The position numbers were made by a program, and so were the translations under genes. Below, one piece after another: positions 1-64,000 of a DNA stretch of 64,000 bases. Position 1 is the stretch's first letter. Every line of letters starts with the position of its first letter. Source of the DNA: Cladocopium goreaui (lineage: Eukaryota; Sar; Dinophyceae; Suessiales; Symbiodiniaceae); contig CAMXCT020002706.1 of NCBI GenBank assembly GCA_947184155.2, positions 25,424-89,423 on the forward strand. Direction: 5' to 3'. The notes beneath the pieces are model-generated. The model did not search any database, was not told where the DNA came from, and saw nothing but the letters and a program-made list of their open reading frames with translations.

Positions 1-880
1 ATCATGTCATGTCGTGCAATGATTGCATTTAACGCAATGTAATGTACTGAAAGGTAATGTAGTTTAAAGTGTTGTGCAATGTATCGGGTGTACGTAATGC
101 ATGTAATGTTTTGCTAGGTATGGTTTGGCTTGGTATGTTTGCATGTAGTGAATACGACAGATGTACTGCATGGTACGCATGTAACGTATGCAAGGTCTGT
201 AATGTGTGAAATGTGTGTAATATATTATATGTAATGTTTGAAATGTTTGTAATGTTTGTGCCGCGTGTAATGGTACGGTTTGGTTTGGTATGTTGGCTGT
301 TTGCATGCAGTGGTAGCATGCATTACATGGATGTAATGTTTGTAATGAATACATTGCAACGTATGAAATAAAAAGAAGTATGCGCTGTTTCTTGGCGCAA
401 TGCAATGCAATGCAACATAATTTGGAAGGTTTCGTCGTGATTTTTTAATGTAAGGTCTTGTAATGTATTTTTTTACAATGTATCAATGTAGGGACGGATG
501 CATGCAACATAGCTAGGTAGATAGGCAGGTAGGTACACAGGTTGACATGTACATAATACATGCCGTGTTTGCAACTATGGTATTGCAATGTAATGTATGA
601 GAATGTCATGCCATGTCATGCCTTGTAATGTCATGTTTTTTTTAAATATATATCATTGTATGATTTGGTGCAAGTGAAATATATGTAATGTATGTCGTGT
701 ATTTAATGCATGGCATCTTTGTAACATGCATAATCTATGTAACGTATGCAGTGTTTGTCATGAATTACAGTATTTTCTGGTACCATAATATACTGTACAG
801 TAATGTTATGTAGCCTAATGCACTGTAATGTAATGTATCGTAATGTAATGTCAAAATGAAAGGTAGGGGCAGTGGTAACT
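1..880. repeat. Degenerate TGTAATG-type short tandem repeat
   Basis: The stretch consists largely of variants of TGTAATG/GTATGTAATGCA with interruptions. It is open in several frames only because the unit lacks stops on one strand, so those reading frames are not taken as genes. The same word family reappears at 1741-1860 and 19135-19200. I see no gene here. Confidence 0.6.
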
Positions 881-1240
881 GGAATGATAATTGCAATCGT
901 AATGCAAATGGTAATGTTACGGTCAAACGCCATCGTCTGCCCGGACCGGTAAGGGTCATCGTCGTCGTCATGATCATCATAATCATCATCATCAGCAGCA
1001 ACATGCAACTGGGGACGTGGTAATTCACACGCACTCCCAGGGCTACCACCCGATTAACAAGCAGGATGCCCCCCCCCAACCTCCCCCCACCTAAATCGTA
1101 ATGATATGTATCTTCCAGGGGTCATGGGGAAGAATCTGGCATGTAATGATGAAGAACAATCAGGATATCCCCCCAACGCCCCCCAACCTAAATGGTAATG
1201 ATATGTATCTTTCAGGGGTCATGGGGAAGATGGTAGTCTT
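881..1240. other. No gene seen; two diverged copies of a short unit
   Basis: The stretch holds a CGTCGT/CATCAT-rich patch near 955-1005 and two related segments (about 1068-1130 and 1165-1225) that share 'CCCCCCAAC..CCCCCCACCTAAATGGTAATGATATGTATCTTTCAGGGGTCATGGGGAAGA'-type wording in pieces. This is an old local duplication. No coding signal was found. Confidence 0.35.
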
Positions 1241-1289
1241 AAAATCATACAGGTAATTTGTTGTAGCATGTCGTAGTGCTTCCGTGAGT

Positions 1290-1450
1290 ATTCCGGGCTA
1301 CCGTCCTGACCCACTGAACTTCTCGGAGCAATCCCACCGCTGCGCGGCTGAGACGGGCCCGCTCTGCTGGTGTGAGCCAATATAACAAGAGCTGCCAAGC
1401 CTTCATTCCCTTTGGCCGCGACTGTATGTTCGTGCGGCACGGTGAAGTGT
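1290..1450. CDS. Candidate exon, strand unresolved
   Basis: This is a GC-rich island in AT-rich DNA. On the minus strand it reads through LLLYWLTPAERARLSRAAV with an AG|G acceptor (CCAAAG|GGA). On the plus strand another frame reads SQYNKSCQAFIPFGRDCMF. Both have protein-like composition and neither has a decisive splice pair. I do not recognise the product. Confidence 0.3.
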
Positions 1451-1740
1451 CAATGTTCCATGAACTCCAGATATGGATGATCATTGTAGCAGCACGATTA
1501 ATTAGTTGGTTGTTAAAACAGAACAGAGGCCCCACATGGTATTATATGTATCCAAAAATGGTATATACATTTTCCACGCATCTGTATTTTAATTCGTATG
1601 TTATGATCAATTTCCCAACATATATGATCATGCTGTGCGGATCAACATGTATTGATACTTATCTTAAGATATATGCACATGTTGTGGCCTTTGTATTCTT
1701 GGGCAAACGATGGTGTCAGCGCCGTCTGGCATGCTGTGGA

Positions 1741-2060
1741 ATGTAATGTAATTCAATGCAACGTATTGTAATGTAATGTAATTCTGATGTGGTTCTTTAC
1801 AATGCAACCCAAGATAAAGTAATGTAGTGTATTTATGTAATGCATGTACTGTATGTAATAACACGCCACCCTGGCAAAGGAAATGCAGCAATCTAAGGTT
1901 TGTGAATCTTTCGGATGCACAGCGTTGCCCATCTAACCAACCCAAACTGCGGATATAGCTAACAGAACTTTGGTACTACTGGGTTGGGTCACTCTGAGTG
2001 GGGGTCCGAACATTATCCCAAATTGTTTTTGTTTGGATGATGGGGAACCCAAAATTTAGA
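1741..2060. repeat. Dispersed repeat, left copy (related to 19135-19340)
   Basis: TGTAATG-type repeats are followed by a unique-looking segment (CCACCCTGGCAAAGGAAATG ... CATCTAACCAACCCAAACTG). A diverged version with the same order of words occurs at about 19200-19340 (CCAGCCTGACAAAAGAAATG ... CATCTAAGCCAGACTG). This indicates a dispersed repeat family. No gene was recognised. Confidence 0.4.
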
Positions 2061-2212
2061 TGAGCAATTGTTTGATGGCTAGCCATTGGCACTTGACCTC
2101 ACCGAAAAAGGATGCGTCGCCATATGATGTCTGTTTGTGCAACGAACAACCAAGAGTTTTTTTCAGCAACAGAATGGCTGGGGAAACCACCACTCGAAGA
2201 CAGGGACCCTGT

Positions 2213-2297
2213 GGCCACTACGACAACCACGACCACGACTACTACTACAACCACGACCACGACCACTACAACCACGACCACGACCACTACAGCCACA
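2213..2297. repeat. ACGACCACTACA-type microsatellite
   Basis: The stretch is a run of ACNACGACC/CACTACAACC triplet-based repeats. Every overlapping reading frame becomes poly-Thr, poly-Val, or Pro/Arg- or His/Asp-rich, which is an artefact of the repeat. Confidence 0.75.
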
Positions 2298-2499
2298 TTT
2301 CAAGACCAGGCGGGGCAGGCTCTCAATCTTGAGGTGTTGGTGTTTGTGCCGTTTGTTTTTCTGCAATCCAATCTTACATATACATTTTTTTGACCACACA
2401 GACAGATTGGTAGACAGAAAGATAGATAGACAAACAGTTGTTTTTCAATGTATACACATCATATAGTTCTCATTAGTCATGTAATGTCATGTATATTTA

Positions 2500-3320
2500 T
2501 TTCAGAACTGTTTGTGTATATTTGCACACAACGTAAATGTGGATCAAGTCAGCGGATACCCTGAACAGTGTTTTGCACGAAATGTGAACTTCAGTGCGCT
2601 TCAACCGTGCAGGGATGATAATTTACTGCCACAATGCAAATGTCAGATATATCACAGGCATCAGATTCTCCCTACAGTAGTTTTGTTTGAAAGGCCGAGC
2701 TGGTTGGAATCAGAAGAAAGTGTAGGAACATTCCCTTTTTGTTCTTTCCTTGCTACCAAATATTCAAAGCGGAATTCTTGGGTTTTGAGGACACCTTGTC
2801 GGTCCAAGTCCTCGCTAAACTAGGCCTTTACTAGTGGCCTGGTTTGCTGAGACCCTTCAAGGGCTGAGGTTTTGTCTGTTTGATTCTTGTTGACGCCGCG
2901 ATTTTTTCAAACTTAGCATTTTCTAAGATATCCCCATGTTGAAAAAACTGAGATGCGCCGTCAAAATTCGGGCAACTAGTGAAACCGTGAAAAGGCCGTC
3001 AAATGCCTGAAGCAAGGCCGTGGAAAACCCGGGAGATCAGGGTTGTACAAAGCGGCGAAGCATGCATATTCTGCGACCAAACATTTTCATGAGTGCTGCA
3101 GCTGTAATGACTGCTGCTGGTACTACAGCGCAGAAACTGCGAGTCTTTTCCATATATATGAGTTTTTGGGAGCCTTTAGTCGTTTAGCTTTCAAACGACC
3201 AAGTGAAATAACTTGTCCTTTGGAATGATTGGGAGACAGGGCGTTTTAGGAGGATGTATGTGAGAGGAACAGATTGACTTAGATTAAATTAAGTAGGTGG
3301 TATGGTTTATTGTCGTGTTT
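2500..3320. other. Weak coding potential only
   Basis: The stretch contains two unremarkable open stretches (2512-2823 and 3043-3228, +) without convincing splice signals or recognisable domains. It lies just upstream of the better exon at 3329 and may be intron or untranslated sequence of that gene. Confidence 0.3.
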
Positions 3321-3328
3321 CCTTGCAG

Positions 3329-3471
3329 AAGCTCAGAAACACCGGCTTTTGAATTTGAGAAACGCAAAGGCAAAGGGCATGATTACAATATGTTGTACCC
3401 TTTGAAGCAAACCTCAGCCTCTGGCTGTACGTATACCTACTGTAATTACTCCTACAATCCTCGCTTGTCAG
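3329..3471 (+). CDS. Candidate internal exon, unknown protein
   Basis: A strong pyrimidine tract and acceptor (GTGTTTCCTTGCAG|) precede an open frame of 143 nt. The frame contains ETPAFEFEKRKGKG and a Tyr-rich end (TYTYCNYSYNPRLS). It is followed by a canonical donor, TCAG|GTGAGATCAG, with a second GTAAGC ten bases on. Both ends look genuine. I do not recognise the protein. The next plausible coding sequence downstream is the Lys/Ala-rich remnant at 4.3 kb, and nothing ties the two together by phase. Confidence 0.5.
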
Positions 3472-3724
3472 GTGAGATCAGGTAAGCCACGCGGAAAACT
3501 CCGTTGTTCAGTCTTAACTTAGTGAGGCAGACAGGGACCTGGCGTAAGCCAAACCCTAGAGCGTGTAAGCTAGTCGAAGTACAAAAAAACTCAAGCAATT
3601 CTGCGTGAGCAAAGACTGTGGGCTCGTAAGCGCAGCGCAGGCTGCAGCGCAGGCATTCCCTTATCGCCTAGCGAAACAAGGCCTTTTGACCACGGCTCAG
3701 GTGAAGACTTCAATGTTTATTGTA

Positions 3725-4300
3725 TCAGCTCCTCTTACTTTTGGCTCCTCCACCTGCTCTATGCCCTCCTCCTTCTTTTGCTCCTCCTTTACCTTCTCCT
3801 TCTCCTTTTGCTTCTTCTCCTTTTCCTGCTTCTCCTTCTCATCCCTCTCCTTGTCATCATTCTCCTCCTCATCTATCTCCTCCTTCTCCTTCTCCACCTC
3901 TTCCACATCCTCCTCCTCCTCCTCCTTCTCGTCCTTCTCGTCCCTCTCCTCCTCGCTTGCTTTCTCTCAGTCTTCTAGCACCTCCTCTTTGTCATCATTT
4001 CCTCCTCCTTCTCTTTCGCCTCATTTACCTTCTCCTCCTCCTCCTCCTTTTTCTTCTCCTCCTCCTTTTCCTTGTCATCCCTCTCCTTTTTATCATTGTC
4101 CTCCTCATCCATCTCCACCTCCTCCTTCTCCACCTCCTCTCATCCTCTTTCTCCGTCTCCTCCTCCTCCTCTTCCTCCTTCTCGTCCATCTCGTCCTTCT
4201 CCTCCCCGCGTGCCTTCTCTCATTCTTCTAGCGCCTCCTCTTTCTTATAATTCCTCCTCCTTCTCTTTCTCCTCCTCCTTCTCCTCCTTATCCTTTTCCT
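3725..4300. repeat. CTCCTT/CTCCTC low-complexity tract
   Basis: This is almost pure pyrimidine on + (CTCCTCCTT units), imperfect and duplicated internally: blocks near 3895-3990 and 4150-4250 share CTCGTCCNTCTCCTC..CGCTTGCTTTCTCTC-like ends. The long Ser/Pro/Leu reading frames over it follow from composition. The tract stops exactly where the Lys/Ala-rich coding remnant begins. Confidence 0.7.
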
Positions 4301-5563
4301 GCTGATGCTATGCTTGCTTTGCCTCCACCTCACCCAGCACCAGAATCTGTAGAACAGGCTTCTCCAGAAGAAGCTGCTCCAGGAGCTGACTTAGATTCTT
4401 AGATACTGCAGCACCAAAGGCAAAGGCCAAAGCCAAGGTGAAAGCAAACTCAAAAGTCAAGGCGAAGGCAGCAGGTAAAGCCAAGGCTGCTGCCAGCAAA
4501 GCTCCTGGGTTTACTTCTTCGCCAATGAAAGCTCCAAAGGCAAAAGCCAAGAGCACAATGAAGAAAATCCTCAAAAGACCTGCTGCAGCTCTACCTGATC
4601 CTGAACCGAAGGCGAATGCCAAGGCCAAAGCGAAGACTGTCAAGGAGATGGCAGAAGGATGGAAGAAGAAGACCAGGGATGAACCAGTTTCTGATGAAGA
4701 GGAGGAGCCTAAAGAGGATGATGCAACAGTTGCTGATGATCAGCATCGAAGCTACCCCAATGCGAGGAAGTGGGCCAGAATGATCAAAAGTGGCCAGGTG
4801 CCAGAAGATCTTCAGCAGCTCTACGAAGAGGGCTCCAAGAATTCTCCTCACCCAAGGTTTTCAAGGTTCCATTTATCAACAAAGTCTTTCAGCAGAATAG
4901 CAAAGGCGGGTATGTGCTTGCTCCTGGAAATGCCCAGTTCGAGGGTTTCAAGAAGAACTCTGAGATTAGCACCAACAAATCTCAGGTTACTGGGTTACCT
5001 TACTCCATCATGTTGTGGAAAAAATCCCGGGGAAACGGACAAAATGTGAATGATGCAGAAAGACGAGGCGATGTCTATCAGAAAGATGGTTACTATCATG
5101 TCAAGACAGTAGCCACAGCCATTGAGAAGAAGCAGGAGTCAATTCATGTCGAGCAGGCCCTGGAACCAATTTGGCACTGGAGCTAATGGTAGTGGTAGTG
5201 GTAGTAGTGCTTCCTCTACACCAGCTGTGGTTACTTCATCCTCAGCATTGCCAAAAGCGATTTGTGATGCTCCCGTGAAACTGAGCCGGGCAAGTGTGGG
5301 GCATGAAATCAAAGAAACCAAAGGGGCCCAGGAGCGACTGGGAAGAGATTGTCAAAGACTGGTTGTCAAAATCTTTGACAAGAAAGAGCAAAAAATCAAT
5401 GATACTTTGAAGGATGCCTTTGCTGAGCTCCAAAGACAGAATGCATGCCTGGACAATGTTTCATTGCCAACTATTTTTCATTCTTGCCATAATATTGTTT
5501 CATTACTTTTCCGACTCCTCCCCATTGTTGCCATGCTCTTGTTTCAGAAATTTTGTCAGTGAC
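4290..5563 (+). pseudogene. Frameshifted Lys/Ala-rich 'KAKAK...KRPAA' protein gene
   Basis: The coding signal moves between frames. A Pro/Glu-rich start (frame 2, ending DLDS-stop near 4402) is followed by frame 1 (about 4391-4865) with KAKAKAKVKANSK, KKILKRPAA, an acidic patch SDEEEEPKEDD and ARKWARMIKSGQVPEDLQQ. Frame 3 follows (to about 5165) with VPFINKVFQQNSKGGYV, then frame 1 again with a Gly/Ser linker and RLGRDCQRLVVKIFDKKEQK. Near 4865 a single missing A in an A-run explains the first shift; another 1-bp indel near 5165 explains the second. From memory, this architecture resembles a very high-copy protein family in Symbiodiniaceae gene sets. Function is unknown. Small introns are possible instead, but I see no splice pairs at the shifts. 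Confidence 0.55.
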
Positions 5564-5980
5564 CCATACACTACCTACCATTAGATCATTTTAATCCAAT
5601 CCAAGCGTCAGAGGAAACACATGTTATCTGGTCAAAATAAGTGAAATTAACCCATGCACATGTCAGCAGCACATATATAGTAACCCCAAGAGAACATTAG
5701 ACACATACCAGAAAACAAACATGAATATAATATATGTATGAATGATTTGAAAAACAACAACATTGAAAATTACCCTTAAAAATAACCCTCAAAAATTAAC
5801 TTCCAATGTTTTGTAACCTAAATAGTTAATTTAAAGACACACAAATTACCTTCATCAAGGTAAGAAAAATAGAGTTTCCTATTTTGCTCCAAATAACCAT
5901 AGGGCAACCCTATGCGGAGATCGCGCGTGCCGGACGCACGAATGTGTGGCGAAATTCGAATTTTATGGGTGACGGCGTAG
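5564..5980. other. No gene seen; AT-rich
   Basis: This is AT-rich sequence downstream of the Lys/Ala-rich remnant. It has short imperfect AACCCTTAAAAATAACCCTCAAAAA repeats and no coding island. Confidence 0.4.
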
Positions 5981-5982
5981 CC

Positions 5983-6185
5983 CTAGAATGAGGGTCGAAC
6001 CGCAAAAACTGGTGAAAACATCCAATTTTGAAACTACAGATGCAACCCTTTCACACGAAATGAAGGCCGAACGGCGAAAATTGAGGTAAAATCGCGATTT
6101 GGAAATCGCGGATGCGACTGTTTCGCACGAAATGAGGGTCAAACGGCAAAAACAACGGACTCTCGCGATTTTGCAACATCACAAA
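5983..6185. repeat. About 73-bp tandem repeat, three degenerate copies
   Basis: Successive units begin AATGAGGGTCGAACCGCAAA / AATGAAGGCCGAACGGCGAA / AATGAGGGTCAAACGGCAAA. Each contains a short self-complementary core (CGCGATTTGGAAATCGCG in the second). Copies differ by scattered substitutions. Confidence 0.6.
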
Positions 6186-6600
6186 GTTTAGTATGTGTAC
6201 AAATTTCTTTGTGTACACGCTTTTGTGTGTAAAAACTCCTCACTGTACGTGAAAAAAATCCTGTGAACAAGAACTTTTGTGAGTAAACGCTTCTGTGTGC
6301 AAAAGTTTCTGCGTAAAAAAATTGTGTGTAAACGCGTCTGCGCGTAGAAGTTCCTGTGTAAAAATATCCTTGTGCCAAAATTTATCTGTGTAAAAAGGTC
6401 TGTGGAGAAAAATCCCTCTGTCTGGAGACTTCATTGTGTAAAATTATCTGTGTATCAAAACTCATCTGTGCAAAAGTTTTTCTGTGTGAAAAAATGTGTT
6501 AAAATGTTTGTGCACAAAAAAAATGTGTTTAAAATTTCCTCTGTGTAAAAGTTTTTGTGTGTAAAAGTGTCGATGCATTTAAAAAAATGTATGTGAAAAC
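6186..6600. repeat. Degenerate TTCTGTGTAAAAG minisatellite
   Basis: There are about 25 imperfect copies of a 14-17-base word around CTGTGTAAAAGTT. On the minus strand it reads as repeated FYTQK/LHTEAFTHK-like peptides, which follow from the repeat and are not taken as a gene. Confidence 0.6.
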
Positions 6601-7030
6601 ACCATCTCTCCTGATTCTGATTGTCACCAAGGCGCCAGCCCTGGAGCAAACCTTTCAGGGGAAAAAAATAAACTGTGGATATGTGACCAACATTCGCCAC
6701 CGTCAACATCACAACCATCATCACCATCATCAGTCATAACCACATTTTCTTGGGATCTTCTCGTCTCCCCCTTCCTGCTTTCGTTTGGGTCACGCTGTCG
6801 TCTAGGTATTACACCAGGGGTGATACACGAAGTGAAAGAAATTTGAATTTGCGTTCTGTCGTGTGCTGTACCTCAATTATGGTGTCAATCCGTTTCACAC
6901 TGAGTCCTAGGCATGGTAGATCAGAAATGGGCTGACATGGTTTTCAGAGGTAGGTGATCTCATGATCTGCAATGGATTTTTTGGGGCGGGTGATGCCATG
7001 GTTTTTTTCTGGATTTTCCTCAGCATCTCC
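6601..7030. other. No confident gene; CATCAC-rich patch and possible intron
   Basis: A CATCATCAC-rich patch lies at 6690-6735. The rest is moderately GC and leads into a pyrimidine-rich stretch ending in the acceptor of the exon at 7039. Confidence 0.3.
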
Positions 7031-7038
7031 GGCGCCAG

Positions 7039-7155
7039 GACTTCAAATGGAGCAACCCAGCAGGCCGTTTCTTTGACCTGATCAGCGAGGATACCTGCGA
7101 TATTTGCAGCTACACGGTCAACATTACTTGGACTGTAGCATGGCTCAACGATTAA
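7039..7155 (+). CDS. Candidate terminal exon of an unknown protein
   Basis: The acceptor TTTTCCTCAGCATCTCCGGCGCCAG|GAC fits the AG|G rule seen across the window. The frame reads DFKWSNPAGRFFDLISED, then a CDIC pair and TVNITWTVAWLND before TAA. It could instead splice out at ACG|GTCAAC or ACT|GTAGCA. Composition is strongly protein-like. The C-x-x-C and the N-I-T sequon suggest a secreted or luminal segment, but the family is not recognised. Confidence 0.5.
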   Translation, partial: DFKWSNPAGRFFDLISEDTCDICSYTVNITWTVAWLND

Positions 7156-7990
7156 AAACTTTGGAAATGAGCAGTGGCTGCCAAACCCCTATTGGTTTGG
7201 TTGATGATTGTTAGTAACTACGGGGGTGTACTTTTCAATATTGATATCATTGATTTGGAAATACTACCATGGGAATCAATATTAAGCAACCAGTATTTCA
7301 TGGAAAGAGCGTCTTGAACATTGCTTAATTTTCTGGGGGGCTTTCTACTTTTCGGGACCCAAAATGTGCAAAAAATCGTGTTTATGTCGATTCGGAAAGC
7401 CCAATAGTTTTGGGGAATGGCATACCCAACTGTCCACCTGCCGTGGCCCTGGCCCATCGGCGCTTGTGAACAACAATGATTTGCCATTTGTCCACCTGTA
7501 TCGATTTCAAATGTTGATGTTTTGCACACAAAACCAAAGGATCCTCTTTTGGAAAGGTTTGTTTACAAGAAGGTAAGTGGTTGGAAAGTATCTATTTTTT
7601 GGTTTGCAGCCTATTTGAGATGATGATTGCAATGGAATAATTTTCCTCTGAGGGGAAGGGGTTGGAGAATAATGATCCTTTGTCCAATGTCCAAGTTAAT
7701 TTGAAGCGGGCAGTGTATGCCACACTGATAGGAGTCAAAAGTTGTTTGAGATGGAAACGCAACAAGTTTGCGTGGCATTCGGCGATGCAACTTGATTTGG
7801 TCACACCACAAAGGGGCAACCACAAAGGACGCCGAAAAGCGAGAGGAAATATGTTTCATCCATCCAGTTAAAATTTGGTGTAGATGTTAACTATAGATAT
7901 ACACTATAATATCTATATATCAATGACTACAATATTAGCTATAGATACATCTATATATCTACGTAGTAAGCCAAAGTGATCATCGAACTC
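7156..7990. other. Possible intronic or intergenic span
   Basis: Several open stretches occur (7364-7576 +, 7218-7529 -, 7662-7871 +), none with a splice pair or domain. Around 7880-7970 the sequence is TATAGATATA-rich. Confidence 0.3.
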
Positions 7991-7997
7991 ATCACCG

Positions 7998-8036
7998 AAC
8001 GTGCCGACACGTGCCGACACGTGCCGACACGTGCCG
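7998..8036. repeat. 10-bp GTGCCGACAC tandem repeat
   Basis: There are four near-perfect copies of GTGCCGACAC. The unit is partly self-complementary (GTG...CAC). Confidence 0.75.
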
Positions 8037-8261
8037 TTTCGGATGGCGATCCTTCAGGGCGGCCCCTCTAGTTCGATGATTTTTGATGCTGTGAATATCT
8101 CAGATTGGACATGGAAATTTGGCATTGAAGATCATCTTACTGGTGCGTTTTACGTAGGGAATGGATGGCTTGCTGTGGGTTGCTGGGATGATGACATTAC
8201 GAATGTGATGACTGAGATCATTCCCGAAAACTCGCTGCGTTTAGCACCAGGAAGTCATTGA
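8037..8261 (+). CDS. Candidate coding fragment, unknown
   Basis: The open frame continues from the 10-bp repeat through MAILQGGPSSSMIFDAVNIS and FYVGNGWLAVGCWDDDIT to a stop at 8261. Codon composition is protein-like. No splice sites or domain could be assigned, so it may be a decayed gene fragment. Confidence 0.3.
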   Translation, partial: FRMAILQGGPSSSMIFDAVNISDWTWKFGIEDHLTGAFYVGNGWLAVGCWDDDITNVMTEIIPENSLRLAPGSH

Positions 8262-9080
8262 ATATCATTGAGTTAGCGTGTTTTTCTCTATGGGTATGTA
8301 TATCATTACGTTATATGATATTATATCCATCTGTAAACGTATATATATATATATTTAAATATATATATATATGTATATGCAGGGATCGCCACGCCCCCTC
8401 CCCCCCGGTTCCCTCGAACCCCCTGTGGCCTAAGTGGTGACCAGTTCATAGGGAGTATATGGAGAGGGGCCCAAGAGACCCTACGGAGCTTGCAGGGAGT
8501 ATATACACAGTACATAGGCACACTTTGCAATGAGTCGGAAAAAAGAGGTACGCTATGAAACATGGGTACGTAGTAAATGTAGGGTGTAAGGAGTATATAG
8601 GTAGTGGACGACCAATGTATATGCTACACTGCAGTTAGGTATATAATACTAGTTGGGTATTATATCTAGGTAGTGTGCATACATATATGATATATATATA
8701 TATATATACAATTGTAGGTACATAGTACATACTGCATCCAAGCATACAGTATTTTGGATTCTATAGATATGCATAGGTACACATAGGTACGCTTTGGGTA
8801 TATAATCTATAGGTAGCAAATATGTAGCATAAAGGCATACAATGAGTGGTAAGCCATGTGTGAGGTACGCTGTAGGCAGTACGTAAACAGGTTGTGGGTA
8901 GTATGTGCTAGATTGATATGTTAGACATACAGCTAGACAGGGTCCAGCGACGAGGTTGTGATCTCAAATGCTGCAAATAGCGTGCAGGAAGGTTTGGCAG
9001 TGAAGTCGGGGGTGCCATACCATTGGGGGTGAGGGGGGTGTGGCGTCTAGTGGTCCCCTCTCCCCCCCGAGATGTTGAGG
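8262..9080. other. No gene seen; TA/TAGGTA-rich
   Basis: The stretch has (TA)n microsatellites at 8335-8375 and 8690-8715, and loosely repeated GTATATAGGTAGT words between. Confidence 0.4.
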
Positions 9081-9084
9081 GCCC

Positions 9085-9121
9085 CTTTATATATATATAA
9101 ATACAAATATATATATATGTA

Positions 9122-9162
<41 letters not shown>

Positions 9163-9450
9163 CTTTATATATATATATATACGTATGTAGTATGTGTATG
9201 TGCACATCATATAGTATATTTATATATATATATATGCATGTGTAGAATATGTATCCCTTCCTCCCTGTGGATTGGTGGTGTTGGGGGGGGTGGTGGGGGG
9301 TGTGGGGGTTGGCCTTTGCCTCCCATACCATATGGGGTGGGGGGAGGGGCCGTGAACACAAGACACGGGACCGTATATATATATATGGTATATACATACA
9401 CATATGCATATATATACATATATATGTATATGTTTTTGTTTACTGTTGGA
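9085..9450. repeat. TA, ATCT and GGGGTG microsatellite cluster
   Basis: The cluster contains a (TA)n tract, an ATCT array at about 9121-9162, more (TA)n, a G-rich patch (9270-9350) and another (TA)n tract at 9375-9430. Confidence 0.7.
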
Positions 9451-9688
9451 ACATCATGAATTATTTCATCCCAAATCAAAAACACAATGGCCAAAATCTG
9501 GTACCACTTGGGATGGACACTGGCAAAGCCACCACAAGTATTTCGGTGTACGGAATAAAATAGTGCACACCGTGTGCCCTATTTCTAGAAGTTACCAAAT
9601 GCTCAGCAAGCGGTTATTATCTTGTGAAATATGTCAATTTATTTTTTTGGATTGATATCAAAGGGGTAAATATCCATCCAAAACTTCT

Positions 9689-9798
9689 TACCCTCTGGCT
9701 ATTTAACAGTTCGCCATGGAAAATCACCATGCTATTAATAGGTAAACCATCTATTTCTATGGGCCATCTATACCATGGCTATGTTTAACCAGAGGGTA
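9689..9798. mobile_element. MITE-like element, family 1 (TACCCTCTGG/CCAGAGGGTA)
   Basis: Inverted ends TACCCTCTGG...CCAGAGGGTA enclose the typical body with CCATGGAAAATCACCAT and its inverted counterpart CCATGGCTATGTTTAACC. It has no coding capacity. The candidate exon at 9828 starts about 30 bp after its right end. Confidence 0.75.
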
Positions 9799-9827
9799 AA
9801 TCATTTCGACCGTGGCTCCATCATTCG

Positions 9828-9953
9828 ATGTCGGACGTTGCGTTCATCCGATGGTCACCGATGGTCCCCACGGATGTGGCTCAGGTGGTCGGCGAAACGA
9901 ATCTTTCGGAAATTAACGTCCCGAAGCTCAGATCTTTTCAGTTGAAAATGTGA
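9828..9953 (+). CDS. Candidate small exon or ORF of 41 codons
   Basis: An ATG-to-TGA frame contains SDVAFIRWSPMVPTDVAQVV and LSEINVPKLRSFQLKM. Composition is protein-like and GC is higher than the surroundings. A second frame is also open here, so the frame choice is tentative. Product unknown. Confidence 0.35.
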   Translation: MSDVAFIRWSPMVPTDVAQVVGETNLSEINVPKLRSFQLKM

Positions 9954-10126
9954 AGGGTTTGCAGAATGCAGGCAACATGTTTTGCATACGATCCAGAAAT
10001 GATGGGCATATATGATTATATGATTTAAACTGGTTGATGGTGTTGTCATGTGTTGGTGCTGTTTTGTATGTTCAACCGTAGAACTGGGAAGATCCCCAAC
10101 TGTTAAGCACTTTCAGGATCTTTCAG

Positions 10127-10175
10127 GCGGCTCAACCATGAGCGGCTAATTCAATTCGTCGGCTTCGAACCTTAA
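10127..10175 (+). CDS. Candidate terminal exon
   Basis: The acceptor TTTCAGGATCTTTCAG|G leads into RLNHERLIQFVGFEP and TAA. It is small but has a clean AG|G acceptor and no competing frame. The following 290 bases (10176-10465) are also GC-richer and open in two frames, so this exon may not be the last. Confidence 0.35.
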
Positions 10176-10860
10176 CGAACAGTGCATCATGATGGATATT
10201 AAAGCGTACTTTTCGCGTTTCCGGCGCTTCATTTTCATTTTGGCCCATGCACGTCTCGAGTCATTACATGTGCACACAGTATCACAATAGCCAAAAGTCT
10301 AGACAGAGTCGCTTTCGCCACTGTCAGCCTCTGCCAAGATTGTAGACTACTATCAACCTCCGGTGTTGCCGGAAACTTGGCTTCTGGTGAAATGGGACAA
10401 ATTGCAGGCTTCAAAAAAAACTTACAGCTGCTACCAGCTCCCTCTTGTTCTTTGGGGTTCAGCTTGAATATTTTACAGTAATGGTTTCCATGATTTGGGA
10501 TGCAGCCCCTACAACTATATGGTTACAAAGCTCACTTATTAGATCTTATTGGTGGAACTGCACCCCCAAGCTGGGGTATCTTGAGTGTGCTCACAACATG
10601 GATTTGGATAATATTTAATTTTGCTTCGAAAGTTGGCATGTGTTGTCATTTTTGGACCGAAACAATGCAAGATGAAACCCCGGTTCAGGCTTCAAACTTC
10701 AGACATGCGAGCACCTGCTAGAAAGATCTAGAAAGAATATTCTGGTGCAAAGTCAGTCTCCAATTCAAACGGAAGCAACTCGCAGATTCCGGCACATGTA
10801 GGAAATGATTGGACTGGATTGGAGCACTAATCATGTGATCTACTAAACTAACTCTGTTCT
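10176..10860. other. Possible exon or UTR, then unassigned sequence
   Basis: From about 10295 to 10464 one + frame reads KIVDYYQPPVLPETWLLVKW, and another is open over the same bases. No splice pair was found. The remainder to 10860 shows nothing recognisable. Confidence 0.25.
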
Positions 10861-10984
10861 CCTTCAGTTTGTTTGTTTTTCTTTGCGGTTGCTACAATAG
10901 AATATCGCAAGAGGGTTTCCATTCAACATTCTGGGGTTCACACAATTCTGGATATCTCTGGGAAAACCTGAATTGGGTAGTTGC

Positions 10985-11405
10985 TGATGCCGTGCCGGGT
11001 GGCCTCTGTGTTTTAGCTCAATTTTGCGTTTTGTATATATATATGGGGTGTGGTGGGGTGGGATATTCACGTCCTGACGACCACTTCCTTGATACTACGT
11101 TGTCAACACATGTTCCACCAACTGGGAAGACGTTGATGATACCACGTGATGATACGTTGACAGCACCTTGTGGTGGGGTATGGGGTGGGGTGGGATATTA
11201 ACGTCCTGACGACCACGTCCTTGATACTACGTTGTCAACACATGTTCCACCAACTAGGAAGACGTTGTGATACCACGTGATGATACGTGGACAGCACGTT
11301 GGGGTGGGGTGGAGTGGGTGGGGTTCGGGTGGGGTGGGGTGGGATATAGCACGTGGTGGAAAATGACGGTGGCGCTGCCGCCCACAGGCCACCCGGCACG
11401 GCGTG
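10985..11405. repeat. Inverted flanks around the 11-kb tandem repeat
   Basis: GCCGTGCCGGGTGGCCTC near 10990 is matched in reverse complement by GGCCACCCGGCACGGC near 11388. The tandem repeat is therefore bracketed by a roughly 20-bp inverted repeat. Confidence 0.55.
11045..11345. repeat. About 140-bp direct tandem duplication with GGGGTGGGGT joints
   Basis: Two copies share GGTGGGATATTCACGTCCTGACGACCAC, then TTGATACTACGTTGTCAACA, GTTCCACCAACTGGGAAGAC and TGATACCACGTGATGATACG, read in pieces. They are joined by GGGGTGGGGT runs. Confidence 0.75.
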
Positions 11406-11797
11406 ACCTTGGGTAGTTTCATGCGTTGTTTCTATTGCTATAAGTTGGGGTGTTGGAATTTCCCAGCTTGTTTGGACCAGCGCACAGTTTTGTTTCCAAG
11501 GTATCAAAGTAAGGTTTGTATCTTTATATATATATATATATGTGTGTGTATCATATTATCTCTTGATCTTGGTAAAATATCTGAGCCAAATCATGATCTT
11601 GCGTACTCGACCGTCTTCGATTCTAGTTTTGAGATCACTATTTCAAGAAGATGACCCGGATATTTAATGATATATAGCAAAGATCGCACCCAATTGCGAA
11701 ATACCAATGTACCACCATTAATACCGTTTAATTACATTTTAATAACCCATGGAACCGGCATTAATGACAATTTCCCTGATTTGTTCCTTGACCTCAG

Positions 11798-11897
11798 GAT
11801 ACCGAGAAGCTCATACAGCCGTTGGTTCCTGCACCTGGGCTCCATGGAATTCCGGGGAGGTTTGGGGGCTAGGGCCCACTGGGATGTGACCATTTGA
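11798..11897 (+). CDS. Candidate terminal exon, unknown
   Basis: A very good pyrimidine tract and AG|G acceptor (TTTGTTCCTTGACCTCAG|G) opens a frame with IPRSSYSRWFLHLGSMEF and ending HWDVTI-stop. The minus strand is also open here with a Pro-rich peptide. I prefer + because of the acceptor. Product unknown. Confidence 0.4.
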
Positions 11898-12114
11898 TGA
11901 GTGAAAAGCCGAAGATCTCATGGTGAAAATCATGTTCCCTATTGTTTGATTGAAGATGATGGGAAAACTTGAACATATTTTAATATCTACTGTAATAGTT
12001 GATGATGTTGATGATGATGATGATTTTGCCGGTGATTTGATGGGCATAAATTGGTGTGCCCTCATTTCTTGGACAGAGTTACAACATTCACTCCTGCGGC
12101 AATCCCCAAAACCA

Positions 12115-12320
12115 TCAGCGCAAGCTGCGCTGCTGCTGCTGCTCCTCCTCCTCATGATGCTGCTGGTTTGATGCTGCTGGTTCGCTGCCGCTGCTGCTGC
12201 TGCCTCTGCTTTTGCTGCTGCTGCTGCTGCTCCTCCTCATGATGCTGCTGGTTTGATGCTGCTGGTTCGCTGCCGCTGCTGCTGCTGCCGCTGCTTCTGC
12301 AGCTGCTGCTTCTGGCGGGA
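12115..12320. repeat. CTG/GCC triplet repeat with a 60-bp duplication
   Basis: Blocks of CTGCTGCTG and GCCGCTGCTG are interspersed with TGCTGGTTTGATGCTGCTGG, which occurs twice near 12165 and 12245. The opposite strand reads poly-Gln. Confidence 0.75.
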
Positions 12321-12688
12321 TTCTGATCGCTTGCTTGCTGCTCCTTTCCGCCTGACCTGCTGTCGGCTTGCTGGCTTGCTGGCTTGCTTGCTTGCTGGCT
12401 TGCTTGCTTGCTTGCTTCCTTCCTTGCTTGCTTGCTTGCTTGCTTGGCCGCTTGCTTGGCCGCTTGCTTACTTGATGGCCTGCTGCCTGCGCCTGCTTGG
12501 CTGACCGTCCCCTCCTGTACCTTGCCTGTGTGCTTCCCCGAAAGTGCTTGTTTGCCTGCTTGTTTGGTTACGTGCTGACCATTTGGATTCATGGTGTCCC
12601 AATAGGAAAATCCTCTTCCACAGCGCACGCTTGCTTTTTTGATGTCTTCTTCAAAACACGGCATCCCTGACGAAGAGACAATATGCAA
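12152..12688 (-). CDS. Low-complexity Gln/Lys/Ala/Ser ORF, doubtful gene
   Basis: A 178-codon frame on the minus strand starts with a non-repetitive segment (MPCFEEDIKKASVRCGRGFS, WDTMNPNGQ). It then runs through KQAAKQAASK-type and poly-Gln repeats that overlay the GCTT and CTG microsatellites. The first 40 residues look protein-like; the rest is repeat-driven. It could be the 5' exon of a gene with coding microsatellites, or chance. Confidence 0.25.
   Translation of the reverse strand: MHIVSSSGMPCFEEDIKKASVRCGRGFSYWDTMNPNGQHVTKQAGKQALSGKHTGKVQEGTVSQAGAGSRPSSKQAAKQAAKQASKQARKEASKQASQQASKPASQQADSRSGGKEQQASDQNPARSSSCRSSGSSSSGSEPAASNQQHHEEEQQQQQQKQRQQQQRQRTSSIKPAAS
12355..12480. repeat. GCTT tetranucleotide repeat
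   Basis: The stretch is GCTTGCTTGCTGGCTTGCTT and variants. On the minus strand it encodes KQASKQA-type peptide repeats. Confidence 0.75.
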
Positions 12689-12904
12689 TGACTTTGCCGT
12701 GACTTAGTCGTGGCTCGGTGTCCCATGGCGAAGTGGTGCCAGGGACCCGTTTGCAACGACTTTCTCTTCCAGTTGTAATAGCAATTCTGGGTCAATATAT
12801 ATATATATATATGATATGAATTGATATGAGTTATGCACCCATGAAATGGGGATATCACGCAATATCCACCAATAAATACATGGGGTTGACTGAAAAGAGG
12901 GTAC

Positions 12905-13225
12905 CCCTATATCTGGTGTAGGGTTTGTTTACGGTTCTGTTATGGTTTATTTAGTGTTTGTTTAGGGTCGCTTTAGGATGGTTTAGGGTTTATTTAGGGT
13001 TCTAGGGTTTGCTTAGGGTTTTGTTTTAAGGTTTGCTTAGGGTTTCTTTAGGATTTGTATCGGGCTTGATTTGGGTTGGTTTAGGGTTTGTTTAGTGTTG
13101 GTTTGGGGGTTGTTTAGGTAATTTTTAGGCTTAGGTTAGGGTCTATTTAGGGCTTAGGGTTTATTTAGGGTTTAGGGTTTAGGGTTTGCCTAGGGTTTAT
13201 TGGGTTTGCTTAAGGTTTGTTTGCG
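12905..13225. repeat. Telomere-like TTTAGGG interstitial tract
   Basis: More than 25 variants of TTTAGGG/GGTTTAGGGTTTG occur in one orientation, with spacer changes such as TTTAGGGTTTATTTAGGG. TTTAGGG is the plant-type telomere repeat also reported for dinoflagellates. Here it is heavily degenerate and internal, so it is an old interstitial tract and not a chromosome end. Confidence 0.75.
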
Positions 13226-14030
13226 TTTCCCCGAAAAAAGGTGGATGAATCACTTAAGAAAATCTTTTGTTTGGAAAGGCTTTATATCTATATATCAAAC
13301 CACTCTTGTCAAAGCTCAGCATGCCGGAATATGTTGACTCACCATGACTCACCTGTTTGGAAATATGGTCCAAACAATCTCACCTGTATTCATGTATTCA
13401 CCACCTATTTTTTTTAGACATTCACACTGTATGACGTATGAAACCTGAGCCAAATCCCACCTGTGATTCGCCTTCGTCTACCTGAGGCTCCACCAGCCAC
13501 TACGGGGTGCGAAATTTTTGGCGGAGAAGGTGCGAGATTTCGGGGGGAAGGAAGGAGCTCGGGCCACTGTGCCCCGAGGAGGGTGAGAGAGATGTGAAGT
13601 AGGGACGGTTTCGTTTTCTGTTTAGTGAGCAACTGATAGCAGCTGACAATATGACGATTTCCTTTTGAATGTGTCATGCACTCGGAAGACATCATGTCAG
13701 GTATGTTTTGCACGTTGGTTCATTCCTCACATGCGGAAGAGTCGAGCTAGGTCCCGGGGAAGAGTGATCCCATTGCCTTGATGACGTGATCCAAACCACA
13801 GGAACATGGCACGGGCAACACGCATGAAAGGATCACATATAACCTGCAATCCGGTGGTCCCGCAGTTATGGTTGTTTTTTCCCAAATGCGTAGCGATTCT
13901 CGTTTGTCTTTGGGGTCTAAGGGTGGTGGCGGTGGAGGTGTGTTCGCTCGAGGTTGCTTTGCTGACCGCATTCGTTCGTAACCGTCCGCACTGAGGACAT
14001 ATATGATGGCTGTTGCTGCAAAAGCTGCGA
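13226..14030. other. Unassigned, moderately GC-rich
   Basis: Several overlapping open frames lie on both strands (13414-13713 -, 13806-13994 +) but none has a convincing splice pair or motif. There may be decayed coding sequence at 13790-13990. Confidence 0.25.
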
Positions 14031-14420
14031 CTTTAGGGGTGTAACGCTGTTTTGTATGGCAGACACGGCACTTTGTGACATTCCGACGTGTTTGATACCG
14101 TGTTGCAAATCGCTTTTTGTGACGGTCGTCTTAATAAGATGTAAAATGTAAAATGTTCGTGGCAGACGCGGCACTTTGGAGGCGTCCATGTCCATATGTC
14201 GTGCCAGGCGGAACACTTTAGACGGTTGCGTGGGCTTTGCGAATCGCAATGGCAGTGCTGCGCCACGTGGTGACAAAGTGCCAGGGTCGTGGCAGGCACA
14301 GTACGTTGTGAAGGAACATTCTTCATGGCAATCGCAGAATTTGGTGAAGTTCCGTCAGGCTTGGAATGTGATTTATCACGGCAAGTGCAAGATTTTTTAT
14401 TTTGGGAGGCATGAGGCTTT
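14031..14420. repeat. Degenerate GTGGCAGACACGGCACTTT repeats
   Basis: The words GGCAGACACGGCACTTTG, GGCAGACGCGGCACTTTG, CCAGGCGGAACACTTTAG and GGCAGGCACAGTACGTTG recur at roughly 60-130-bp spacing. This is an old, diverged dispersed tandem. The frames over it are not credible genes. Confidence 0.4.
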
Positions 14421-14559
14421 CTGAATTGGCGCGGCTTCGCAGGCGCAATAGTTGCTGAAGTTGCAAATTGTTGAAGAGAATTGCCTTCCGACACCACTCG
14501 CCGCTCGCCAGTGTCGGCTAGATTCTCCCCATTCTATGCATTCCACAGTTCCTATCCCT

Positions 14560-15675
14560 AAATCGCACGCTTCACACTCCACTCCACACTCTACACTCCA
14601 TACTCTGCACTCCACACTTCACTACATTCTACACTTGACACTCCACACTTTTTACTTTACACTCTACACTCACTCTCACACTTCACACTCCACACATCAC
14701 ACTCTAAACTCCACACTACACTCCACACTCTACACCCCACACTTTACATTCCACACTCCATACTATAAACTCTAGACGCAACACTCCACACTGTAGACTC
14801 CCCATGCAGTTCCCACTTCAGTATGCGCACTCTGCATTCCACAATTTTTACCTCACACTCCCCATTCCGCACTTTAGACTCCACACTCAACACCTCTACA
14901 CTTGGCACTCTACACTCCACAATTTGACATTCCGTACCCTACACTCCACGCTATGCACCTTACACTCTGCACTTCACACTCCGCACTCTACACACTCGCC
15001 CTCTGTACTCTACACTGCTCACTCTACACCCTACGCTCCACACTTTCCACTTTACACTTTACACTTCGCACTCCACACTCTACACTCCACATTCTAAACT
15101 CTACACTCCACACTCTACACTCCACACTCAAGACTCCCCACTCCCTACTCTACACTTTAGACTCCACACTATTTGCACTTGACACTCTACACTTCACACT
15201 TCGCATTCTACACTCCACACCCCACAAATCACACTTGTACTCTAGACTCGACACTCCACATTTCACACTCTACACTCCACATTCTACACTTCCCACTTCA
15301 AACTCCACCCTGTTCACTGTACACTACACATTTCACAGTTCACACTCCACACTCTGCACTCCACACTCAGCGCTCCCCACTTCACACTCCACAGTCTACA
15401 CTCCACAAGTCACACTTCACACTCCACACTCTCCACTTTACACTTGGACTCTGCACTCCGCACTCTACCCTTGCGCACTCCGCACTCAACACTCACCCCT
15501 TTTACTTCACAATCTACACTCCACACTCCATATTCTGCACTTGACGCTCCACACTCCACACTCTGCACTCCACAGTCTACCTTCTACACTTCACACTTAT
15601 CGCTGCACATGCCCCCACTCTACACTCCACACTCCGCACTTTACATTCCACCCCCCACTCCACAGTCATGTTATA
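14560..15675. repeat. About 1.1-kb CACTCTACACTCCA minisatellite
   Basis: The tract is an imperfect array of 7-bp-based words (CACTCTA, CACTCCA, CACTTTA, CACTCTG), usually paired as 14-mers, extending for about 1.1 kb. It is open in all + frames (His/Thr/Ser/Leu peptides) because the unit lacks stops, so none is called as a gene. Confidence 0.85.
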
Positions 15676-16220
15676 TACGGTAACCGGGGAAAAATGTGCG
15701 AAACAGTTGCGAAAACTTGTTTCGCAAACGTGTTTTGCGTGATGTGCATTCGGGTTCGTGGGTTGGATCAGTTTTTTTACCGATCAATCCAGTTCGATAT
15801 CAGTTTTATCTACCACAAATTTCTGTAAACCATCATAAAACCTATAGCCAACCCACTTATCAGCCAATTTAGCGAAGTAGGGGGCAACCTCAATTGCTAC
15901 AGCCATGTCTGGTTTGAAGATGAGATTTGTTGTTGGCCACTCCCGGGAAACAATGGAAAATTGTTATGGTCGTGTTGTTAATTTCACAATGGGTATTGTT
16001 AATTTCATCATGGGTTACTATTTTTCATGTATGATTTTATATCTATATGTATGTTCCATCCAAATCCCACGATTTACAGTATACAAGCCCATGTTGTTTT
16101 TGAAAACAAATAGTAATTATATTAAAACCGCTTGTTAAAATCCAGCAGATCCAGCAGGGTAATGATTATTTTGTTTACTAAAATAACCATGGGTGACTGT
16201 ACAAGCTGGTGATTCTTGTT
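15676..16220. other. No gene seen
   Basis: This is AT-rich sequence with a short higher-GC patch at 15680-15760 (TGCGAAAACTTGTTTCGCAA, a near-palindrome). There are no usable splice signals. Confidence 0.3.
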
Positions 16221-16239
16221 AAATTCATAGGTGGTAGTT

Positions 16240-16345
16240 TTTTTTTCTGCCCGCTTTCGTAGGCGAAACCGTCGTGACGTCAATCAGCTCCACCAGCTTT
16301 ACGGATGCATCTTGAGCAAAACTTGTCATATGCGTTTCAAAATGG
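16240..16345 (-). CDS. Candidate exon, unknown
   Basis: The minus-strand frame reads DASVKLVELIDVTTVSPTKA from a small GC island. Flanking splice sites are not decisive. It lies downstream, on the same strand, of the better minus-strand coding stretch at 18.1-18.5 kb. Confidence 0.3.
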
Positions 16346-16429
16346 TCAATGGCCACGAAAATGAGAAATAAATGAAAATGAATATAAACCATCACACACC
16401 TCGTGATTTGGGAACATTTTTTAACCAAC

Positions 16430-17280
16430 CAATGTACCAGGAATACCTCGGTAAATGATGGTGAACAGCTGGTAAAAATGACGTGTTTTCATGTTGTTTG
16501 TTTCAAATCACCGACAAGTGATCCAGCTGAAATACCAACATGTGATGATGTACAGGAAAATATCGGCAAATCGTTGGCAACATTGATGTGAGGAAATAAC
16601 CCCAATGGATGTTTTGAACCATACTGTTTACCACACTATATGAACCACCATAGCATTGATCAAAATAGGGATAACCGACCACACATTTGGGTCCAATAGT
16701 TCAATAGCCGAAACAGAATGCAAAACACATGTCAAAACCCCGGTTGAAAAACGCAGATTGACTGGCAATCCTCAGTACTATATGCACTCCCCCATACTCC
16801 CCCATTATTGGAGGATGTCAGTCTTGACCCGTATACCAGTTGAATCCCGATAAACTTGGCCAAAATCCATGAATCAATGTTGTTTTTCCTTATTTTCATT
16901 TATTTTCTCCAGTTTTGGTTCTATTTTGTGTGTGTGGCAACAAATTTAAATTCAGATCGCGCACTTCAATACTCAAACCAAGGAATTATGAATGGGTTTA
17001 TATAACTCTTGAATTAGATACCACAAGTTGGGATATAACCTCTACAATTGTGGGTATGTAAACTTATAACTGGAACGGCACCCCCAAGCATAGCTGAATC
17101 AGTACAAGCGGGATGACAACATTCCCTACAAGCAACAGGGGCCTTGGAAATGATACCAGCAGGTTTTACTTTGGTAATCATGGTTTGGCTTGCTGGAAAA
17201 TCCTTCAGCTATCGATGATTTACCCGAGCTGTTTACCTCCATGGCTAACTCGGGGATTTCCCAGCCATGATGACCAGAAG
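16430..17280. other. No confident gene
   Basis: The span is AT-rich, with short open stretches (16403-16591 +, 16656-16853 +) of uncertain meaning. A partial family-1 element body (TTGGCTTGCTGGAAAATCC) occurs at about 17185. Confidence 0.3.
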
Positions 17281-17283
17281 ATT

Positions 17284-17388
17284 TACCCTCTGGTAATTTG
17301 ACATAGCTATGGAAAATGGCCCATTTATAGTTGATTTACCTATTAAAGATAGTGATTTTCAATAGCTATGTTAGTTTACCAGAGGATT
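17284..17388. mobile_element. MITE-like element, family 1
   Basis: It starts TACCCTCTGGTAATTTGACA and ends TTAGTTTACCAGAGGA, with a mirrored body (CATAGCTATGGAAAATGG / GATTTTCAATAGCTATG). Confidence 0.75.
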
Positions 17389-18122
17389 TACCTAGTCTTG
17401 GTTCAAAAGTCAGAGCCGTATACTTGGACGATCCACGAATCGTGAAAATCACGGGTTTTTGTCAATGCCCAAGTGGATCATCCTATTGAAAGGGACCATC
17501 TTTGACAGGCGCTGATGATGGAACTCCAAACACTTCAACCCTGAAAATTGCCAATTTTTCGTGGTTCAACTACTTCGAAGCCTAACTGATGGCAGGATCT
17601 ACAGTATGTTAATTTACGTGCAATCCTGGCATCGTCCTCAGGTAATCATTGCTATCGCCTTTGGAAAACCACCACGAAAGTTATAGAAGAAAATGGGTAA
17701 ATCATTGAAATCATCTACACAAGTGCCATGGCTTCCGGTAAACTGTTGAATTACCAGACCCCAGGTACGCTTTTTTGTTTAACATCATCCAGTCAAGGGG
17801 CTGCCAAGCTACACGGTAACCCCATATAACATGTAACTATGATTAACTATGTATATATATATATATGTGTGTGTTAACCATAGTTAATTATATAATAAAT
17901 ACATAGTTAACTATTGACATATATGTATCTTGGGGAAGGCCCCTTCAGTGGCTTATCCCTTATCTGATTTGGCTCTAGTCAAAAAGCCACAGAAGCACTT
18001 GAGGGAATACTTGAGGGAAATCACATCACAAAGCGACCTTCACTTAGGATTCTGAAGTATTGTTGTTAGTTTGCCCAGGTGGAAATTGGTGAAGCCTGGT
18101 TTCATCCCTTTCTCATCGTGAA
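17389..18122. other. No gene seen; palindromic TA patch
   Basis: The sequence around 17838-17915 is an inverted repeat built from ATAGTTAACTATG/CATAGTTAAT around a (TA)n core. The remainder shows no coding island. Confidence 0.3.
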
Positions 18123-18479
18123 TCAAAGTAGGTTGAACCCCAAAAAGGTCTGATCCAATACAATCCCCCATTTCTTTTTGTCATAAGTCATATTGTTGGT
18201 TATACTGTTTTTCTTGTATCCATCTATATCCCTAAAAATGGCGGCTCGGATTCCCTCGGTTTCGCCAGATATGGCCATAAAATCAACAGGAATCCATGGG
18301 ACGCTTCCCATCGCGTAGCTTCGCTTAGCTCGAACCAGGACACCCTCAGCATCTTTGTTAACAACGGTAGTACCATCGTGTGGATACTGCGGATCACTGG
18401 CTCGAAACTTGGCTCGAGGGGCCTGACCGTCCTGATCAGGGCTGATCAGGGCTGCAGCTGTGCCATGAAAATGTGGCAA
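18123..18479 (-). CDS. Coding-like ORF, unknown protein
   Basis: This is one of the best single open frames of the left half: 118 codons on the minus strand with balanced composition. It contains SPDQDGQAPRAKFRASDPQY, NKDAEGVLVRAKRSYAMG, VDFMAISGETEGIRAAIFRD and ends DQTFLGFNLL-stop. An AG|G acceptor inside (CTGATCAG|GACGG) and a possible splice after ATTTTTAG suggest that only part, about 18235-18440, is exon. No family is recognised. Confidence 0.45.
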   Translation of the reverse strand: MPHFHGTAAALISPDQDGQAPRAKFRASDPQYPHDGTTVVNKDAEGVLVRAKRSYAMGSVPWIPVDFMAISGETEGIRAAIFRDIDGYKKNSITNNMTYDKKKWGIVLDQTFLGFNLL

Positions 18480-18705
18480 AGATGTCCAATGAATTAACCA
18501 GCAACATGTATGTCCACTATGTATACTGAATTATGATGTTCCAACATAAGCAGTAATTCAAGAATCAAAGTATGAGTAATTAAACGTGAAGGTTTAATTA
18601 CGGTGTAACCAGAAAAATCTGGAGGGCCCAGCCATTAAAAGAGAGGCGTAAAGCTTGGTGAAGGGTGGTTTCAAGAGTTGTTTGTTTCTATAATTGGTGT
18701 GCACG

Positions 18706-18737
<32 letters not shown>

Positions 18738-18952
18738 CATACATACATATGTAGTGTATATTTGCATGTGTGTGTACGGTAAGGTATGGTATGGTAAGGT
18801 GAGGTATATGGTATATCCAATCTATTTGGGTCTGATTTCAGGGTAGCAATGGTTCCAACAAAAAAATGGCCCCTAGTTTCTAAAGTGTGGCGTTGAGCCA
18901 CCCTGGCCTTTGTTGGAAAGGATATGTGCGTCTATATCTATATATATATATA

Positions 18953-19063
18953 TGCCATATGATTTGACATAGCAATGGAAAATCCATTATAAATGGAGGG
19001 TTTATTGGGAAAATCATCTGTAAATGGTCCATTTTCCATAGCTATGTGAAATTACCAGAGGGT
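18953..19063. mobile_element. MITE-like element, family 1, left end eroded
   Basis: The body (CATAGCAATGGAAAATCC ... CCATTTTCCATAGCTATG) and right end ATTACCAGAGGGTA are present. The left TIR is replaced by TA-rich sequence. The word ATATATGCCATATGAT occurs on both sides (18943 and 19072). Confidence 0.65.
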
Positions 19064-19134
19064 ATATATATATATATGCCATATGATGTCATATGTAGCT
19101 ATGAGACACCATGATTCCAGCTACCGGCTTTGAA

Positions 19135-19345
19135 TGCAATGTAGTGTATGTGATGCGTGCAGCAAGTAATCAATGCATGTAACGTATGTCATCTGTGTAT
19201 ATACACACACCAGCCTGACAAAAGAAATGAAGGGTATCTAAGTTCGGCCAAGCTTTGAGGCACAAGATTGCTATGACCATTTTGTGGGCCATCTAAGCCA
19301 GACTGTGGATGCATGAGCCAATAGAACTTGTGTAATATGTGGCGC
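19135..19345. repeat. Dispersed repeat, right copy (related to 1741-2060)
   Basis: TGTAATG-type words followed by CCAGCCTGACAAAAGAAATG and CATCTAAGCCAGACTGTGG correspond in order to the copy near 1.86-1.96 kb, with many substitutions. Confidence 0.4.
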
Positions 19346-19499
19346 GTGCTGAGCTCCAATGATCCCAACTTGGTAATGTTGGATGGGGAAATCAATAGTA
19401 AACACCCTGTAACCTGTAATCGAAGGAACGTGGTCGAGAGGGCATAGATGACCATTGACAGGCCTGTCCTGTCTTAACATCACCCTGGCACATTAGAAG

Positions 19500-20060
19500 G
19501 ATCATGAAACCAACAACCATCTCTAAGTTGAGGTCCCTTGCGAATCTGCTCAACCATTGGCTAGCAAACATGGCTAAACATGTGATGTATGAGGAGTTGT
19601 TGCGGCCAACAGAAATGGGGTTACAGCGATTACAGCCAACAGAAATATAGCCTGTGTTTTTTTTCCGAATCTTCGAGCTATCTCAGGCCATGTTGGTTCC
19701 TTTTTGGGCACGAAGATGAGATTCTAAACGCAAAAGAATGTGAATATCAACCAGATATGAGGAACAAAGTGACAGGGCAAAAGGGCTATCATAACCAAAG
19801 ATTTTGGAGAGCGCAGCAACTTCATGGGTTCCCTGTTTGTTTGTTTTTTTTCTAGGGTAGCTGGAGGTATCCCCTATAACGATGCTTAGAAACCAATAAT
19901 TCACAATAGGGGTCCCATAAATATAACAGATCAAAAGTTATTTCCAGGATGATATAGATGATATGTTCCCCAAATTTTCCAGGTGCTCGCAATTCTTATG
20001 ATTTTTTAGTGGGTTGATATAACATAATATGTTGATGTGCCATTTACTTGCCAAGGTTGA
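19500..20060. other. Weak coding potential
   Basis: The open stretch 19589-19855 (+) has moderately protein-like residues (FGHEDEILNAKECEYQPDMR) but no convincing splice signals. Confidence 0.25.
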
Positions 20061-20102
20061 GTCATTTACATACCATGTGTATATATATATATATATATAT
20101 GT

Positions 20103-20285
20103 ATTGTAGTAGAGCTTCGCACACCGGCGATGCCATACGGGTTAAGTATAGTACTGTGAGCGTTGGTGGTGTCCATGTGCTCTACGCGTGCCCGCAGATA
20201 CAGAGCACAGTGCGGCGTTCTTTTCATACCACAGCTTGTAAGCATCTTACCACACATCTTTTTGCCGCATGTTTGTGCATGTTAT
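20103..20285 (+). CDS. Candidate coding fragment, unknown
   Basis: This is a GC island whose + frame reads GDAIRVKYSTVSVGGVHVLY and QSTVRRSFHTTACKHL. It runs into the TTG repeat, where the frame becomes poly-Leu/Val/Cys. No acceptor is clear. Confidence 0.3.
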
Positions 20286-20294
20286 TCTTCTTGT

Positions 20295-20700
20295 TCTTCA
20301 TGTTGTTGTTGTTGTTGTTGTTGTTATTTGTGTTTTTGTTCTTCTTGTTGTTGTTGTTGTTGTTCTTGCTCTTGTTCTTGTTCTTGTTGTTGTTTTTGTT
20401 GTTGTTGTCTTGGTTGTTGTCTTGGTTGTTGTCTTGGTTGTTGTGGTTGTGGTTGTGGTTGTTGATGTTATGTTGATGTTATGTTGATGTTATGTTGATG
20501 TTATGTTGTTGTTATGTTGTTGTTATGTTGTTGTTATTTTTGTTCTTCTTGCTTTTCTTGTTCTTATTGTTTGTCTTGTTCGTCTTCTTCTTCTTGTTAT
20601 TATTGTTATGTTCGTTCTTCTTGTTCTTCTTTTTTTTTATTATTTTTGTTTTTCTTCTTGTTTTTTCTTGTTCTTTTTGTTTTTCTTATTGTTTTTCTTC

Positions 20701-20750
<50 letters not shown>

Positions 20751-20930
20751 GATGTCCTTTTGTCCTTGTTGTCCTTGTTGTCCTTGTTGTCCTTGTTGTC
20801 CTTGTTGTTGTGGTTGTTGTTGTTGTTGCTGTTGCCTTTTGTCCTTGTTGTCCTTGTTGTCCTTGTTGTCCTTGTTGTCCTTGTTGTTGTGGTTGTTGTT
20901 GTTGTTGCTGTTGCTGTTGCTGTTGGCATT
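20295..20930. repeat. TTG/TTC tract with a higher-order TTGTTGTCC array
   Basis: Long GTT/TTG/TTC low-complexity DNA contains two blocks of five tandem TTGTTGTCC 9-mers (about 20757-20805 and 20838-20885). Each block is followed by TTGTTGTTGTGGTTGTTGTT, giving an 81-bp direct duplication. All reading frames here are compositional. Confidence 0.8.
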
Positions 20931-20987
20931 GGCAACCTCTCTGCCCTGACGCGCTTCCCCTTGCTCAGCCGGGGTCGGCGGATATAA

Positions 20988-21019
<32 letters not shown>

Positions 21020-21349
21020 TGTATTCATCAATTGCCCACTTACATGACAACCCTGCCCAATAGTGGGACCACTGTTTTCCTGAATGATAGACTATATACA
21101 CATAGAACCGCATTTTTTTCTCAATAATTGGTGACAAAAAAAAGAGGACGGAGACTCTCCTGCAACTCTGAGGTCCACTGAAGGTGCAAGATTGCGGCTG
21201 CGTTTACTGGAAGATATATTTAGACTCTTGGTGCAGATGCTGTAGCCCAAGTATGCCCAAGTCATGTATCAATGCGATGAATGTTCCATGACTATGTTAA
21301 ATTACCAGCATGATAAATCATGATGTATCATGATGTATCTATAGTTAGA

Positions 21350-21567
21350 TGGGTGAAACAAAACCAACAAACAGAACTGGGCGAGAGGGGACACTTTGCA
21401 AGGATGCTTCCTGAGCGAGATGTGCTGCACAAAATGAGGTTGATATATGATGTTGTTTGATCACCGTTGGAAATCATAAAGTCATGTAAGAAGTCATGCA
21501 ACGCGTCATAGATTTTGCGCCATACCCAAATGGCGACCAACGGGAAATTCCACCAGGCTACGTCCGT
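21350..21567 (-). CDS. Candidate exon, unknown Trp-rich protein
   Basis: The minus-strand frame reads DVAWWNFPLVAIWVWRKIYD, ALHDFLHDFMISNGDQ and continues to about 21350. Composition is strongly protein-like. Splice sites were not pinned down. It lies upstream, on the same strand, of the 18.1-18.5 kb ORF, so the two could belong to one gene. Confidence 0.35.
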
Positions 21568-21591
21568 ACATTTTTTTTGTTGAAGGGAGAT

Positions 21592-21876
21592 TCAACCCTC
21601 TTCATTTACAGGATGAAGTCGTGTACCTCTGCAGATTTTAAGTCGTGAATTTCGGGCATTTTTTGTGTTTTTTGTCTGCTTGATCAGGAACCAATTGGAT
21701 AATCTACATACACTGATACCTACGACATGTCCCTTTAAAACGTTTGGTGTTGAAGCTGTTATGTAGAGGGTTGTAGAAGGATTATACAAACCCAACCGAC
21801 ATGCCTGAAATGGGTGCAAACACACGGCCAGTTTAACAATGTTGAACATAGATTTCCACTGCAATGCTACCGACAA
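21592..21876 (-). CDS. ORF of 94 codons, doubtful
   Basis: The open frame on the minus strand has mixed composition (VKLAVCLHPFQACRLGLYNP) and no motif. It is reported only because it is long for this AT-rich context. Confidence 0.2.
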   Translation of the reverse strand: MSVALQWKSMFNIVKLAVCLHPFQACRLGLYNPSTTLYITASTPNVLKGHVVGISVCRLSNWFLIKQTKNTKNARNSRLKICRGTRLHPVNEEG

Positions 21877-22419
21877 GATAATGGTTTCAACTTTTCAACC
21901 TTTAGCTTCTGAAAATGTCATATGTAATGATGATACATTCTATGATAATGTATGTATATATGTATATAAGAGGTGGTAAATATGAGTAAGTATAGTAATA
22001 GCAATAATCTAAAATGGACGTGTTCTTCTATCTCTGTACATGTCTTTGGTGGTGCAATGGATTTGAGATGTGCCCCAACAAAATTGGATAACTATATAAA
22101 CGGATAAACGGTCGCAAAGGTCTTGGAAGACGACCATTCAGACTCGCTATCTTCACATGCATGAGACAGTATGCGTGAAACCAAAAGTGCAGTATTCACT
22201 GGGGATTGGAGGAAGATCATATTTGCAGGACACCTGTGTTTTTCCCCACCTGCCAGGTGAGGGTTGTTAGATTTTATGTCAGTTGCCTCCTCCTGCCTCG
22301 TCCTCCTCCTCCTCCTCTCCTCCTCGTCCTCCTCGTCGTCCTCCTCGTCGTCCTCCTCGTCGTCCTCCTCGTCGTCCTCCTCGTCGTCCTCCTCGTCCAA
22401 CTGCGACCCGCGATCCACA

Positions 22420-22680
22420 GTGTTCTCTGTCGGACCTCAACCACGACCATCCCCGCCCAGTGTTCCCTGCCGGACCTCAACCACGACCATCCACGCCCAG
22501 TGTTCCCTGCCGGACCTCAACCGCGAGTATCCACGCCAAGTGTTCCCTGCCGACCTGAACCACGACCATCCACGCCCAGTGTTCCCTGCCGGACCTCAAC
22601 CACGACCATCCACGCCCAGTGTTCCCTGCCGGACCTCAACCGCGAGTATCCACGCCAAGTGTTCCCTGCCGAACCTCATG
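22420..22680. repeat. 40-bp minisatellite inside copy 1
   Basis: The unit is CAGTGTTCCCTGCCGGACCT followed by CAACCACGACCATCCACGCC, 40 bp, with variants CGCGAGTATCCACGCCAAG. Because 40 is not a multiple of three, every frame reads through with a 40-residue super-period (CRTSTTTIHAQCSLPDL). I see no evidence of coding. Confidence 0.85.
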
Positions 22681-22734
22681 TAGGAAGATATGGGACAAAG
22701 AATGTGCAGAAGAAAGTTAGAGAAGAATGTCAGA

Positions 22735-23165
22735 TAGAATGCCAGAAGATATGCCAGATAGAATGCCAGAAGATTTGCCAGATAGAATGCCAGAAGATAG
22801 ATATAATGCCAGAAGATCTGCCATATAGAATGCCAGAAGATATGCCAGATAGAATGTCAGATATGCCAGAAGATATGCCAGAAGATATGCCAGATGCCAG
22901 ATATATGCCAGAAGATATGTCAGATAGAATGCCAGAAGATATGTCAGAATATATGCCAGAAGATATGCCAGATAGAATGCCAGAAGATATGTCAGATAGA
23001 ATGCCAGAAGATATGCCAGATAGAATGCCAGAAGATTGCCAGATAGAATGCCAGAAGATATGCCAGAAGATATGCCAGATCATATGCCAGAAGATATGCC
23101 AGATAGAATGCCAAATAGAATGTCAGAAGATATGTCAGATAGAATGCCAGAAGATTTGCCAGTAA
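22735..23165. repeat. 24-bp minisatellite inside copy 1
   Basis: Two 12-bp half-units alternate irregularly. The length being a multiple of three keeps frames open as (M)PEDMPDRM or IECQKICQ octapeptide repeats on one strand. Confidence 0.85.
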
Positions 23166-23304
23166 GAAAATGTATAAATGTCATGGTGGGGATCACACGA
23201 AGTAAAGTAATTTTCCAGTGACATATGGTTGTTTCCAGATTTTCCAGACCCCTTTTCCAATTCTGGGAGGTATGATTACACTCAAAACCATGGCAATCTT
23301 GCAA

Positions 23305-23428
23305 TACAATGTGAGGCCCCCTAGATAGCTAAGTTGGTTTATAGCTCCAATAACTATGGTTTATGGTACTTATAACTATAGTTACTGGGGCTTATAAACC
23401 AACTTATAACTGGGGGGGGCACATTGTA
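23305..23428. mobile_element. MITE-like element, family 2 (TACAAGGTGGTGCCCC type)
   Basis: Ends are TACAATGTGAGGCCCCCTAG and TGGGGGGGGCACATTGTA. The body has TAGCTAAGTTGGTTTATAGC matched by TTATAAACCAACTTATAAC. Both termini carry TACA/TGTA. Confidence 0.8.
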
Positions 23429-24720
23429 GGGATTATGGTGATCAACCATTGTTTCTGTTTTCAGATGTCCCATCATTTTCTGATAAGCTGATATGGAAAT
23501 CCATGGCAATCCTTGACACTTAGTTAGCGACGCTAAGTTGCTTTAAGAATTACTTTGTGAAGCGAAAAACATGTGCCCAAAAATTGTTTACTCATTGGTT
23601 TTCATTTGGTGATTCAGATTGGAATTTGATGATGAAATCCAGGTTTGAACTCGTTCTGATAGATTGTGCTTGATTGATGATTGATTGGTTGTGATCTTGT
23701 ACTACCTGGTTTATTTGAGACTATGGACTGACTGACTAAGGGACATAACAAACCCTAATGCCTTAGGATGGTAGATGGCCTTGTCGGAATCCAATCACAC
23801 TGCTCTCTCACAATTGAGCACTGGTAGTTTCGATATTGAAGACACTGCTTTTATCAAGCGCCACTTTGAGATTGGAACCATTGCTTTGATTGCTTTTGTC
23901 AAGTGATATCTATGTTCGAAACCGGTAACATTGAGTATATCAGTATATCCTACAATAGCTTTGTTTTATTGCCCCAATGTAAATCACGCTTTGGACGTCA
24001 CCTAATCGTCACATCCGCACGAACGAGGCTGTCCAGATGGATGTGAAATCCCTTTGGTCTATAAGAAACTTGGTGGAAAGTGCCCTTCTGTTGTGTCAAA
24101 ATCATTCAAAATCATGGTTCTACTATATTTGTTGGATTTCCGTTTTTTGTCAAAACAATTTAAAAAAAAAATTGGAGGCAAATGGAGGCATGATATCGTG
24201 GGTTGATCCCCAACCTCCTAAAAATTACGTGGGTTGGATTGAAGGATTTTGGGTGGACCTGCAGGGGATTGCTGAAACAAAGAAAAAGATATCAATGGGT
24301 GGCGGGGATTTCGACGATCTATGACTTGTTCGACCACTTTTTCCAAAATTTGGGTGATCCTCTAAATGACTCATGTATACAGTAATATATATAACTCTCA
24401 AGGGAGGGTGAAACCGCCAAGCGACAAGGCATTGGTGGGTTTGGCATCAAGCATAGACACAGTTGATAATTTATGGTTGATTGATGATTACATGGTGTTA
24501 TACTATTCAATATATGGGTGGTTATCATATGGTTGAAACATGTTGAAACCCATCCAAAATAATAATCGGAGGTTTTCCACTTCCCAATGCAGGATTTACC
24601 ATCCACAGTATACAAAAGTTAAATATATTAGTGATATATAGTGATATAATGTGATTTCTATAGATTTGTATTCTAATTTATCATAGATTTATAAAGCCAC
24701 AATCCATTTCTATCTCCCTA
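23429..24720. other. No confident gene upstream of gene A
   Basis: An AT-rich span holds one open stretch (24037-24324 +, ISWVDPQPPKNYVGWIEGFW) of doubtful status. Near 24730 the sequence becomes pyrimidine-rich ahead of the first gene A exon. Confidence 0.3.
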
Positions 24721-24770
24721 TCATTTTTGGCCCTGCTAAGATTTCATGGAGGACTTGAAAAAATCCCCAG

Positions 24771-24913
24771 GAACGACAACTTTTGTGACTGCTCGGATTG
24801 CGCGGATGAAGAGACCTGGACCTGTGGCACCTGTGGAGCCTTCAACGAGGACGAAGATCAGCAGGAGGCCCAAGACGTAGGCGCGGATGATGGCCATGGG
24901 GATGGTAGCCATG
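24771..24913 (+). CDS. Gene A exon 1: Cys-rich PRKCSH/LDLa-like segment
   Basis: The frame reads NDNFCDCSDCADEE followed by CGTCG and an acidic tail (NEDEDQQEA). The N-D-x-F-C-D-C...D-E spacing is typical of the glucosidase II beta-type/LDL-receptor class A motif that binds calcium. The acceptor is AAATCCCCAG|G. The frame stays open upstream (GGLEKIPR), so the exon may begin at 24741 after CTAAG. Two GTAG donors (24905, 24914) both give the phase needed by the next exon. The minus strand also reads a signal-anchor-like peptide (AIIRAYVLGLLLIFVLVEG). I prefer + because of the Cys pattern and phase. Confidence 0.55.
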
Positions 24914-25817
24914 GTAGAAGCCATGTTTTTTTTGCCATGAAAGATCCGGATTTCACAATGGATTTTCTAAGAAACGATTCGATTTACATGGATTGATTTA
25001 TCCAAGAGTGATGGTTGAATGAACATGAATGAACAGTCGGTCAACGAGTGGGTTTATTTGAATCATTGAATCATCGATAATATCTACAGTCGGATGACCC
25101 TGCAACACCTGCAGCGTGGAAAATGGATGGACGAGTTCACCCAGCTGCAGTTTACTGGCGAATCGTTGTTCGCCATTGAAAACAATAGATGATTGATAAT
25201 CAGAAAAAATAGATGAAATATATCATTAATCATTAAAACATTAACCATGAATCATCATTTATCACGAATTGATATGATTATCATTAATTATCTATCTGAA
25301 ATTAGATGATTTTATCAGTCTACTCGCGTTCTTTTTTGCGGGAGCGATCACTAAGAACGATATGGACCTTACAGTTTGGTGAATCATAATATGCAAAGTC
25401 TAGCCCTTCTTTTGGAGTAGCTCCCAATTGTGCAGCGAACATCTTCATCAGTTTTCAAAAAATCACGGCCTTGTTTGGTAGTTTCAGTGGAAATTATATA
25501 TCTATATAATAGTATGTATGGTTCACCTGATGTTCCACTCTTACCTCGCAATTTTGAATCCAGCTTACTGCATGGCACAATCACTAGACACCAGCCAATT
25601 TGTCCAATCCAGTTCATCCAACCTATCGTAAACAAACGTAAATCACATACTTAAATTCTGCTTAAATTCTGATTTTGCTGGTAAAAATACCTTCTCGCTG
25701 TTGTATAAACCTGAAATTTTGGCTCATAAGTATCTAAATCAGAAAATATCGATATGTAAAACTCAAGATTTGGATTCCCTTTCAAAAAACCACTTCATCC
25801 TTCCCAATCGTTGCCAG

Positions 25818-25998
25818 GTATCGGTGTCGGCGTGGGCGTGGGCACGGCCGTGGCCCTGGGCATTGGCCTCGGCGTGGGCCTCGGCACCGGCGTCGGCAGC
25901 GGCCTCAGCGCCGGCAGCGCCGGCAGCGCGGGCAGCGCGGGGATGGCGAACGTGGCGCCGCCCGGCTTCGCGTTTCTCATGGCGCAGGGGAAGATGAG
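25818..25998 (+). CDS. Gene A exon 2: Gly-rich hydrophobic segment
   Basis: A very GC-rich island follows acceptor TTGCCAG|G. It encodes alternating Gly with Val/Ala/Leu (GIGVGVGVGTAVALGIG), then SAGSAGSAGSAG and NVAPPGFAFLMAQGKM. It resembles a glycine-zipper membrane segment or flexible linker. The end is set by a GC donor (ATGAG|GCCCTG) that gives the phase required by exon 3; GA (GGGAA|GATGAG) would also work. The opposite strand reads Pro-rich, so strand rests on context. Confidence 0.5.
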
Positions 25999-27035
25999 GC
26001 CCTGGGAATGGCATGGCGACCCATAACTCTGAGGCATTTTTGGTTGAGGCAAGGTGGTGGAAGAAATCCGAAGCACCAGTTGATGGTAACACATCCCATA
26101 GGCAGCCAACCATCTAAGGTGGTGCAGGATTTCGCAACCATCCACAGTATGTTTGTTGTTTTTTTCTGATATGTCTTTCTCGGTTTTTGAATGGAACATG
26201 ATGGATTTAGCAAATTTCGCCCACTGGCCAGACCGGAAATGATGGTAGGGAGAGCCACCACGATATTGAAATGACCTTCTACAGAAATGGAGGTTTCTTA
26301 AGATTGGTGATCTCCAAAATCATGGGTTTCAGTACCAACATGGTCTAATGACTTGGATGATTTCGGTGGTACTCCCATTTCAGGAAATCCCCATATATAT
26401 GGAAATGATATTCATGTGCTTCAATCGCTTTTGATCTGTTTTCTTTGTTTTGGTGGAGAGTCAATGGGATGCCTAGATTTCTACATATTGGTCTTTATTG
26501 GTGCAGATTTTGTAGGGTACTCCAAGTGTTCACGCGTTCCATCGTTTCCAAGTGTTTGGGTCCCTTAATCAGCTATGTTGTAAGCGAAAGATGGTGAAAA
26601 CAAGAATGTTTTGCCTTAGGGTAAACGTTTGCATAGATGTGGAAAATGGCTCATTGATAATATGTTTGGATGAATTCCCTATATTGGTGATGTTCCACAT
26701 CCAAACGTTTGCCCCAGGGTTGTTGAGATCTTCCTGGAATATGTATGGTTCAGATACGGCGTGGTCTGCAAATTATGGGAAAGCCTCAAAATCCCCATGG
26801 GTTTTTCGATGGCCGACTTCCTGCCGCATCTTCACAGCCAGGATATTCCCATGATATTCCCATATGATATATCCATTTTTTTATAGCCATATCATACAAT
26901 TCGATGGCTTGAAGCTTGAAACCGGGAAGCCAATGTTTTTTTTCACGTGGAAATCTCCAGGGTTTCCGGTTCCAACATGTTTCAACCGATGCATTGAACG
27001 GAGCAGATTGGGTGGAAGATTTGCTGCCGGGGCAG

Positions 27036-27093
27036 GCTGAAAGTGAAAGATCGCTCGATGCTGACGAACCCCGACTTTGCGGACGCGCTGAAG
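27036..27093 (+). CDS. Gene A exon 3: start of SEA-like domain
   Basis: After acceptor GCCGGGGCAG|G the frame reads LKVKDRSMLTNPDFADALK. It corresponds to the 'L.V.DP..F..D..V..A(I/L)' opening of the domain. The matching phase for exon 4 requires the end at AAG|GACGCT, a GA donor. A two-to-three-base alternative (AAGGACGCT|GG) would break phase. Confidence 0.5.
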
Positions 27094-27770
27094 GACGCTG
27101 GCGGACGCTGGCGACACCAGGGGAGAGTTTCTCGTGGTTCTCATGGTTGGTGGTCATCATGGTTGGGGCCCCAGCTATGTTTAATTTTAACCTCCATTAA
27201 GTATAGAATAGATCTGTCATGAACCCAAGTGATTGGAGTTATAAACCAACTTAGCTAAGTAAGAGGCACCACCTTGCATACTTGGTCACAATGGTTGAAG
27301 TTAGCTAATTATACATCATTGTATACATATATATTATATATATACGTAACTCTATTTGGCAGAGGGTGGATGATGGATGGTGAATGTAATCTTATCAACC
27401 ATCAACCACAGATCTATATACAGTCAATGGTTCGGAGTTAATTACGATATATACATTCATTTACACAAACAACACATATAAACATTGTTGTATGGCACGG
27501 ATCAGAAAAAATTGGCCCTGTCCAAATTATGACCTAGCGCGACATGGATCATGATGCAGTTTTTATGCAACTCAAAGTGGGAACTGTTCCAATACTGGTT
27601 CAGCCTAGTTCATGCCAGTTGTATTGGGATATCAATGGGTAAGTCCGGACATAAATGGGTATAACTGGTACAGGAAGAGGTCCCCAGGTAGATTATTTCT
27701 TGGGTTTAGTTTCACCCATTTACCTATCGGTATGATATCTCAACCATCTCAACCATGTTGTAAACTTGTA

Positions 27771-27878
27771 TACCCTCTGGTAATTTAACATAGCTATGGA
27801 AAATCACCATGTTCAATGGGAAAATCCACGAAATAAATGGCAATTTTCAATAGCTTTTTGTATGTTTACCAGAGGGTA
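27771..27878. mobile_element. MITE-like element, family 1, in gene A intron 3
   Basis: It starts TACCCTCTGGTAATTTAACA and ends TATGTTTACCAGAGGGTA, with mirrored interior. It lies about 70 bp upstream of exon 4. Confidence 0.85.
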
Positions 27879-27949
27879 AACTTGTAAAGTCTTCAAAAGA
27901 ACACATCAAAATCACATCAATCCATGTGGTTTGTGCCTTGGCTGCGCAG

Positions 27950-28021
27950 GAGACCATCGCCAGGGTGTCGGGCAGCGGCGTAAGTGCTGCGATGGTCGAG
28001 CTGATCATCAACTGCGCCAAT
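27950..28021 (+). CDS. Gene A exon 4: SEA-like domain continued
   Basis: The acceptor GGCTGCGCAG|G is followed by ETIARVSGSGVSAAMVEL and IINCAN, continuing exon 3 in frame as '...ALK|ETIA...'. The donor is AAT|GTTCGG. An internal GTAAGT at 27980 could instead end the exon after 30 nt, but the longer version preserves the expected hydrophobic strand. A family-1 MITE begins 30 bp after the exon. Confidence 0.55.
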
Positions 28022-28050
28022 GTTCGGATCTCATGGGTCGACCCACATTT

Positions 28051-28160
28051 TATCCTCTGGTTATGTCAAAATAGCTATGGAAAATGGCCATAGAAATAGT
28101 GGATTTTGTCCATTGAAAATGGTGATTTTCCATAGTTTTTTGTATGTTTACCAGAGGGTA
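28051..28160. mobile_element. MITE-like element, family 1
   Basis: Ends are TATCCTCTGGTTATGTCAAA and TATGTTTACCAGAGGGTA. The body is palindromic (CTATGGAAAATGG / TGATTTTCCATAG). Confidence 0.85.
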
Positions 28161-28169
28161 ACATTGCTG

Positions 28170-28450
28170 GGATCCATGGAGAATAGGTGATATATATTAT
28201 AATATATTATAATATAATTGGCTTGATTCAAAACATATGAGAATATATTCATATAGAATAACTGACAATATATATTAATATATAATAACTAGAATAACGA
28301 ATATATATATATATATATCATATATTTATATATAGGTGATAAACTATGGTAGGTAATAACCAATAATATATATATATATGAATATACGATCATAGACGAT
28401 CATAGTAGGTATTAACTAATAATATATATATATATATATATTACTGTAAT
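28170..28450. repeat. TA-rich microsatellite tracts in gene A intron 4
   Basis: The stretch has repeated (TA)n runs joined by ATAATATATTATAATATAAT and TAGGTATTAACTAATAATAT words. Confidence 0.7.
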
Positions 28451-28584
28451 ATAAATATGGTAATTCCTTAAAATAATGCTGATTCCCCAGTTTGGAGGGG
28501 CAACATGTATGGTAGATGTTTGCCAGCCAACCTATAACGGGGGTGGCCTTGTTGTGGCCGCCTGGTTTGCCCATGGTTCCTAAG

Positions 28585-28641
28585 GCAATGCGCAGGATGT
28601 TAGCGGAGAACCATCTCAGAAGACTGCAGATGAGCCCTACC
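28585..28641 (+). CDS. Gene A exon 5: Arg-rich turn of the SEA-like domain
   Basis: The acceptor TTCCTAAG|G, in phase with exon 4, reads RRMLAENHLRRLQMSPT and ends at a GT donor (ACC|GTAGGC). 'RRL' or 'RRLQ' at this place is typical of the dinoflagellate domain this gene resembles. There is moderate competition from other frames in the same island. Confidence 0.45.
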
Positions 28642-29782
28642 GTAGGCGTATGTTTTAATGCGTCGTGGCCAATGTTTTTTAAGGGTCGCGGAAGGTCATG
28701 GTTGAAGGGTTGGGTGATTTTTTGGGTCACTCCAAACAGAACCATTCAAGTTATGTTGTTTTTTGTAAGACAGTAATGGTTGAGATGGTCAAGAGAGGTT
28801 CCCCAAGTGACAGGTCTTGGTGCTGTGTGAAGATATTTTACAGAGTGCCCAAGTGTTAGACAACCCCCCTTTTTTTTGTGGTATGTTTTGCTCAATGTTG
28901 TGGTTCAAATGAATCAAACCACTGCTGCTCGGTGGTTTCAAATATGTTTCAACCAGTGTTCGGTGGTCGATTTGGAATGATGATTCCCAGGGATTCATAT
29001 CAGGGTGGTTTAATGCACCACATTTCGGCCGTTGTTGAACGGGAAATTTATAAAGTTGGGCTTCATTCATGAAGCATTCGGCCAAAAAGAAAGGACCTAA
29101 AACGAGGCTCATCCTTGACTCTCTGAAGAGATTTGCCATATTTACACTCTTACTTTCCATCTTTTTCCTATAGTTGGTGTGTATCACGTTCCATCCCTAT
29201 TGCCATGACATGATCAATTGTGTTTTCTTAATGATGGGTTGGTATTTTTATTCACAATGCCAAGGGGGCCGGCGTATCTCCCTCGAACCCCAAAATGGAC
29301 AAGCAACCAGCAATGGGTGTTTCATAGAACGGGGGTTCCCCAAAACCACGGGTGTTCAATACTAAATTGGCCAGGAAACTTCCATACTGAAACAAGATAA
29401 AAGAACCAGTGAACATTTTGCATTGTCTGAAAATCAGGTACGGTAAGCCTTTTTTTCTTCTGCTTGATGATCAATTTATCATTAAGATGACCATTTTGGG
29501 GGTAAAGCCTATTTTCAGAAGCAAATATACATGTATCATAGACATTATTGTTGCTCTACCCATATTCTATCCCCATTGACTAGTTCCATACTAGTTTTTC
29601 GCCCTAGGCTTAAAAACTAACCTATGGGGGACCACCTTTTCTCCGTGTTTTTGTTGGGTAAAAACATCAAAAAGATCCTATGGAATTGTTAAATGACCCA
29701 AGTTTATCACAAGTTCTTGTTGGGAAATTTAGGTAAATCATAGTAAATCCCTGTTGTATCCTACATCTCCATTTCTTGTTAG

Positions 29783-29842
29783 GGGCTACACATCCGTGTC
29801 GATGTAAAAACCAAGGTGCGCGTGGCGGATAGTGCGGCCGAG
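29783..29842 (+). CDS. Gene A exon 6: second beta-strand half of the domain
   Basis: The acceptor TTTCTTGTTAG|G opens GLHIRVDVKTKVRVADSAAE, 20 codons with alternating hydrophobic residues. Phase with exon 7 requires the end at GAG|GACGGT, a GA donor like that of exon 3. The GT donor four bases later (GACG|GTAAAA) would shift exon 7 into an early stop. Confidence 0.55.
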
Positions 29843-30044
29843 GACGGTAAAAGACGGTGAGGGTTGCAGCTTGGGATGCCATGGTTTCCATGATATCCCC
29901 ATGTTAGGATGAAAACTAAAGACCTGGGGACCAATTAATGACACTATTAATATATCACTATTAATATAGACATCTAATGACATCTATAAACTCTAGATCA
30001 TCATATTAATCATATCATATTAATCATATATATATATAACCACA

Positions 30045-30166
30045 ACTGGTTGGTGGTGACTGGAACCATGGAATGGATTATGATTTTCCCATCATATTGG
30101 GAATTTCATCATCCCAACTGACGAACTCCATGATTTTTCATAGGGGTAGGTATACCACCAACCAGT
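30045..30166. mobile_element. MITE-like element, family 3 (CTGGTTGGTGGTTTGGAAC)
   Basis: Ends are ACTGGTTGGTGGTGACTGGA and TAGGTATACCACCAACCAGT. It abuts a family-2 element on the right. Confidence 0.75.
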
Positions 30167-30292
30167 TACAAGGTGGTTTCCCCCCAGTGATGTTTGTTGG
30201 TTTATAACCCCCATTAGGTAGAGGTATGTCTACCATAAACCCAAGTTATTGGAGTTATAAACCAACTTAGCTAACTATGGGGCACCACAAAG
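30166..30292. mobile_element. MITE-like element, family 2
   Basis: TACAAGGTGGTTTCCCCCCA ... TTGGAGTTATAAACCAACTT, ending AACTATGGGGCACCACAA. It is joined directly to the family-3 element on its left. Confidence 0.75.
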
Positions 30293-30479
30293 ATCAACGA
30301 TCCAATTTAAATATCCCCATGTGAGGGTAGTGCACTTAAATTCATGGAATAGCCGCAGTTATGTAGGTATATATTTGGTTATTTACGAGGTGCAAACCGC
30401 TGACTAAGTGGAAAAATGCACATGTTAGAATGACTGATAATCATTGATATACATATTTCCGGATATTATCATTTCCAGA

Positions 30480-30742
30480 TTATTATATATAATATACATA
30501 TATATATATATAATTATATTATACATATATATATAATTATATTATACATATATATATATATGTATTATACATATATATATATATAATTATATTATACATA
30601 TATATATATGTATTATACATATATATATATATATGTATTATACATATATATATATTATTTATATATATAGAATACATATATATATATATACATATACATA
30701 TATATATATATACATACATAATACATATATATATATATAGCC
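30480..30742. repeat. (TA)n / ATTATACATA microsatellite
   Basis: About 260 bp of TATATA blocks separated by ATTATACATA or TGTATTATACATA spacers. There is no gene. Confidence 0.85.
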
Positions 30743-31208
30743 CCTGTATAATTTCAATTCAATTCTCTCGATGGGTTTGTCTGAAAACTGGGTCAGTAGC
30801 CAGAATTTTGATGTTTTTCCCACTTCAATGGCCATGAATTGGTTTCACTTTCGAGGATTCCGCCATTTCCAGACACTTTTTTGATATGAGTTATCCCAGT
30901 CTGGTTGGGTTCAATTATTGTTAAGCCTAGTTTGTTAATCCACGACAATCCCAGCTGAAAATATCGATATTTTAAACAGATGCTTTGTTTCACCATTATT
31001 TACCACTTGTGAAACACCATAAAATACAGTGGGGCCAGCGAAATTCTGCAGTTGATAGGTGGTAAACATCCCATTATTTGGGTGGGATTTCAACCATCCT
31101 TTTGGTTTCTGGGATTTCTCGGATGCACCGTATTCACCACTTCTTGAGGCTCGTTTCCCAATGGTTTATTCAATGGCGCGTTGCTCGCGAACGCCCTAAA
31201 CGCCCTAG

Positions 31209-31322
31209 GAGGTGTGTCAAACCTTAAGCGGCCTGGACGCGAACAACGTGGGCAGCGTGCTCGCTGATGAACTGGATCAAGCGGGCATTGATCCGAGTGC
31301 AGTCAGTGTTGTTGGCAACTTG
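31209..31322 (+). CDS. Gene A exon 7: helical part of SEA-like domain
   Basis: The acceptor ACGCCCTAG|G is followed by 38 codons. These start EVCQT, then LSGLDANNVGSVLADELD and QAGIDPSAVSVVGNL, and end at a consensus-like donor TTG|GTATGT. Joined to exon 6 this gives '...ADSAAE|EVCQ...'. It is the clearest exon of gene A, with both splice sites good and only this frame open in phase 0. Confidence 0.7.
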
Positions 31323-31344
31323 GTATGTTCATGGTATACCAACA

Positions 31345-31500
31345 AGGTTAATAGTGGTTAATCTTGGTTAATATTGGTTAATATTGGTTAATAGTGGTTA
31401 ATAGTGGTTAATAGTGGTTAATATTGGTTAATAGTGGTTAATAGTGGTTAATAATGGTTAATAAAGGTTAATAATGGTTAATAAAGGTTAATAATGGTAT
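31345..31500. repeat. 10-bp GGTTAATAGT minisatellite
   Basis: About 15 copies of GGTTAATAGT/GGTTAATATT/AGGTTAATAA follow directly after exon 7's donor region. Both sides of the array carry GGTATACCAACAAG (31334 and 31496), so the array may be expanded or inserted within that word. Confidence 0.8.
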
Positions 31501-31504
31501 ACCA

Positions 31505-31700
31505 ACAAGTCACAAACCCATGACTGGGAATGGTAACCATACCACCTATAAAAATGGTCATGACTGGGGGATGGTTTCTTGATGTTTATGATTGTTTTAG
31601 CCACATTAATATATATATACTGCTTGGTGGTTTGGAACATGGTTTTATTTTCCATATATTGGGAATAATCATTTTTGATAGCCATTTAAGTATCCATTTA
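31505..31700. mobile_element. Joined family-7 and family-3 elements
   Basis: GTCACAAACCCATGACTGGG to GTTTTAGCCACATTAATATA (family 7), then ACTGCTTGGTGGTTTGGAAC and TTCCATATATTGGGAATAAT (partial family 3). The same pair in the same order recurs at 40.62-40.80 kb. Confidence 0.65.
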
Positions 31701-31702
31701 AC

Positions 31703-31828
31703 TACTACTGCTTGGTGGTTTGGAACATGAATCTTATGACTTTCCCAGCATATTGGGAATGTCATCATCCCATTTGACGAACTCCATGATTTTTAATAGG
31801 GGTAGGTATACCACCAACCAGATATGCT
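31703..31828. mobile_element. MITE-like element, family 3
   Basis: ACTGCTTGGTGGTTTGGAAC ... GGGGTAGGTATACCACCAAC, ending CAGATATG. Confidence 0.75.
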
Positions 31829-32055
31829 ACAGTGGGTTTATAGTTTGTCGTAATAGATGTAATATGTTACATACCATATATTATGGTCAGTGAGTATTAA
31901 GCTCTATGGTAACACACTACTACTAGTATACCATCATTACTCACCATGGTGAGTGTATATATATATACGTATTTATATGTTTTCCCTGACCATCAAAAAC
32001 TATGCGAATCTGGGTAAATTCATCATATACACCGTGGTTAGTATGTGTAATATAT

Positions 32056-32165
32056 TCAATGGGAATTTCAGGATCCTAAAATAGAGGTATGTTAGTACCA
32101 TTTTTCAGGCCGTATTTTCTGGGGATATTCCCTGAAACATAGGCCTTACAAAAATTGGCCAAACA
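32056..32165. mobile_element. MITE-like element, family 5, right part degraded
   Basis: It starts TTCAATGGGAATTTCAGGAT CCTAAAAT as in the 36.66-kb copy. The right half is diverged (CCTGAAACATAGGCCTTAC). Confidence 0.55.
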
Positions 32166-32196
32166 TATATGGATATATATATATATATATGGTAGG

Positions 32197-32310
32197 TACC
32201 CTCTGGTAAACATCCAAAAAGCTATTTGAAAATGGCCCAGTCGAAATAGTGGATTTAGCCATTAATAGCATGGTGGATCTTTCCATCGTTTTTTGTTAAC
32301 GTTTACCAGG
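32197..32310. mobile_element. MITE-like element, family 1, variant right end
   Basis: It starts TACCCTCTGGTAAACATCC. The right end reads GTTTACCAGGCCGG, lacking AGGGTA. A GC-richer word (CTAGCTCCGGTTCATCGG) follows immediately, which could be a small exon (PASSGSSVPA in one phase). That exon is not strong enough to call. Confidence 0.65.
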
Positions 32311-32494
32311 CCGGCTAGCTCCGGTTCATCGGTTCCTGCATGGCACCATGATTCCACCGATGTTTTTTGGAGGCCGAAGATGTCAGCTTAGTGAAATAGG
32401 GAGCCTATGAGCCTATGGGATTCCCTAGGCTTTTTATGGTGATCTATAGGTTTTGTATTGCTAAAAATGTGAATTATAGTGATGATTGAAAGAT

Positions 32495-32614
32495 TTACCC
32501 GAAATGGTAAACGTTTACAGTTTGCGAACTGGAAAATCACCATTTATACTAGGTAGATCAACTATTTCTATGGTACATTTTCAATAGCAAACTGTTAACG
32601 TTTACCAGAGGGTA
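32495..32614. mobile_element. MITE-like element, family 1
   Basis: TACCCGAAATGGTAAACGTT ... TTAACGTTTACCAGAGGGTA with internal mirror (GCGAACTGGAAAATCACC / CATTTTCAATAGCAAACTG). Confidence 0.7.
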
Positions 32615-33408
32615 GTTTGATTTACCCAGGTGAGACGATGGTATCCAGTTTGATAGGTATGAAAAATGCCAGCTGATTGATAAAGATATTTATAACATAT
32701 ATGATTTGATAGTATGATTATTGGTATATATATATATGCCATACATTTTGGGGATATAAGGGCTATGTTATTGCCCAAAACTCAAGTTTACTAATAGTAC
32801 GGTTTACCTATAGTATGCCTTTCTGTTTCATAATGGGGATTAAACTAACCATGTTATGGGAATACAATGGGATATACAAAGGAATAATCCATGGATAATA
32901 TTTTTGGCTCAATTAATGATATAGTATAGTGGTGTATTTACTGTTCAAAAAAAACATGTAGTTAATATGTTTTTTCATGTGGCAAATTGTCAACTTGTCT
33001 TTTTTGTATCCCCATATACCACCTTGGTGTGTTCTACGTCCTCAACAAATATCAATGGTATAACAATTGATATGGATAATTAATGGATCAATATTCTTGA
33101 TACATGCAATATCAGATGGTGATTTTATGGTACACCATATGTTATTTGATATGATTCTTATTGGTATCTATATGTTTTTATATACACATACTGCTCAAGA
33201 TTTGGTATAATCTTGGTATACCGCGATGTTTTTTGTCAACCCTGAATTAGCAAACAAAGCCTCGTTGATGAAGGGTAACCCCCAGCCCAAGTCATGGCCA
33301 AAATGCTACCCGGTTACCCCAGCCCATGATCAACAGCGGGTGTTGTCCAAAATCGCTGACCAGCGAGGTTTGGTTTCGGGTCCAGGTCAATTGATTCGAT
33401 ATTGCTTA

Positions 33409-33510
33409 CAGTTATGGCCATTTACCAGTTATAACTGGTTATAAATGGGATTATACATTCTATAAATGGGGTTATAAGTACTTATAACTGATAAATGGCC
33501 ATAACTGTAA
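33409..33510. mobile_element. MITE-like palindrome, family 9 (CAGTTATGGCCAT)
   Basis: ACAGTTATGGCCATTTACCA ... ATAAATGGCCATAACTGTAA form long inverted ends. A related copy is at 35993-36106. Confidence 0.7.
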
Positions 33511-33545
33511 AGATGGGCTACAAATACATGCACTTGTTTCAAGTA

Positions 33546-33654
33546 GCCTCTCGTTATGACTAACATAGCCATGGTATAGATGGTCCATAGAAATAGATGG
33601 TTTACCTATTAAACATTGTGATTTTCCATGGCTATGTTAAATAACCAGATGATA
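33546..33654. mobile_element. MITE-like element, family 1 (CTGGTTATGACTAACATAGC subtype)
   Basis: CTCGTTATGACTAACATAGC ... GGCTATGTTAAATAACCAGA, with the 'AGAAATAGATGGTTTACC' interior of this subtype. Confidence 0.7.
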
Positions 33655-33714
33655 GTCAACTGGGGCCAGAATGCATTGCGCATGTGAAACCATGCTTTCA
33701 ACACTTTAACGTGG

Positions 33715-33935
33715 TGTTACAGGACGAAGTTTCTCTTGCTGCAATCAACTTCATCCAAGTTCTAGAATTTTCAAGTTCTAATGACACTGGAATTTTCATC
33801 ATTGCAGTTTTTCTACAGCCGGGCTACATCATGATGTTTCTTGAGTTTAAACCATGCCATCATAAATCCATTCGGTCCATTCGGTATGGGGTTGAACATG
33901 GACCAATGGACCCGGAGATTCTGAGCCTTTTTTAA
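33715..33935 (+). CDS. Open stretch in gene A interval, doubtful exon
   Basis: The acceptor GGTGTTACAG|G leads into DEVSLAAINFIQVLEFSSSN and FIIAVFLQPGYIMMFLEF before a stop at 33935. Phase 0 would fit after exon 7, but GC is not elevated and there is no donor. It may be chance. Confidence 0.2.
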
Positions 33936-34032
33936 AATCCTTGTACTGCAACCACCATTGGGAATAGTTCATCATATCAATTATTAATTCGATTAATTGG
34001 ACATTGATGAGAACCATTTAAACACATTTATA

Positions 34033-34163
34033 TACAAGGTGGTGCCCCCAAACGATAGCTGAGTTGGTGAACATAACTCCCATAACTATGGTTTATGGTA
34101 CGCAAATAACTATAGTTACTGGGGCTTACAAACCAATTTATAACTGGGGGGCCCCACATTGTA
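34033..34163. mobile_element. MITE-like element, family 2
   Basis: TACAAGGTGGTGCCCCCAAA ... CTGGGGGGCCCCACATTGTA with full mirrored body. It is one of the cleaner copies. Confidence 0.85.
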
Positions 34164-34519
34164 TATGTATGCCGTGATTTTGGTCATTGTGTTTTTTTGG
34201 GTCATTGAGGTCATTCCGGTCATTATCATCACAATCATTATCTACACGCACATGTTGCCACAATCAGTTCAGTTGTTAACACTGCTTAACCTCTTCTAAC
34301 TGGGATGATGTGGGTTTTTTAGCCCAGTTACTAGCCACTTAGACTATGTTGGGCTAACCGTCTAAGCCTGAAAATAGGTTACCCCAACATCTAATGGTTG
34401 ATGGTCATTTCTCCATTGAAGTAGCTATTAAAGTAGGTATACCCCATGTTCAGACACACCCATATCGTCGCTGTGATAGTTATCCTCTTCTATGATGTCT
34501 TGTGTCTTGGTCATTACCC

Positions 34520-34632
34520 GGCCTGGTAAACATACAAAAAGCTATTGAACATTGCCATTTAGTTCGTTGATTTACCCATTAAAATTTGTATAAAACGGTG
34601 ATTTTCCATAGTTTTTTGTATGTTTACCAGGC
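34520..34632. mobile_element. Family-1 MITE sitting exactly between splice sites
   Basis: The element runs GGCCTGGTAAACATACAAAA ... TTTTTGTATGTTTACCAGGCC. If G|GTAAAC is read as a donor and TTTACCAG|G as an acceptor, the whole element (34526-34630) is an intron of 105 nt. The sequence directly right of it is the hydrophobic exon of gene A. The inverted symmetry gives the minus strand the same potential sites. Confidence 0.7.
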
Positions 34633-34687
34633 CCTTCATCCGCTCCTCATGGTCCTTAGCAGCATCGTCGTCAGCGTCACCGTGATC
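34631..34687 (+). CDS. Gene A exon 8 candidate: transmembrane helix
   Basis: Directly after the MITE-supplied acceptor GTTTACCAG|G the frame reads ALHP then LLMVLSSIVVSVTVI, a 15-residue hydrophobic run, and ends at donor ATC|GTTAAG in phase 0. Such a helix after the extracellular domain fits a single-pass membrane protein. On the minus strand the same bases read an acidic peptide (DHGDADDDAAKDHEER), so strand is not certain. Confidence 0.4.
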
Positions 34688-35207
34688 GTTAAGATCCATC
34701 ATGGACCACCATTGATCATCCATCATGTTTTTTGTATCCTGTGACTAGTGGCTAGTTTGTTCAACATGTATAAGGTGTATAGAGCTATGGCAGACTTGTA
34801 TATGTATCGTTATCTGTATATATATATATACACACATATATTATAGTAACATTTATAATTCATCAATATTACTATCATCGACCACGACAACATTTAGTAT
34901 ATGTAGTATAGTATCAAGAACTGGCCACACCTTTCTGCGAATTCGTGTCACATTCGATGGTCCAAAGTCCGCACATTGAGATTGGCAAATGATTCACAGC
35001 AGGCAACTCATTCTTACGATGGCTGGGTGCTTCAAACCTCAATGTTCACCAACATCCGTCAACCTGAAGACTTAGTGCATTTGCATATGGAGGTTTCCGT
35101 AAAACGTCATGGGGGTAGCCCCAGTCATCCATTTTAGATTGGGATTTTCCATCAACCATCCAGCATTTTCGGGGTACCCTATGGAAACCACCATACCTAT
35201 ACATCAG

Positions 35208-35333
35208 TGGCGCACCCCCCATGATGCCATGCGCTCCAAGGATATGATGCGGAACCCAACCCGCGGTCCTACAGTCCGTTACAACAATCAGATGTCATGG
35301 ATGGTGGCGTCTTTGTCCCGCCAGAGAGTGTGA
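35208..35333 (+). CDS. Gene A terminal exon candidate: basic tail
   Basis: After ...CCTATACATCAG| the frame reads W, RTPHDAMRSKDMMRNPTR, GPTVRYNNQMS and ends SLSRQRV-TGA. An Arg-rich tail following a membrane helix fits a cytoplasmic end. The acceptor lacks the usual G after AG. Confidence 0.4.
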   Translation, partial: WRTPHDAMRSKDMMRNPTRGPTVRYNNQMSWMVASLSRQRV

Positions 35334-35990
35334 GTCTTGGAAGAAGACTCTGGAACCGAGCGGATCGAAGTGATCGTTAAGTCTTCGTTGATCTCGTTAA
35401 GTGTGGCTGTGGATCGACATTGAGATCGACGCAATGTTGATTTATTCATCGACCTGGTCTTCTCCAATAAGGAGAACCAAGAAATTCTTGACTATAGGTC
35501 AATCTTACATAGATACTTTAATCCTTTAGTCTTTTGGTATTAATGGGAATATCTACGTTCACCAGCAAAGAATTTATTTTTTTGCAGGGTATCTAAGATT
35601 GGCAATGATTCTTCTCCAGTAAGGAGAACCACGAAAAAATCCAGGGAGATTCTCGACCCACATCCGAATCACCGAATCTAATTCTTGAGACAGTTGCAAC
35701 AATGTTTGCAGCTGTTGAGCAAAGGTTCATGTTTCACGTTTTTTTCAGGGGGACACCTTTGCACGTCCTTGGCGAAAGATCATGGATGATCATGGATGAT
35801 CATGGGCTCATTGGGCCTTGAAGTTCACCATGTCACCATGTGTTTTTTTCAGATTTTTTTTCACAACATGGAGCTTATTTTCGGATGGTGAAACACCGTC
35901 TGAAAACTGGCGAAAAACCCATGGTAGACCAAAAAAAACAGCCAATCCTGGTAGGGTTTGAGGGTGATGAACCATGAGATTTTCTGATAA
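35334..35990. other. 3' flank of gene A; no gene seen
   Basis: The word CTTCTCCAATAAGGAGAACC (35459-) recurs as CTTCTCCAGTAAGGAGAACC (35611-), a small stem-forming direct repeat. Otherwise nothing is recognisable. Confidence 0.35.
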
Positions 35991-35992
35991 CC

Positions 35993-36106
35993 ACAGTTAT
36001 GGCCATAAAAACAAGTTCTAACTGGTTATTTCTATGGGATGAGAAACATTCTATAAATGGGGTGACTTGTCAGTACTTATAACTGATAGCCATGGCCATA
36101 ACTGTG
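35993..36106. mobile_element. MITE-like palindrome, family 9
   Basis: CACAGTTATGGCCATAAAAA ... ATGGCCATAACTGTGAG, related to 33409-33510. Confidence 0.65.
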
Positions 36107-36249
36107 AGAACCATCAATTAACTGGCTGCAATTTTTGTGGCTGCACAAAGGCTGTTGTGATTTCATCCTAATCGGTGTAGCGATGGCCTTCTTTTAGCCA
36201 CTCACAGCCTCACTCATGGTGTGTGTGTATGGTACATATAAATATGAAT

Positions 36250-36600
36250 GGAATGAAAGGATAGATATATTAGTAAGTATATATATATATATAGATAGAT
36301 GTAAAATAACATATAGACAAAGATACATATATTGTATGCACGTGTATATATATATATATATATCATATATATGTATGTATATATATATAGGCATATACAT
36401 ATGTGTATACACACATATATATATATATATATATGTATATTCACAGAGTTAGACACATAGGTATATAGATATAGAATTATATACAATGATATAGATATAG
36501 ACATCGATAGGAAAAAACAACTCTCTATACATATATATATATATACATATATATATATACACGCATATGTATATATATATATACACATACATACGTTGGA
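36250..36600. repeat. (TA)n / TACATA microsatellite cluster
   Basis: Several TATATA runs are broken by TAGATAGA and CACATATGTATAC. Tyr/Ile-rich frames over it are artefacts. Confidence 0.8.
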
Positions 36601-36659
36601 CAGATGGTTTGGATGCACAAAGGGAGGATGTTCCCCAGTTTCTTGGAGACCGCAAACCA

Positions 36660-36805
36660 TTCAATGGCCATTTCAGGATCCTAGATTGGAGGTACCTACC
36701 ATATATAAGGCCTATATAAGGCCTATTTAAGGGAATATCACCACAAAATATGGCCTAACATATGGTACAGTACCTCCATTTTAGGATCCTGAAATTCCCA
36801 TTGAA
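36660..36805. mobile_element. MITE-like element, family 5, nearly complete
   Basis: TTCAATGGCCATTTCAGGAT CCTAGATTGGAGGTACCTACC is mirrored by GGTACAGTACCTCC ATTTTAGGATCCTGAAATTCCCATTGAA. It has long, well-conserved inverted ends and a GGCCTATATAAGGCCTAT core. Confidence 0.85.
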
Positions 36806-37076
36806 CCATGGTCATTTTCAGAAACTCCCAATTCAAAACTATTTAGAATTCTGCTCAGCACAGACAGCTGGTTGAAAATGGAGCCCGTTCCGCCAAAAAG
36901 AAAACACACAAATCGTGAAAAAACTGTAAACCCGATAGTGAAACATCCCCAAGTCATCATGTTTATGGCTGGTATTTCAGGCAGCCCCAAGTTTGGTATG
37001 TTTATTATGGTTACCTCACTGGCAGACTCATCATTTTGCAGAACTGAACCAGACATCTGGTAATTGTGAATTGTAG

Positions 37077-37188
37077 CTCTGGCAATTTAACGAAGCGAAC
37101 TGGAAAATCACCATTTCTAATTGCCGTAAATCATGAAAATCATCTAAATGGGCCATTTTCCATATATGTGACATAACCAGACGGTATC
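37077..37188. mobile_element. MITE-like element, family 1, diverged
   Basis: GCTCTGGCAATTTAACGAAG ... GTGACATAACCAGACGGTAT with GCGAACTGGAAAATCACCAT interior. Confidence 0.6.
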
Positions 37189-37642
37189 AATATCACCCAG
37201 AGTTTATTTTCATAACAATCTACCCCCCGACTAACGCGGAAGTAGGTTATCCCTAACATCAACATTTGCCGGTGTAAAATTTGCAGGCCAACTAACGAGG
37301 AAGTGACGTTGTTCAAGTCACATCAACCAAATGAGTTTATACATATATATATATATATTTGATACATACATATTTTCAACGTCTTGGTGTTTAAAAAAAA
37401 TCATTGGCCAAAGCTTGCTTGATGACTCGATTTCTTCTAGGAGTAACATGTCATATAATACCCAGTACGGATTAAAGATCATAAGGCTCATAAAATGTGT
37501 ATCTTTTTGTACGACACTTAGGGACTTAGAGCAATCTATGATTTGTCCCATTTGGGGTTCCAGATCTCTGGCTGTCTACAACTGCAGCTGTGTGACTTGT
37601 TTCGCACAGTTGTGCCTGCAAGAGTCACAACGTCTCACCCAG

Positions 37643-37724
37643 TGGGGGCGTTTCTATATCGTCCGTGACGTATACGGTGAAAAAGAAACCACAAGTGGAG
37701 ATGCAATTGAAGAACTACCCTCTG
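37643..37724 (+). CDS. Gene B candidate exon (37.6 kb), MITE-derived donor
   Basis: After CGTCTCACCCAG| the frame reads W, GRFYIVRDVYGEKE, TTSGDAIEE and then LPS, the last codons being the MITE's own TACCCTCTG end. The donor is the MITE's G|GTAAAC. Phase 1 matches the next candidate exon at 38251. Confidence 0.35.
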
Positions 37725-37821
37725 GTAAACTAACATAGCTATGGAAAATCACTATTTTTAATGGGTAAATCCACTATAAATGGCCATTTTCAATAGCTAT
37801 TTGTATGTTTACCAGACGGTA
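37716..37821. mobile_element. MITE-like element, family 1, at an exon edge
   Basis: TACCCTCTGGTAAACTAACA ... TTTGTATGTTTACCAGACGGTA. Its left nine bases are open in frame with the preceding coding-like sequence. Confidence 0.8.
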
Positions 37822-38065
37822 TGGTTGGTTGCTGATTGGTTACTATCGGACCTTATACAAGCTCGTTTAGCAGTGGATGGACCACTGCTCCCCAATAGAT
37901 GATTTTTGACGATGATTTTTATTTTTTTCGGGACTCCATGGTGAAATCAGACCACTATGTAACTTATATATGTTTAGATGGTGGTTTGGAACCATTAACC
38001 ATAATAATCATGGGATTATATTTCATAACCATATAATTGTTAATAATCATATAATTATATAATGG

Positions 38066-38192
38066 GATTATATCTGGTTGTTGGTTTGGAACCATGGAAT
38101 TTTATGACTTTCAATATAGTATATGAAATTTCATAATCCCAACTGACGAACTCATATTTTTCAGAGGGGTAGGTATACCACCATCCAGTATA
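38066..38192. mobile_element. MITE-like element, family 3
   Basis: ATATCTGGTTGTTGGTTTGG ... GGGGTAGGTATACCACCATC, ending CAGTATAT. A partial relative lies just left at 37970-38010. Confidence 0.75.
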
Positions 38193-38250
38193 TCTTTAGA
38201 CGGTCAGTGAAACCAATCATTTTTTTTAGATGTGAGGTTTCACTAACCAG

Positions 38251-38336
38251 ATCCAAGCAGAAACTTGTTCAATGTCACGCCGGTCGAGACGCAAGCGGTC
38301 TTTAGAGATACACGAAATTCTGAATGGGCTGCTAAG
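38251..38336 (+). CDS. Gene B candidate exon (38.25 kb)
   Basis: The pyrimidine-rich acceptor GAGGTTTCACTAACCAG| is followed by RNLFNVTPVETQAVFRD and TRNSEWAAK, ending at AAG|GTTTTT. A second frame on the same strand is also open (SRRSRRKRSLEIHEIL), so frame choice depends on the phase chain. Confidence 0.4.
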
Positions 38337-38582
38337 GTTTTTAGGGGAAATCATCTCTCGAATGTTTATCAAAAGTGTTTATACCCGACAAAATAATTGC
38401 ATATGTTAAAATAAGTCAAAAAATGACGAACACTAGATTTCACTAGTATTGTTTAACGATACTTTTTGGTTTAACAATACATTTTGTCTAAGTAGTACTG
38501 TTAATCCCAGATCCTTTTAGTTGAACCTAAAGAATCATGAATTGAGTCAATACAAGTGCAATAATGTCGATACATTGTAATA

Positions 38583-38701
38583 TACAATGTGGGGCCCCCC
38601 AGTGATGTTAATTGGTTGATAAACCCCAGGAACTATAGTTATAAGTACCATAAACCATAGTTATTGGAGTTATAAACCAACTTAGCTGGCCCCACTTTGT
38701 A
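38583..38701. mobile_element. MITE-like element, family 2
   Basis: TACAATGTGGGGCCCCCCAG ... AGCTGGCCCCACTTTGTA with mirrored AACTATAGTTATAAGTACC body. Confidence 0.8.
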
Positions 38702-38841
38702 CCAGTGTATGCAAGTGTATTACAACATTAAGACTCATGTGATAAACCCAATAATGGACTGCCCCCAATATCACCAGAAATGGTTTCTATAAACCCTCCC
38801 CCAAAATGACACTGTAGAATTAATTGAGTTTACCACATTAT

Positions 38842-38953
38842 TCTGGGCAAACTATAGTGACCTCGTGTGACCTCACTGGAATCATGGTGTACAGGCGAAT
38901 TATCCCAATATAGCCATATTCCAAGTGAGTGAAATATTACAATTTATCCAGAT
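38842..38953. mobile_element. MITE-like element, family 4 (CTGGGTAAATTATAACGACC)
   Basis: TTCTGGGCAAACTATAGTGA CCTCGTG ... GAAATATTACAATTTATCCAGA. Both ends carry the tctGGGTAAAtT / AATTtaCCCAGA signature of the family. Confidence 0.65.
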
Positions 38954-39029
38954 GAGTCATTGGGGTTAACCTTCTTTACCAAACCATGAATTGGGTTAGT
39001 TATGGTTAATTGGGTTGTAAAGTCCCATT

Positions 39030-39168
39030 GAATAGCTGGTTGGTGGTTTGGAACTTCTTTTTTTTACTTTCCAATACTTTCTATATATTATATTGGGAAT
39101 TTCATAATCCCAACTGACGTTCACTCCATCATTCTTCAGAGGGGTAGGTCAAGCACCAACCAGTTTAT
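39030..39168. mobile_element. MITE-like element, family 3
   Basis: AGCTGGTTGGTGGTTTGGAA ... GTAGGTCAAGCACCAACCAGT. Confidence 0.75.
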
Positions 39169-40013
39169 GATTAACCATCATTAACCATATAGCCATTAAT
39201 ATTAACCATTATTAGCCATATATTAACCATTATTAACCAGGTATATTGCCAACATCAATGGTAGGTCAACCACCAGATAGGCCATGAATCTTCCGTGTCC
39301 AGGAACCACTCTTCCTTCCTCCAGGCGCAAAGATCTTAAGTGACTGGTGAATCATTAATGGCTTCAGATGGCATGAAAAGTGGTCCCCAAAAAGATCGAA
39401 AAGGCATGAAAAGGATATGAAGGGCTGGGATATATCATGATATATCACTGTTTTCTCGATTGTGTTTTTGATCTTTTTGGGGCTTGCTATAATTGGGGCA
39501 GGCTACAAATGTGTAACCATCACGTACCCCACCAAAACAATTGAAGGCTATCTATATTAAGACGTATCATGAGGCATTGTTGTTGGCTGTTGTAAATCGA
39601 TAACCTTCATGTACCACGCAACAAACATGTGTGAAAGATATCTACATTAAGAATATCTAAATATATGAGCTTGCCATCCACAAGTGGACGTAAATGTGAA
39701 AATTCCATTGTTAGGTTAGATTGTCGGAGCGTGGTTGTGGGTTACAAACATAAACGGAATTGTCGGAGCCTCAAAGTGACGGCATGTTCACCCATAGCCC
39801 AGATTGGGAGGAACCTGAACTTCAGGATTTGCAATTGTGAGTAACCACGATATTGGGATTGGTCCAATTTAAGGTTCAGGGGACAACATCTTGTTTTGGA
39901 TTTTGTTTAGTTTATTGAATCTATTGTCAGTATTAAACAATATTCAACATCCATCTAGCCAATTCATGCCATACCCATATCAAGACCATTGTCTAATAAT
40001 GCTCCTGACACAG

Positions 40014-40065
40014 GCCTTTTGTTCCTGGTCGTGGAACGCACTCGATGTAGCCCGGCAGTACATGG
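40014..40065 (+). CDS. Gene B exon (40.01 kb)
   Basis: The acceptor CTCCTGACACAG|G is followed by A, FCSWSWNALDVARQYMG and the donor ATGG|GTTACC. A later donor (CTGG|GTAGCT, 40083) is in the same phase. Phase 1 matches the next exon at 41754, giving '...QYMG|ADGWW...'. Confidence 0.5.
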
Positions 40066-40325
40066 GTTACCGTTGGGTGCTGGGTAGCTGGGCCCCAAGA
40101 AATGTCATAAATAACCGTTGGTAGCTGGGAAATCACCGAACTAAATCTAGGTTTTGTAATGCTAAAATAATCCAAGTTTTTTTTTATTTAAGTGTTTGAT
40201 TTACCAGATTATTTACCAGTGATCACATAAATTCATTTTTTCAGTGTTTGATTACCAGAGGGTAAAATGCATTATCATTATATGGTTGGTAAATCACATA
40301 TAGCATCATTATACATGTCGCTGCT

Positions 40326-40429
40326 TACCCTCTGGTGAACTAACATAGCAATGGAAAATCACCATTCTTAATGGGAAAATCCACTATAAATAGCCATTTT
40401 CCATTGCTATGTTAGTTCACCAGAGGGTA
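40326..40429. mobile_element. MITE-like element, family 1, near-perfect palindrome
   Basis: TACCCTCTGGTGAACTAACATAGCAATGG is the near-exact reverse complement of the right end CCATTGCTATGTTAGTTCACCAGAGGGTA (read in pieces). The two arms are almost identical, indicating a young copy. Confidence 0.9.
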
Positions 40430-40621
40430 ATTACAATTCTCACTCGTATATGTGGTTGGTATTCATTGTCTTTCAGCAGAGATTTCTAGCCCGTGTGCCA
40501 CTAACAGGATGCAAATCATGTTCCGAAAGGGTCCGAAAGTCTTCGGACACCATTTGGAATGGTGTCCGAAGCAGCACTCAGGTTATTCTCTACTCATGAT
40601 TTGATCCATATAATGGGTAAA

Positions 40622-40800
40622 AACCATGTCATAAAGCCATGACTGGGAATGGTAACCATACCACCTATAAAAATGGTCATGACTGGGGGATGGTTTATTG
40701 ATGTTTATTATTGTTTTACCCACATTAATATATATATATATACTGCTTGGTGGTTTGGAACATGGTTTTATGTTTCCATATATTGGGAATAATCATGTTC
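40622..40800. mobile_element. Joined family-7 and family-3 elements, second copy
   Basis: GTCATAAAGCCATGACTGGG ... TTTTACCCACATTAATATAT, then CTGCTTGGTGGTTTGGAACA and TCCATATATTGGGAATAATC. It is the counterpart of 31505-31700. Confidence 0.65.
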
Positions 40801-40926
40801 AATGTTTGATGACTATGGGGTCCGAATGACTATACAAAAATGTAGCGTTTTTGTCTTAAAGTACAAGTAGTTGGGTCGTTCAAAAAATCGTCGAGGTTGT
40901 TGATGGTTAGGATTCGCCTTAAACAT

Positions 40927-41045
40927 ACCTTCTGGTAATTTGTTACATAGCTATTGAAAATGGCCCAGTCGAAATAGTTGATTTTCCCATGAATAGCATG
41001 GTGGATCTTTCCATAAATGTTTTGTATGTTTCAGGCCGGGTAAAC
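40927..41045. mobile_element. MITE-like element, family 1, variant right end
   Basis: TACCTTCTGGTAATTTGTTA ... TTTTGTATGTTTCAGGCCGG. The right end forms TTTCAG|G, again acceptor-like. The following bases are open in one frame (PGKPKRTLLRGSET) but do not fit gene B's phase. Confidence 0.6.
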
Positions 41046-41332
41046 CTAAACGGACCTTGTTGAGGGGGTCAGAGACGTCAGTGACTCAGTGGCTTCAATC
41101 CCCATGAAGGAACCCAGTTGATGATGATCGTTCCCAATCTATCTCAGGTAGGTTAATAACTATATGTAACAATAAGTAATATATATATATAATAAAATAT
41201 ATGATAACCATTAATAATATATTAATATCCCAATATATGGTATATTAATATCCCAATTATATATTGAATCCCCATTAATATAATAGCCCTCCCACCCATC
41301 AACTAAGCCTCATTGATAAATCATATCACCAT

Positions 41333-41394
41333 ATCTGGTTGGTGGTTTGGAACATTTTTATAGTTCCATATATTTGGAACCACCAACCAGATAT
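41333..41394. mobile_element. Minimal family-3 hairpin
   Basis: ATATCTGGTTGGTGGTTTGG AAC is directly opposed by GGAACCACCAACCAGATATG with almost no interior. This is the shortest copy of the family. Confidence 0.75.
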
Positions 41395-41478
41395 GTTTGA
41401 TGGTTCTAAGTTGTAACCCCCACAATTTGATCGTAAGTGATTTTCATATCCCAACTCCAGTGAGCCACTGATGGGTTA

Positions 41479-41743
41479 CCCTCTGGTAATTTAACAGTTT
41501 GCTATTGAAAATTGCCATTTAGTTGAGTTTGTTGATTTATCCATTAATATCCATTAAGAATGGTGATTGTCTATGCAGGACGGTGCCCCCAATAAGATAG
41601 CTAAGTTGAGAAAGTTGAGACATGGCTGTGGCTGAATTCTATGGTTTATGGATGTTCATGGTAGATATAGCTATAGATAACTATAGTATTCCTGGTGTTT
41701 ATAAACCAACATTCACATCACTGGGAGGGGGCCACCCTCCTGT
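41479..41743. mobile_element. Truncated family-1 element followed by a family-2 element
   Basis: TACCCTCTGGTAATTTAACA ... is cut at about 41577, where CAGGACGGTGCCCCCAATAA begins a family-2 copy that ends GGCCACCCTCCTGT at 41743. The exon at 41754 starts eleven bases later. Confidence 0.7.
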
Positions 41744-41753
41744 GGTCTCCCAG

Positions 41754-41832
41754 GTGCGGACGGCTGGTGGCTACGCTTGGCCAGTGGGAAGAGGTGGGTT
41801 CCGGAGAAGCTCAAGGATCGCTTGGCGCCTCG
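41754..41832 (+). CDS. Gene B exon (41.75 kb)
   Basis: The acceptor TGTGGTCTCCCAG|G opens A, DGWWLRLASGKRWVPEKLK, DRLAPR and ends at CCTCG|GTGTAA. It is the strongest exon of gene B: 79 nt, elevated GC and the two other + frames are less protein-like. Family not recognised. Confidence 0.6.
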
Positions 41833-42249
41833 GTGTAAACCGATGTTTTGAAGCACTTAAATAGACGTATGATCCTAATATTATATAGAGATTGTATGTC
41901 ATGATATGATCCTACTAACACCATAGGATGTTTTATAGGATATTAGTTGTATGATCGAGATTTTTGTCATTATATTTATATAAACAACTAATATCTAATG
42001 ATATAACAAGTGAGAACTAACTATAATGAAACTTATGTATTTATATATATACATACAGTATATATACACAAGATATAATATATATATATTATATATATTA
42101 TATTAATATACATACATATGTTTTTTTGTAGATTCATGGGATATAGACTAATTAGGAATATCTATTAATGTGATGTTTGAGAAATGGCTATGTTTCAATT
42201 TAGTAATTGTGTTTAGCGACAATGGGAATATCACCTGCCACCGGAATAG

Positions 42250-42297
42250 GATGGGGACACAGTGGGATGTCTCCACCGAACAAGATGATATTTGGGT
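42250..42297 (+). CDS. Gene B optional exon (42.25 kb)
   Basis: The acceptor CACCGGAATAG|G is followed by M and GTQWDVSTEQDDIW, with donor TTTGGGT|GTGGAA. It starts and ends in phase 2, so it could be included or skipped between the 41.75- and 43.69-kb exons without a frame change. Confidence 0.3.
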
Positions 42298-42616
42298 GTG
42301 GAAGCTGAAAAGTAGACATAATGTATATCCATTGTGGTATTTTGATTGTATTTTGTACTTATGGATTTCCAGACATAAATAGACATTAGCTGGATTTCCC
42401 TACTACAATGCCGGATTTACCATCAAATTATGGCCAGTGTAGGGAAATTGATGATGAACCAGTGAATTTGGGGCGACACATTCGAACGCAGAGCTGAATC
42501 TTGAGTAGATATGGGGTCAAAACGGTTGGCCTCGCAAAAATGCTCCAATTATATTTGTTCAATACAAAAAGCCAATCATGCGGATCCATTGGTACCTCAA
42601 TTTTGACTTGACCCAT

Positions 42617-42740
42617 ATACCACCTGGTTATGACTAACATAGCGAACTGGAAAATCCCCAAAATAAATGGAGGTTTTAATGGGAAAATCATCTATTTCTA
42701 TGGACCACTTTCCATGGCTATGTTGAATAACCAGAGGGCA
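42617..42740. mobile_element. MITE-like element, family 1 (CTGGTTATGACTAACATAGC subtype)
   Basis: ACCACCTGGTTATGACTAAC ... TATGTTGAATAACCAGAGGGC. Confidence 0.7.
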
Positions 42741-42965
42741 AAAGAAAAATGGTCAATACCTCAAAAGTTAAATGATTATAAACTGATTCCTCAACCTGGA
42801 TATAGAAGAAAGGGAACATGTGTTTTTTTAAATAAAAACTCACTGGCCAACCTCACCATTTCAGACGGTTAGTTTTGCTTGAGTTGAGCAATGGCATTTG
42901 GTCATTGAGTGCCGTAGCTGTGATTTCAAACTACTCCTATCGTCCTAAACTAAGTTATGTACGTG

Positions 42966-43085
42966 TATATACATACATACATACATACATACATACATAC
43001 ATACATACATACAAACATACATACATACATACATACATACATACATACATACATACATGCATACATACATACATACATACATGCA
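42966..43085. repeat. CATA tetranucleotide array
   Basis: About 28 copies of CATA/ACAT with single-base interruptions (ACAAACATAC, ATGCATAC). Flanking (TA)n continues to 43155. Confidence 0.9.
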
Positions 43086-43337
43086 TTTATATTTATATAT
43101 ATATATATGCTATGTGTATATATATATATACACATACATATTATATATACATGTGGGCTGTCGGGTACTGTAGTGACAATTGTCTACTATTTGTATGCTA
43201 GCCTTATGCCTTTTACAAAGTTACATACTACTTACAACCTACATGCTAACTGCATTCTAGGTGCGGAAAATTATCACCACTATACAACCTACTGCTTACC
43301 GTATATTTATACACATATTCGTACCAATAGTTTATAA

Positions 43338-43465
43338 ATCTGGGTAAATTATAACGACCTCACTGCGACCTCAGTGTAATGATGGTTAAAGTAAGGATAA
43401 CTATTCCCTGATGGCCTTACTTTAGCTATTTTCAGATTAGTCAATCATTATAATTCAACCAGATC
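43338..43465. mobile_element. MITE-like element, family 4
   Basis: TCTGGGTAAATTATAACGAC CTCACTG ... ATTATAATTCAACCAGATCT. Confidence 0.7.
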
Positions 43466-43692
43466 TATATCCCATATTCTGTTGGTTCTAGTCCCATGAT
43501 ATTCCCATTGCTGTTGGTGAAATCCCATTAAATCCCAAACATCACCATAATTTCCCCATATATTCCCTGTATAATTCAGTCTGATATATCCCATCGTACA
43601 TTAAAACCCTATTAAATCCCATTAAGCCTTATTAAATCCAATGAAATCCCCTGTGAAATGAAGCTTTTTCGCGCTCTTTCTTTGGATTCGAG

Positions 43693-43775
43693 GTTTGCAT
43701 CAGTTGCAACCCCTCGACCAGCGAAGCGACTGAGCTGGGATCCACAGTTGTTTTTGTCCTTGTCAACGCTTCGAG
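43693..43775 (+). CDS. Gene B exon (43.69 kb), GC donor
   Basis: The acceptor CTTTCTTTGGATTCGAG|G is followed by FASVATPRPAKRLSWDPQ and LFLSLSTLR. The end at CGAG|GCATTC (GC donor) gives phase 1, needed by the next exon. The minus strand is also open here (SQLSRFAGRGVATDANLES), so strand depends on the chain. Confidence 0.45.
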
Positions 43776-43977
43776 GCATTCAAAATCATATTAATCATAT
43801 ATATATATACACTATCTGGTTGGTGGTTTGGAACATGGCTTTTGTTTTTTCCATAATATATATATATATATATTAATCCCTCTGGTTATGACTAACATAG
43901 CCATGTATGAACCATTTTTGCAACCACCATTGACTAAGTGTTTACACCAACTTTTGAGTTATTGACAATTTTTCTTT

Positions 43978-44057
43978 TACCCTCTGGTTATGACTAACAT
44001 AGCCATGGAAGCCATGGCACATAGAAATAGATGATTTATGATGATTTACTACAGGGT
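43978..44057. mobile_element. MITE-like element, family 1, internally deleted
   Basis: TACCCTCTGGTTATGACTAA CATAGCCATGG is followed by a shortened interior and ACAGGGTA. A fragment of the same subtype is at 43876-43905. Confidence 0.6.
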
Positions 44058-44101
44058 AACCATTATGATATATATATATAACTAGTGTCTTGGGGTATAA
44101 A

Positions 44102-44216
44102 TCTATCTGGTTGGTGGTTTGGAACATGGCTTTTGTTTTTCCATTTCATATATGGGATGTCATCCTTCCGATTGACTTTCATAGTTTTCAAGATGGTTAA
44201 AACCACCAACCAGATA
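44102..44216. mobile_element. MITE-like element, family 3
   Basis: TATCTGGTTGGTGGTTTGGA ... TTAAAACCACCAACCAGATAG. A fragment with the same left end is at 43812-43860. Confidence 0.8.
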
Positions 44217-44226
44217 GTTTTATAGT

Positions 44227-44337
44227 TACCCTCTGGTTATGACTAACATAGCCATGGAAGCCATGGCCCATAGAAATAGATGGTTTACCTATTAAAAATG
44301 GTGATTTTCCATGGCTATGTTAAACAACCAGATGGTA
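44227..44337. mobile_element. MITE-like element, family 1 (CTGGTTATGACTAACATAGC subtype)
   Basis: TACCCTCTGGTTATGACTAA ... GGCTATGTTAAACAACCAGA TGGTA. Confidence 0.8.
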
Positions 44338-44985
44338 ATGGCTATAGTTTATTAGTGGCTATAGTTTATTAGTGGCTATAGTTTAATTATACTGGTTTAC
44401 TAATGGCTGTTTGTATAACCAGTATGTTTTTAACCAGTATAAATATCCTGGTATAAATATCCTGGTTTATTAAACTAGCAGGATTGCTATAGGGGATTTT
44501 ACTACTACCTGGTTTACTGGGGATTATGATAACCCATAGGATTGGGAAACCGTTTTCAACCAACTAGTATAATGAGATGGGATAGGGGTATTATTCGGGA
44601 TATGATCTCCAACTGATACTTGTTTTGGTGATGTGAAACAAATCCCCAATCCATGGGACATTTACCAAAGCCTGTTCAAATTGTGGAAGTTTGGATGATT
44701 TGGGGGTACCCCGGTAGGAAATCTCCACGTAATCACAATCTTACATATATAATCACATATATATATATATATATACGTATGTATTTTGGCATGTTTTGGG
44801 ATATTGATGGTATTACAATGTAGAAATATCCCAAATACACAGTTTTTTTGCAGTTTGTATGATATAACGAGAATATAGAACGATGGTAGTCCAATGGGGA
44901 TATGTTTTTCGGAGCCAAGCATGTTTTTTCCCCTTTGATCGTGGCACATCACGAATTGGATCCGACATAGCCGAAAAAAAAAAAA
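44338..44985. other. Intronic; GGCTATAGTTTATTAGT repeats, no exon seen
   Basis: Three tandem GGCTATAGTTTATTAGT units (44340-44395) and AACCAGTATAAATATCCTGG duplications (44425-44470) occur. No coding island was found. Confidence 0.4.
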
Positions 44986-44989
44986 ATAG

Positions 44990-45122
44990 ATCAATGGGAA
45001 TTTCAGGATCCTAAAATGGAGGTACCTACCATATATAGGGCCTATGTAATGGAATATCACCACAAAATATGGCTTTATATGGTACAGTGCCTCCATTTTA
45101 GCATCCTGGAATTCCCATTGAA
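44990..45122. mobile_element. MITE-like element, family 5
   Basis: TCAATGGGAATTTCAGGATC CTAAAATGGAGGTACCTACC ... CTCCATTTTAGCATCCTGGA ATTCCCATTGAA. Confidence 0.85.
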
Positions 45123-45383
45123 TAGATGAAATACGATGTTTGCTTGCAAAAATGGCAACCGCTTCACCAGGATCAGCTAGGTTGTGAATCAGAGGAATTA
45201 GCTCGATATATCGTTCATAAACCATGAGGTATGCCATAGTAGCATATCTTTAGTTGCTTTTTCAAACAGCAGCACTATAAAAATCAATTCTACATCCCCA
45301 AGTTTTCAGCAGGTTAGAAAAAATATAGATGCCAATTTTGGATGCTTAAATCACCAGGGTTACCTGTGGGGCATCCCTGACAG

Positions 45384-45423
45384 GTCGCTTCGCTCTTTAC
45401 GTCTTGACAAAAAACCCAGGCCC
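45384..45423 (+). CDS. Gene B micro-exon (45.38 kb, 40 nt)
   Basis: The acceptor GCATCCCTGACAG|G is followed by RFALYVLTKNPGP and the donor GGCCC|GTAGCC. Start phase 1 and end phase 2 match the flanking exons. An alternative longer frame from 45358 (GYLWGIPDRSLRSLRL, donor CGG|GTAATC) is equally open but does not fit the phases. Confidence 0.4.
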
Positions 45424-45950
45424 GTAGCCTCAGAACGTCTCAGAAAAGCCACGTGGTTACGGGTAATCCATCTCCAAAATGCCTTGGCAAATGCTGGGAA
45501 AATGATGGGAAAATGGACATTATATGGCATTTAATGGGACAATCAGCTATAGGAAAATAATGGGAAAAATGATGGGACAATAAGATATGAGATGGTCTAT
45601 AAATGTCTGTAAGACATCATTAGATACATAGTCTAACTAGTTGGATATATCTACCATAAACCCTAGTGAAATTGCAGTTATGTTCACCAACTTTGCTAAC
45701 TATGTGGCACCATCTTGTAGGAAAATGCTGGGAATATGCAGATTTTTGATTTAATGGAACATCCGCGAACTAAATGGTGGTTTAGTTTGCCCGGAAAAGC
45801 ATCGAACTAAATCCGATGTTCCAGCAAACTATGCTTTGATGACATCGGACGGTAGATCAATACGTTTCTTTTTTGCAAAAGGGGAACGGAGTGTAGGAAA
45901 TACCAACAGGGTGCATATATATATATATATATGTATGTATACATACACAT

Positions 45951-46076
45951 ATCTGGCTGAATCATAACGACCTCACTGTTCTCCCGAACCCTGGAATCAT
46001 GGTTAATTAGGGGGAATCATCCCAATAGCTGGCCGAACTATTCAGGTTAGTGAACTATTATAATTTACCCAGATAT
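45951..46076. mobile_element. MITE-like element, family 4
   Basis: TCTGGCTGAATCATAACGAC CTCACTGTTCTCCC ... GAACTATTATAATTTACCCAGA. Confidence 0.75.
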
Positions 46077-46142
46077 ATACACATAAAAGTGCCCATGTGG
46101 AGGGGATTCCACCCAATGATTAAAGTGGAATAGGAGCCAAAG

Positions 46143-46237
46143 GCTGATGAGGCGATGGTTTCAGCAGATCCTGGCGACCGCATACTTCAACTTCGGGGGC
46201 ATCACGGAACAGCAATGGTTGTGGTCGAAAAACACGG
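46143..46237 (+). CDS. Gene B exon (46.14 kb)
   Basis: The acceptor GGAGCCAAAG|G is followed by LM, RRWFQQILATAYFNFGG and ITEQQWLWSKNT, with donor ACACGG|GTGTGT. Composition is markedly protein-like (Phe, Trp, Gln), with no stop in frame and good phase at both sides. Confidence 0.55.
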
Positions 46238-46655
46238 GTGTGTTGTGGTTAAAACAATAATAACCCATCCCCCAAATCGCCATAAATAGGTGGTATAAAC
46301 CATTCCCAAATCTTCAAGCTAGCATACCTCTGGGTTTTCAACTTGGGTATGGCGCAAAAGAATGATTTTCATTGGATGGTTAAATTAATATACTACATCT
46401 GAACAATATGTGATATATATATATATAATAGGTTATATCCATACTAGATCCATATAATATATATATATATTATATACATACAGACCATTTCCATCCATTT
46501 CATCCCCAAGCTTTGAGCCAAATCAACTTAGCAATGGCCAATCCCGATCATCCAATTTGGGTGGTGAATTTTCTATGCCGTGCTCCACATCTTCAATTCA
46601 TCCACAAGACCACCATTTCTTTTTGCTGAAAAGCGATTTTGTGGCTGAACTGGCT

Positions 46656-46765
46656 TACCCTCTGGTAAACATACAAAAAGCTATTGAAAATGGCCATAGA
46701 AATAGTGGATTTTCCCATTAAAAATGGTGGATCTTTCCATAGTTATGTTAAATTACCAGAGGGTA
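46656..46765. mobile_element. MITE-like element, family 1
   Basis: TACCCTCTGGTAAACATACA ... TTATGTTAAATTACCAGAGGGTA. Confidence 0.85.
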
Positions 46766-46809
46766 ACTTCCTCCCTTTCCTGTTGAGCCATGCCACTGCC
46801 ACGGCCTAG

Positions 46810-46870
46810 TTCCGTCGTGGAACGCAATGTTCGGCTCGTTTGCTCACAGCTTTCGAAGCACGGGCGCTCA
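46810..46870 (+). CDS. Gene B candidate exon (46.81 kb)
   Basis: A GC island of which one frame reads PSWNAMFGSFAHSFRS TGA. It is bounded by ...CACGGCCTAG| and a GC donor (GCTCA|GCGTGC) that give the required phases. Another frame (SSVVERNVRLVCSQLSKHG) is open, so support is modest. Confidence 0.35.
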
Positions 46871-46989
46871 GCGTGCCTAATTCCGGTGTCAAACATGGCT
46901 TGCTGGAAAATCCCGTATTTATAGTTGATTTTACAATTAAAACCTCCATTTAGTTGGAGGAATGTTCGAATTTTCTATGGAAGATGATG

Positions 46990-48240
46990 ATGGTAAACGC
47001 ATCTGTATATTATATATATATATGTATTTGTGTATTGTATATTTCGTACATGGATATAGATATTGGTACATGTGAAAATAAGTATATGTGGAATAATTAT
47101 GAATGATTTATGATTGCAAAACAATAGACATGTGCCAGGTATAATACTATATCAATTGGAATGAATTCAGGGGAATGAACTGGGTGTTCATCTGTCAAAA
47201 ATTGTTTTTTGACCAGCAACCGGATGGTTTCACCATTCAAATTTGGATTTATGGATTTATACATCACAATTCAAAGCAACAGTAAATGGGAATATAGGCA
47301 TGAGGGATGTCACCACCAACAACAGCATGGGTCCTAACCGTCAAAATTGCAAAATAATCCAGAAATTAAGGGTAAATAAATCATAAGATGATGTAATTGA
47401 CCCATAACTATATATTCATAATATGAATATCTCATGTTTTTGGTAAATTCCTGAAATGCATAGAGACCAAAGTTTTTACATCCTAGGTCAGATCAGACAA
47501 AGACTAGGCCAACTGGATGGGTTCACCATTGCGGCGATTTATCCGCCAACATTGAGATTTTTATAGTGACAAGACATCCGAAAAGGGGATGTAGCTACTA
47601 ACAGCCGATGTAATTAACCATATGAGAATATATATGACAGTGGGTAAACCTATGACGAATGAATGAATAATAACAATATAACAACAATAATGATAATAAT
47701 CATGATATAATATTGTTATTGTCCTATATCATATTATATCATATTATATCATTATTATATTTATAACTATTATATATAATATGATATAATAGTGGATAAA
47801 CCTTAGATGGGTAGGGTGACACGTGTTGCTAGACTTTGCTCGTGTGCCAGAAATGAGTTTTTGAATACACAGAGTTTGCCCATTGTTGATAGGAACTTTA
47901 GAGATACGAGAATTCACCAGCTGGGATGCCTGAAAATTCGCATCAACCATTGCTCAGATTAATGACCATGATGGACTCGTGTAGTGGTTTAACGTGGACA
48001 CCCAACAAACCATGGTGCTCTACCATGGCTGATCAGTTTTCTCGACACCAAGAAGCCAACAAAATCCAAATGGTGCGAATTTATCCATCTACTACGGGGC
48101 TGTGTTTTCCATTTCAACCCAAAGCCGTCAAGAATGCCCTTAATTAGCGACTTAGCATATGTTGTAAGCCCAAAAAGGATACAACATACATTTATCATAT
48201 TTTATCATTCTTGATCCCTAGTTATTTTAACGCAGTTTAC
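46990..48240. other. Intronic; no exon recognised
   Basis: The span has a (TA)n tract near 47010, ATAATATCATATTATATCAT repeats at 47690-47790 and a doubtful open stretch at 47926-48147. No GC island has a splice pair. Confidence 0.35.
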
Positions 48241-48276
48241 TTTTTTTTTCATTTTTTGTTGCTGGTTACTCTGAAG

Positions 48277-48348
48277 GGAAACATCCAAAGACACAAAACC
48301 CGCCGAGGTCCGCAGCATTGAGGTGAAGGCGGACTTTTCGTTGGGGGG
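48277..48348 (+). CDS. Gene B exon (48.28 kb)
   Basis: A long T-rich tract and acceptor GGTTACTCTGAAG|G are followed by ETSKDTKP, AEVRSIEVKADFSLG and donor GGGG|GTTCCA. Phase 2 at the end matches the next exon. The minus strand is also open (SAFTSMLRTSAGFVSLDV) but lacks splice sites. Confidence 0.5.
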
Positions 48349-48901
48349 GTTCCAGGCAGATAGTGTAATAAACTGAATAGCCCCCCATGAAAAAAAATGG
48401 ATTGAAATGCGTTGAAATGCGTTGAACACATAAATAGCAACCATTTCATCAATCGCAAAAAGTTGAAAAATGGTTGACCATCAACCTGACAACAATCATT
48501 TATGAAATCCTGGACATAATCTGCAGAGACCAACCGTTGGGTTTAGGGTTTAGGACAAATGTGAAAGCATATGGCTATGGATCAATACCTATACATACCA
48601 TTTTTAGAGGGATTAACATCCATTTACCAGCTATTTTGATGTTCACCAGGGGTACAAGGTTTTGACACACTGCCATATGTCCGAAAATGTTTTCTCTTGA
48701 CAGTTGGGCATAGTTGGGCAAGTCCTTAAAACCATCAACCGCAAGTGTTGACACGGGTTTGTTCAGGTCACCAATGGTTTTTTTTTGGCATGTGGTTTCT
48801 GTAGCAAACCCAGTAGATCATAAATCCCTATAAAGTCTATAAATATGTTTGCGGGTGATTTCGGAAACATATCCTTTGTCATGAACTTATCGCATTTACA
48901 G

Positions 48902-49046
48902 CACCAACTACTCATCGCTTTATGCATTTTATGCGTTGATCATCAGTGCCTACGATTCGGTGATTCGTGATGGGAACTGGGATATCTCATGCAAAATCCC
49001 AGTCGAAGCATACCGTAGAATACCTCATTCTTCATATGATCGATAA
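48902..49046 (+). CDS. Gene B terminal exon candidate
   Basis: After ATCGCATTTACAG| the frame reads T, NYSSLYAFYALIISAYDS, VIRDGNWDISC and continues to TAA at 49044-49046. A donor at TCG|GTGATT (48960) could end it earlier. The minus strand has stops here. If terminal, gene B ends 150 bp from gene C's stop on the other strand. Confidence 0.45.
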
Positions 49047-49197
49047 ATATGTAACTATCAATGATTAATACTATATCTATAATAACAATTTGTGAAAAAG
49101 CGTCTACTCACCCCAAATCGCTGTGGCAAGTCCTCTAAGTCCATCTAAATCTAAGTCCCAACATCGCATCTGCCCTGGGGTTGCAGGCGCCCGCTGC

Positions 49198-49340
49198 TCA
49201 AGAACGACACACCGGGACCGTTGCAGCACTTGCGACAACAACGCGCCGTCGGCTAAGCCGAGGCGTGCGAAGGCGCCAGAGTTGCAAAGCACGGCCCGGT
49301 GGCGTTGAAGAAACGATGCGCGGGAGTTGATTGGCCAGTT
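49198..49340 (-). CDS. Gene C terminal exon: last WD40 blade
   Basis: A T-run acceptor (TTTTTTTTTGCACAG|) opens ELANQLP then RIVSSTPPGRALQLWRLR, matching the 'VS....D..L.LW' end of a last WD repeat. A basic tail and TGA follow. Start phase 1 fits the donor at 50429. Another minus frame is open through the whole island (GAFARLGLADGALLSQVLQ) and ends at a perfect GTGAGT donor (49111), so frame choice is not certain. Confidence 0.5.
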
Positions 49341-49344
49341 CTGT

Positions 49345-50425
49345 GCAAAAAAAAAAAGCTGTTGGCGGATAAGAAATGCTTATTTTATGGGTCATACATC
49401 AGGGAACATTTGATGATATGAACCAGCATAGCCTGCTGTGGGTGATGGGACTACAATATGATTAAAGCCACAGACATTTATGATATAATCAGCTAAAGGT
49501 AGCAGGTTCAACCGTAATTGAACTGATGTTCCCCTTTTTTGAGGGGGCGGGGGGACTGTCGGACAGCCATGATATTAACGAGTATCAAAAGGGGAGATTC
49601 ATGGAAAGTCTTACGGGGATAACCCCATAACCTACAGATGGGGGGTTGAACCCTTTGAAAAGGTCATCACCAGTGCGAGATGCTGAGATGTCAACGGCTT
49701 TTTTTCACCAACCCAGAATGGATCAATATGTGGATACAACATGCAAAAAAGAAATCCCTAATCCTCAAGTTACCTCTGAGATAGGTAACCATGTTGATTC
49801 TACCTGATGATTGTCGGGTTGGTTATCTAACTGATAGGTGACTGGAAGGTGAGGGAATAGTGGATGTAATTTGGATATGGAACCAAGAAAGGGAAGCAAC
49901 GAGACCACAAGTCTGGTCATTGTTTTGGGCTGAGCTATATTGATTTTTGTTGCATGGTCAGCAAAAACCAGTTGGCCCCTTTGCTGGATGGTTGTGTGGG
50001 AAGATACTGATAAAACCACATTGCCACACTGAATTGGGATTATTTTGATCCACCACGGAATATTTGGTTTGAACAGACCAGTACAAGTTGATGAGACAAG
50101 AGTTCAGGACAGCTGCTTGACACTACCAATTGAGACGGTAGTTTTGGTTATTGTATATTTATCGTGTTTCGCCCAACTAAGAGAATGATCATGTCAAATA
50201 TATTCAAATATGCAGAGTATCCAACCACTTCAGAAAATATGCATAGATTATCATAGATTACTAGCAGGTGCAGTTTCAAAAAATGGGAAGTGGTTACCAA
50301 ACCATGTAGAACTCGGCCACATGGCCCAACCAACTGGGTCGGGCCCTGTTTCTATGAATAAATAAATGAATATATATATATACAGTATATAAAATTATAT
50401 GGTACATGCACTAATTCCTCTGCCC
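49345..50425. other. Intronic (gene C); no exon recognised
   Basis: Moderately AT-rich sequence with short open stretches (49765-50019 -, 50148-50333 -) that lack splice pairs. Confidence 0.3.
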
Positions 50426-50428
50426 CAC

Positions 50429-50502
50429 CTGCTTGACGACAGCGTATCAATTTTATCGATGCCAGGGTCAAGCTACGGTGGGAGCAGTCGTGCATGACCC
50501 CC
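50429..50502 (-). CDS. Gene C candidate exon (50.4 kb)
   Basis: The acceptor GTTCTCTCCTGCACAG|G opens GVM, HDCSHRSLTLAS, IKLIRCRQA and ends at GCAG|GTGGGG. The end phase matches the terminal exon. 'H...R.L.LA' suits the start of a WD blade. The plus strand reads INFIDARVKLRWEQSCM with its own acceptor (GCTTGACGACAG|) and donor (CAT|GTGTAT), so the strand is arguable. Confidence 0.4.
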
Positions 50503-50629
50503 CTGTGCAGGAGAGAACATGTGTATACATATATATATATAAGTACATATATATATATATACTGTATTTAGATAGATAGATTTATCATAGAGAAAATTCA
50601 ATAGACCCCTCATACCCCTTGGCACTTAA

Positions 50630-50742
50630 GAGGGGTTTCTGAAAGGGTTCCTGCGCCTCCTCGTCGTGTGAGTGACAACTTCTGCTTCCAAAACCCAGCA
50701 TGGTCGCGGGCCAAGATTTTCAAGACCCTTGACCATCATTCC
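50630..50742. CDS. Candidate exon, strand unresolved (gene C interval)
   Basis: A GC island. On the minus strand, after CAAG|G, it reads VLKILARDHAGFWKQKLSL, with a plausible WD-type 'xxFWK'. On the plus strand it reads DNFCFQNPAWSRAKIFKTL with a GTGAGG donor supplied by the neighbouring family-4 element remnant. Gene context favours minus. Confidence 0.35.
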
Positions 50743-51059
50743 AGTGAGGTCCCAGTGAGGTCGTTGTAATTTACTGAGATCAATGGTAAAATGTACATAG
50801 AGTCACATAATCATCCATCATTATCCCACTACTATCCCATATTAATCCGTATGAATATCCTATATCTATCCCATTATCATTGAGATCAATGAATGCTTTC
50901 CTCGTTAGTAATTCCCCATTCAGTGGGGTTGTAATATGGGTTGTTTGCCAGTTCCGATTCGTAAGGAAAATCCTCCAAGCACAGGGCCATTCAGCCAAAA
51001 TTCAGCCAGAGTTGCTTTGAAACACCCTTTACTTAGCTAATTACCAAATATTTTCCTCC

Positions 51060-51159
51060 ATTCAATGGATTGGTTTAAGGGAAAATTTACAGGAAAGCCC
51101 CATATTTAATGGGGAAATCCATGGTTTCCTGTAAATTTTCCCTTAAAGCAATCCATTGA
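51060..51159. mobile_element. MITE-like element, family 6 (CAATGGATTGGTTTAAGGG)
   Basis: TTCAATGGATTGGTTTAAGG GAAAATTTACAGGAAA is mirrored by TTTCCTGTAAATTTTCCCTT AAAGCAATCCATTGA. A related copy is at 62212-62293. Confidence 0.85.
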
Positions 51160-51273
51160 TCCATATGGATATTTCCTAAAATAGGGGTACCCCAAATCAT
51201 CCAAGTCATGGATGACCATTTTAATATTGAACATGGGTTTTCGGGGTACCCCTATTTTTTGAAACCCGCATAC

Positions 51274-51379
51274 TACCCTCTGGTAAACTGTTACATAACT
51301 AGGGAAAATCACCATTTTTAATGGGAAAATCCACTATAAATGGCCATTTTCAATTGCTATGTTAGTTCACCAGAGGGTA
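51274..51379. mobile_element. MITE-like element, family 1
   Basis: TACCCTCTGGTAAACTGTTA ... CTATGTTAGTTCACCAGAGGGTA. Confidence 0.85.
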
Positions 51380-51689
51380 ATCCCAATTTAGTAAGATTCT
51401 CTATTCTAAACCATCCAGCTTTTGGGGTACCACCATTTATGGAAACCTCCAAATATGCTCTTCCATATCACAATATGGCCATATAATTAACCACACATAC
51501 TTTATCTAGATATGGTTATATGGAAATACTTAGAATAGTATTTATATGGTTCATAATAACCATACAATAACCAAAAAAAATATATGTTTCAAGCATATCA
51601 TGGTGGTTATATATGTGGTTGTATATTTATATATGCTTAGAATATTATATGGTTAAACATATGTTTCAAGCAGATATATTATTTGTTCA

Positions 51690-51785
51690 AGCATATAAGA
51701 ACCATCCCAATGGATCCATGGCTGAGAAGCTACAGTACTTCCTAAGAAGGCACGGCTGGATCCACAACAAGGCATATCATCTTCT
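51690..51785. CDS. Candidate exon, strand unresolved
   Basis: A GC-richer island in very AT-rich DNA. The + frame is strongly protein-like (NHPNGSMAEKLQYFLRRHGW). The minus frames (LLWIQPCLLRKYCSFSAMD) are weaker, though gene C on minus spans the site. Function unknown. Confidence 0.3.
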
Positions 51786-51799
51786 ATTTTTACCGAGAT

Positions 51800-52750
51800 C
51801 ATAGCCATTTCATATTCCATAAAATGTTCCATATATAATATATTTTAATATATAATGACCATAATATCCATATTATCTCAACCATAATAATGTGCCATAT
51901 AAAAACCATGTATTAAGCATGTAATGACCTTGAGAATGTGCCATATATGTTTATGGTTATTGCGTGATTACAACATGTAACCATTATCCATGTAATAATG
52001 ATTAATACTAATTAATCCATATAATGTATATTAGTACCATGAATATTTGTGATTATAACGATCCATTATCATGTAATAATCATGTAAGATCATAACCATA
52101 TAATTATCCATAGCCATTAAGAACCATATGATCTGAGTAACATATTTTAACATATAATAACTATAAATAATATATAACAAACCATAGATAATAACCATTA
52201 AATAACCATTAATAACTATTAATCATGTAAGATAATAACCATAGTAACATCATGAACCATCTTTAATATATAATACAGTATATATAACCATCATATAAAT
52301 CCATTAAATAACCATTAAATATATTTTTAAGAACCATATGATCTTAGTAGCATCTTTAACTCATAAAATTTATAACCATCATAACCATCATAACATCATA
52401 ATAACATCATAACCATCACAACCATTTATCTTATTAACCCAGATATATGGATATATTAATAACGATTAAATATTATTATATCAATTACCATTATATCAAT
52501 ATACAATATTATTAACCATTAACAAACGTTTAATAACCATCATGATTGACCCATCTAAGATTGACCTATCTTAGTAACATCATACCATTAATAACCATTA
52601 ATCATGTAAGATAATCACCATAGTAACATCATTAACCATCTTTAATATACAATAACCATCATTAACCATAGTATTATTATTATATCAATTACCATTATAT
52701 CAATATACCATTTTATTAACCATTAACAAACCATTAATAACCATCGTTAA
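51800..52750. repeat. AT-rich ATAACCATTA-type degenerate repeat
   Basis: Nearly 1 kb is composed of TAACCATTAATAACCATTA, CATCATAACCATCATAAC and TTTAATATATAATAACCATC words. A block of about 80 bp (TTATATCAATTACCATTATATCAATATAC...) occurs twice (52475 and 52677). There is no gene. Confidence 0.65.
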
Positions 52751-52783
52751 CCATAAAAAATAACTCGCGCCGGGTCTCCACAC

Positions 52784-52846
52784 GTCGCCCTCGTTGCCAC
52801 CGGAGGCCAAGAGCTGCAATTCCTCAGACCAACTGAGGCCACAGAC
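52784..52846 (-). CDS. Gene C exon: WD40 signature EVCGLSW...LASGGNEG
   Basis: The acceptor CATTGCTTCAGCCAG|G opens VCGLSWSEELQLLASGGNEG D, 21 codons, with donor GAC|GTGTGG. With the Glu of the previous exon it forms the E-V-C-G-L-x-W and L-A-S-G-G-N blocks that are diagnostic of CDC20/FZR proteins. The frame continues as VWRPGAS if unspliced, so the 3' edge has some uncertainty. Confidence 0.75.
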
Positions 52847-52911
52847 CTGGCTGAAGCAATGGATAAATGAAGTTTGTTTTGGGACATACATTATTTATGA
52901 TAGAAATGTAT

Positions 52912-53020
52912 TATCCTCTGGTTATGTCAAAATAGCTATTGAAAATGACCATAGAAATAGTGGATTTTCCCATTAAAAATTAGGTGATTTTCCATAGTTA
53001 TGTTAAATTACCAGAGGGTA
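52912..53020. mobile_element. MITE-like element, family 1
   Basis: TATCCTCTGGTTATGTCAAA ... ATGTTAAATTACCAGAGGGTA. ACATTATTTATGATAGAAATG lies left and ACATTATTTATGATAAAAATG right, a long apparent duplication of the insertion site. Confidence 0.85.
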
Positions 53021-53029
53021 CATTATTTA

Positions 53030-54560
53030 TGATAAAAATGCATTATCATGTATTATCTAATATGTATATATTTTAGTTATATATATAATTTAGTTATATA
53101 TAGTTATATAAATATGTAAATTATAAATATATAAGTTACATATATATATATAGCATATCATACAGGAATTTCTATAGGTCATGAAGGTTATAGATAAGAC
53201 TATTCCCCCTATGGGGATTGAACCGCTTTGGACCGATGCTCTTCGCTTGGAAATAACGTGAAATTGGACCGGTGCTCACTAAAGAGCCAATGCCACCGGG
53301 GATATGTGCTCACTAAAAAGGGATCTAGGATAATCACTAAAATATTGGTTATACTATGTTTTCACCAAAATCGTTATAATACCAATGTTTCACCAAAATA
53401 TGAATTTACTATTTTCCATCACTTGTGAGGTAACTAGGATAAATCCAGGGTTGCTCCCCAGCACCCCAGGTACAAGGAGAGGTAAATTTGGTCAATGCGA
53501 AGGTGACATGACCTATTTGACCCCCAAAAGTGGCTATCATTTAACTATAATGGGTTGGAGCATTTAGCTAGCAACATGTGGATTGGACGATCGTCTGGTG
53601 TGATTGAACTCCGCTCAATGTGTCAAAACATTGGATAAATTAATGGTGTATGGTCATCTCGCCGTCATTTGGATCTTGAATCCCACAATATGACAGGGTA
53701 TATTCCATTCATCGAAGTGTGGTATTTCATATAGTTCTTACCCACTTACCAAGATGGATATCATTCCCACTCCGTTGGGGTTCCTTGCCACTGGTGCATA
53801 GTAATACCCATTCACGTGGGATGACGAGTCCCTTTTTGTAGGTATAAATTATTGAACTGTTGACCATGGCACAGATGATGGGGGAACACTGGGGACTTGA
53901 TCCAGATTTCATCAGATTGAAGGCGCTAGCCGCTAGCATCAACATGTCTCAACCATCAAGAATGCCTTACAGATCGGTGATCAAATTTGGCAGCACCTGT
54001 CAACAACGGGGATGATCTGCACAAAAAGGTGCGGGCATGGAACCAACGAAACAAACAGCTGAGAAAATACCAGGGAAGAAGCAGTGCAGGCTGCCCAAAT
54101 TCCGGAAGGCTGGCGTTAGTCAGTGTTAGTGAAAATCGAAGCGATATGACCAAACAGAAAGAACATATGTACTGTCAACCCCATATCAAAGAACCATTCT
54201 TGACAAATCCCACGGGATTGCACCAAACAAGTCGTAATCTATCGCAATCTGCTACTGCAACAAACTGCAACCCCCCAAATAGACAGCCCAGAGGGTTATC
54301 AATCCAGAGTTGGCATGAAGGTAAATTTGGTGTTCAGGTTCTGTATTATATGCAATGAGCCAACTTCGAAGTATGGGCTATATAATATAAAGTTATATAA
54401 ACATATAATATATATATATATATGATGATATATGGATTGCAAACCACATCCAAGTACCTGTGCGCAATGGCGTGACCAGTGGCACTCTTTTAAAAGTCGC
54501 TTGACCCCAAGCCCGCATCCCATCGTCCCAGTTACCCAAGTTTCAATTTGCTCTTCGAAA
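53030..54560. other. Intronic (gene C); no exon recognised
   Basis: The span has (TA)n-rich sequence at 53050-53155, two doubtful open stretches (53987-54358 +, 53727-53945 -) and a (TA)n run at 54400-54425. No splice-supported island was found. Confidence 0.3.
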
Positions 54561-54569
54561 AATGTGAAA

Positions 54570-54690
54570 TGATATGCTAGTTGGTGGTATACCTACCCCT
54601 CTGAAGAATATGAAAGTCAGTTGGGATGATTATGCCCATATATTATGGAAAAATAAAAGATGTTCCAAACCACCAACCAGATATGAATTT
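54570..54690. mobile_element. MITE-like element, family 3
   Basis: TAGTTGGTGGTATACCTACC CCTCTGAAGAA ... GATGTTCCAAACCACCAACC AGATATG, in the orientation opposite to most copies. Confidence 0.8.
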
Positions 54691-54847
54691 CACATCTTGA
54701 TCTCCCAAGTGAGTAAGTTCAGAGTCAGCTCACTGATTCGATTCACCATAGCTCACTTTGGGGCCCTCGATGTATCTTGATGTGCCATGATGTACCTTAT
54801 TTTGACACCAAACCATGTTGAGCCATCTGAAAATATCATAGTATTCT

Positions 54848-54960
54848 AGATAAATTACAATATTTCACTAGCCTGAATTAAGGCCATTTGGGGATGATTT
54901 GCCTTATAAACAATGATTCCAGAGAGGGAGAAAGGTGAGATCGTTACAATTTACCCAGAG
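54848..54960. mobile_element. MITE-like element, family 4
   Basis: TCTAGATAAATTACAATATT TCACTAGCC ... GAGATCGTTACAATTTACCC AGAG. Confidence 0.75.
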
Positions 54961-55194
54961 TATATCAGTGTGTAGAATCTTATAATACATCAAACTGGTG
55001 AAAGTCTGAGAAAAACTGACAATATCATAAGAATACTATGGTATACTATACACCCATATAATAAAATTGTATATAATAAACCAAACTATCTTCCAGTTTT
55101 TAGACCATAGTTTAGTATATAAAACTATACACCGCCAATATCATAGTATTCTTGTTGAATAGCATCATTCAGGCTCCCTGGGCCCCCCGTTGGC

Positions 55195-55232
55195 CTCTTC
55201 AGCATGTCCGGCCAGGCGTTGAGCGGGTCGAC
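55195..55232 (-). CDS. Gene C micro-exon (38 nt): RLAGHAEE
   Basis: The acceptor GCGAATAACCAG|G gives RPAQRLAGHAEE with phase 1 in and phase 0 out at a GC donor (GAGGAG-type: GAAGAG|GCCAAC). Joined to the next exon it reads ...GHAEE|VCGLSW..., the conserved CDC20/FZR junction. Other frames of the island are also open (VDPLNAWPDMLKRP), but only this one completes the WD repeat. Confidence 0.7.
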
Positions 55233-55244
55233 CTGGTTATTCGC

Positions 55245-55655
55245 GAACCGAGCCCTCGAAATTGTTCACCATTTCACCGGACGGCTTTTTGGGCAAAAAC
55301 AGGCCATGAAAAATCAGAACTGGGGAAATCAACATGAAAATTGGGGAAAATCATGGGGAAAACAAGAAATAAAACAAGAAATGAATTGAATTTTGGGGAA
55401 AATTGAGGAAGCCATGAATCAACATGAACATGTCATAAAAAATGGCTTCAATGGGGAAAACAATTTAAAAGAACACAATACCTAGCTGGAAATTCAATGT
55501 TCATTTGACGCATGATCTTCCGGAGAAATGTAACATGGATATCCTGGATAGCAACCAAAGGTTGTTCATCCTGGCTTGACCTTGTCATTGCATTATCAAG
55601 TTGGTACAGGATGGCGCCCGCAGTCGAGCTCGCGTTCAGAAACGCCTTCTTTCAG
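55245..55655. other. Intronic; no exon recognised
   Basis: A-rich sequence with repeated AAAATTGGGGAAAATCATGGGG-like words at 55300-55460. Confidence 0.35.
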
Positions 55656-55659
55656 TGGC

Positions 55660-55772
55660 TGAATTAACTTGGGTTTATAGTAGAGATAACTATAGTACTC
55701 CTGGGGGTTATAATGGTTTATATATATATATATAAACCAACAAACATCACTGGGGGGCACCCCCCTGTACAA
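55660..55772. mobile_element. MITE-like element, family 2, diverged
   Basis: AATTAACTTGGGTTTATAGT ... AAACATCACTGGGGGGCACC CCCCTGTAC. The TA-rich core is expanded. Confidence 0.6.
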
Positions 55773-56079
55773 GACTGCAATTCACTCTGAACTGCTGACC
55801 AATTTTGGTGGGGCCATCCCAGCTAGTCGGGGGCTCTTATACAGCTTGAGTATTGTATAAGAATTCACTGTACAAGAATTTGAGGGGCTCGAATCCAAGG
55901 CGGGCTACATATTTTCAGCTATACCAAGCACATAGCACTTTAAGAATTTGAGGGACCCTGGAATAGGATTGCCAAATTCTTAAATTACTGCTTATACGTG
56001 AGGTTTGCAATTCCCCTTTGCGGTTCATTTTTTTTGTGGAGTGACCCCTTATGGTCTTATGGGATGAAATCGAGCTTTG

Positions 56080-56332
56080 CAGAAAAACAATTGTTCAAGC
56101 AACGAAGAATTATTTTTTCTGCACTGCTCTTATGAAACGCAAACAAGCCCCAGCCCGGCTTTGCAAAAAAACAATTTTTCAGGCTCTAAAAAAATGTTTT
56201 TTCTGCACTGTTCTTATGAAACTCAGAGAAGCCCGGATTTGCAAAAAAGCAATTTTTCAGGCTCTAAAAAAATGTTTTTTTCTGCACTGTTCTTATGAAA
56301 CTCAGAGAAGCCCGGATTTGCCAAAAAAAAAT
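56080..56332. repeat. 78-83-bp tandem array, left part (three copies)
   Basis: The unit contains CAATTTTTCAGGCTCTAAAA, TGTTTTTTCTGCACTGTTCT and TATGAAACTCAGAGAAGCCC GGATTTGC. The array is broken at about 56332 by the inverted composite element and resumes at 57110. Confidence 0.85.
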
Positions 56333-56377
56333 ACTTTACTTCGTGTGATCCCCACCATGACATTTATACATGTTCTT

Positions 56378-56725
56378 ACTGGCACATCTTCTGGCATTCT
56401 ATCTGACATATCTTCTGACATTCTATTTGGCATTCTATCTGGCATATCTTCTGGCATTCTATCTGACAAATCTTCTGGCATTCTATCTGGCATATCTTCT
56501 GGCATTCTATCTGACATATCTTATGGCATTCTATCTGGCATTCTATCTGGCATATCTTCTGGCATATATTCTGACATATCTTCTGGCATTCTATCTGGCA
56601 TTCTATCTGGCATTCTATCTGGCATATCTTCTGGAATATTTTCTGGCATATCTATCTGGCATATCTTCTGGCATATTTTCTGGCATTCTACCTGGCAAAT
56701 CTTCTGGCACTCTATCTGACATTTT
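56378..56725. repeat. 24-bp minisatellite inside copy 2
   Basis: GGCATATCTTCT/GGCATTCTATCT 12-bp half-units, the reverse complement of the array at 22.74-23.16 kb. Confidence 0.85.
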
Positions 56726-56734
56726 ATCTTCCTA

Positions 56735-56995
56735 CATGAGGTCCGGCAGGGAACACTTGGCGTGGATACTCGCGGTTGAGGTCCGGCAGGGAACACTGGG
56801 CGTGGATGGTCGTGGTTGAGGTCCGGCAGGGAACACTGGGCGGGGATGGTCGTGGTTGAGGTCCGGCAGGGAACACTGGGCGTGGATACTCGCGGTTGAG
56901 GTCCGGCAGGGAACACTGGGCGGTGATGGTCGTGGTTGAGGTCCGGCAGGGCACACTGGGCGTGGATGGTCGTGGTTGAGGTCCGGCAGGGAGCA
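56735..56995. repeat. 40-bp minisatellite inside copy 2
   Basis: GGTTGAGGTCCGGCAGGGAA units, the reverse complement of the array at 22.42-22.68 kb. Confidence 0.85.
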
Positions 56996-57111
56996 GGAGG
57001 AGAGGAGACGAGGAGAGGAGACGAGGAGAGGAGACGAGGAGAGGAGGAGGAGAAGGAGGAGGAGCAAGCAACTGACATAAAATCTAACAACCCTCACCTG
57101 GCAGGTGGGGA

Positions 57112-57530
57112 ATCAGGCTCTAAAAAAATGTTTTTTTCTGAACCGTTCTTATGAAACTCAGAGAAGCCCGGATTTGCCAAAAAAACAATTTTTCAGGCTC
57201 TAAAAAAATGTTTTTTCTGCACTGTTCTTATGAAACTCAGAGAAGCCCGGATTTGCAAAAAAAAACAATTTTCAGGCTCTAAAAAAAAGTTTTTTCTACA
57301 CTGTTCTTATGAAACTCAGAGAAGCCCGGATTTGCAAAAAAAAAATCAGGCTCTAAAAAAATGTTTTTTCTGCACTGTTCTTATGAAACTCAGAGAAGCC
57401 CGGATTTGCCAAAAAAGCAATTTTTCAGGCTCTAAAAAAATGTTTTTTTCTGCACTGTTCTTATGAAACTCAGAGAAGCCCGGATTTGCCAAAAAAAACA
57501 ATTTTTCAGGCTCTAAAAAATTGTTTTTTT
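57112..57530. repeat. 78-83-bp tandem array, right part (five to six copies)
   Basis: The same unit as 56080-56332. One copy (near 57340) is shortened by loss of the CAATTTT segment. Poly-A/poly-T length differs between copies. Confidence 0.85.
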
Positions 57531-58350
57531 CGTGTGTCTCTTGTCAAATCTGCCAGCTCCACCTCGTTACCTTGCTTTGGCTCGCTCCAAATTGCGCAGA
57601 TGCGCACAATACATGACTAAGAACGCTCTAAGAATTTGAGGGACCCTCGACCTATTGTGGTGGAAATTTGCCATTTTAAAACCTCAGGCTTTCAGATTCT
57701 TAACCAACTCTCGGGCTCTGCACAAACTGTGCCGTCTGCTCGGGGCAGTTTCTGACGGATTATGGGAATTGGTTTGAGACTTCCATAATTCCCTTCAGAA
57801 CCCATTGGAATGTGGAAATCCGTTTTGACGGATTTCAAACAATAAGTTCCTTCACAGAACAAACATGTTCCTGAAAGACGCCCCACATGGTAGGCTGTAT
57901 CCTTTTTACTGAAAAAAAAAACAAAAAATCAGCCTCTCAGTAAACCCATCTTTTGAAGACCATGATGCCGAACACACCTCTATGGGAACCCAAAATTGGT
58001 GCTGACCTGGTAATTCCTGGAATCAGTTGGTTGGTACTCATGGGACTGTATGAATCAACCCTTCTGTGATGGTCAAAGAACACATTTCCCAGTTGAATCA
58101 AGATATAATGTTTATTATCTAGTATAGAATCTATAAATATTATTATTATATATAATTATTTTAGATAACATAATGGTGAGTGGACCACCATTTTGATGCC
58201 AAGATATCTGCATATGGTCATGGTCATGACATCTCCATATTTCCGAGATAACTCCCCGTAGTTGATAGTACAACCAATGTTGAAAAGGTTAAATCAGTTA
58301 AATCTGTATATTTTTTCCGAGTTAAACCCACCAAAAAACATGGTGTTTGT
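57531..58350. other. Intronic (gene C); no exon recognised
   Basis: The word AAGAATTTGAGGGACCCT (57630) also occurs at 55938, so the tandem-array region is flanked by related sequence. No splice-supported island was found. Confidence 0.35.
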
Positions 58351-58356
58351 TCTGGC

Positions 58357-58470
58357 TACCCTCTGGCAAACGTTAACATAACTATGGAAAATCACCACGC
58401 TATTAATGGGCATATCAACTATAAATAAATGGCCATTGTTCATAGCTATGTAAACGTTTACCAGAGGCTA
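58357..58470. mobile_element. MITE-like element, family 1
   Basis: TACCCTCTGGCAAACGTTAA ... CTATGTAAACGTTTACCAGAGGCTA. Confidence 0.8.
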
Positions 58471-58474
58471 GAAA

Positions 58475-58705
58475 GTGGTGCCCCCGTTTACGAACGCTAA
58501 GTTGGGGTTCACATAACTCCAATTTCACTATGGTAAAGATGGTACGCACATAACTACAAGGTGGTGCCCCATAGTTAGCTAAGTTGGTTTATAACTCCCA
58601 TAACTATGGTTTATGGCAGATATAACTATAGTTAATGGGGTTTATAAACCAACTTATAACTGGGGGGCACCATCCTGTATAGTTACTGGGGCTTTTGTTA
58701 ACCAA
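58475..58705. mobile_element. Family-2 element interrupted by a second family-2 element
   Basis: The outer copy starts GTGGTGCCCCCGTTTACGAA and continues after the inner copy as TAGTTACTGGGGCTTTTGTT AACCAAC. The inner, cleaner copy is TACAAGGTGGTGCCCCATAG ... GGGGGGCACCATCCTGTA (58555-58679). It sits at the AACTA|TAGTTACT point of the outer copy, showing at least two rounds of activity. Confidence 0.75.
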
Positions 58706-58791
58706 CAACCCCACCATCCATTCCTCTATGGCTCGAGAGGTTTTTCACCCACCATCCCATGCGAAAGCGATGGACGCCCAGGTGCCGTCAC

Positions 58792-58828
58792 AGGGCTCAC
58801 GCAGGTCCCAGTGCAAGATGGACGTATC
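58792..58828 (-). CDS. Gene C micro-exon (37 nt): DTSILHWDLREP
   Basis: The acceptor CATGACTTCCCCGCAG|G opens DTSILHWDLREP plus one base, ending at GAGCCCT|GTGACG. With the next exon it yields '...DLREPC|RPAQRLAGHAEE', the normal spacing between these WD motifs. A later in-phase donor (GATG|GTGGGT, 58752) would add 13 residues (CDGTWASIAFAWD) and cannot be excluded. Confidence 0.7.
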
Positions 58829-59002
58829 CTGCGGGGAAGTCATGGACAGACTTGATATGTTTGACATGATATGACATGTGTACTGTATATTAAAAAGTAT
58901 ATTTGATGTGTATATACCATACATAGATATATTCATATCTATATTGTTTCTTGAAATGCGTATATAAATATGTCCATATAATATATATATATATTTATAT
59001 AT

Positions 59003-59118
59003 GGGTAAATTATAATAATTCACTAACCTGAATAGTTCGGTCATTTGGGGATGATTTCCCTTATTAACTATGATTTCCAGTGAGGGAGAACAGTGAGGTC
59101 GTTATAACTTACCCAGGT
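59003..59118. mobile_element. MITE-like element, family 4
   Basis: ATGGGTAAATTATAATAATT CACTAACCTGAATAG ... GGTCGTTATAACTTACCCAG. It is a good copy with both GGGTAAATTATAA/TTATAACTTACCC ends. Confidence 0.8.
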
Positions 59119-59280
59119 ATATATGTATATATATGTGCGGATATAGATGTAAGATCAATACATTAGAGATAGGTAACGATAACCAACAAACAATTTGGAC
59201 ATCAGCCTCGATCAACGTCGCATGTTGGACGCCAAACATTGGTGGAGGTCAATATGGGGAATGAATGAACAAAGACCACT

Positions 59281-59434
59281 ACAGGATGGGGGCCGCCAGT
59301 GATGTGAATGTTGGTTTATAAACACCATGAATACTATAGTTATCTATAGCTAAATCCACCATAAACCATAGAATTCAGCCACTTATATCTCAACTGAACG
59401 CTATCTTGGGGGCCCCATCCTGTACCCTCCGGTT
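59281..59434. mobile_element. MITE-like element, family 2
   Basis: TACAGGATGGGGGCCGCCAG ... GGGGGCCCCATCCTGTA. A near relative in opposite orientation is at 41577-41743. Confidence 0.8.
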
Positions 59435-59585
59435 TGCTCAAACATGGCTTAAGCTGAAAATCCCAGCCATTTATAGAGAGAGAGAGAGATTTTCCAGCAA
59501 TTTCCTAGTATAAACTTCCAGCTATCATTGGGGGATGTGAGAAGTGTCATGGATCCCATCTGTTGGGGTTAAAAAAGTGAGGATT

Positions 59586-59695
59586 GCCCTCTGGTAATGA
59601 CTAACAGTTCGCTATTGAAAATGGCCATTTGTAGTTGATGTTCCCATTAAACATGGTGATTTTCCATAGTTATGTAAACGTCTACCAGAGGATTA
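59586..59695. mobile_element. MITE-like element, family 1
   Basis: TGCCCTCTGGTAATGACTAA ... TTATGTAAACGTCTACCAGAGGATTA. Confidence 0.75.
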
Positions 59696-60074
59696 ACGTA
59701 CATGGGGATTAAACTATGTTGACCTGGCTGGTTGGTGAAGGTTCAACATTGAATCATTGGGATTTCCATGACGATGGTTAGTCTTCCACCAACCGCGCCA
59801 AGTGACCCCACAATCATCTTGGATGATCATCTCTAGATCCAGACATCAAGAAGCTGTTTGGGATGGTTCGATGGATCTCTTGATATCCACTGGCGTCTCT
59901 TGCTAAATCCAATCAAAATAGTCTAACCATCCAAAATAGTCTACCTATCCGGACCTATCCCAAAAAAATAGATAAAATCAACTAATTATCCAAAATAGTC
60001 TATCCAAAATAGTCTATCCATCCAAAATCATCCAGAACGATTTTGGATAAATCTCCATGTCTCCATCAAAACGC

Positions 60075-60129
60075 CTGCGAGCCGCTGAAGAGATCCACGT
60101 GGCTGGCCCAGCTTACTGCACAGCACCTC
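60075..60129 (-). CDS. Gene C exon (55 nt): CCAVSWASHVDLFSGSQ
   Basis: The acceptor CACACCGTAAAG|G gives R, CCAVSWASHVDLFSGSQ, ending at CAG|GCGTTT, a GC donor. It is phase 2 in and phase 0 out. It continues the WD blade as '...HRR|RCCAVSW' and hands over '...SGSQ|DTSI'. The SW.....SGS pattern is the usual core of this blade in CDC20/FZR proteins. Confidence 0.7.
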
Positions 60130-60585
60130 CTTTACGGTGTGGAATAACAGGGATATCTTGGGAGATTTCTTAGGCAATATTTATCTGTTCATATTTAATG
60201 GGATTCAGGATAGAAAATATGCCAGGATAGAATCATCAAACCCCGATATTTTATGATACTTTATGATAATTTATGGTGATATTTTATTGACAATTATTAC
60301 TATTCTACTATTCATGAGCCAATGTTCCAGCCTTGGAAACCCTCCAACCTTGGTGGTAAATCCCATACACCTTTTAAGATCGGACCTCAGAGCTTGCGTC
60401 AATCTTTTTCACGAGCTGGCTGGTGAAGTGGCCCAGTGAGAACGGCTTGTAAAATTATAGTTCCCAGCAAAAAGTGCAACGTATAAGCCCATGTAATAAT
60501 CATTGATTTACCCATGAACAAAAATGGTGATTTACCCAGCTATAAAATGGTGATTGTCCCTAGTTTTTTGTATGTTTAATCCATA

Positions 60586-60689
60586 TACCCTCTGGTAAAC
60601 TAACATAGCTTTGGAAAATCAACATTTTTAATGGGAAAACTCAGTATAAATTGCCATCTTCAATAGCTATGTTAGTTTACCAGATGGTA
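60586..60689. mobile_element. MITE-like element, family 1
   Basis: TACCCTCTGGTAAACTAACA ... CTATGTTAGTTTACCAGATGGTA, 45 bp downstream (in gene C sense) of the exon at 60734. Confidence 0.85.
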
Positions 60690-60733
60690 ATCCCCCAAGA
60701 AATCATCGATCGCAGGGGTTTTTTTCGGGCCGC

Positions 60734-60780
60734 CTGCGATGGCCACGAAGGACTTGCAGCTGCACCCCAGCTGAGGTATC
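60734..60780 (-). CDS. Gene C exon (47 nt): DTSAGVQLQVLRGHR
   Basis: The acceptor GGCTGGCGCGCCAG|G opens DTSAGVQLQVLRGHR and ends at CGCAG|GCGGCC (GC donor), phase 0 in and 2 out. Preceded by '...DVQIW' it forms the WD dipeptide (IW|D), followed by the L-x-x-L-R-G-H start of the next blade. The larger GC island around it is open in other frames on both strands, but they do not join the neighbours. Confidence 0.7.
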
Positions 60781-61039
60781 CTGGCGCGCCAGCCAGCGCG
60801 CTGCCACGCCAAGTGGGCCGTCAGATGTCCGACGTTGGACGAATCAGACGCTGGGCAGAGATTGGGCAGATTTCCAACATTTATAGTACAGAAATGTACA
60901 GAACATTAATGATGTACATTATATTATAGTGCATGATCAGATTAAGGTTCTGCCAAGGGCATTTTGATGCATTTAAGACCAGATGAACTTAAAAAAATAA
61001 ATTACATGCCGCATGTGATCATGTCATAGATGATACAGC

Positions 61040-61260
61040 ATGTTGCAGCGAGTTGCTGCATTTTTTCATTGTAGCATATTGTTGCCCCCAGACTGATCGT
61101 TGTTCAGATGCGTGTCGACAAGAATGGCTGAAAAGAGACGGGAACACGCTCCATGCAGCGTTTATTGACCAATATTTTACCCTGAAAAGGGCCCCAACAG
61201 GGAGAGCCACACCGTCACGTGGGACATCTGGACAGCAACGGGACAAAGAGGGAAACCATG
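61040..61260. other. GC-richer island, possible exon of unknown strand
   Basis: The + frame reads EWLKRDGNTLHAAFIDQYF. The minus strand has two very good acceptors (CCCTTTTCAG|G, CCCGTCTCTTTTCAG|). Gene C needs no extra sequence here, because the exons at 62.6 and 60.8 kb join directly in phase. Confidence 0.25.
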
Positions 61261-61261
61261 T

Positions 61262-61394
61262 AATGTCAACCCCGGATTAATAAACCATGGTTTATTAATT
61301 AGGGGGGCATTCCCCCAATAGTCATGATTTGATACTTCAATGGTACCTTTCCAATGAAACAGCTTAGGGGTTTATTAATCCAGGGTTGACATTA
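61262..61394. mobile_element. MITE-like element, family 8 (TGTCAACCCCGGATTAATAA)
   Basis: TAATGTCAACCCCGGATTAA TAAACC is mirrored by GGTTTATTAATCCAGGGTTG ACATTA. Only one copy is in the window. Confidence 0.8.
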
Positions 61395-61399
61395 ACTGA

Positions 61400-62205
61400 T
61401 TGTAGCATGATATGTTCCCTGTTTTGTCATCCAAGAGGTTCAGAACGGAAAAGTCCCATCCACCTTAGTTGGGAGACTAGCCGGGCTATAGTGGGCCTGG
61501 ACCTTACTTGCCAGTGGCAAAAGATTTCATAGCATGATAAACATGGTGTGCCACACTGAAGGAGCACCCGGTGCGCCGTAAAAAACGCACATCCAAAAGG
61601 CGTCAAGATCTTGGCCCTTTCATAGATAATGTTACTCCGGAAACGATTATCCTAGCATATCCTAGGAATCCTAGCTGTTTGATTTGGAGCATCCTGACAA
61701 AAAACGTTCATCTGCTATTCAACTGGACCCCTGCAATTTGACGAATCATGACTTCTTCAAATCCAGAGACACTGGTCCACCAGGTGCGGGTGATGAGACT
61801 ATGACCCACTTGGAGCATCACCCCATGCGGTAAATGATTAGCTTTTTGCGGGTAAAACAAAGCCATTTGCACCATCCCCCAGTCATCACCATTTTTATAG
61901 ATGGTATGTTTACCATTCCCAGATGGGTGCTTTATTATTGTCTTACCCACATTAAGTGGGATTATAATCCGCTTATCAATGGGATAACTTAGGGGACTTG
62001 GGCCCCGTGAATACAGCCGCCCGTGAGCAGGACGCGCATGGCAAAGACCTTCATTTGGGATATCTCAATGGGGCACCCACAGACAAAACAATTGCACATT
62101 TTTCCCATGTTTTTTCCGCACAAACAAAGTCATATCTGCATATGAGTGTTCAATTGCCGATCACTTTCCACCAGAAATAAACCCCTCAAAAGCGATAAAT
62201 CATCA
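61400..62205. other. Intronic (gene C); family-7 fragment
   Basis: ACCATCCCCCAGTCATCACC to TTGTCTTACCCACATTAAGT (61872-61957) is an inverted-orientation relative of the family-7 element. The rest has no supported exon. Confidence 0.4.
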
Positions 62206-62211
62206 AAAATG

Positions 62212-62293
62212 TCAATGGATTGGTTTAAGGGTAGATTTTCCCATTAAATATGGGATTTTCACATATATTTTTTCCCTTAAACCAATCCATTGA
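62212..62293. mobile_element. MITE-like element, family 6
   Basis: TCAATGGATTGGTTTAAGGG ... TTTCCCTTAAACCAATCCAT TGA. The terminal 17 bp are perfectly inverted. Confidence 0.85.
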
Positions 62294-62581
62294 AAATGTG
62301 TATTTTATCTTAGTCATGGCTGTTTCGAAAGAATTTGGTGAATCCAGGATTCGAAACCTTCCAGTTGGGGAAAGTCCGAATATTTGAAAGGAATCGTGGA
62401 TTGGGCTGCGTGCATATGATGACACATAATATTGTATTATATATATATATATGTATTGTATACTGTATACATATGTGTGTGTACATCTAAAATCATATAC
62501 TGTATACGTATACATATTATGTATTATATTTTAGGGGGTCCACCCTAATGTTTAATCAACACCCTTGCCCCCCCATGGCAC

Positions 62582-62633
62582 CCAAATCTGGACGTCGCCA
62601 TTGGCAAGGCCCAGGGCCAGATGGTTGCAACAC
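62582..62633 (-). CDS. Gene C exon (52 nt): WD40 blade ending DVQIW
   Basis: The acceptor TTCGCTGCGACAG|G opens CCNHLALGLANGDVQIW and ends TGG|GTGCCA. LALGLxNGDVQIW is the standard end of a WD blade (A-V-G-x-x-x-G-x-V-Q-I/L-W in CDC20). Phase 2 in matches the micro-exon at 63.4 kb and phase 0 out matches 60780. Confidence 0.75.
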
Positions 62634-62649
62634 CTGTCGCAGCGAAAAA

Positions 62650-63385
62650 TGTTTGGAGTTCACATCGAATTTCACAAAACATGATGGGAACTAGAGAAAT
62701 GAAACCAACCCAAATTGGATATCAAATTGTACATCTACTAATGTGGTTTATTTTAATTTGGAATCAGATTGTGCAAACCCATCCTTGTATCATCTCCATT
62801 AGACCAACAAAGAAAAGCAAAAAATATCAAATGGCCCCATCCAATGAACCCCCAAACTCACCCAGTTGTTCACTTAAATATGTGGCAAGAGTCACATTTG
62901 GGGCACGATATTCAAACAGAATGACGAACAAAGTTTTTTTACACGTGGGGTATCCACTAATCAACATCCAACATTGTTCTATTCAACAAGAATCAGACAT
63001 ACCGCTTCGAAATTTAATATAGCTATAGACAATGGCCTCCAGTTTCATTATAGATGTGTTATCTTCTATACATGGTGACTTTCATAAGAAACTGCTAAAT
63101 CACCTGAGGTTGAATCCCAATGTTTAATCACAAATCCCCATGTTTGAATGTTGTCCCATGAAATACCCATTCATATGTCATGAAACCACTATTTACATCT
63201 ATTTACAAGGGTTAAATAGCCAGAAATCACTATATGTTTTGTTGGTCATTTTATATGTCAAAATCACTATTCCTATTGGCCAAACACCTTTTTTTGCTGT
63301 CTTTATTGCTTAAATCCCATGGAAAACCACGATGGAGCCATTGCTAAAATGTAGCCAAAAATGACCCCTTAGAAAAGCCGCGCCC
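62650..63385. other. Intronic (gene C); no exon recognised
   Basis: An open + stretch (62621-63022) overlaps the WD40 exon and is regarded as its shadow plus intron. The rest is AT-rich. Confidence 0.35.
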
Positions 63386-63391
63386 AGGCAC

Positions 63392-63417
63392 CGACGAGGC
63401 CAGCGGAGGGAACACAC
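63392..63417 (-). CDS. Gene C micro-exon (26 nt): VCSLRWPR
   Basis: The acceptor GTGAGCTCCAG|G encodes VCSLRWPR plus two bases, with donor CGTCG|GTGCCT. It completes '...VCSLRWPR-R-CCNHLALG', the beta-strand that opens the blade. At 26 nt it is the smallest exon called; support comes from phase and motif continuity. Confidence 0.6.
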
Positions 63418-63454
63418 CTGGAGCTCACAAGGCTATGTATTAAATATGTATATA

Positions 63455-63720
63455 GTATATATAATTTACATATATATTATATATACATACATACATATAT
63501 ATATATATAACATATATATATATAACATATATATATAACATATATATATAACATATATATATATAACATATATATATATATATAACATATATATATATAT
63601 AACATATATATATAACATATATTATATATATGTACATATATATATATTATACATATGTATATATATAATATACATATGTGCATATCGAAGTATAAATAAA
63701 TATACATATATATATAATGG
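63455..63720. repeat. (TA)n / ACATATATATATA microsatellite
   Basis: About ten TATATATAACATATATATAT blocks. Tyr/Ile-rich frames are artefacts. Confidence 0.85.
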
Positions 63721-63899
63721 ATACCTATGATCGTCCAGTTTTTTGTATGCTTGTGTATATGTGGAAAAATGTGCACCTACGACAAGTCGGAGACAAACAT
63801 ACGGAGATCTTCACCAACCATTTCATGGGGATGTAATTCATACTCACCAACCATATTATATGAATATGATATGATTGGATCTGTATATCTTAATAATAC

Positions 63900-64000
63900 A
63901 TACTGCTGGTTGGTGGTTTCAACCCCTCTGAAAAATATGAAAATCAGTTGGGGCTAATATTATCAACATATGGAAAAATAAAAAATGCTCCAAACCACCA
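63900..64000. mobile_element. MITE-like element, family 3, cut by window end
   Basis: ACTGCTGGTTGGTGGTTTCA ACCCCTCTGAAAAATATGAA ... GCTCCAAACCACCA. Confidence 0.75.

Follow-up and report, generated by a model that had tools for sequence, protein, structure and literature searches.

A predicted CDH1/FZR-class APC/C co-activator gene in micro-exons: seven exons on a dinoflagellate contig and their continuation on sister contigs

Introduction

Can seven pieces of coding sequence, none longer than 63 nt and scattered along one strand, belong to a single cell-cycle gene, and if so, to which one? The question is raised by the window, the whole stretch of 64,000 nt analyzed here, for which an earlier note had listed seven minus-strand exons of 26, 52, 47, 55, 37, 38 and 63 nt without coordinates; their positions were assigned in this follow-up. 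To judge from at least 150 matches to the peridinin-chlorophyll-protein, compared to none in any of 14 control genomes, the genome is that of a peridinin dinoflagellate. The window very probably contains the central part (blades 2–4) of a nuclear gene of this dinoflagellate, predicted from sequence to encode a divergent APC/C co-activator of the CDH1/FZR class and to carry about 20 introns.

Results

The Seven Window Exons

All seven exons were located on the minus strand between positions 63417 and 52784, with compatible phases, and the claimed spread of more than 10 kb was measured as 10.6 kb. Their join of 318 nt is free of stops (the other two frames contain one and three) and encodes blades 2–4 of a CDC20/FZR protein, in agreement with the uninterrupted WD40 series originally proposed. 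Blade 2 begins in the hand-placed 26-nt exon (63392..63417; VCSLRWPR(R); acceptor ctccag|G, donor TCG|gtgcct) and continues in the 52-nt exon (62582..62633; (R)CCNHLALGLANGDVQIW; donor TGG|gtgcca; 27.1 bits), which was found unprompted in both weightings. A spliced protein-profile aligner, run on window positions 64000-48800 of the minus strand with GT, GC or GA donors, AG acceptors and unlimited intron length, placed the 47-nt exon (60734..60780; DTSAGVQLQVLRGHR(R); GC donor CAG|gcggcc), the 55-nt exon of blade 3 (60075..60129; (R)RCCAVSWASHVDLFSGSQ; GC donor CAG|gcgttt), the 37-nt exon (58792..58828; DTSILHWDLREP(C); donor CCT|gtgacg) and the 38-nt exon (55195..55232; (C)RPAQRLAGHAEE; GC donor GAG|gccaac). 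The 63-nt exon of blade 4 (52784..52846; VCGLSWSEELQLLASGGNEGD; donor GAC|gtgtgg) includes a piece matching PF24807 at 7.9e-05; its 3′ end was set at 52784 because the next exon on a second contig, C1050, continues in phase 0. Hand-made alternatives for splicing exon 2 through to exon 4 were dropped once the aligner had picked the 47-nt exon.

Of the seven, the 26-nt exon, which scores 10.7 bits and was chosen by no aligner run, carries the least certainty. When the same splice and phase requirements are imposed, segments matching its first eight codons equally well occur at two places on both window strands, itself included, and 4 of 20 shuffled 64-kb strands yield one apiece. Its letters recur identically at C1050:167744-167769, where they link a 35-nt exon in phase to the 52-nt exon; the aligner’s reading there was 39 nt long, in a different frame and preceded by a 5-nt exon, and both the 39-nt reading and the 5-nt exon were dropped.

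The Break at Position 50357

The earlier note had extended the gene to position 49198, which did not hold: no exon was found from 52783 to 49198, and the window contains seven of at least 21 WD40 exons, none below 52784. The likely source of the low end is an island at 49153-49330 that matched no Pfam family in either of two frames. The window’s contig (C2706) itself ends at 64000. From there down to 50357, its minus strand aligns with C1050:167161-180823 over 13,676 columns at an identity of 99.5%, with 6 mismatches and 51 gap bases, and all seven exons are letter-identical on C1050. The two contigs part at 50357, within an AT-rich run; the corresponding point on a third contig, C2480, is likewise a break (518714).

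Blades 5–7 were not found beyond this break. On the window minus strand, searches scored 27.7-33.4 with the first weights, a run without shuffles of its own from which nothing was accepted, and 25.8-31.1 with dinoflagellate weights, compared to 19.9-32.2 in eight shuffles; the 25 kb of contig outside the window gave 26.3 and 26.6 (minus) and 31.2 and 26.0 (plus), again without a tail. Nothing was accepted on the window plus strand either (26.7-33.7 with dinoflagellate weights, 30.7-41.1 with the first weights); the chain scoring 41.1 (15000-31000) was rejected as a mix of repeat and GC-rich pieces and because the second weights gave 32.3 over 17000-33000. Tails planted as a power test, six at each level, scored 113-134 without mutation, 57-89 at 20% and 32-63 at 35% added mutation, compared to 24.0-27.2 in three real stretches: a comparably diverged tail would be seen, whereas a much more diverged one could escape.

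The chances are about even that the window copy is truncated and non-functional, its blades 2–4 having been parted from 5–7 at 50357 by a chimeric assembly or a recent rearrangement. The coinciding breaks of the contigs and the missing tail speak for this, as does a genome search with positions 48800-50357, which matched only itself among the 40 scored of 6051 candidates; yet the gene represented by C1050 and C2480 is unaffected either way. Given identical exons and 6 mismatches in 13.7 kb, the break, if real, would be very recent. That C1050 rather than C2706 is the chimera is less likely, since the arrangement found there puts the gene together again in phase.

The Composite Gene

The other contigs supply the C-box exon, blade 1 and blades 5–7. 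On C1050, DDYYLNLLDWSSEDQLAV, GLGRDVDLWNAST and GRASRLCELDTS come before the seven exons, the head scoring 59.8 by itself, compared to 15.0-21.5 in six shuffles, and VLLWSRGTLERRLGSHTAACKALDW and SPRGVLATGGGTAD come after them, the tail scoring 44.9 by itself, compared to 17.5-27.1 in six shuffles; C2480 holds the remainder of blades 5–7 (98.2, compared to 24.5-32.5 in six shuffles), one padding exon having been dropped from its full-profile run. Built from these two contigs via a 3.2-kb overlap at 99.2%, the composite has 21 exons (mean 43 nt), 20 introns and 327 open codons, shows homology to CDH1 over its whole length, and shares 46.4% identity with the conventional CDH1 of the same genome.

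Upstream on C1050 lies the C-box sequence DRLIPSRAG (151665-151737, in the gene’s orientation), the only DR.[IV]P match within 14 kb of plus-strand sequence at this place, together with the CDH1-like N-terminal motifs FARLLRNELL and TPERGLFRY; C-box and motifs alike come from aligner runs without shuffle controls. The C-box exon is a candidate for splicing to the propeller exons. Searches with the N-termini of FZR1, CDC20 and the CDC20-class gene on contig C6012 gave eight, five and three pieces, respectively; 155321-155403, 157356-157416, 158830-158862 and two pieces common to all three runs were kept; 153315-153357 was dropped from a further run. An RRFPAAPYK exon appeared in the CDC20 run but not in the FZR1 run.

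Motifs of the propeller are altered. LDAP, present in FZR1, CDH1, CDC20, SLP1 and the C6012 gene (the stretch read of the CDH1 gene on contig C287 falls short of it), reads LSAP, so that Ser replaces the Asp of the D-box pocket; GGNDN reads GGNEG, which keeps the first Asn (human CDC20 N329, the KEN-site residue) and changes the second (N331) to Gly. The last exon found (C2480:507449 downward), read to its stop, ends in ...LVHTYPT, without the usual C-terminal IR, although a further splice is possible.

These changes, the unseen IR tail and a long branch (0.87) could point to an old pseudogene, with both copies of this third family member affected; this is improbable, however, given the open codons over 21 exons, the CDH1 homology throughout, and homologous splice-bounded pieces for every blade, even if the openness itself is partly built into the aligner.

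Family Identity

The CDC20/FZR-type identity originally claimed was borne out when the joined exons were searched against profiles: the 106 aa match Pfam WD40_CDC20-Fz at 2e-26 (93.4 bits), continuously over residues 1-104 and profile positions 54-156 of 292, below the Pfam cut-off of 200 and 34 bits ahead of the next family, WDR3 (59.0). With the sister-contig exons added, the score of the composite rises to 301.2 bits over profile positions 1-292 (of 292), which passes the curated cut-off of 200 and leaves THOC3 194 bits behind. A search of NCBIfam gave no match. It is most improbable that the gene belongs to a different WD40 family, such as WDR3, THOC3 or Notchless, and encodes no APC/C co-activator: WD repeats resemble many families, and the top PDB entries of the window part by summed phmmer score are designed and Notchless propellers, but FZR1 aligns in one stretch (residues 2-104, 100.4 bits), WD40_CDC20-Fz leads both WDR3 and THOC3, and a C-box sequence lies upstream.

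Within the family, its residues identify the gene as a divergent member and narrow it to the CDH1/FZR class. At 17 class-diagnostic columns, fixed differently in FZR1 = CDH1 and CDC20 = SLP1, it has 10 CDH1-type, two CDC20-type and four other residues and one gap; in the same order, the counts are 14/1/0/2 for the C287 gene and 5/5/7/0 for the C6012 gene.

Controls and Further Searches

The first aligner run gave 11 exons, five at exactly the lengths listed originally (52, 47, 55, 37 and 38) and a sixth corresponding to the last exon with a 3′ overrun; the other five (63119-63072 and 62734-62706 upstream, and three downstream within 50656-49795) were dropped as padding. With dinoflagellate splice weights, the same six were recovered among 10 exons, the other four again being padding, which was produced by every aligner run and removed by hand. 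On the window minus strand the chain scored 95.6, compared to 39.3±2.6 (maximum 43.9) in 24 dinucleotide shuffles, and 86.3 with everything except the islands blanked; the plus strand gave 53.8, the reversed profile 37.0, and six other window stretches 38.4-61.3. That the islands were merely picked by eye to look like WD40 has a negligible probability: single exons of 26–47 nt are weak alone (10.7-15.4 bits) and the aligner yields 37-61 on unrelated or reversed material, but the chain lies more than 20 standard deviations above the shuffles, and adjoining exons turn up at predicted places on other contigs.

Across the window, DinoSL was absent, tRNA and Rfam searches gave no match, plasmid and viral collections held no relative, and ten sequences from islands or ORFs elsewhere matched no Pfam family above the cut-off. 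Three bacterial WD40 loci (two from Leptolyngbya, one from Anaerolineae) found in a genome-contig search were considered generic propellers and not used. In a genome-wide six-frame search, the gene’s own exon ranked near the bottom of 143 matches (E = 0.27); a genuine ancient cell-cycle gene can thus escape any annotation based on ORFs or single exons.

Splice Sites and Introns

The window exons have four GT and three GC donors and AG|G at 7 of 7 acceptors; the composite has 10 GC, nine GT and one GA donor and AG|G at 21 of 21, its outer exons having been found with weights favoring AG|G. Since the aligner forbids stop codons and the second weights favor AG|G (the window exons were found under a mild preference only), the open frame and the uniform acceptors are partly built in. 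Introner-created introns would carry a related element whose terminal repeats end at the splice sites; in five of the six window introns, a 102-nt palindromic repeat was seen that reaches no splice site, the nearest being 45 nt away.

The intron gain that the earlier note saw in this pattern is plausible, as only one of 18 comparable intron positions is exactly shared with the 12 of the in-genome CDH1 gene; gain and loss are indistinguishable without outgroups.

Discussion

If the gene is expressed as predicted, about 20 introns, 0.3-3.6 kb long and 1.6 kb on average, have to be removed from its pre-mRNA; their splice sites are of the dinoflagellate type, with 5′ GC, GT or GA and 3′ AG|G, and splicing would join exons of 23–77 nt into one seven-bladed WD40 domain behind the C-box. 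By analogy with CDH1, the protein may dock on the APC/C via its C-box and hold substrates on its propeller. Transcription and splicing as modelled, APC/C binding and the choice of substrates are inferred.

A bolder reading, which we regard as possible but somewhat doubtful, adds the gene as a third APC/C co-activator to an intronless CDC20 and the ordinary CDH1. It would be a CDH1-class paralog that evolves fast, kept the C-box and the KEN Asn, lost the D-box-pocket Asp, so that it would recruit other substrates, and acquired nearly all of its 20 introns after the duplication (unless those of the paralog were replaced). Dinoflagellate mitosis is unusual and closed, and a third co-activator would bear on its control. 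One small family in one genome would then record zero, about 12 and about 20 introns. Three APC/C activators with none, 12 seen and 20 introns, hardly any positions being shared, form a natural comparison in which intron gain versus loss becomes testable by adding orthologs.

Two of the closest counterparts lie in the same genome. The conventional CDH1 gene (C287:72242-81317, minus strand; 12 introns in the stretch covered) shares with the window gene its family, its splice-site type (seven GT and five GC donors; AG|G at 13 of 13 acceptors) and very short internal exons (19–32 nt); in contrast, its identity to human FZR1 is 69.5%, compared to 50.2% over 295 aligned composite residues for the window gene, and its exons before the last average 66 nt, compared to 43 nt. 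The CDC20-class gene (C6012:146262-147128, plus strand; CDC20-Fz WD40 domain at 386 bits) falls into one group with CDC20 and Slp1 (ultrafast bootstrap 98%), and is one uninterrupted ORF without introns in its reading frame that ends in IR.

Human FZR1 likewise covers the full CDC20-Fz profile and has the C-box DR-IPSRAG, and its N-terminal motifs TPEKKGLFTY and LLKNELL resemble the pre-propeller motifs of the window gene. The window gene departs from FZR1 in the Asp-to-Ser change of LDAP, in GGNEG for GGNDN and NEMLCFW for DETLRFW, in its unseen IR tail, and in a coding sequence divided into exons of about 43 nt.

The donors and acceptors of the composite match published dinoflagellate values in Table 2 of PMC10666404, which gives mean exon lengths of 99–240 nt for six non-parasitic dinoflagellates, compared to 43 nt here. 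Genes of Polarella, Symbiodiniaceae and Prorocentrum, as described in PMC10666404, PMC7245778 and PMC11453091, likewise combine GC, GT and some GA donors with AG|G acceptors, short exons and long introns; this style of gene is thus already on record for dinoflagellates.

Seven Micro-Exons of a CDC20/FZR-Type Gene

The minus strand of the window carries a WD40 gene of the CDH1/FZR class whose seven exons there have the lengths put forward in the earlier note, namely 26 (63417-63392), 52 (62633-62582), 47 (60780-60734), 55 (60129-60075), 37 (58828-58792), 38 (55232-55195) and 63 nt (starting at 52846). A purpose-written spliced protein-to-DNA aligner, built on a profile of human CDC20, human FZR1 and yeast Cdh1 and admitting GT, GC and GA donors and AG acceptors, returned 11 exons unprompted from window 64000-48800, minus strand; six were those of the list, although the aligner ran past the end of the 63-nt exon, and the other five (two upstream, three downstream) were discarded as padding. 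With dinoflagellate splice weights, the same aligner gave ten exons, the same six and four that were discarded. Least certain of the seven is the 26-nt exon, which was positioned manually; under the same constraints, segments that match its first eight codons equally well occur at two places when both window strands are counted, its own site and 46805 minus, and 4 of 20 shuffled 64-kb strands had one each. The join of all seven is stop-free over 318 nt, with phases 0-2-0-2-0-1-0-0; every acceptor reads AG|G (7/7), the donors are four GT and three GC, and GC content is 0.59-0.69 in the exons vs. 0.37-0.43 in the surrounding introns.

The spliced chain scored 95.6, compared to 39.3±2.6 (maximum 43.9) in 24 dinucleotide shuffles, 53.8 for the plus strand of the same region, 37.0 for the reversed profile, and 38.4-61.3 for six other stretches of the window. 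After blanking all but the seven islands, a score of 86.3 was left, which came from six of them. Since the exons individually contribute 10.7, 27.1, 14.5, 23.9, 15.4, 11.9 and 35.6 bits, in order, the case rests on the chain and not on any one exon, except for exon 7, a piece of which matches the Pfam CDC20-Fz family by itself (7.9e-05). The profile search proposed beforehand for the seven-exon join had the anticipated outcome: PF24807 (WD40_CDC20-Fz) was the top Pfam match of the 106-residue translation, aligned continuously over residues 1-104 (93.4 bits, E = 2e-26), with WDR3 second at 59.0; the score is under 200, the curated cut-off, which is expected for a join that covers about one third of the profile. 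FZR1 aligned to it in a single continuous stretch (100.4 bits); the top ranks among PDB chains by summed score were repeat-rich designed and Notchless propellers.

Continuation of the Gene on Other Contigs

The window (C2706:25424-89423) comes from a 1.166-Gb assembly comprising 6202 contigs, and its contig ends where the window ends; therefore, the 5' part of the gene is cut off. Below 52784, where the earlier note had let the gene run on, a spliced search of the window plus the other 25 kb of its contig found no further exons, so that the exons stood and this part of the extent did not; the same search readily picked up planted tails that were similarly divergent. On a second contig, C1050, a 13.7-kb block is 99.5% identical to window 64000-50357, with six mismatches and all seven exons unchanged; beyond it the two contigs diverge. 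The full-profile aligner score on C1050 was 170.4. Its upstream exons read DDYYLNLLDWSSEDQLAV, GLGRDVDLWNAST and GRASRLCELDTS (head alone 59.8 vs. 15.0-21.5 in six shuffles), and the next two downstream VLLWSRGTLERRLGSHTAACKALDW and SPRGVLATGGGTAD (tail alone 44.9 vs. 17.5-27.1 in six shuffles). In this run the 26-nt exon was taken as 39 nt in another frame, after a 5-nt exon; the 26-nt reading is preferred because it links the preceding 35-nt exon (phase 0) to the 52-nt exon in the window frame. A third contig, C2480, overlaps C1050 over 3.2 kb with three mismatches and carries the remainder of blades 5-7 (98.2 vs. 24.5-32.5 in six shuffles).

Further upstream on C1050, FARLLRNELL and TPERGLFRY were recovered with FZR1 and RRFPAAPYK with CDC20 only, several other pieces of these runs being discarded; a C-box sequence, DRLIPSRAG, is the sole DR.[IV]P match in 14 kb of that strand. 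These N-terminal pieces were scored without shuffles, and their joining by splicing is provisional.

A breakpoint common to the three contigs, to within about 10 nt, lies in the intron after the 63-nt exon (window 50357; C1050:180823-180834; C2480:518714); C1050 has the junction A|B, C2706 has A|X and C2480 has Y|B. A|B is taken as the original order because it restores the gene in phase. X (window 48800-50357) had no match besides itself in a genome search that scored 40 of 6051 candidates; short dispersed repeats aside, Y (C2480:518715-519500) was complete only on its own contig when 40 of 2083 candidates were scored. The junctions A|X and Y|B could reflect misassembly within an AT-rich run, a translocation of recent date, or a large insertion whose two ends they mark.

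Other Features of the Window and Genome

A palindromic repeat of about 102 nt (ACCCTCTGGTAAAC...GTTTACCAGAGGGT) occurs at 24 places in the window, for example at 9690-9797, 40327-40428, 51275-51378, 52914-53019, 58358-58468, 59587-59692 and 60587-60688; dozens of other contigs carry it too. Of the 24 window copies, at least 8 have T and A flanks, as if inserted at TA; copies lie within introns 1 (a weak match), 3, 4, 5 and 6 of the gene, and none touches a splice site. A composite tandem-repeat block, built from 12-nt units, 40-nt units and a stretch rich in CCT/GGA, appears twice in opposite orientations, at 22286-23168 and, in intron 5, at 56379-57064, where arrays of 79-nt units lie on both sides (56074-56332, 57113-57529). 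A degenerate telomere-like TTTAGGG array occupies 12919-13222, in the contig interior, with three perfect consecutive copies near 13164. The plus-strand ORF at 24664-24993, containing CDCSDCADEETWTCGTCG, looks similar to the cysteine-rich beginning of glucosidase II beta; it had no Pfam match above a cut-off. Elsewhere, contig C1, at 7.38 Mb the longest of the listed contigs, harbors many long WD40 genes, each a single ORF (up to 1375 aa); it resembles a bacterial chromosome within the algal assembly.

Predicted Function

As predicted from homology, the C-box would anchor the spliced protein on the APC/C, and the propeller would hold substrates. In the composite, the WD40 exons joined across C1050 and C2480, the asparagine of GGN, which we take to be the KEN site, is retained, and the aspartate of LDAP, presumably a D-box pocket residue, is replaced by serine; this pattern hints at a changed substrate choice, the weakest step of the proposed mechanism. 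Literature searches gave, among the papers listed, none centered on dinoflagellate APC/C co-activators, which is no proof of absence.

Class, Paralogs and Gene Architecture

The composite matches PF24807 over positions 1-292 of 292 with 301.2 bits, exceeding the cut-off, and is 50.2% identical to FZR1, 41.4% to yeast Cdh1, 39.9% to CDC20 and 40.4% to Slp1. The CDC20/FZR identity claimed in the earlier note was essentially right, and 17 class-diagnostic columns (10 CDH1-type, 2 CDC20-type, 4 other, 1 gap) narrow it to CDH1/FZR. An unrooted tree of seven sequences gives the composite a long branch (0.87) and has a split, supported by an ultrafast bootstrap of 89%, that places it with FZR1 and the conventional CDH1 gene of the same genome (contig C287); yeast Cdh1 sits opposite, with the CDC20 group. 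The C287 gene (alignment score 424.2) has 12 introns within the fetched stretch. C287 was also read at 18 of the window gene's 20 intron positions, and 1 of these 18 coincides exactly, in column and phase, with one of the 12; two more lie within two columns. Extensive intron gain after duplication would fit these positions, with differential loss as the alternative. The same genome also has a CDC20-class gene, at C6012:146262-147128; it is a single ORF without interruption, 466 aa long when read from its first start codon and ending in IR, and is possibly a retrocopy.

The composite has at least 21 WD40 exons, of which the 20 before the last average 43.1 nt (median 40.5, range 23-77), and 20 introns averaging 1620 nt (range 282-3580). 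Donors are 10 GC, 9 GT and 1 GA, and acceptors AG|G in 21/21, a count that, like the open frame, is for the outer exons partly inherent in the aligner method. The splice sites, together with matches to the peridinin-chlorophyll-protein family (at least 150, many in tandem, vs. none in 14 control genomes in a genome search), point to the genome of a peridinin dinoflagellate. For six non-parasitic dinoflagellates, Table 2 of PMC10666404 gives donors of 24-75% GT, 25-58% GC and 0.1-24% GA, AGG acceptors of 80-97%, and mean exons of 99-240 nt; introner-driven intron creation is reviewed in PMC11453091, which cites Roy et al. 2023. Gene structures of such an intron-rich kind are already known.
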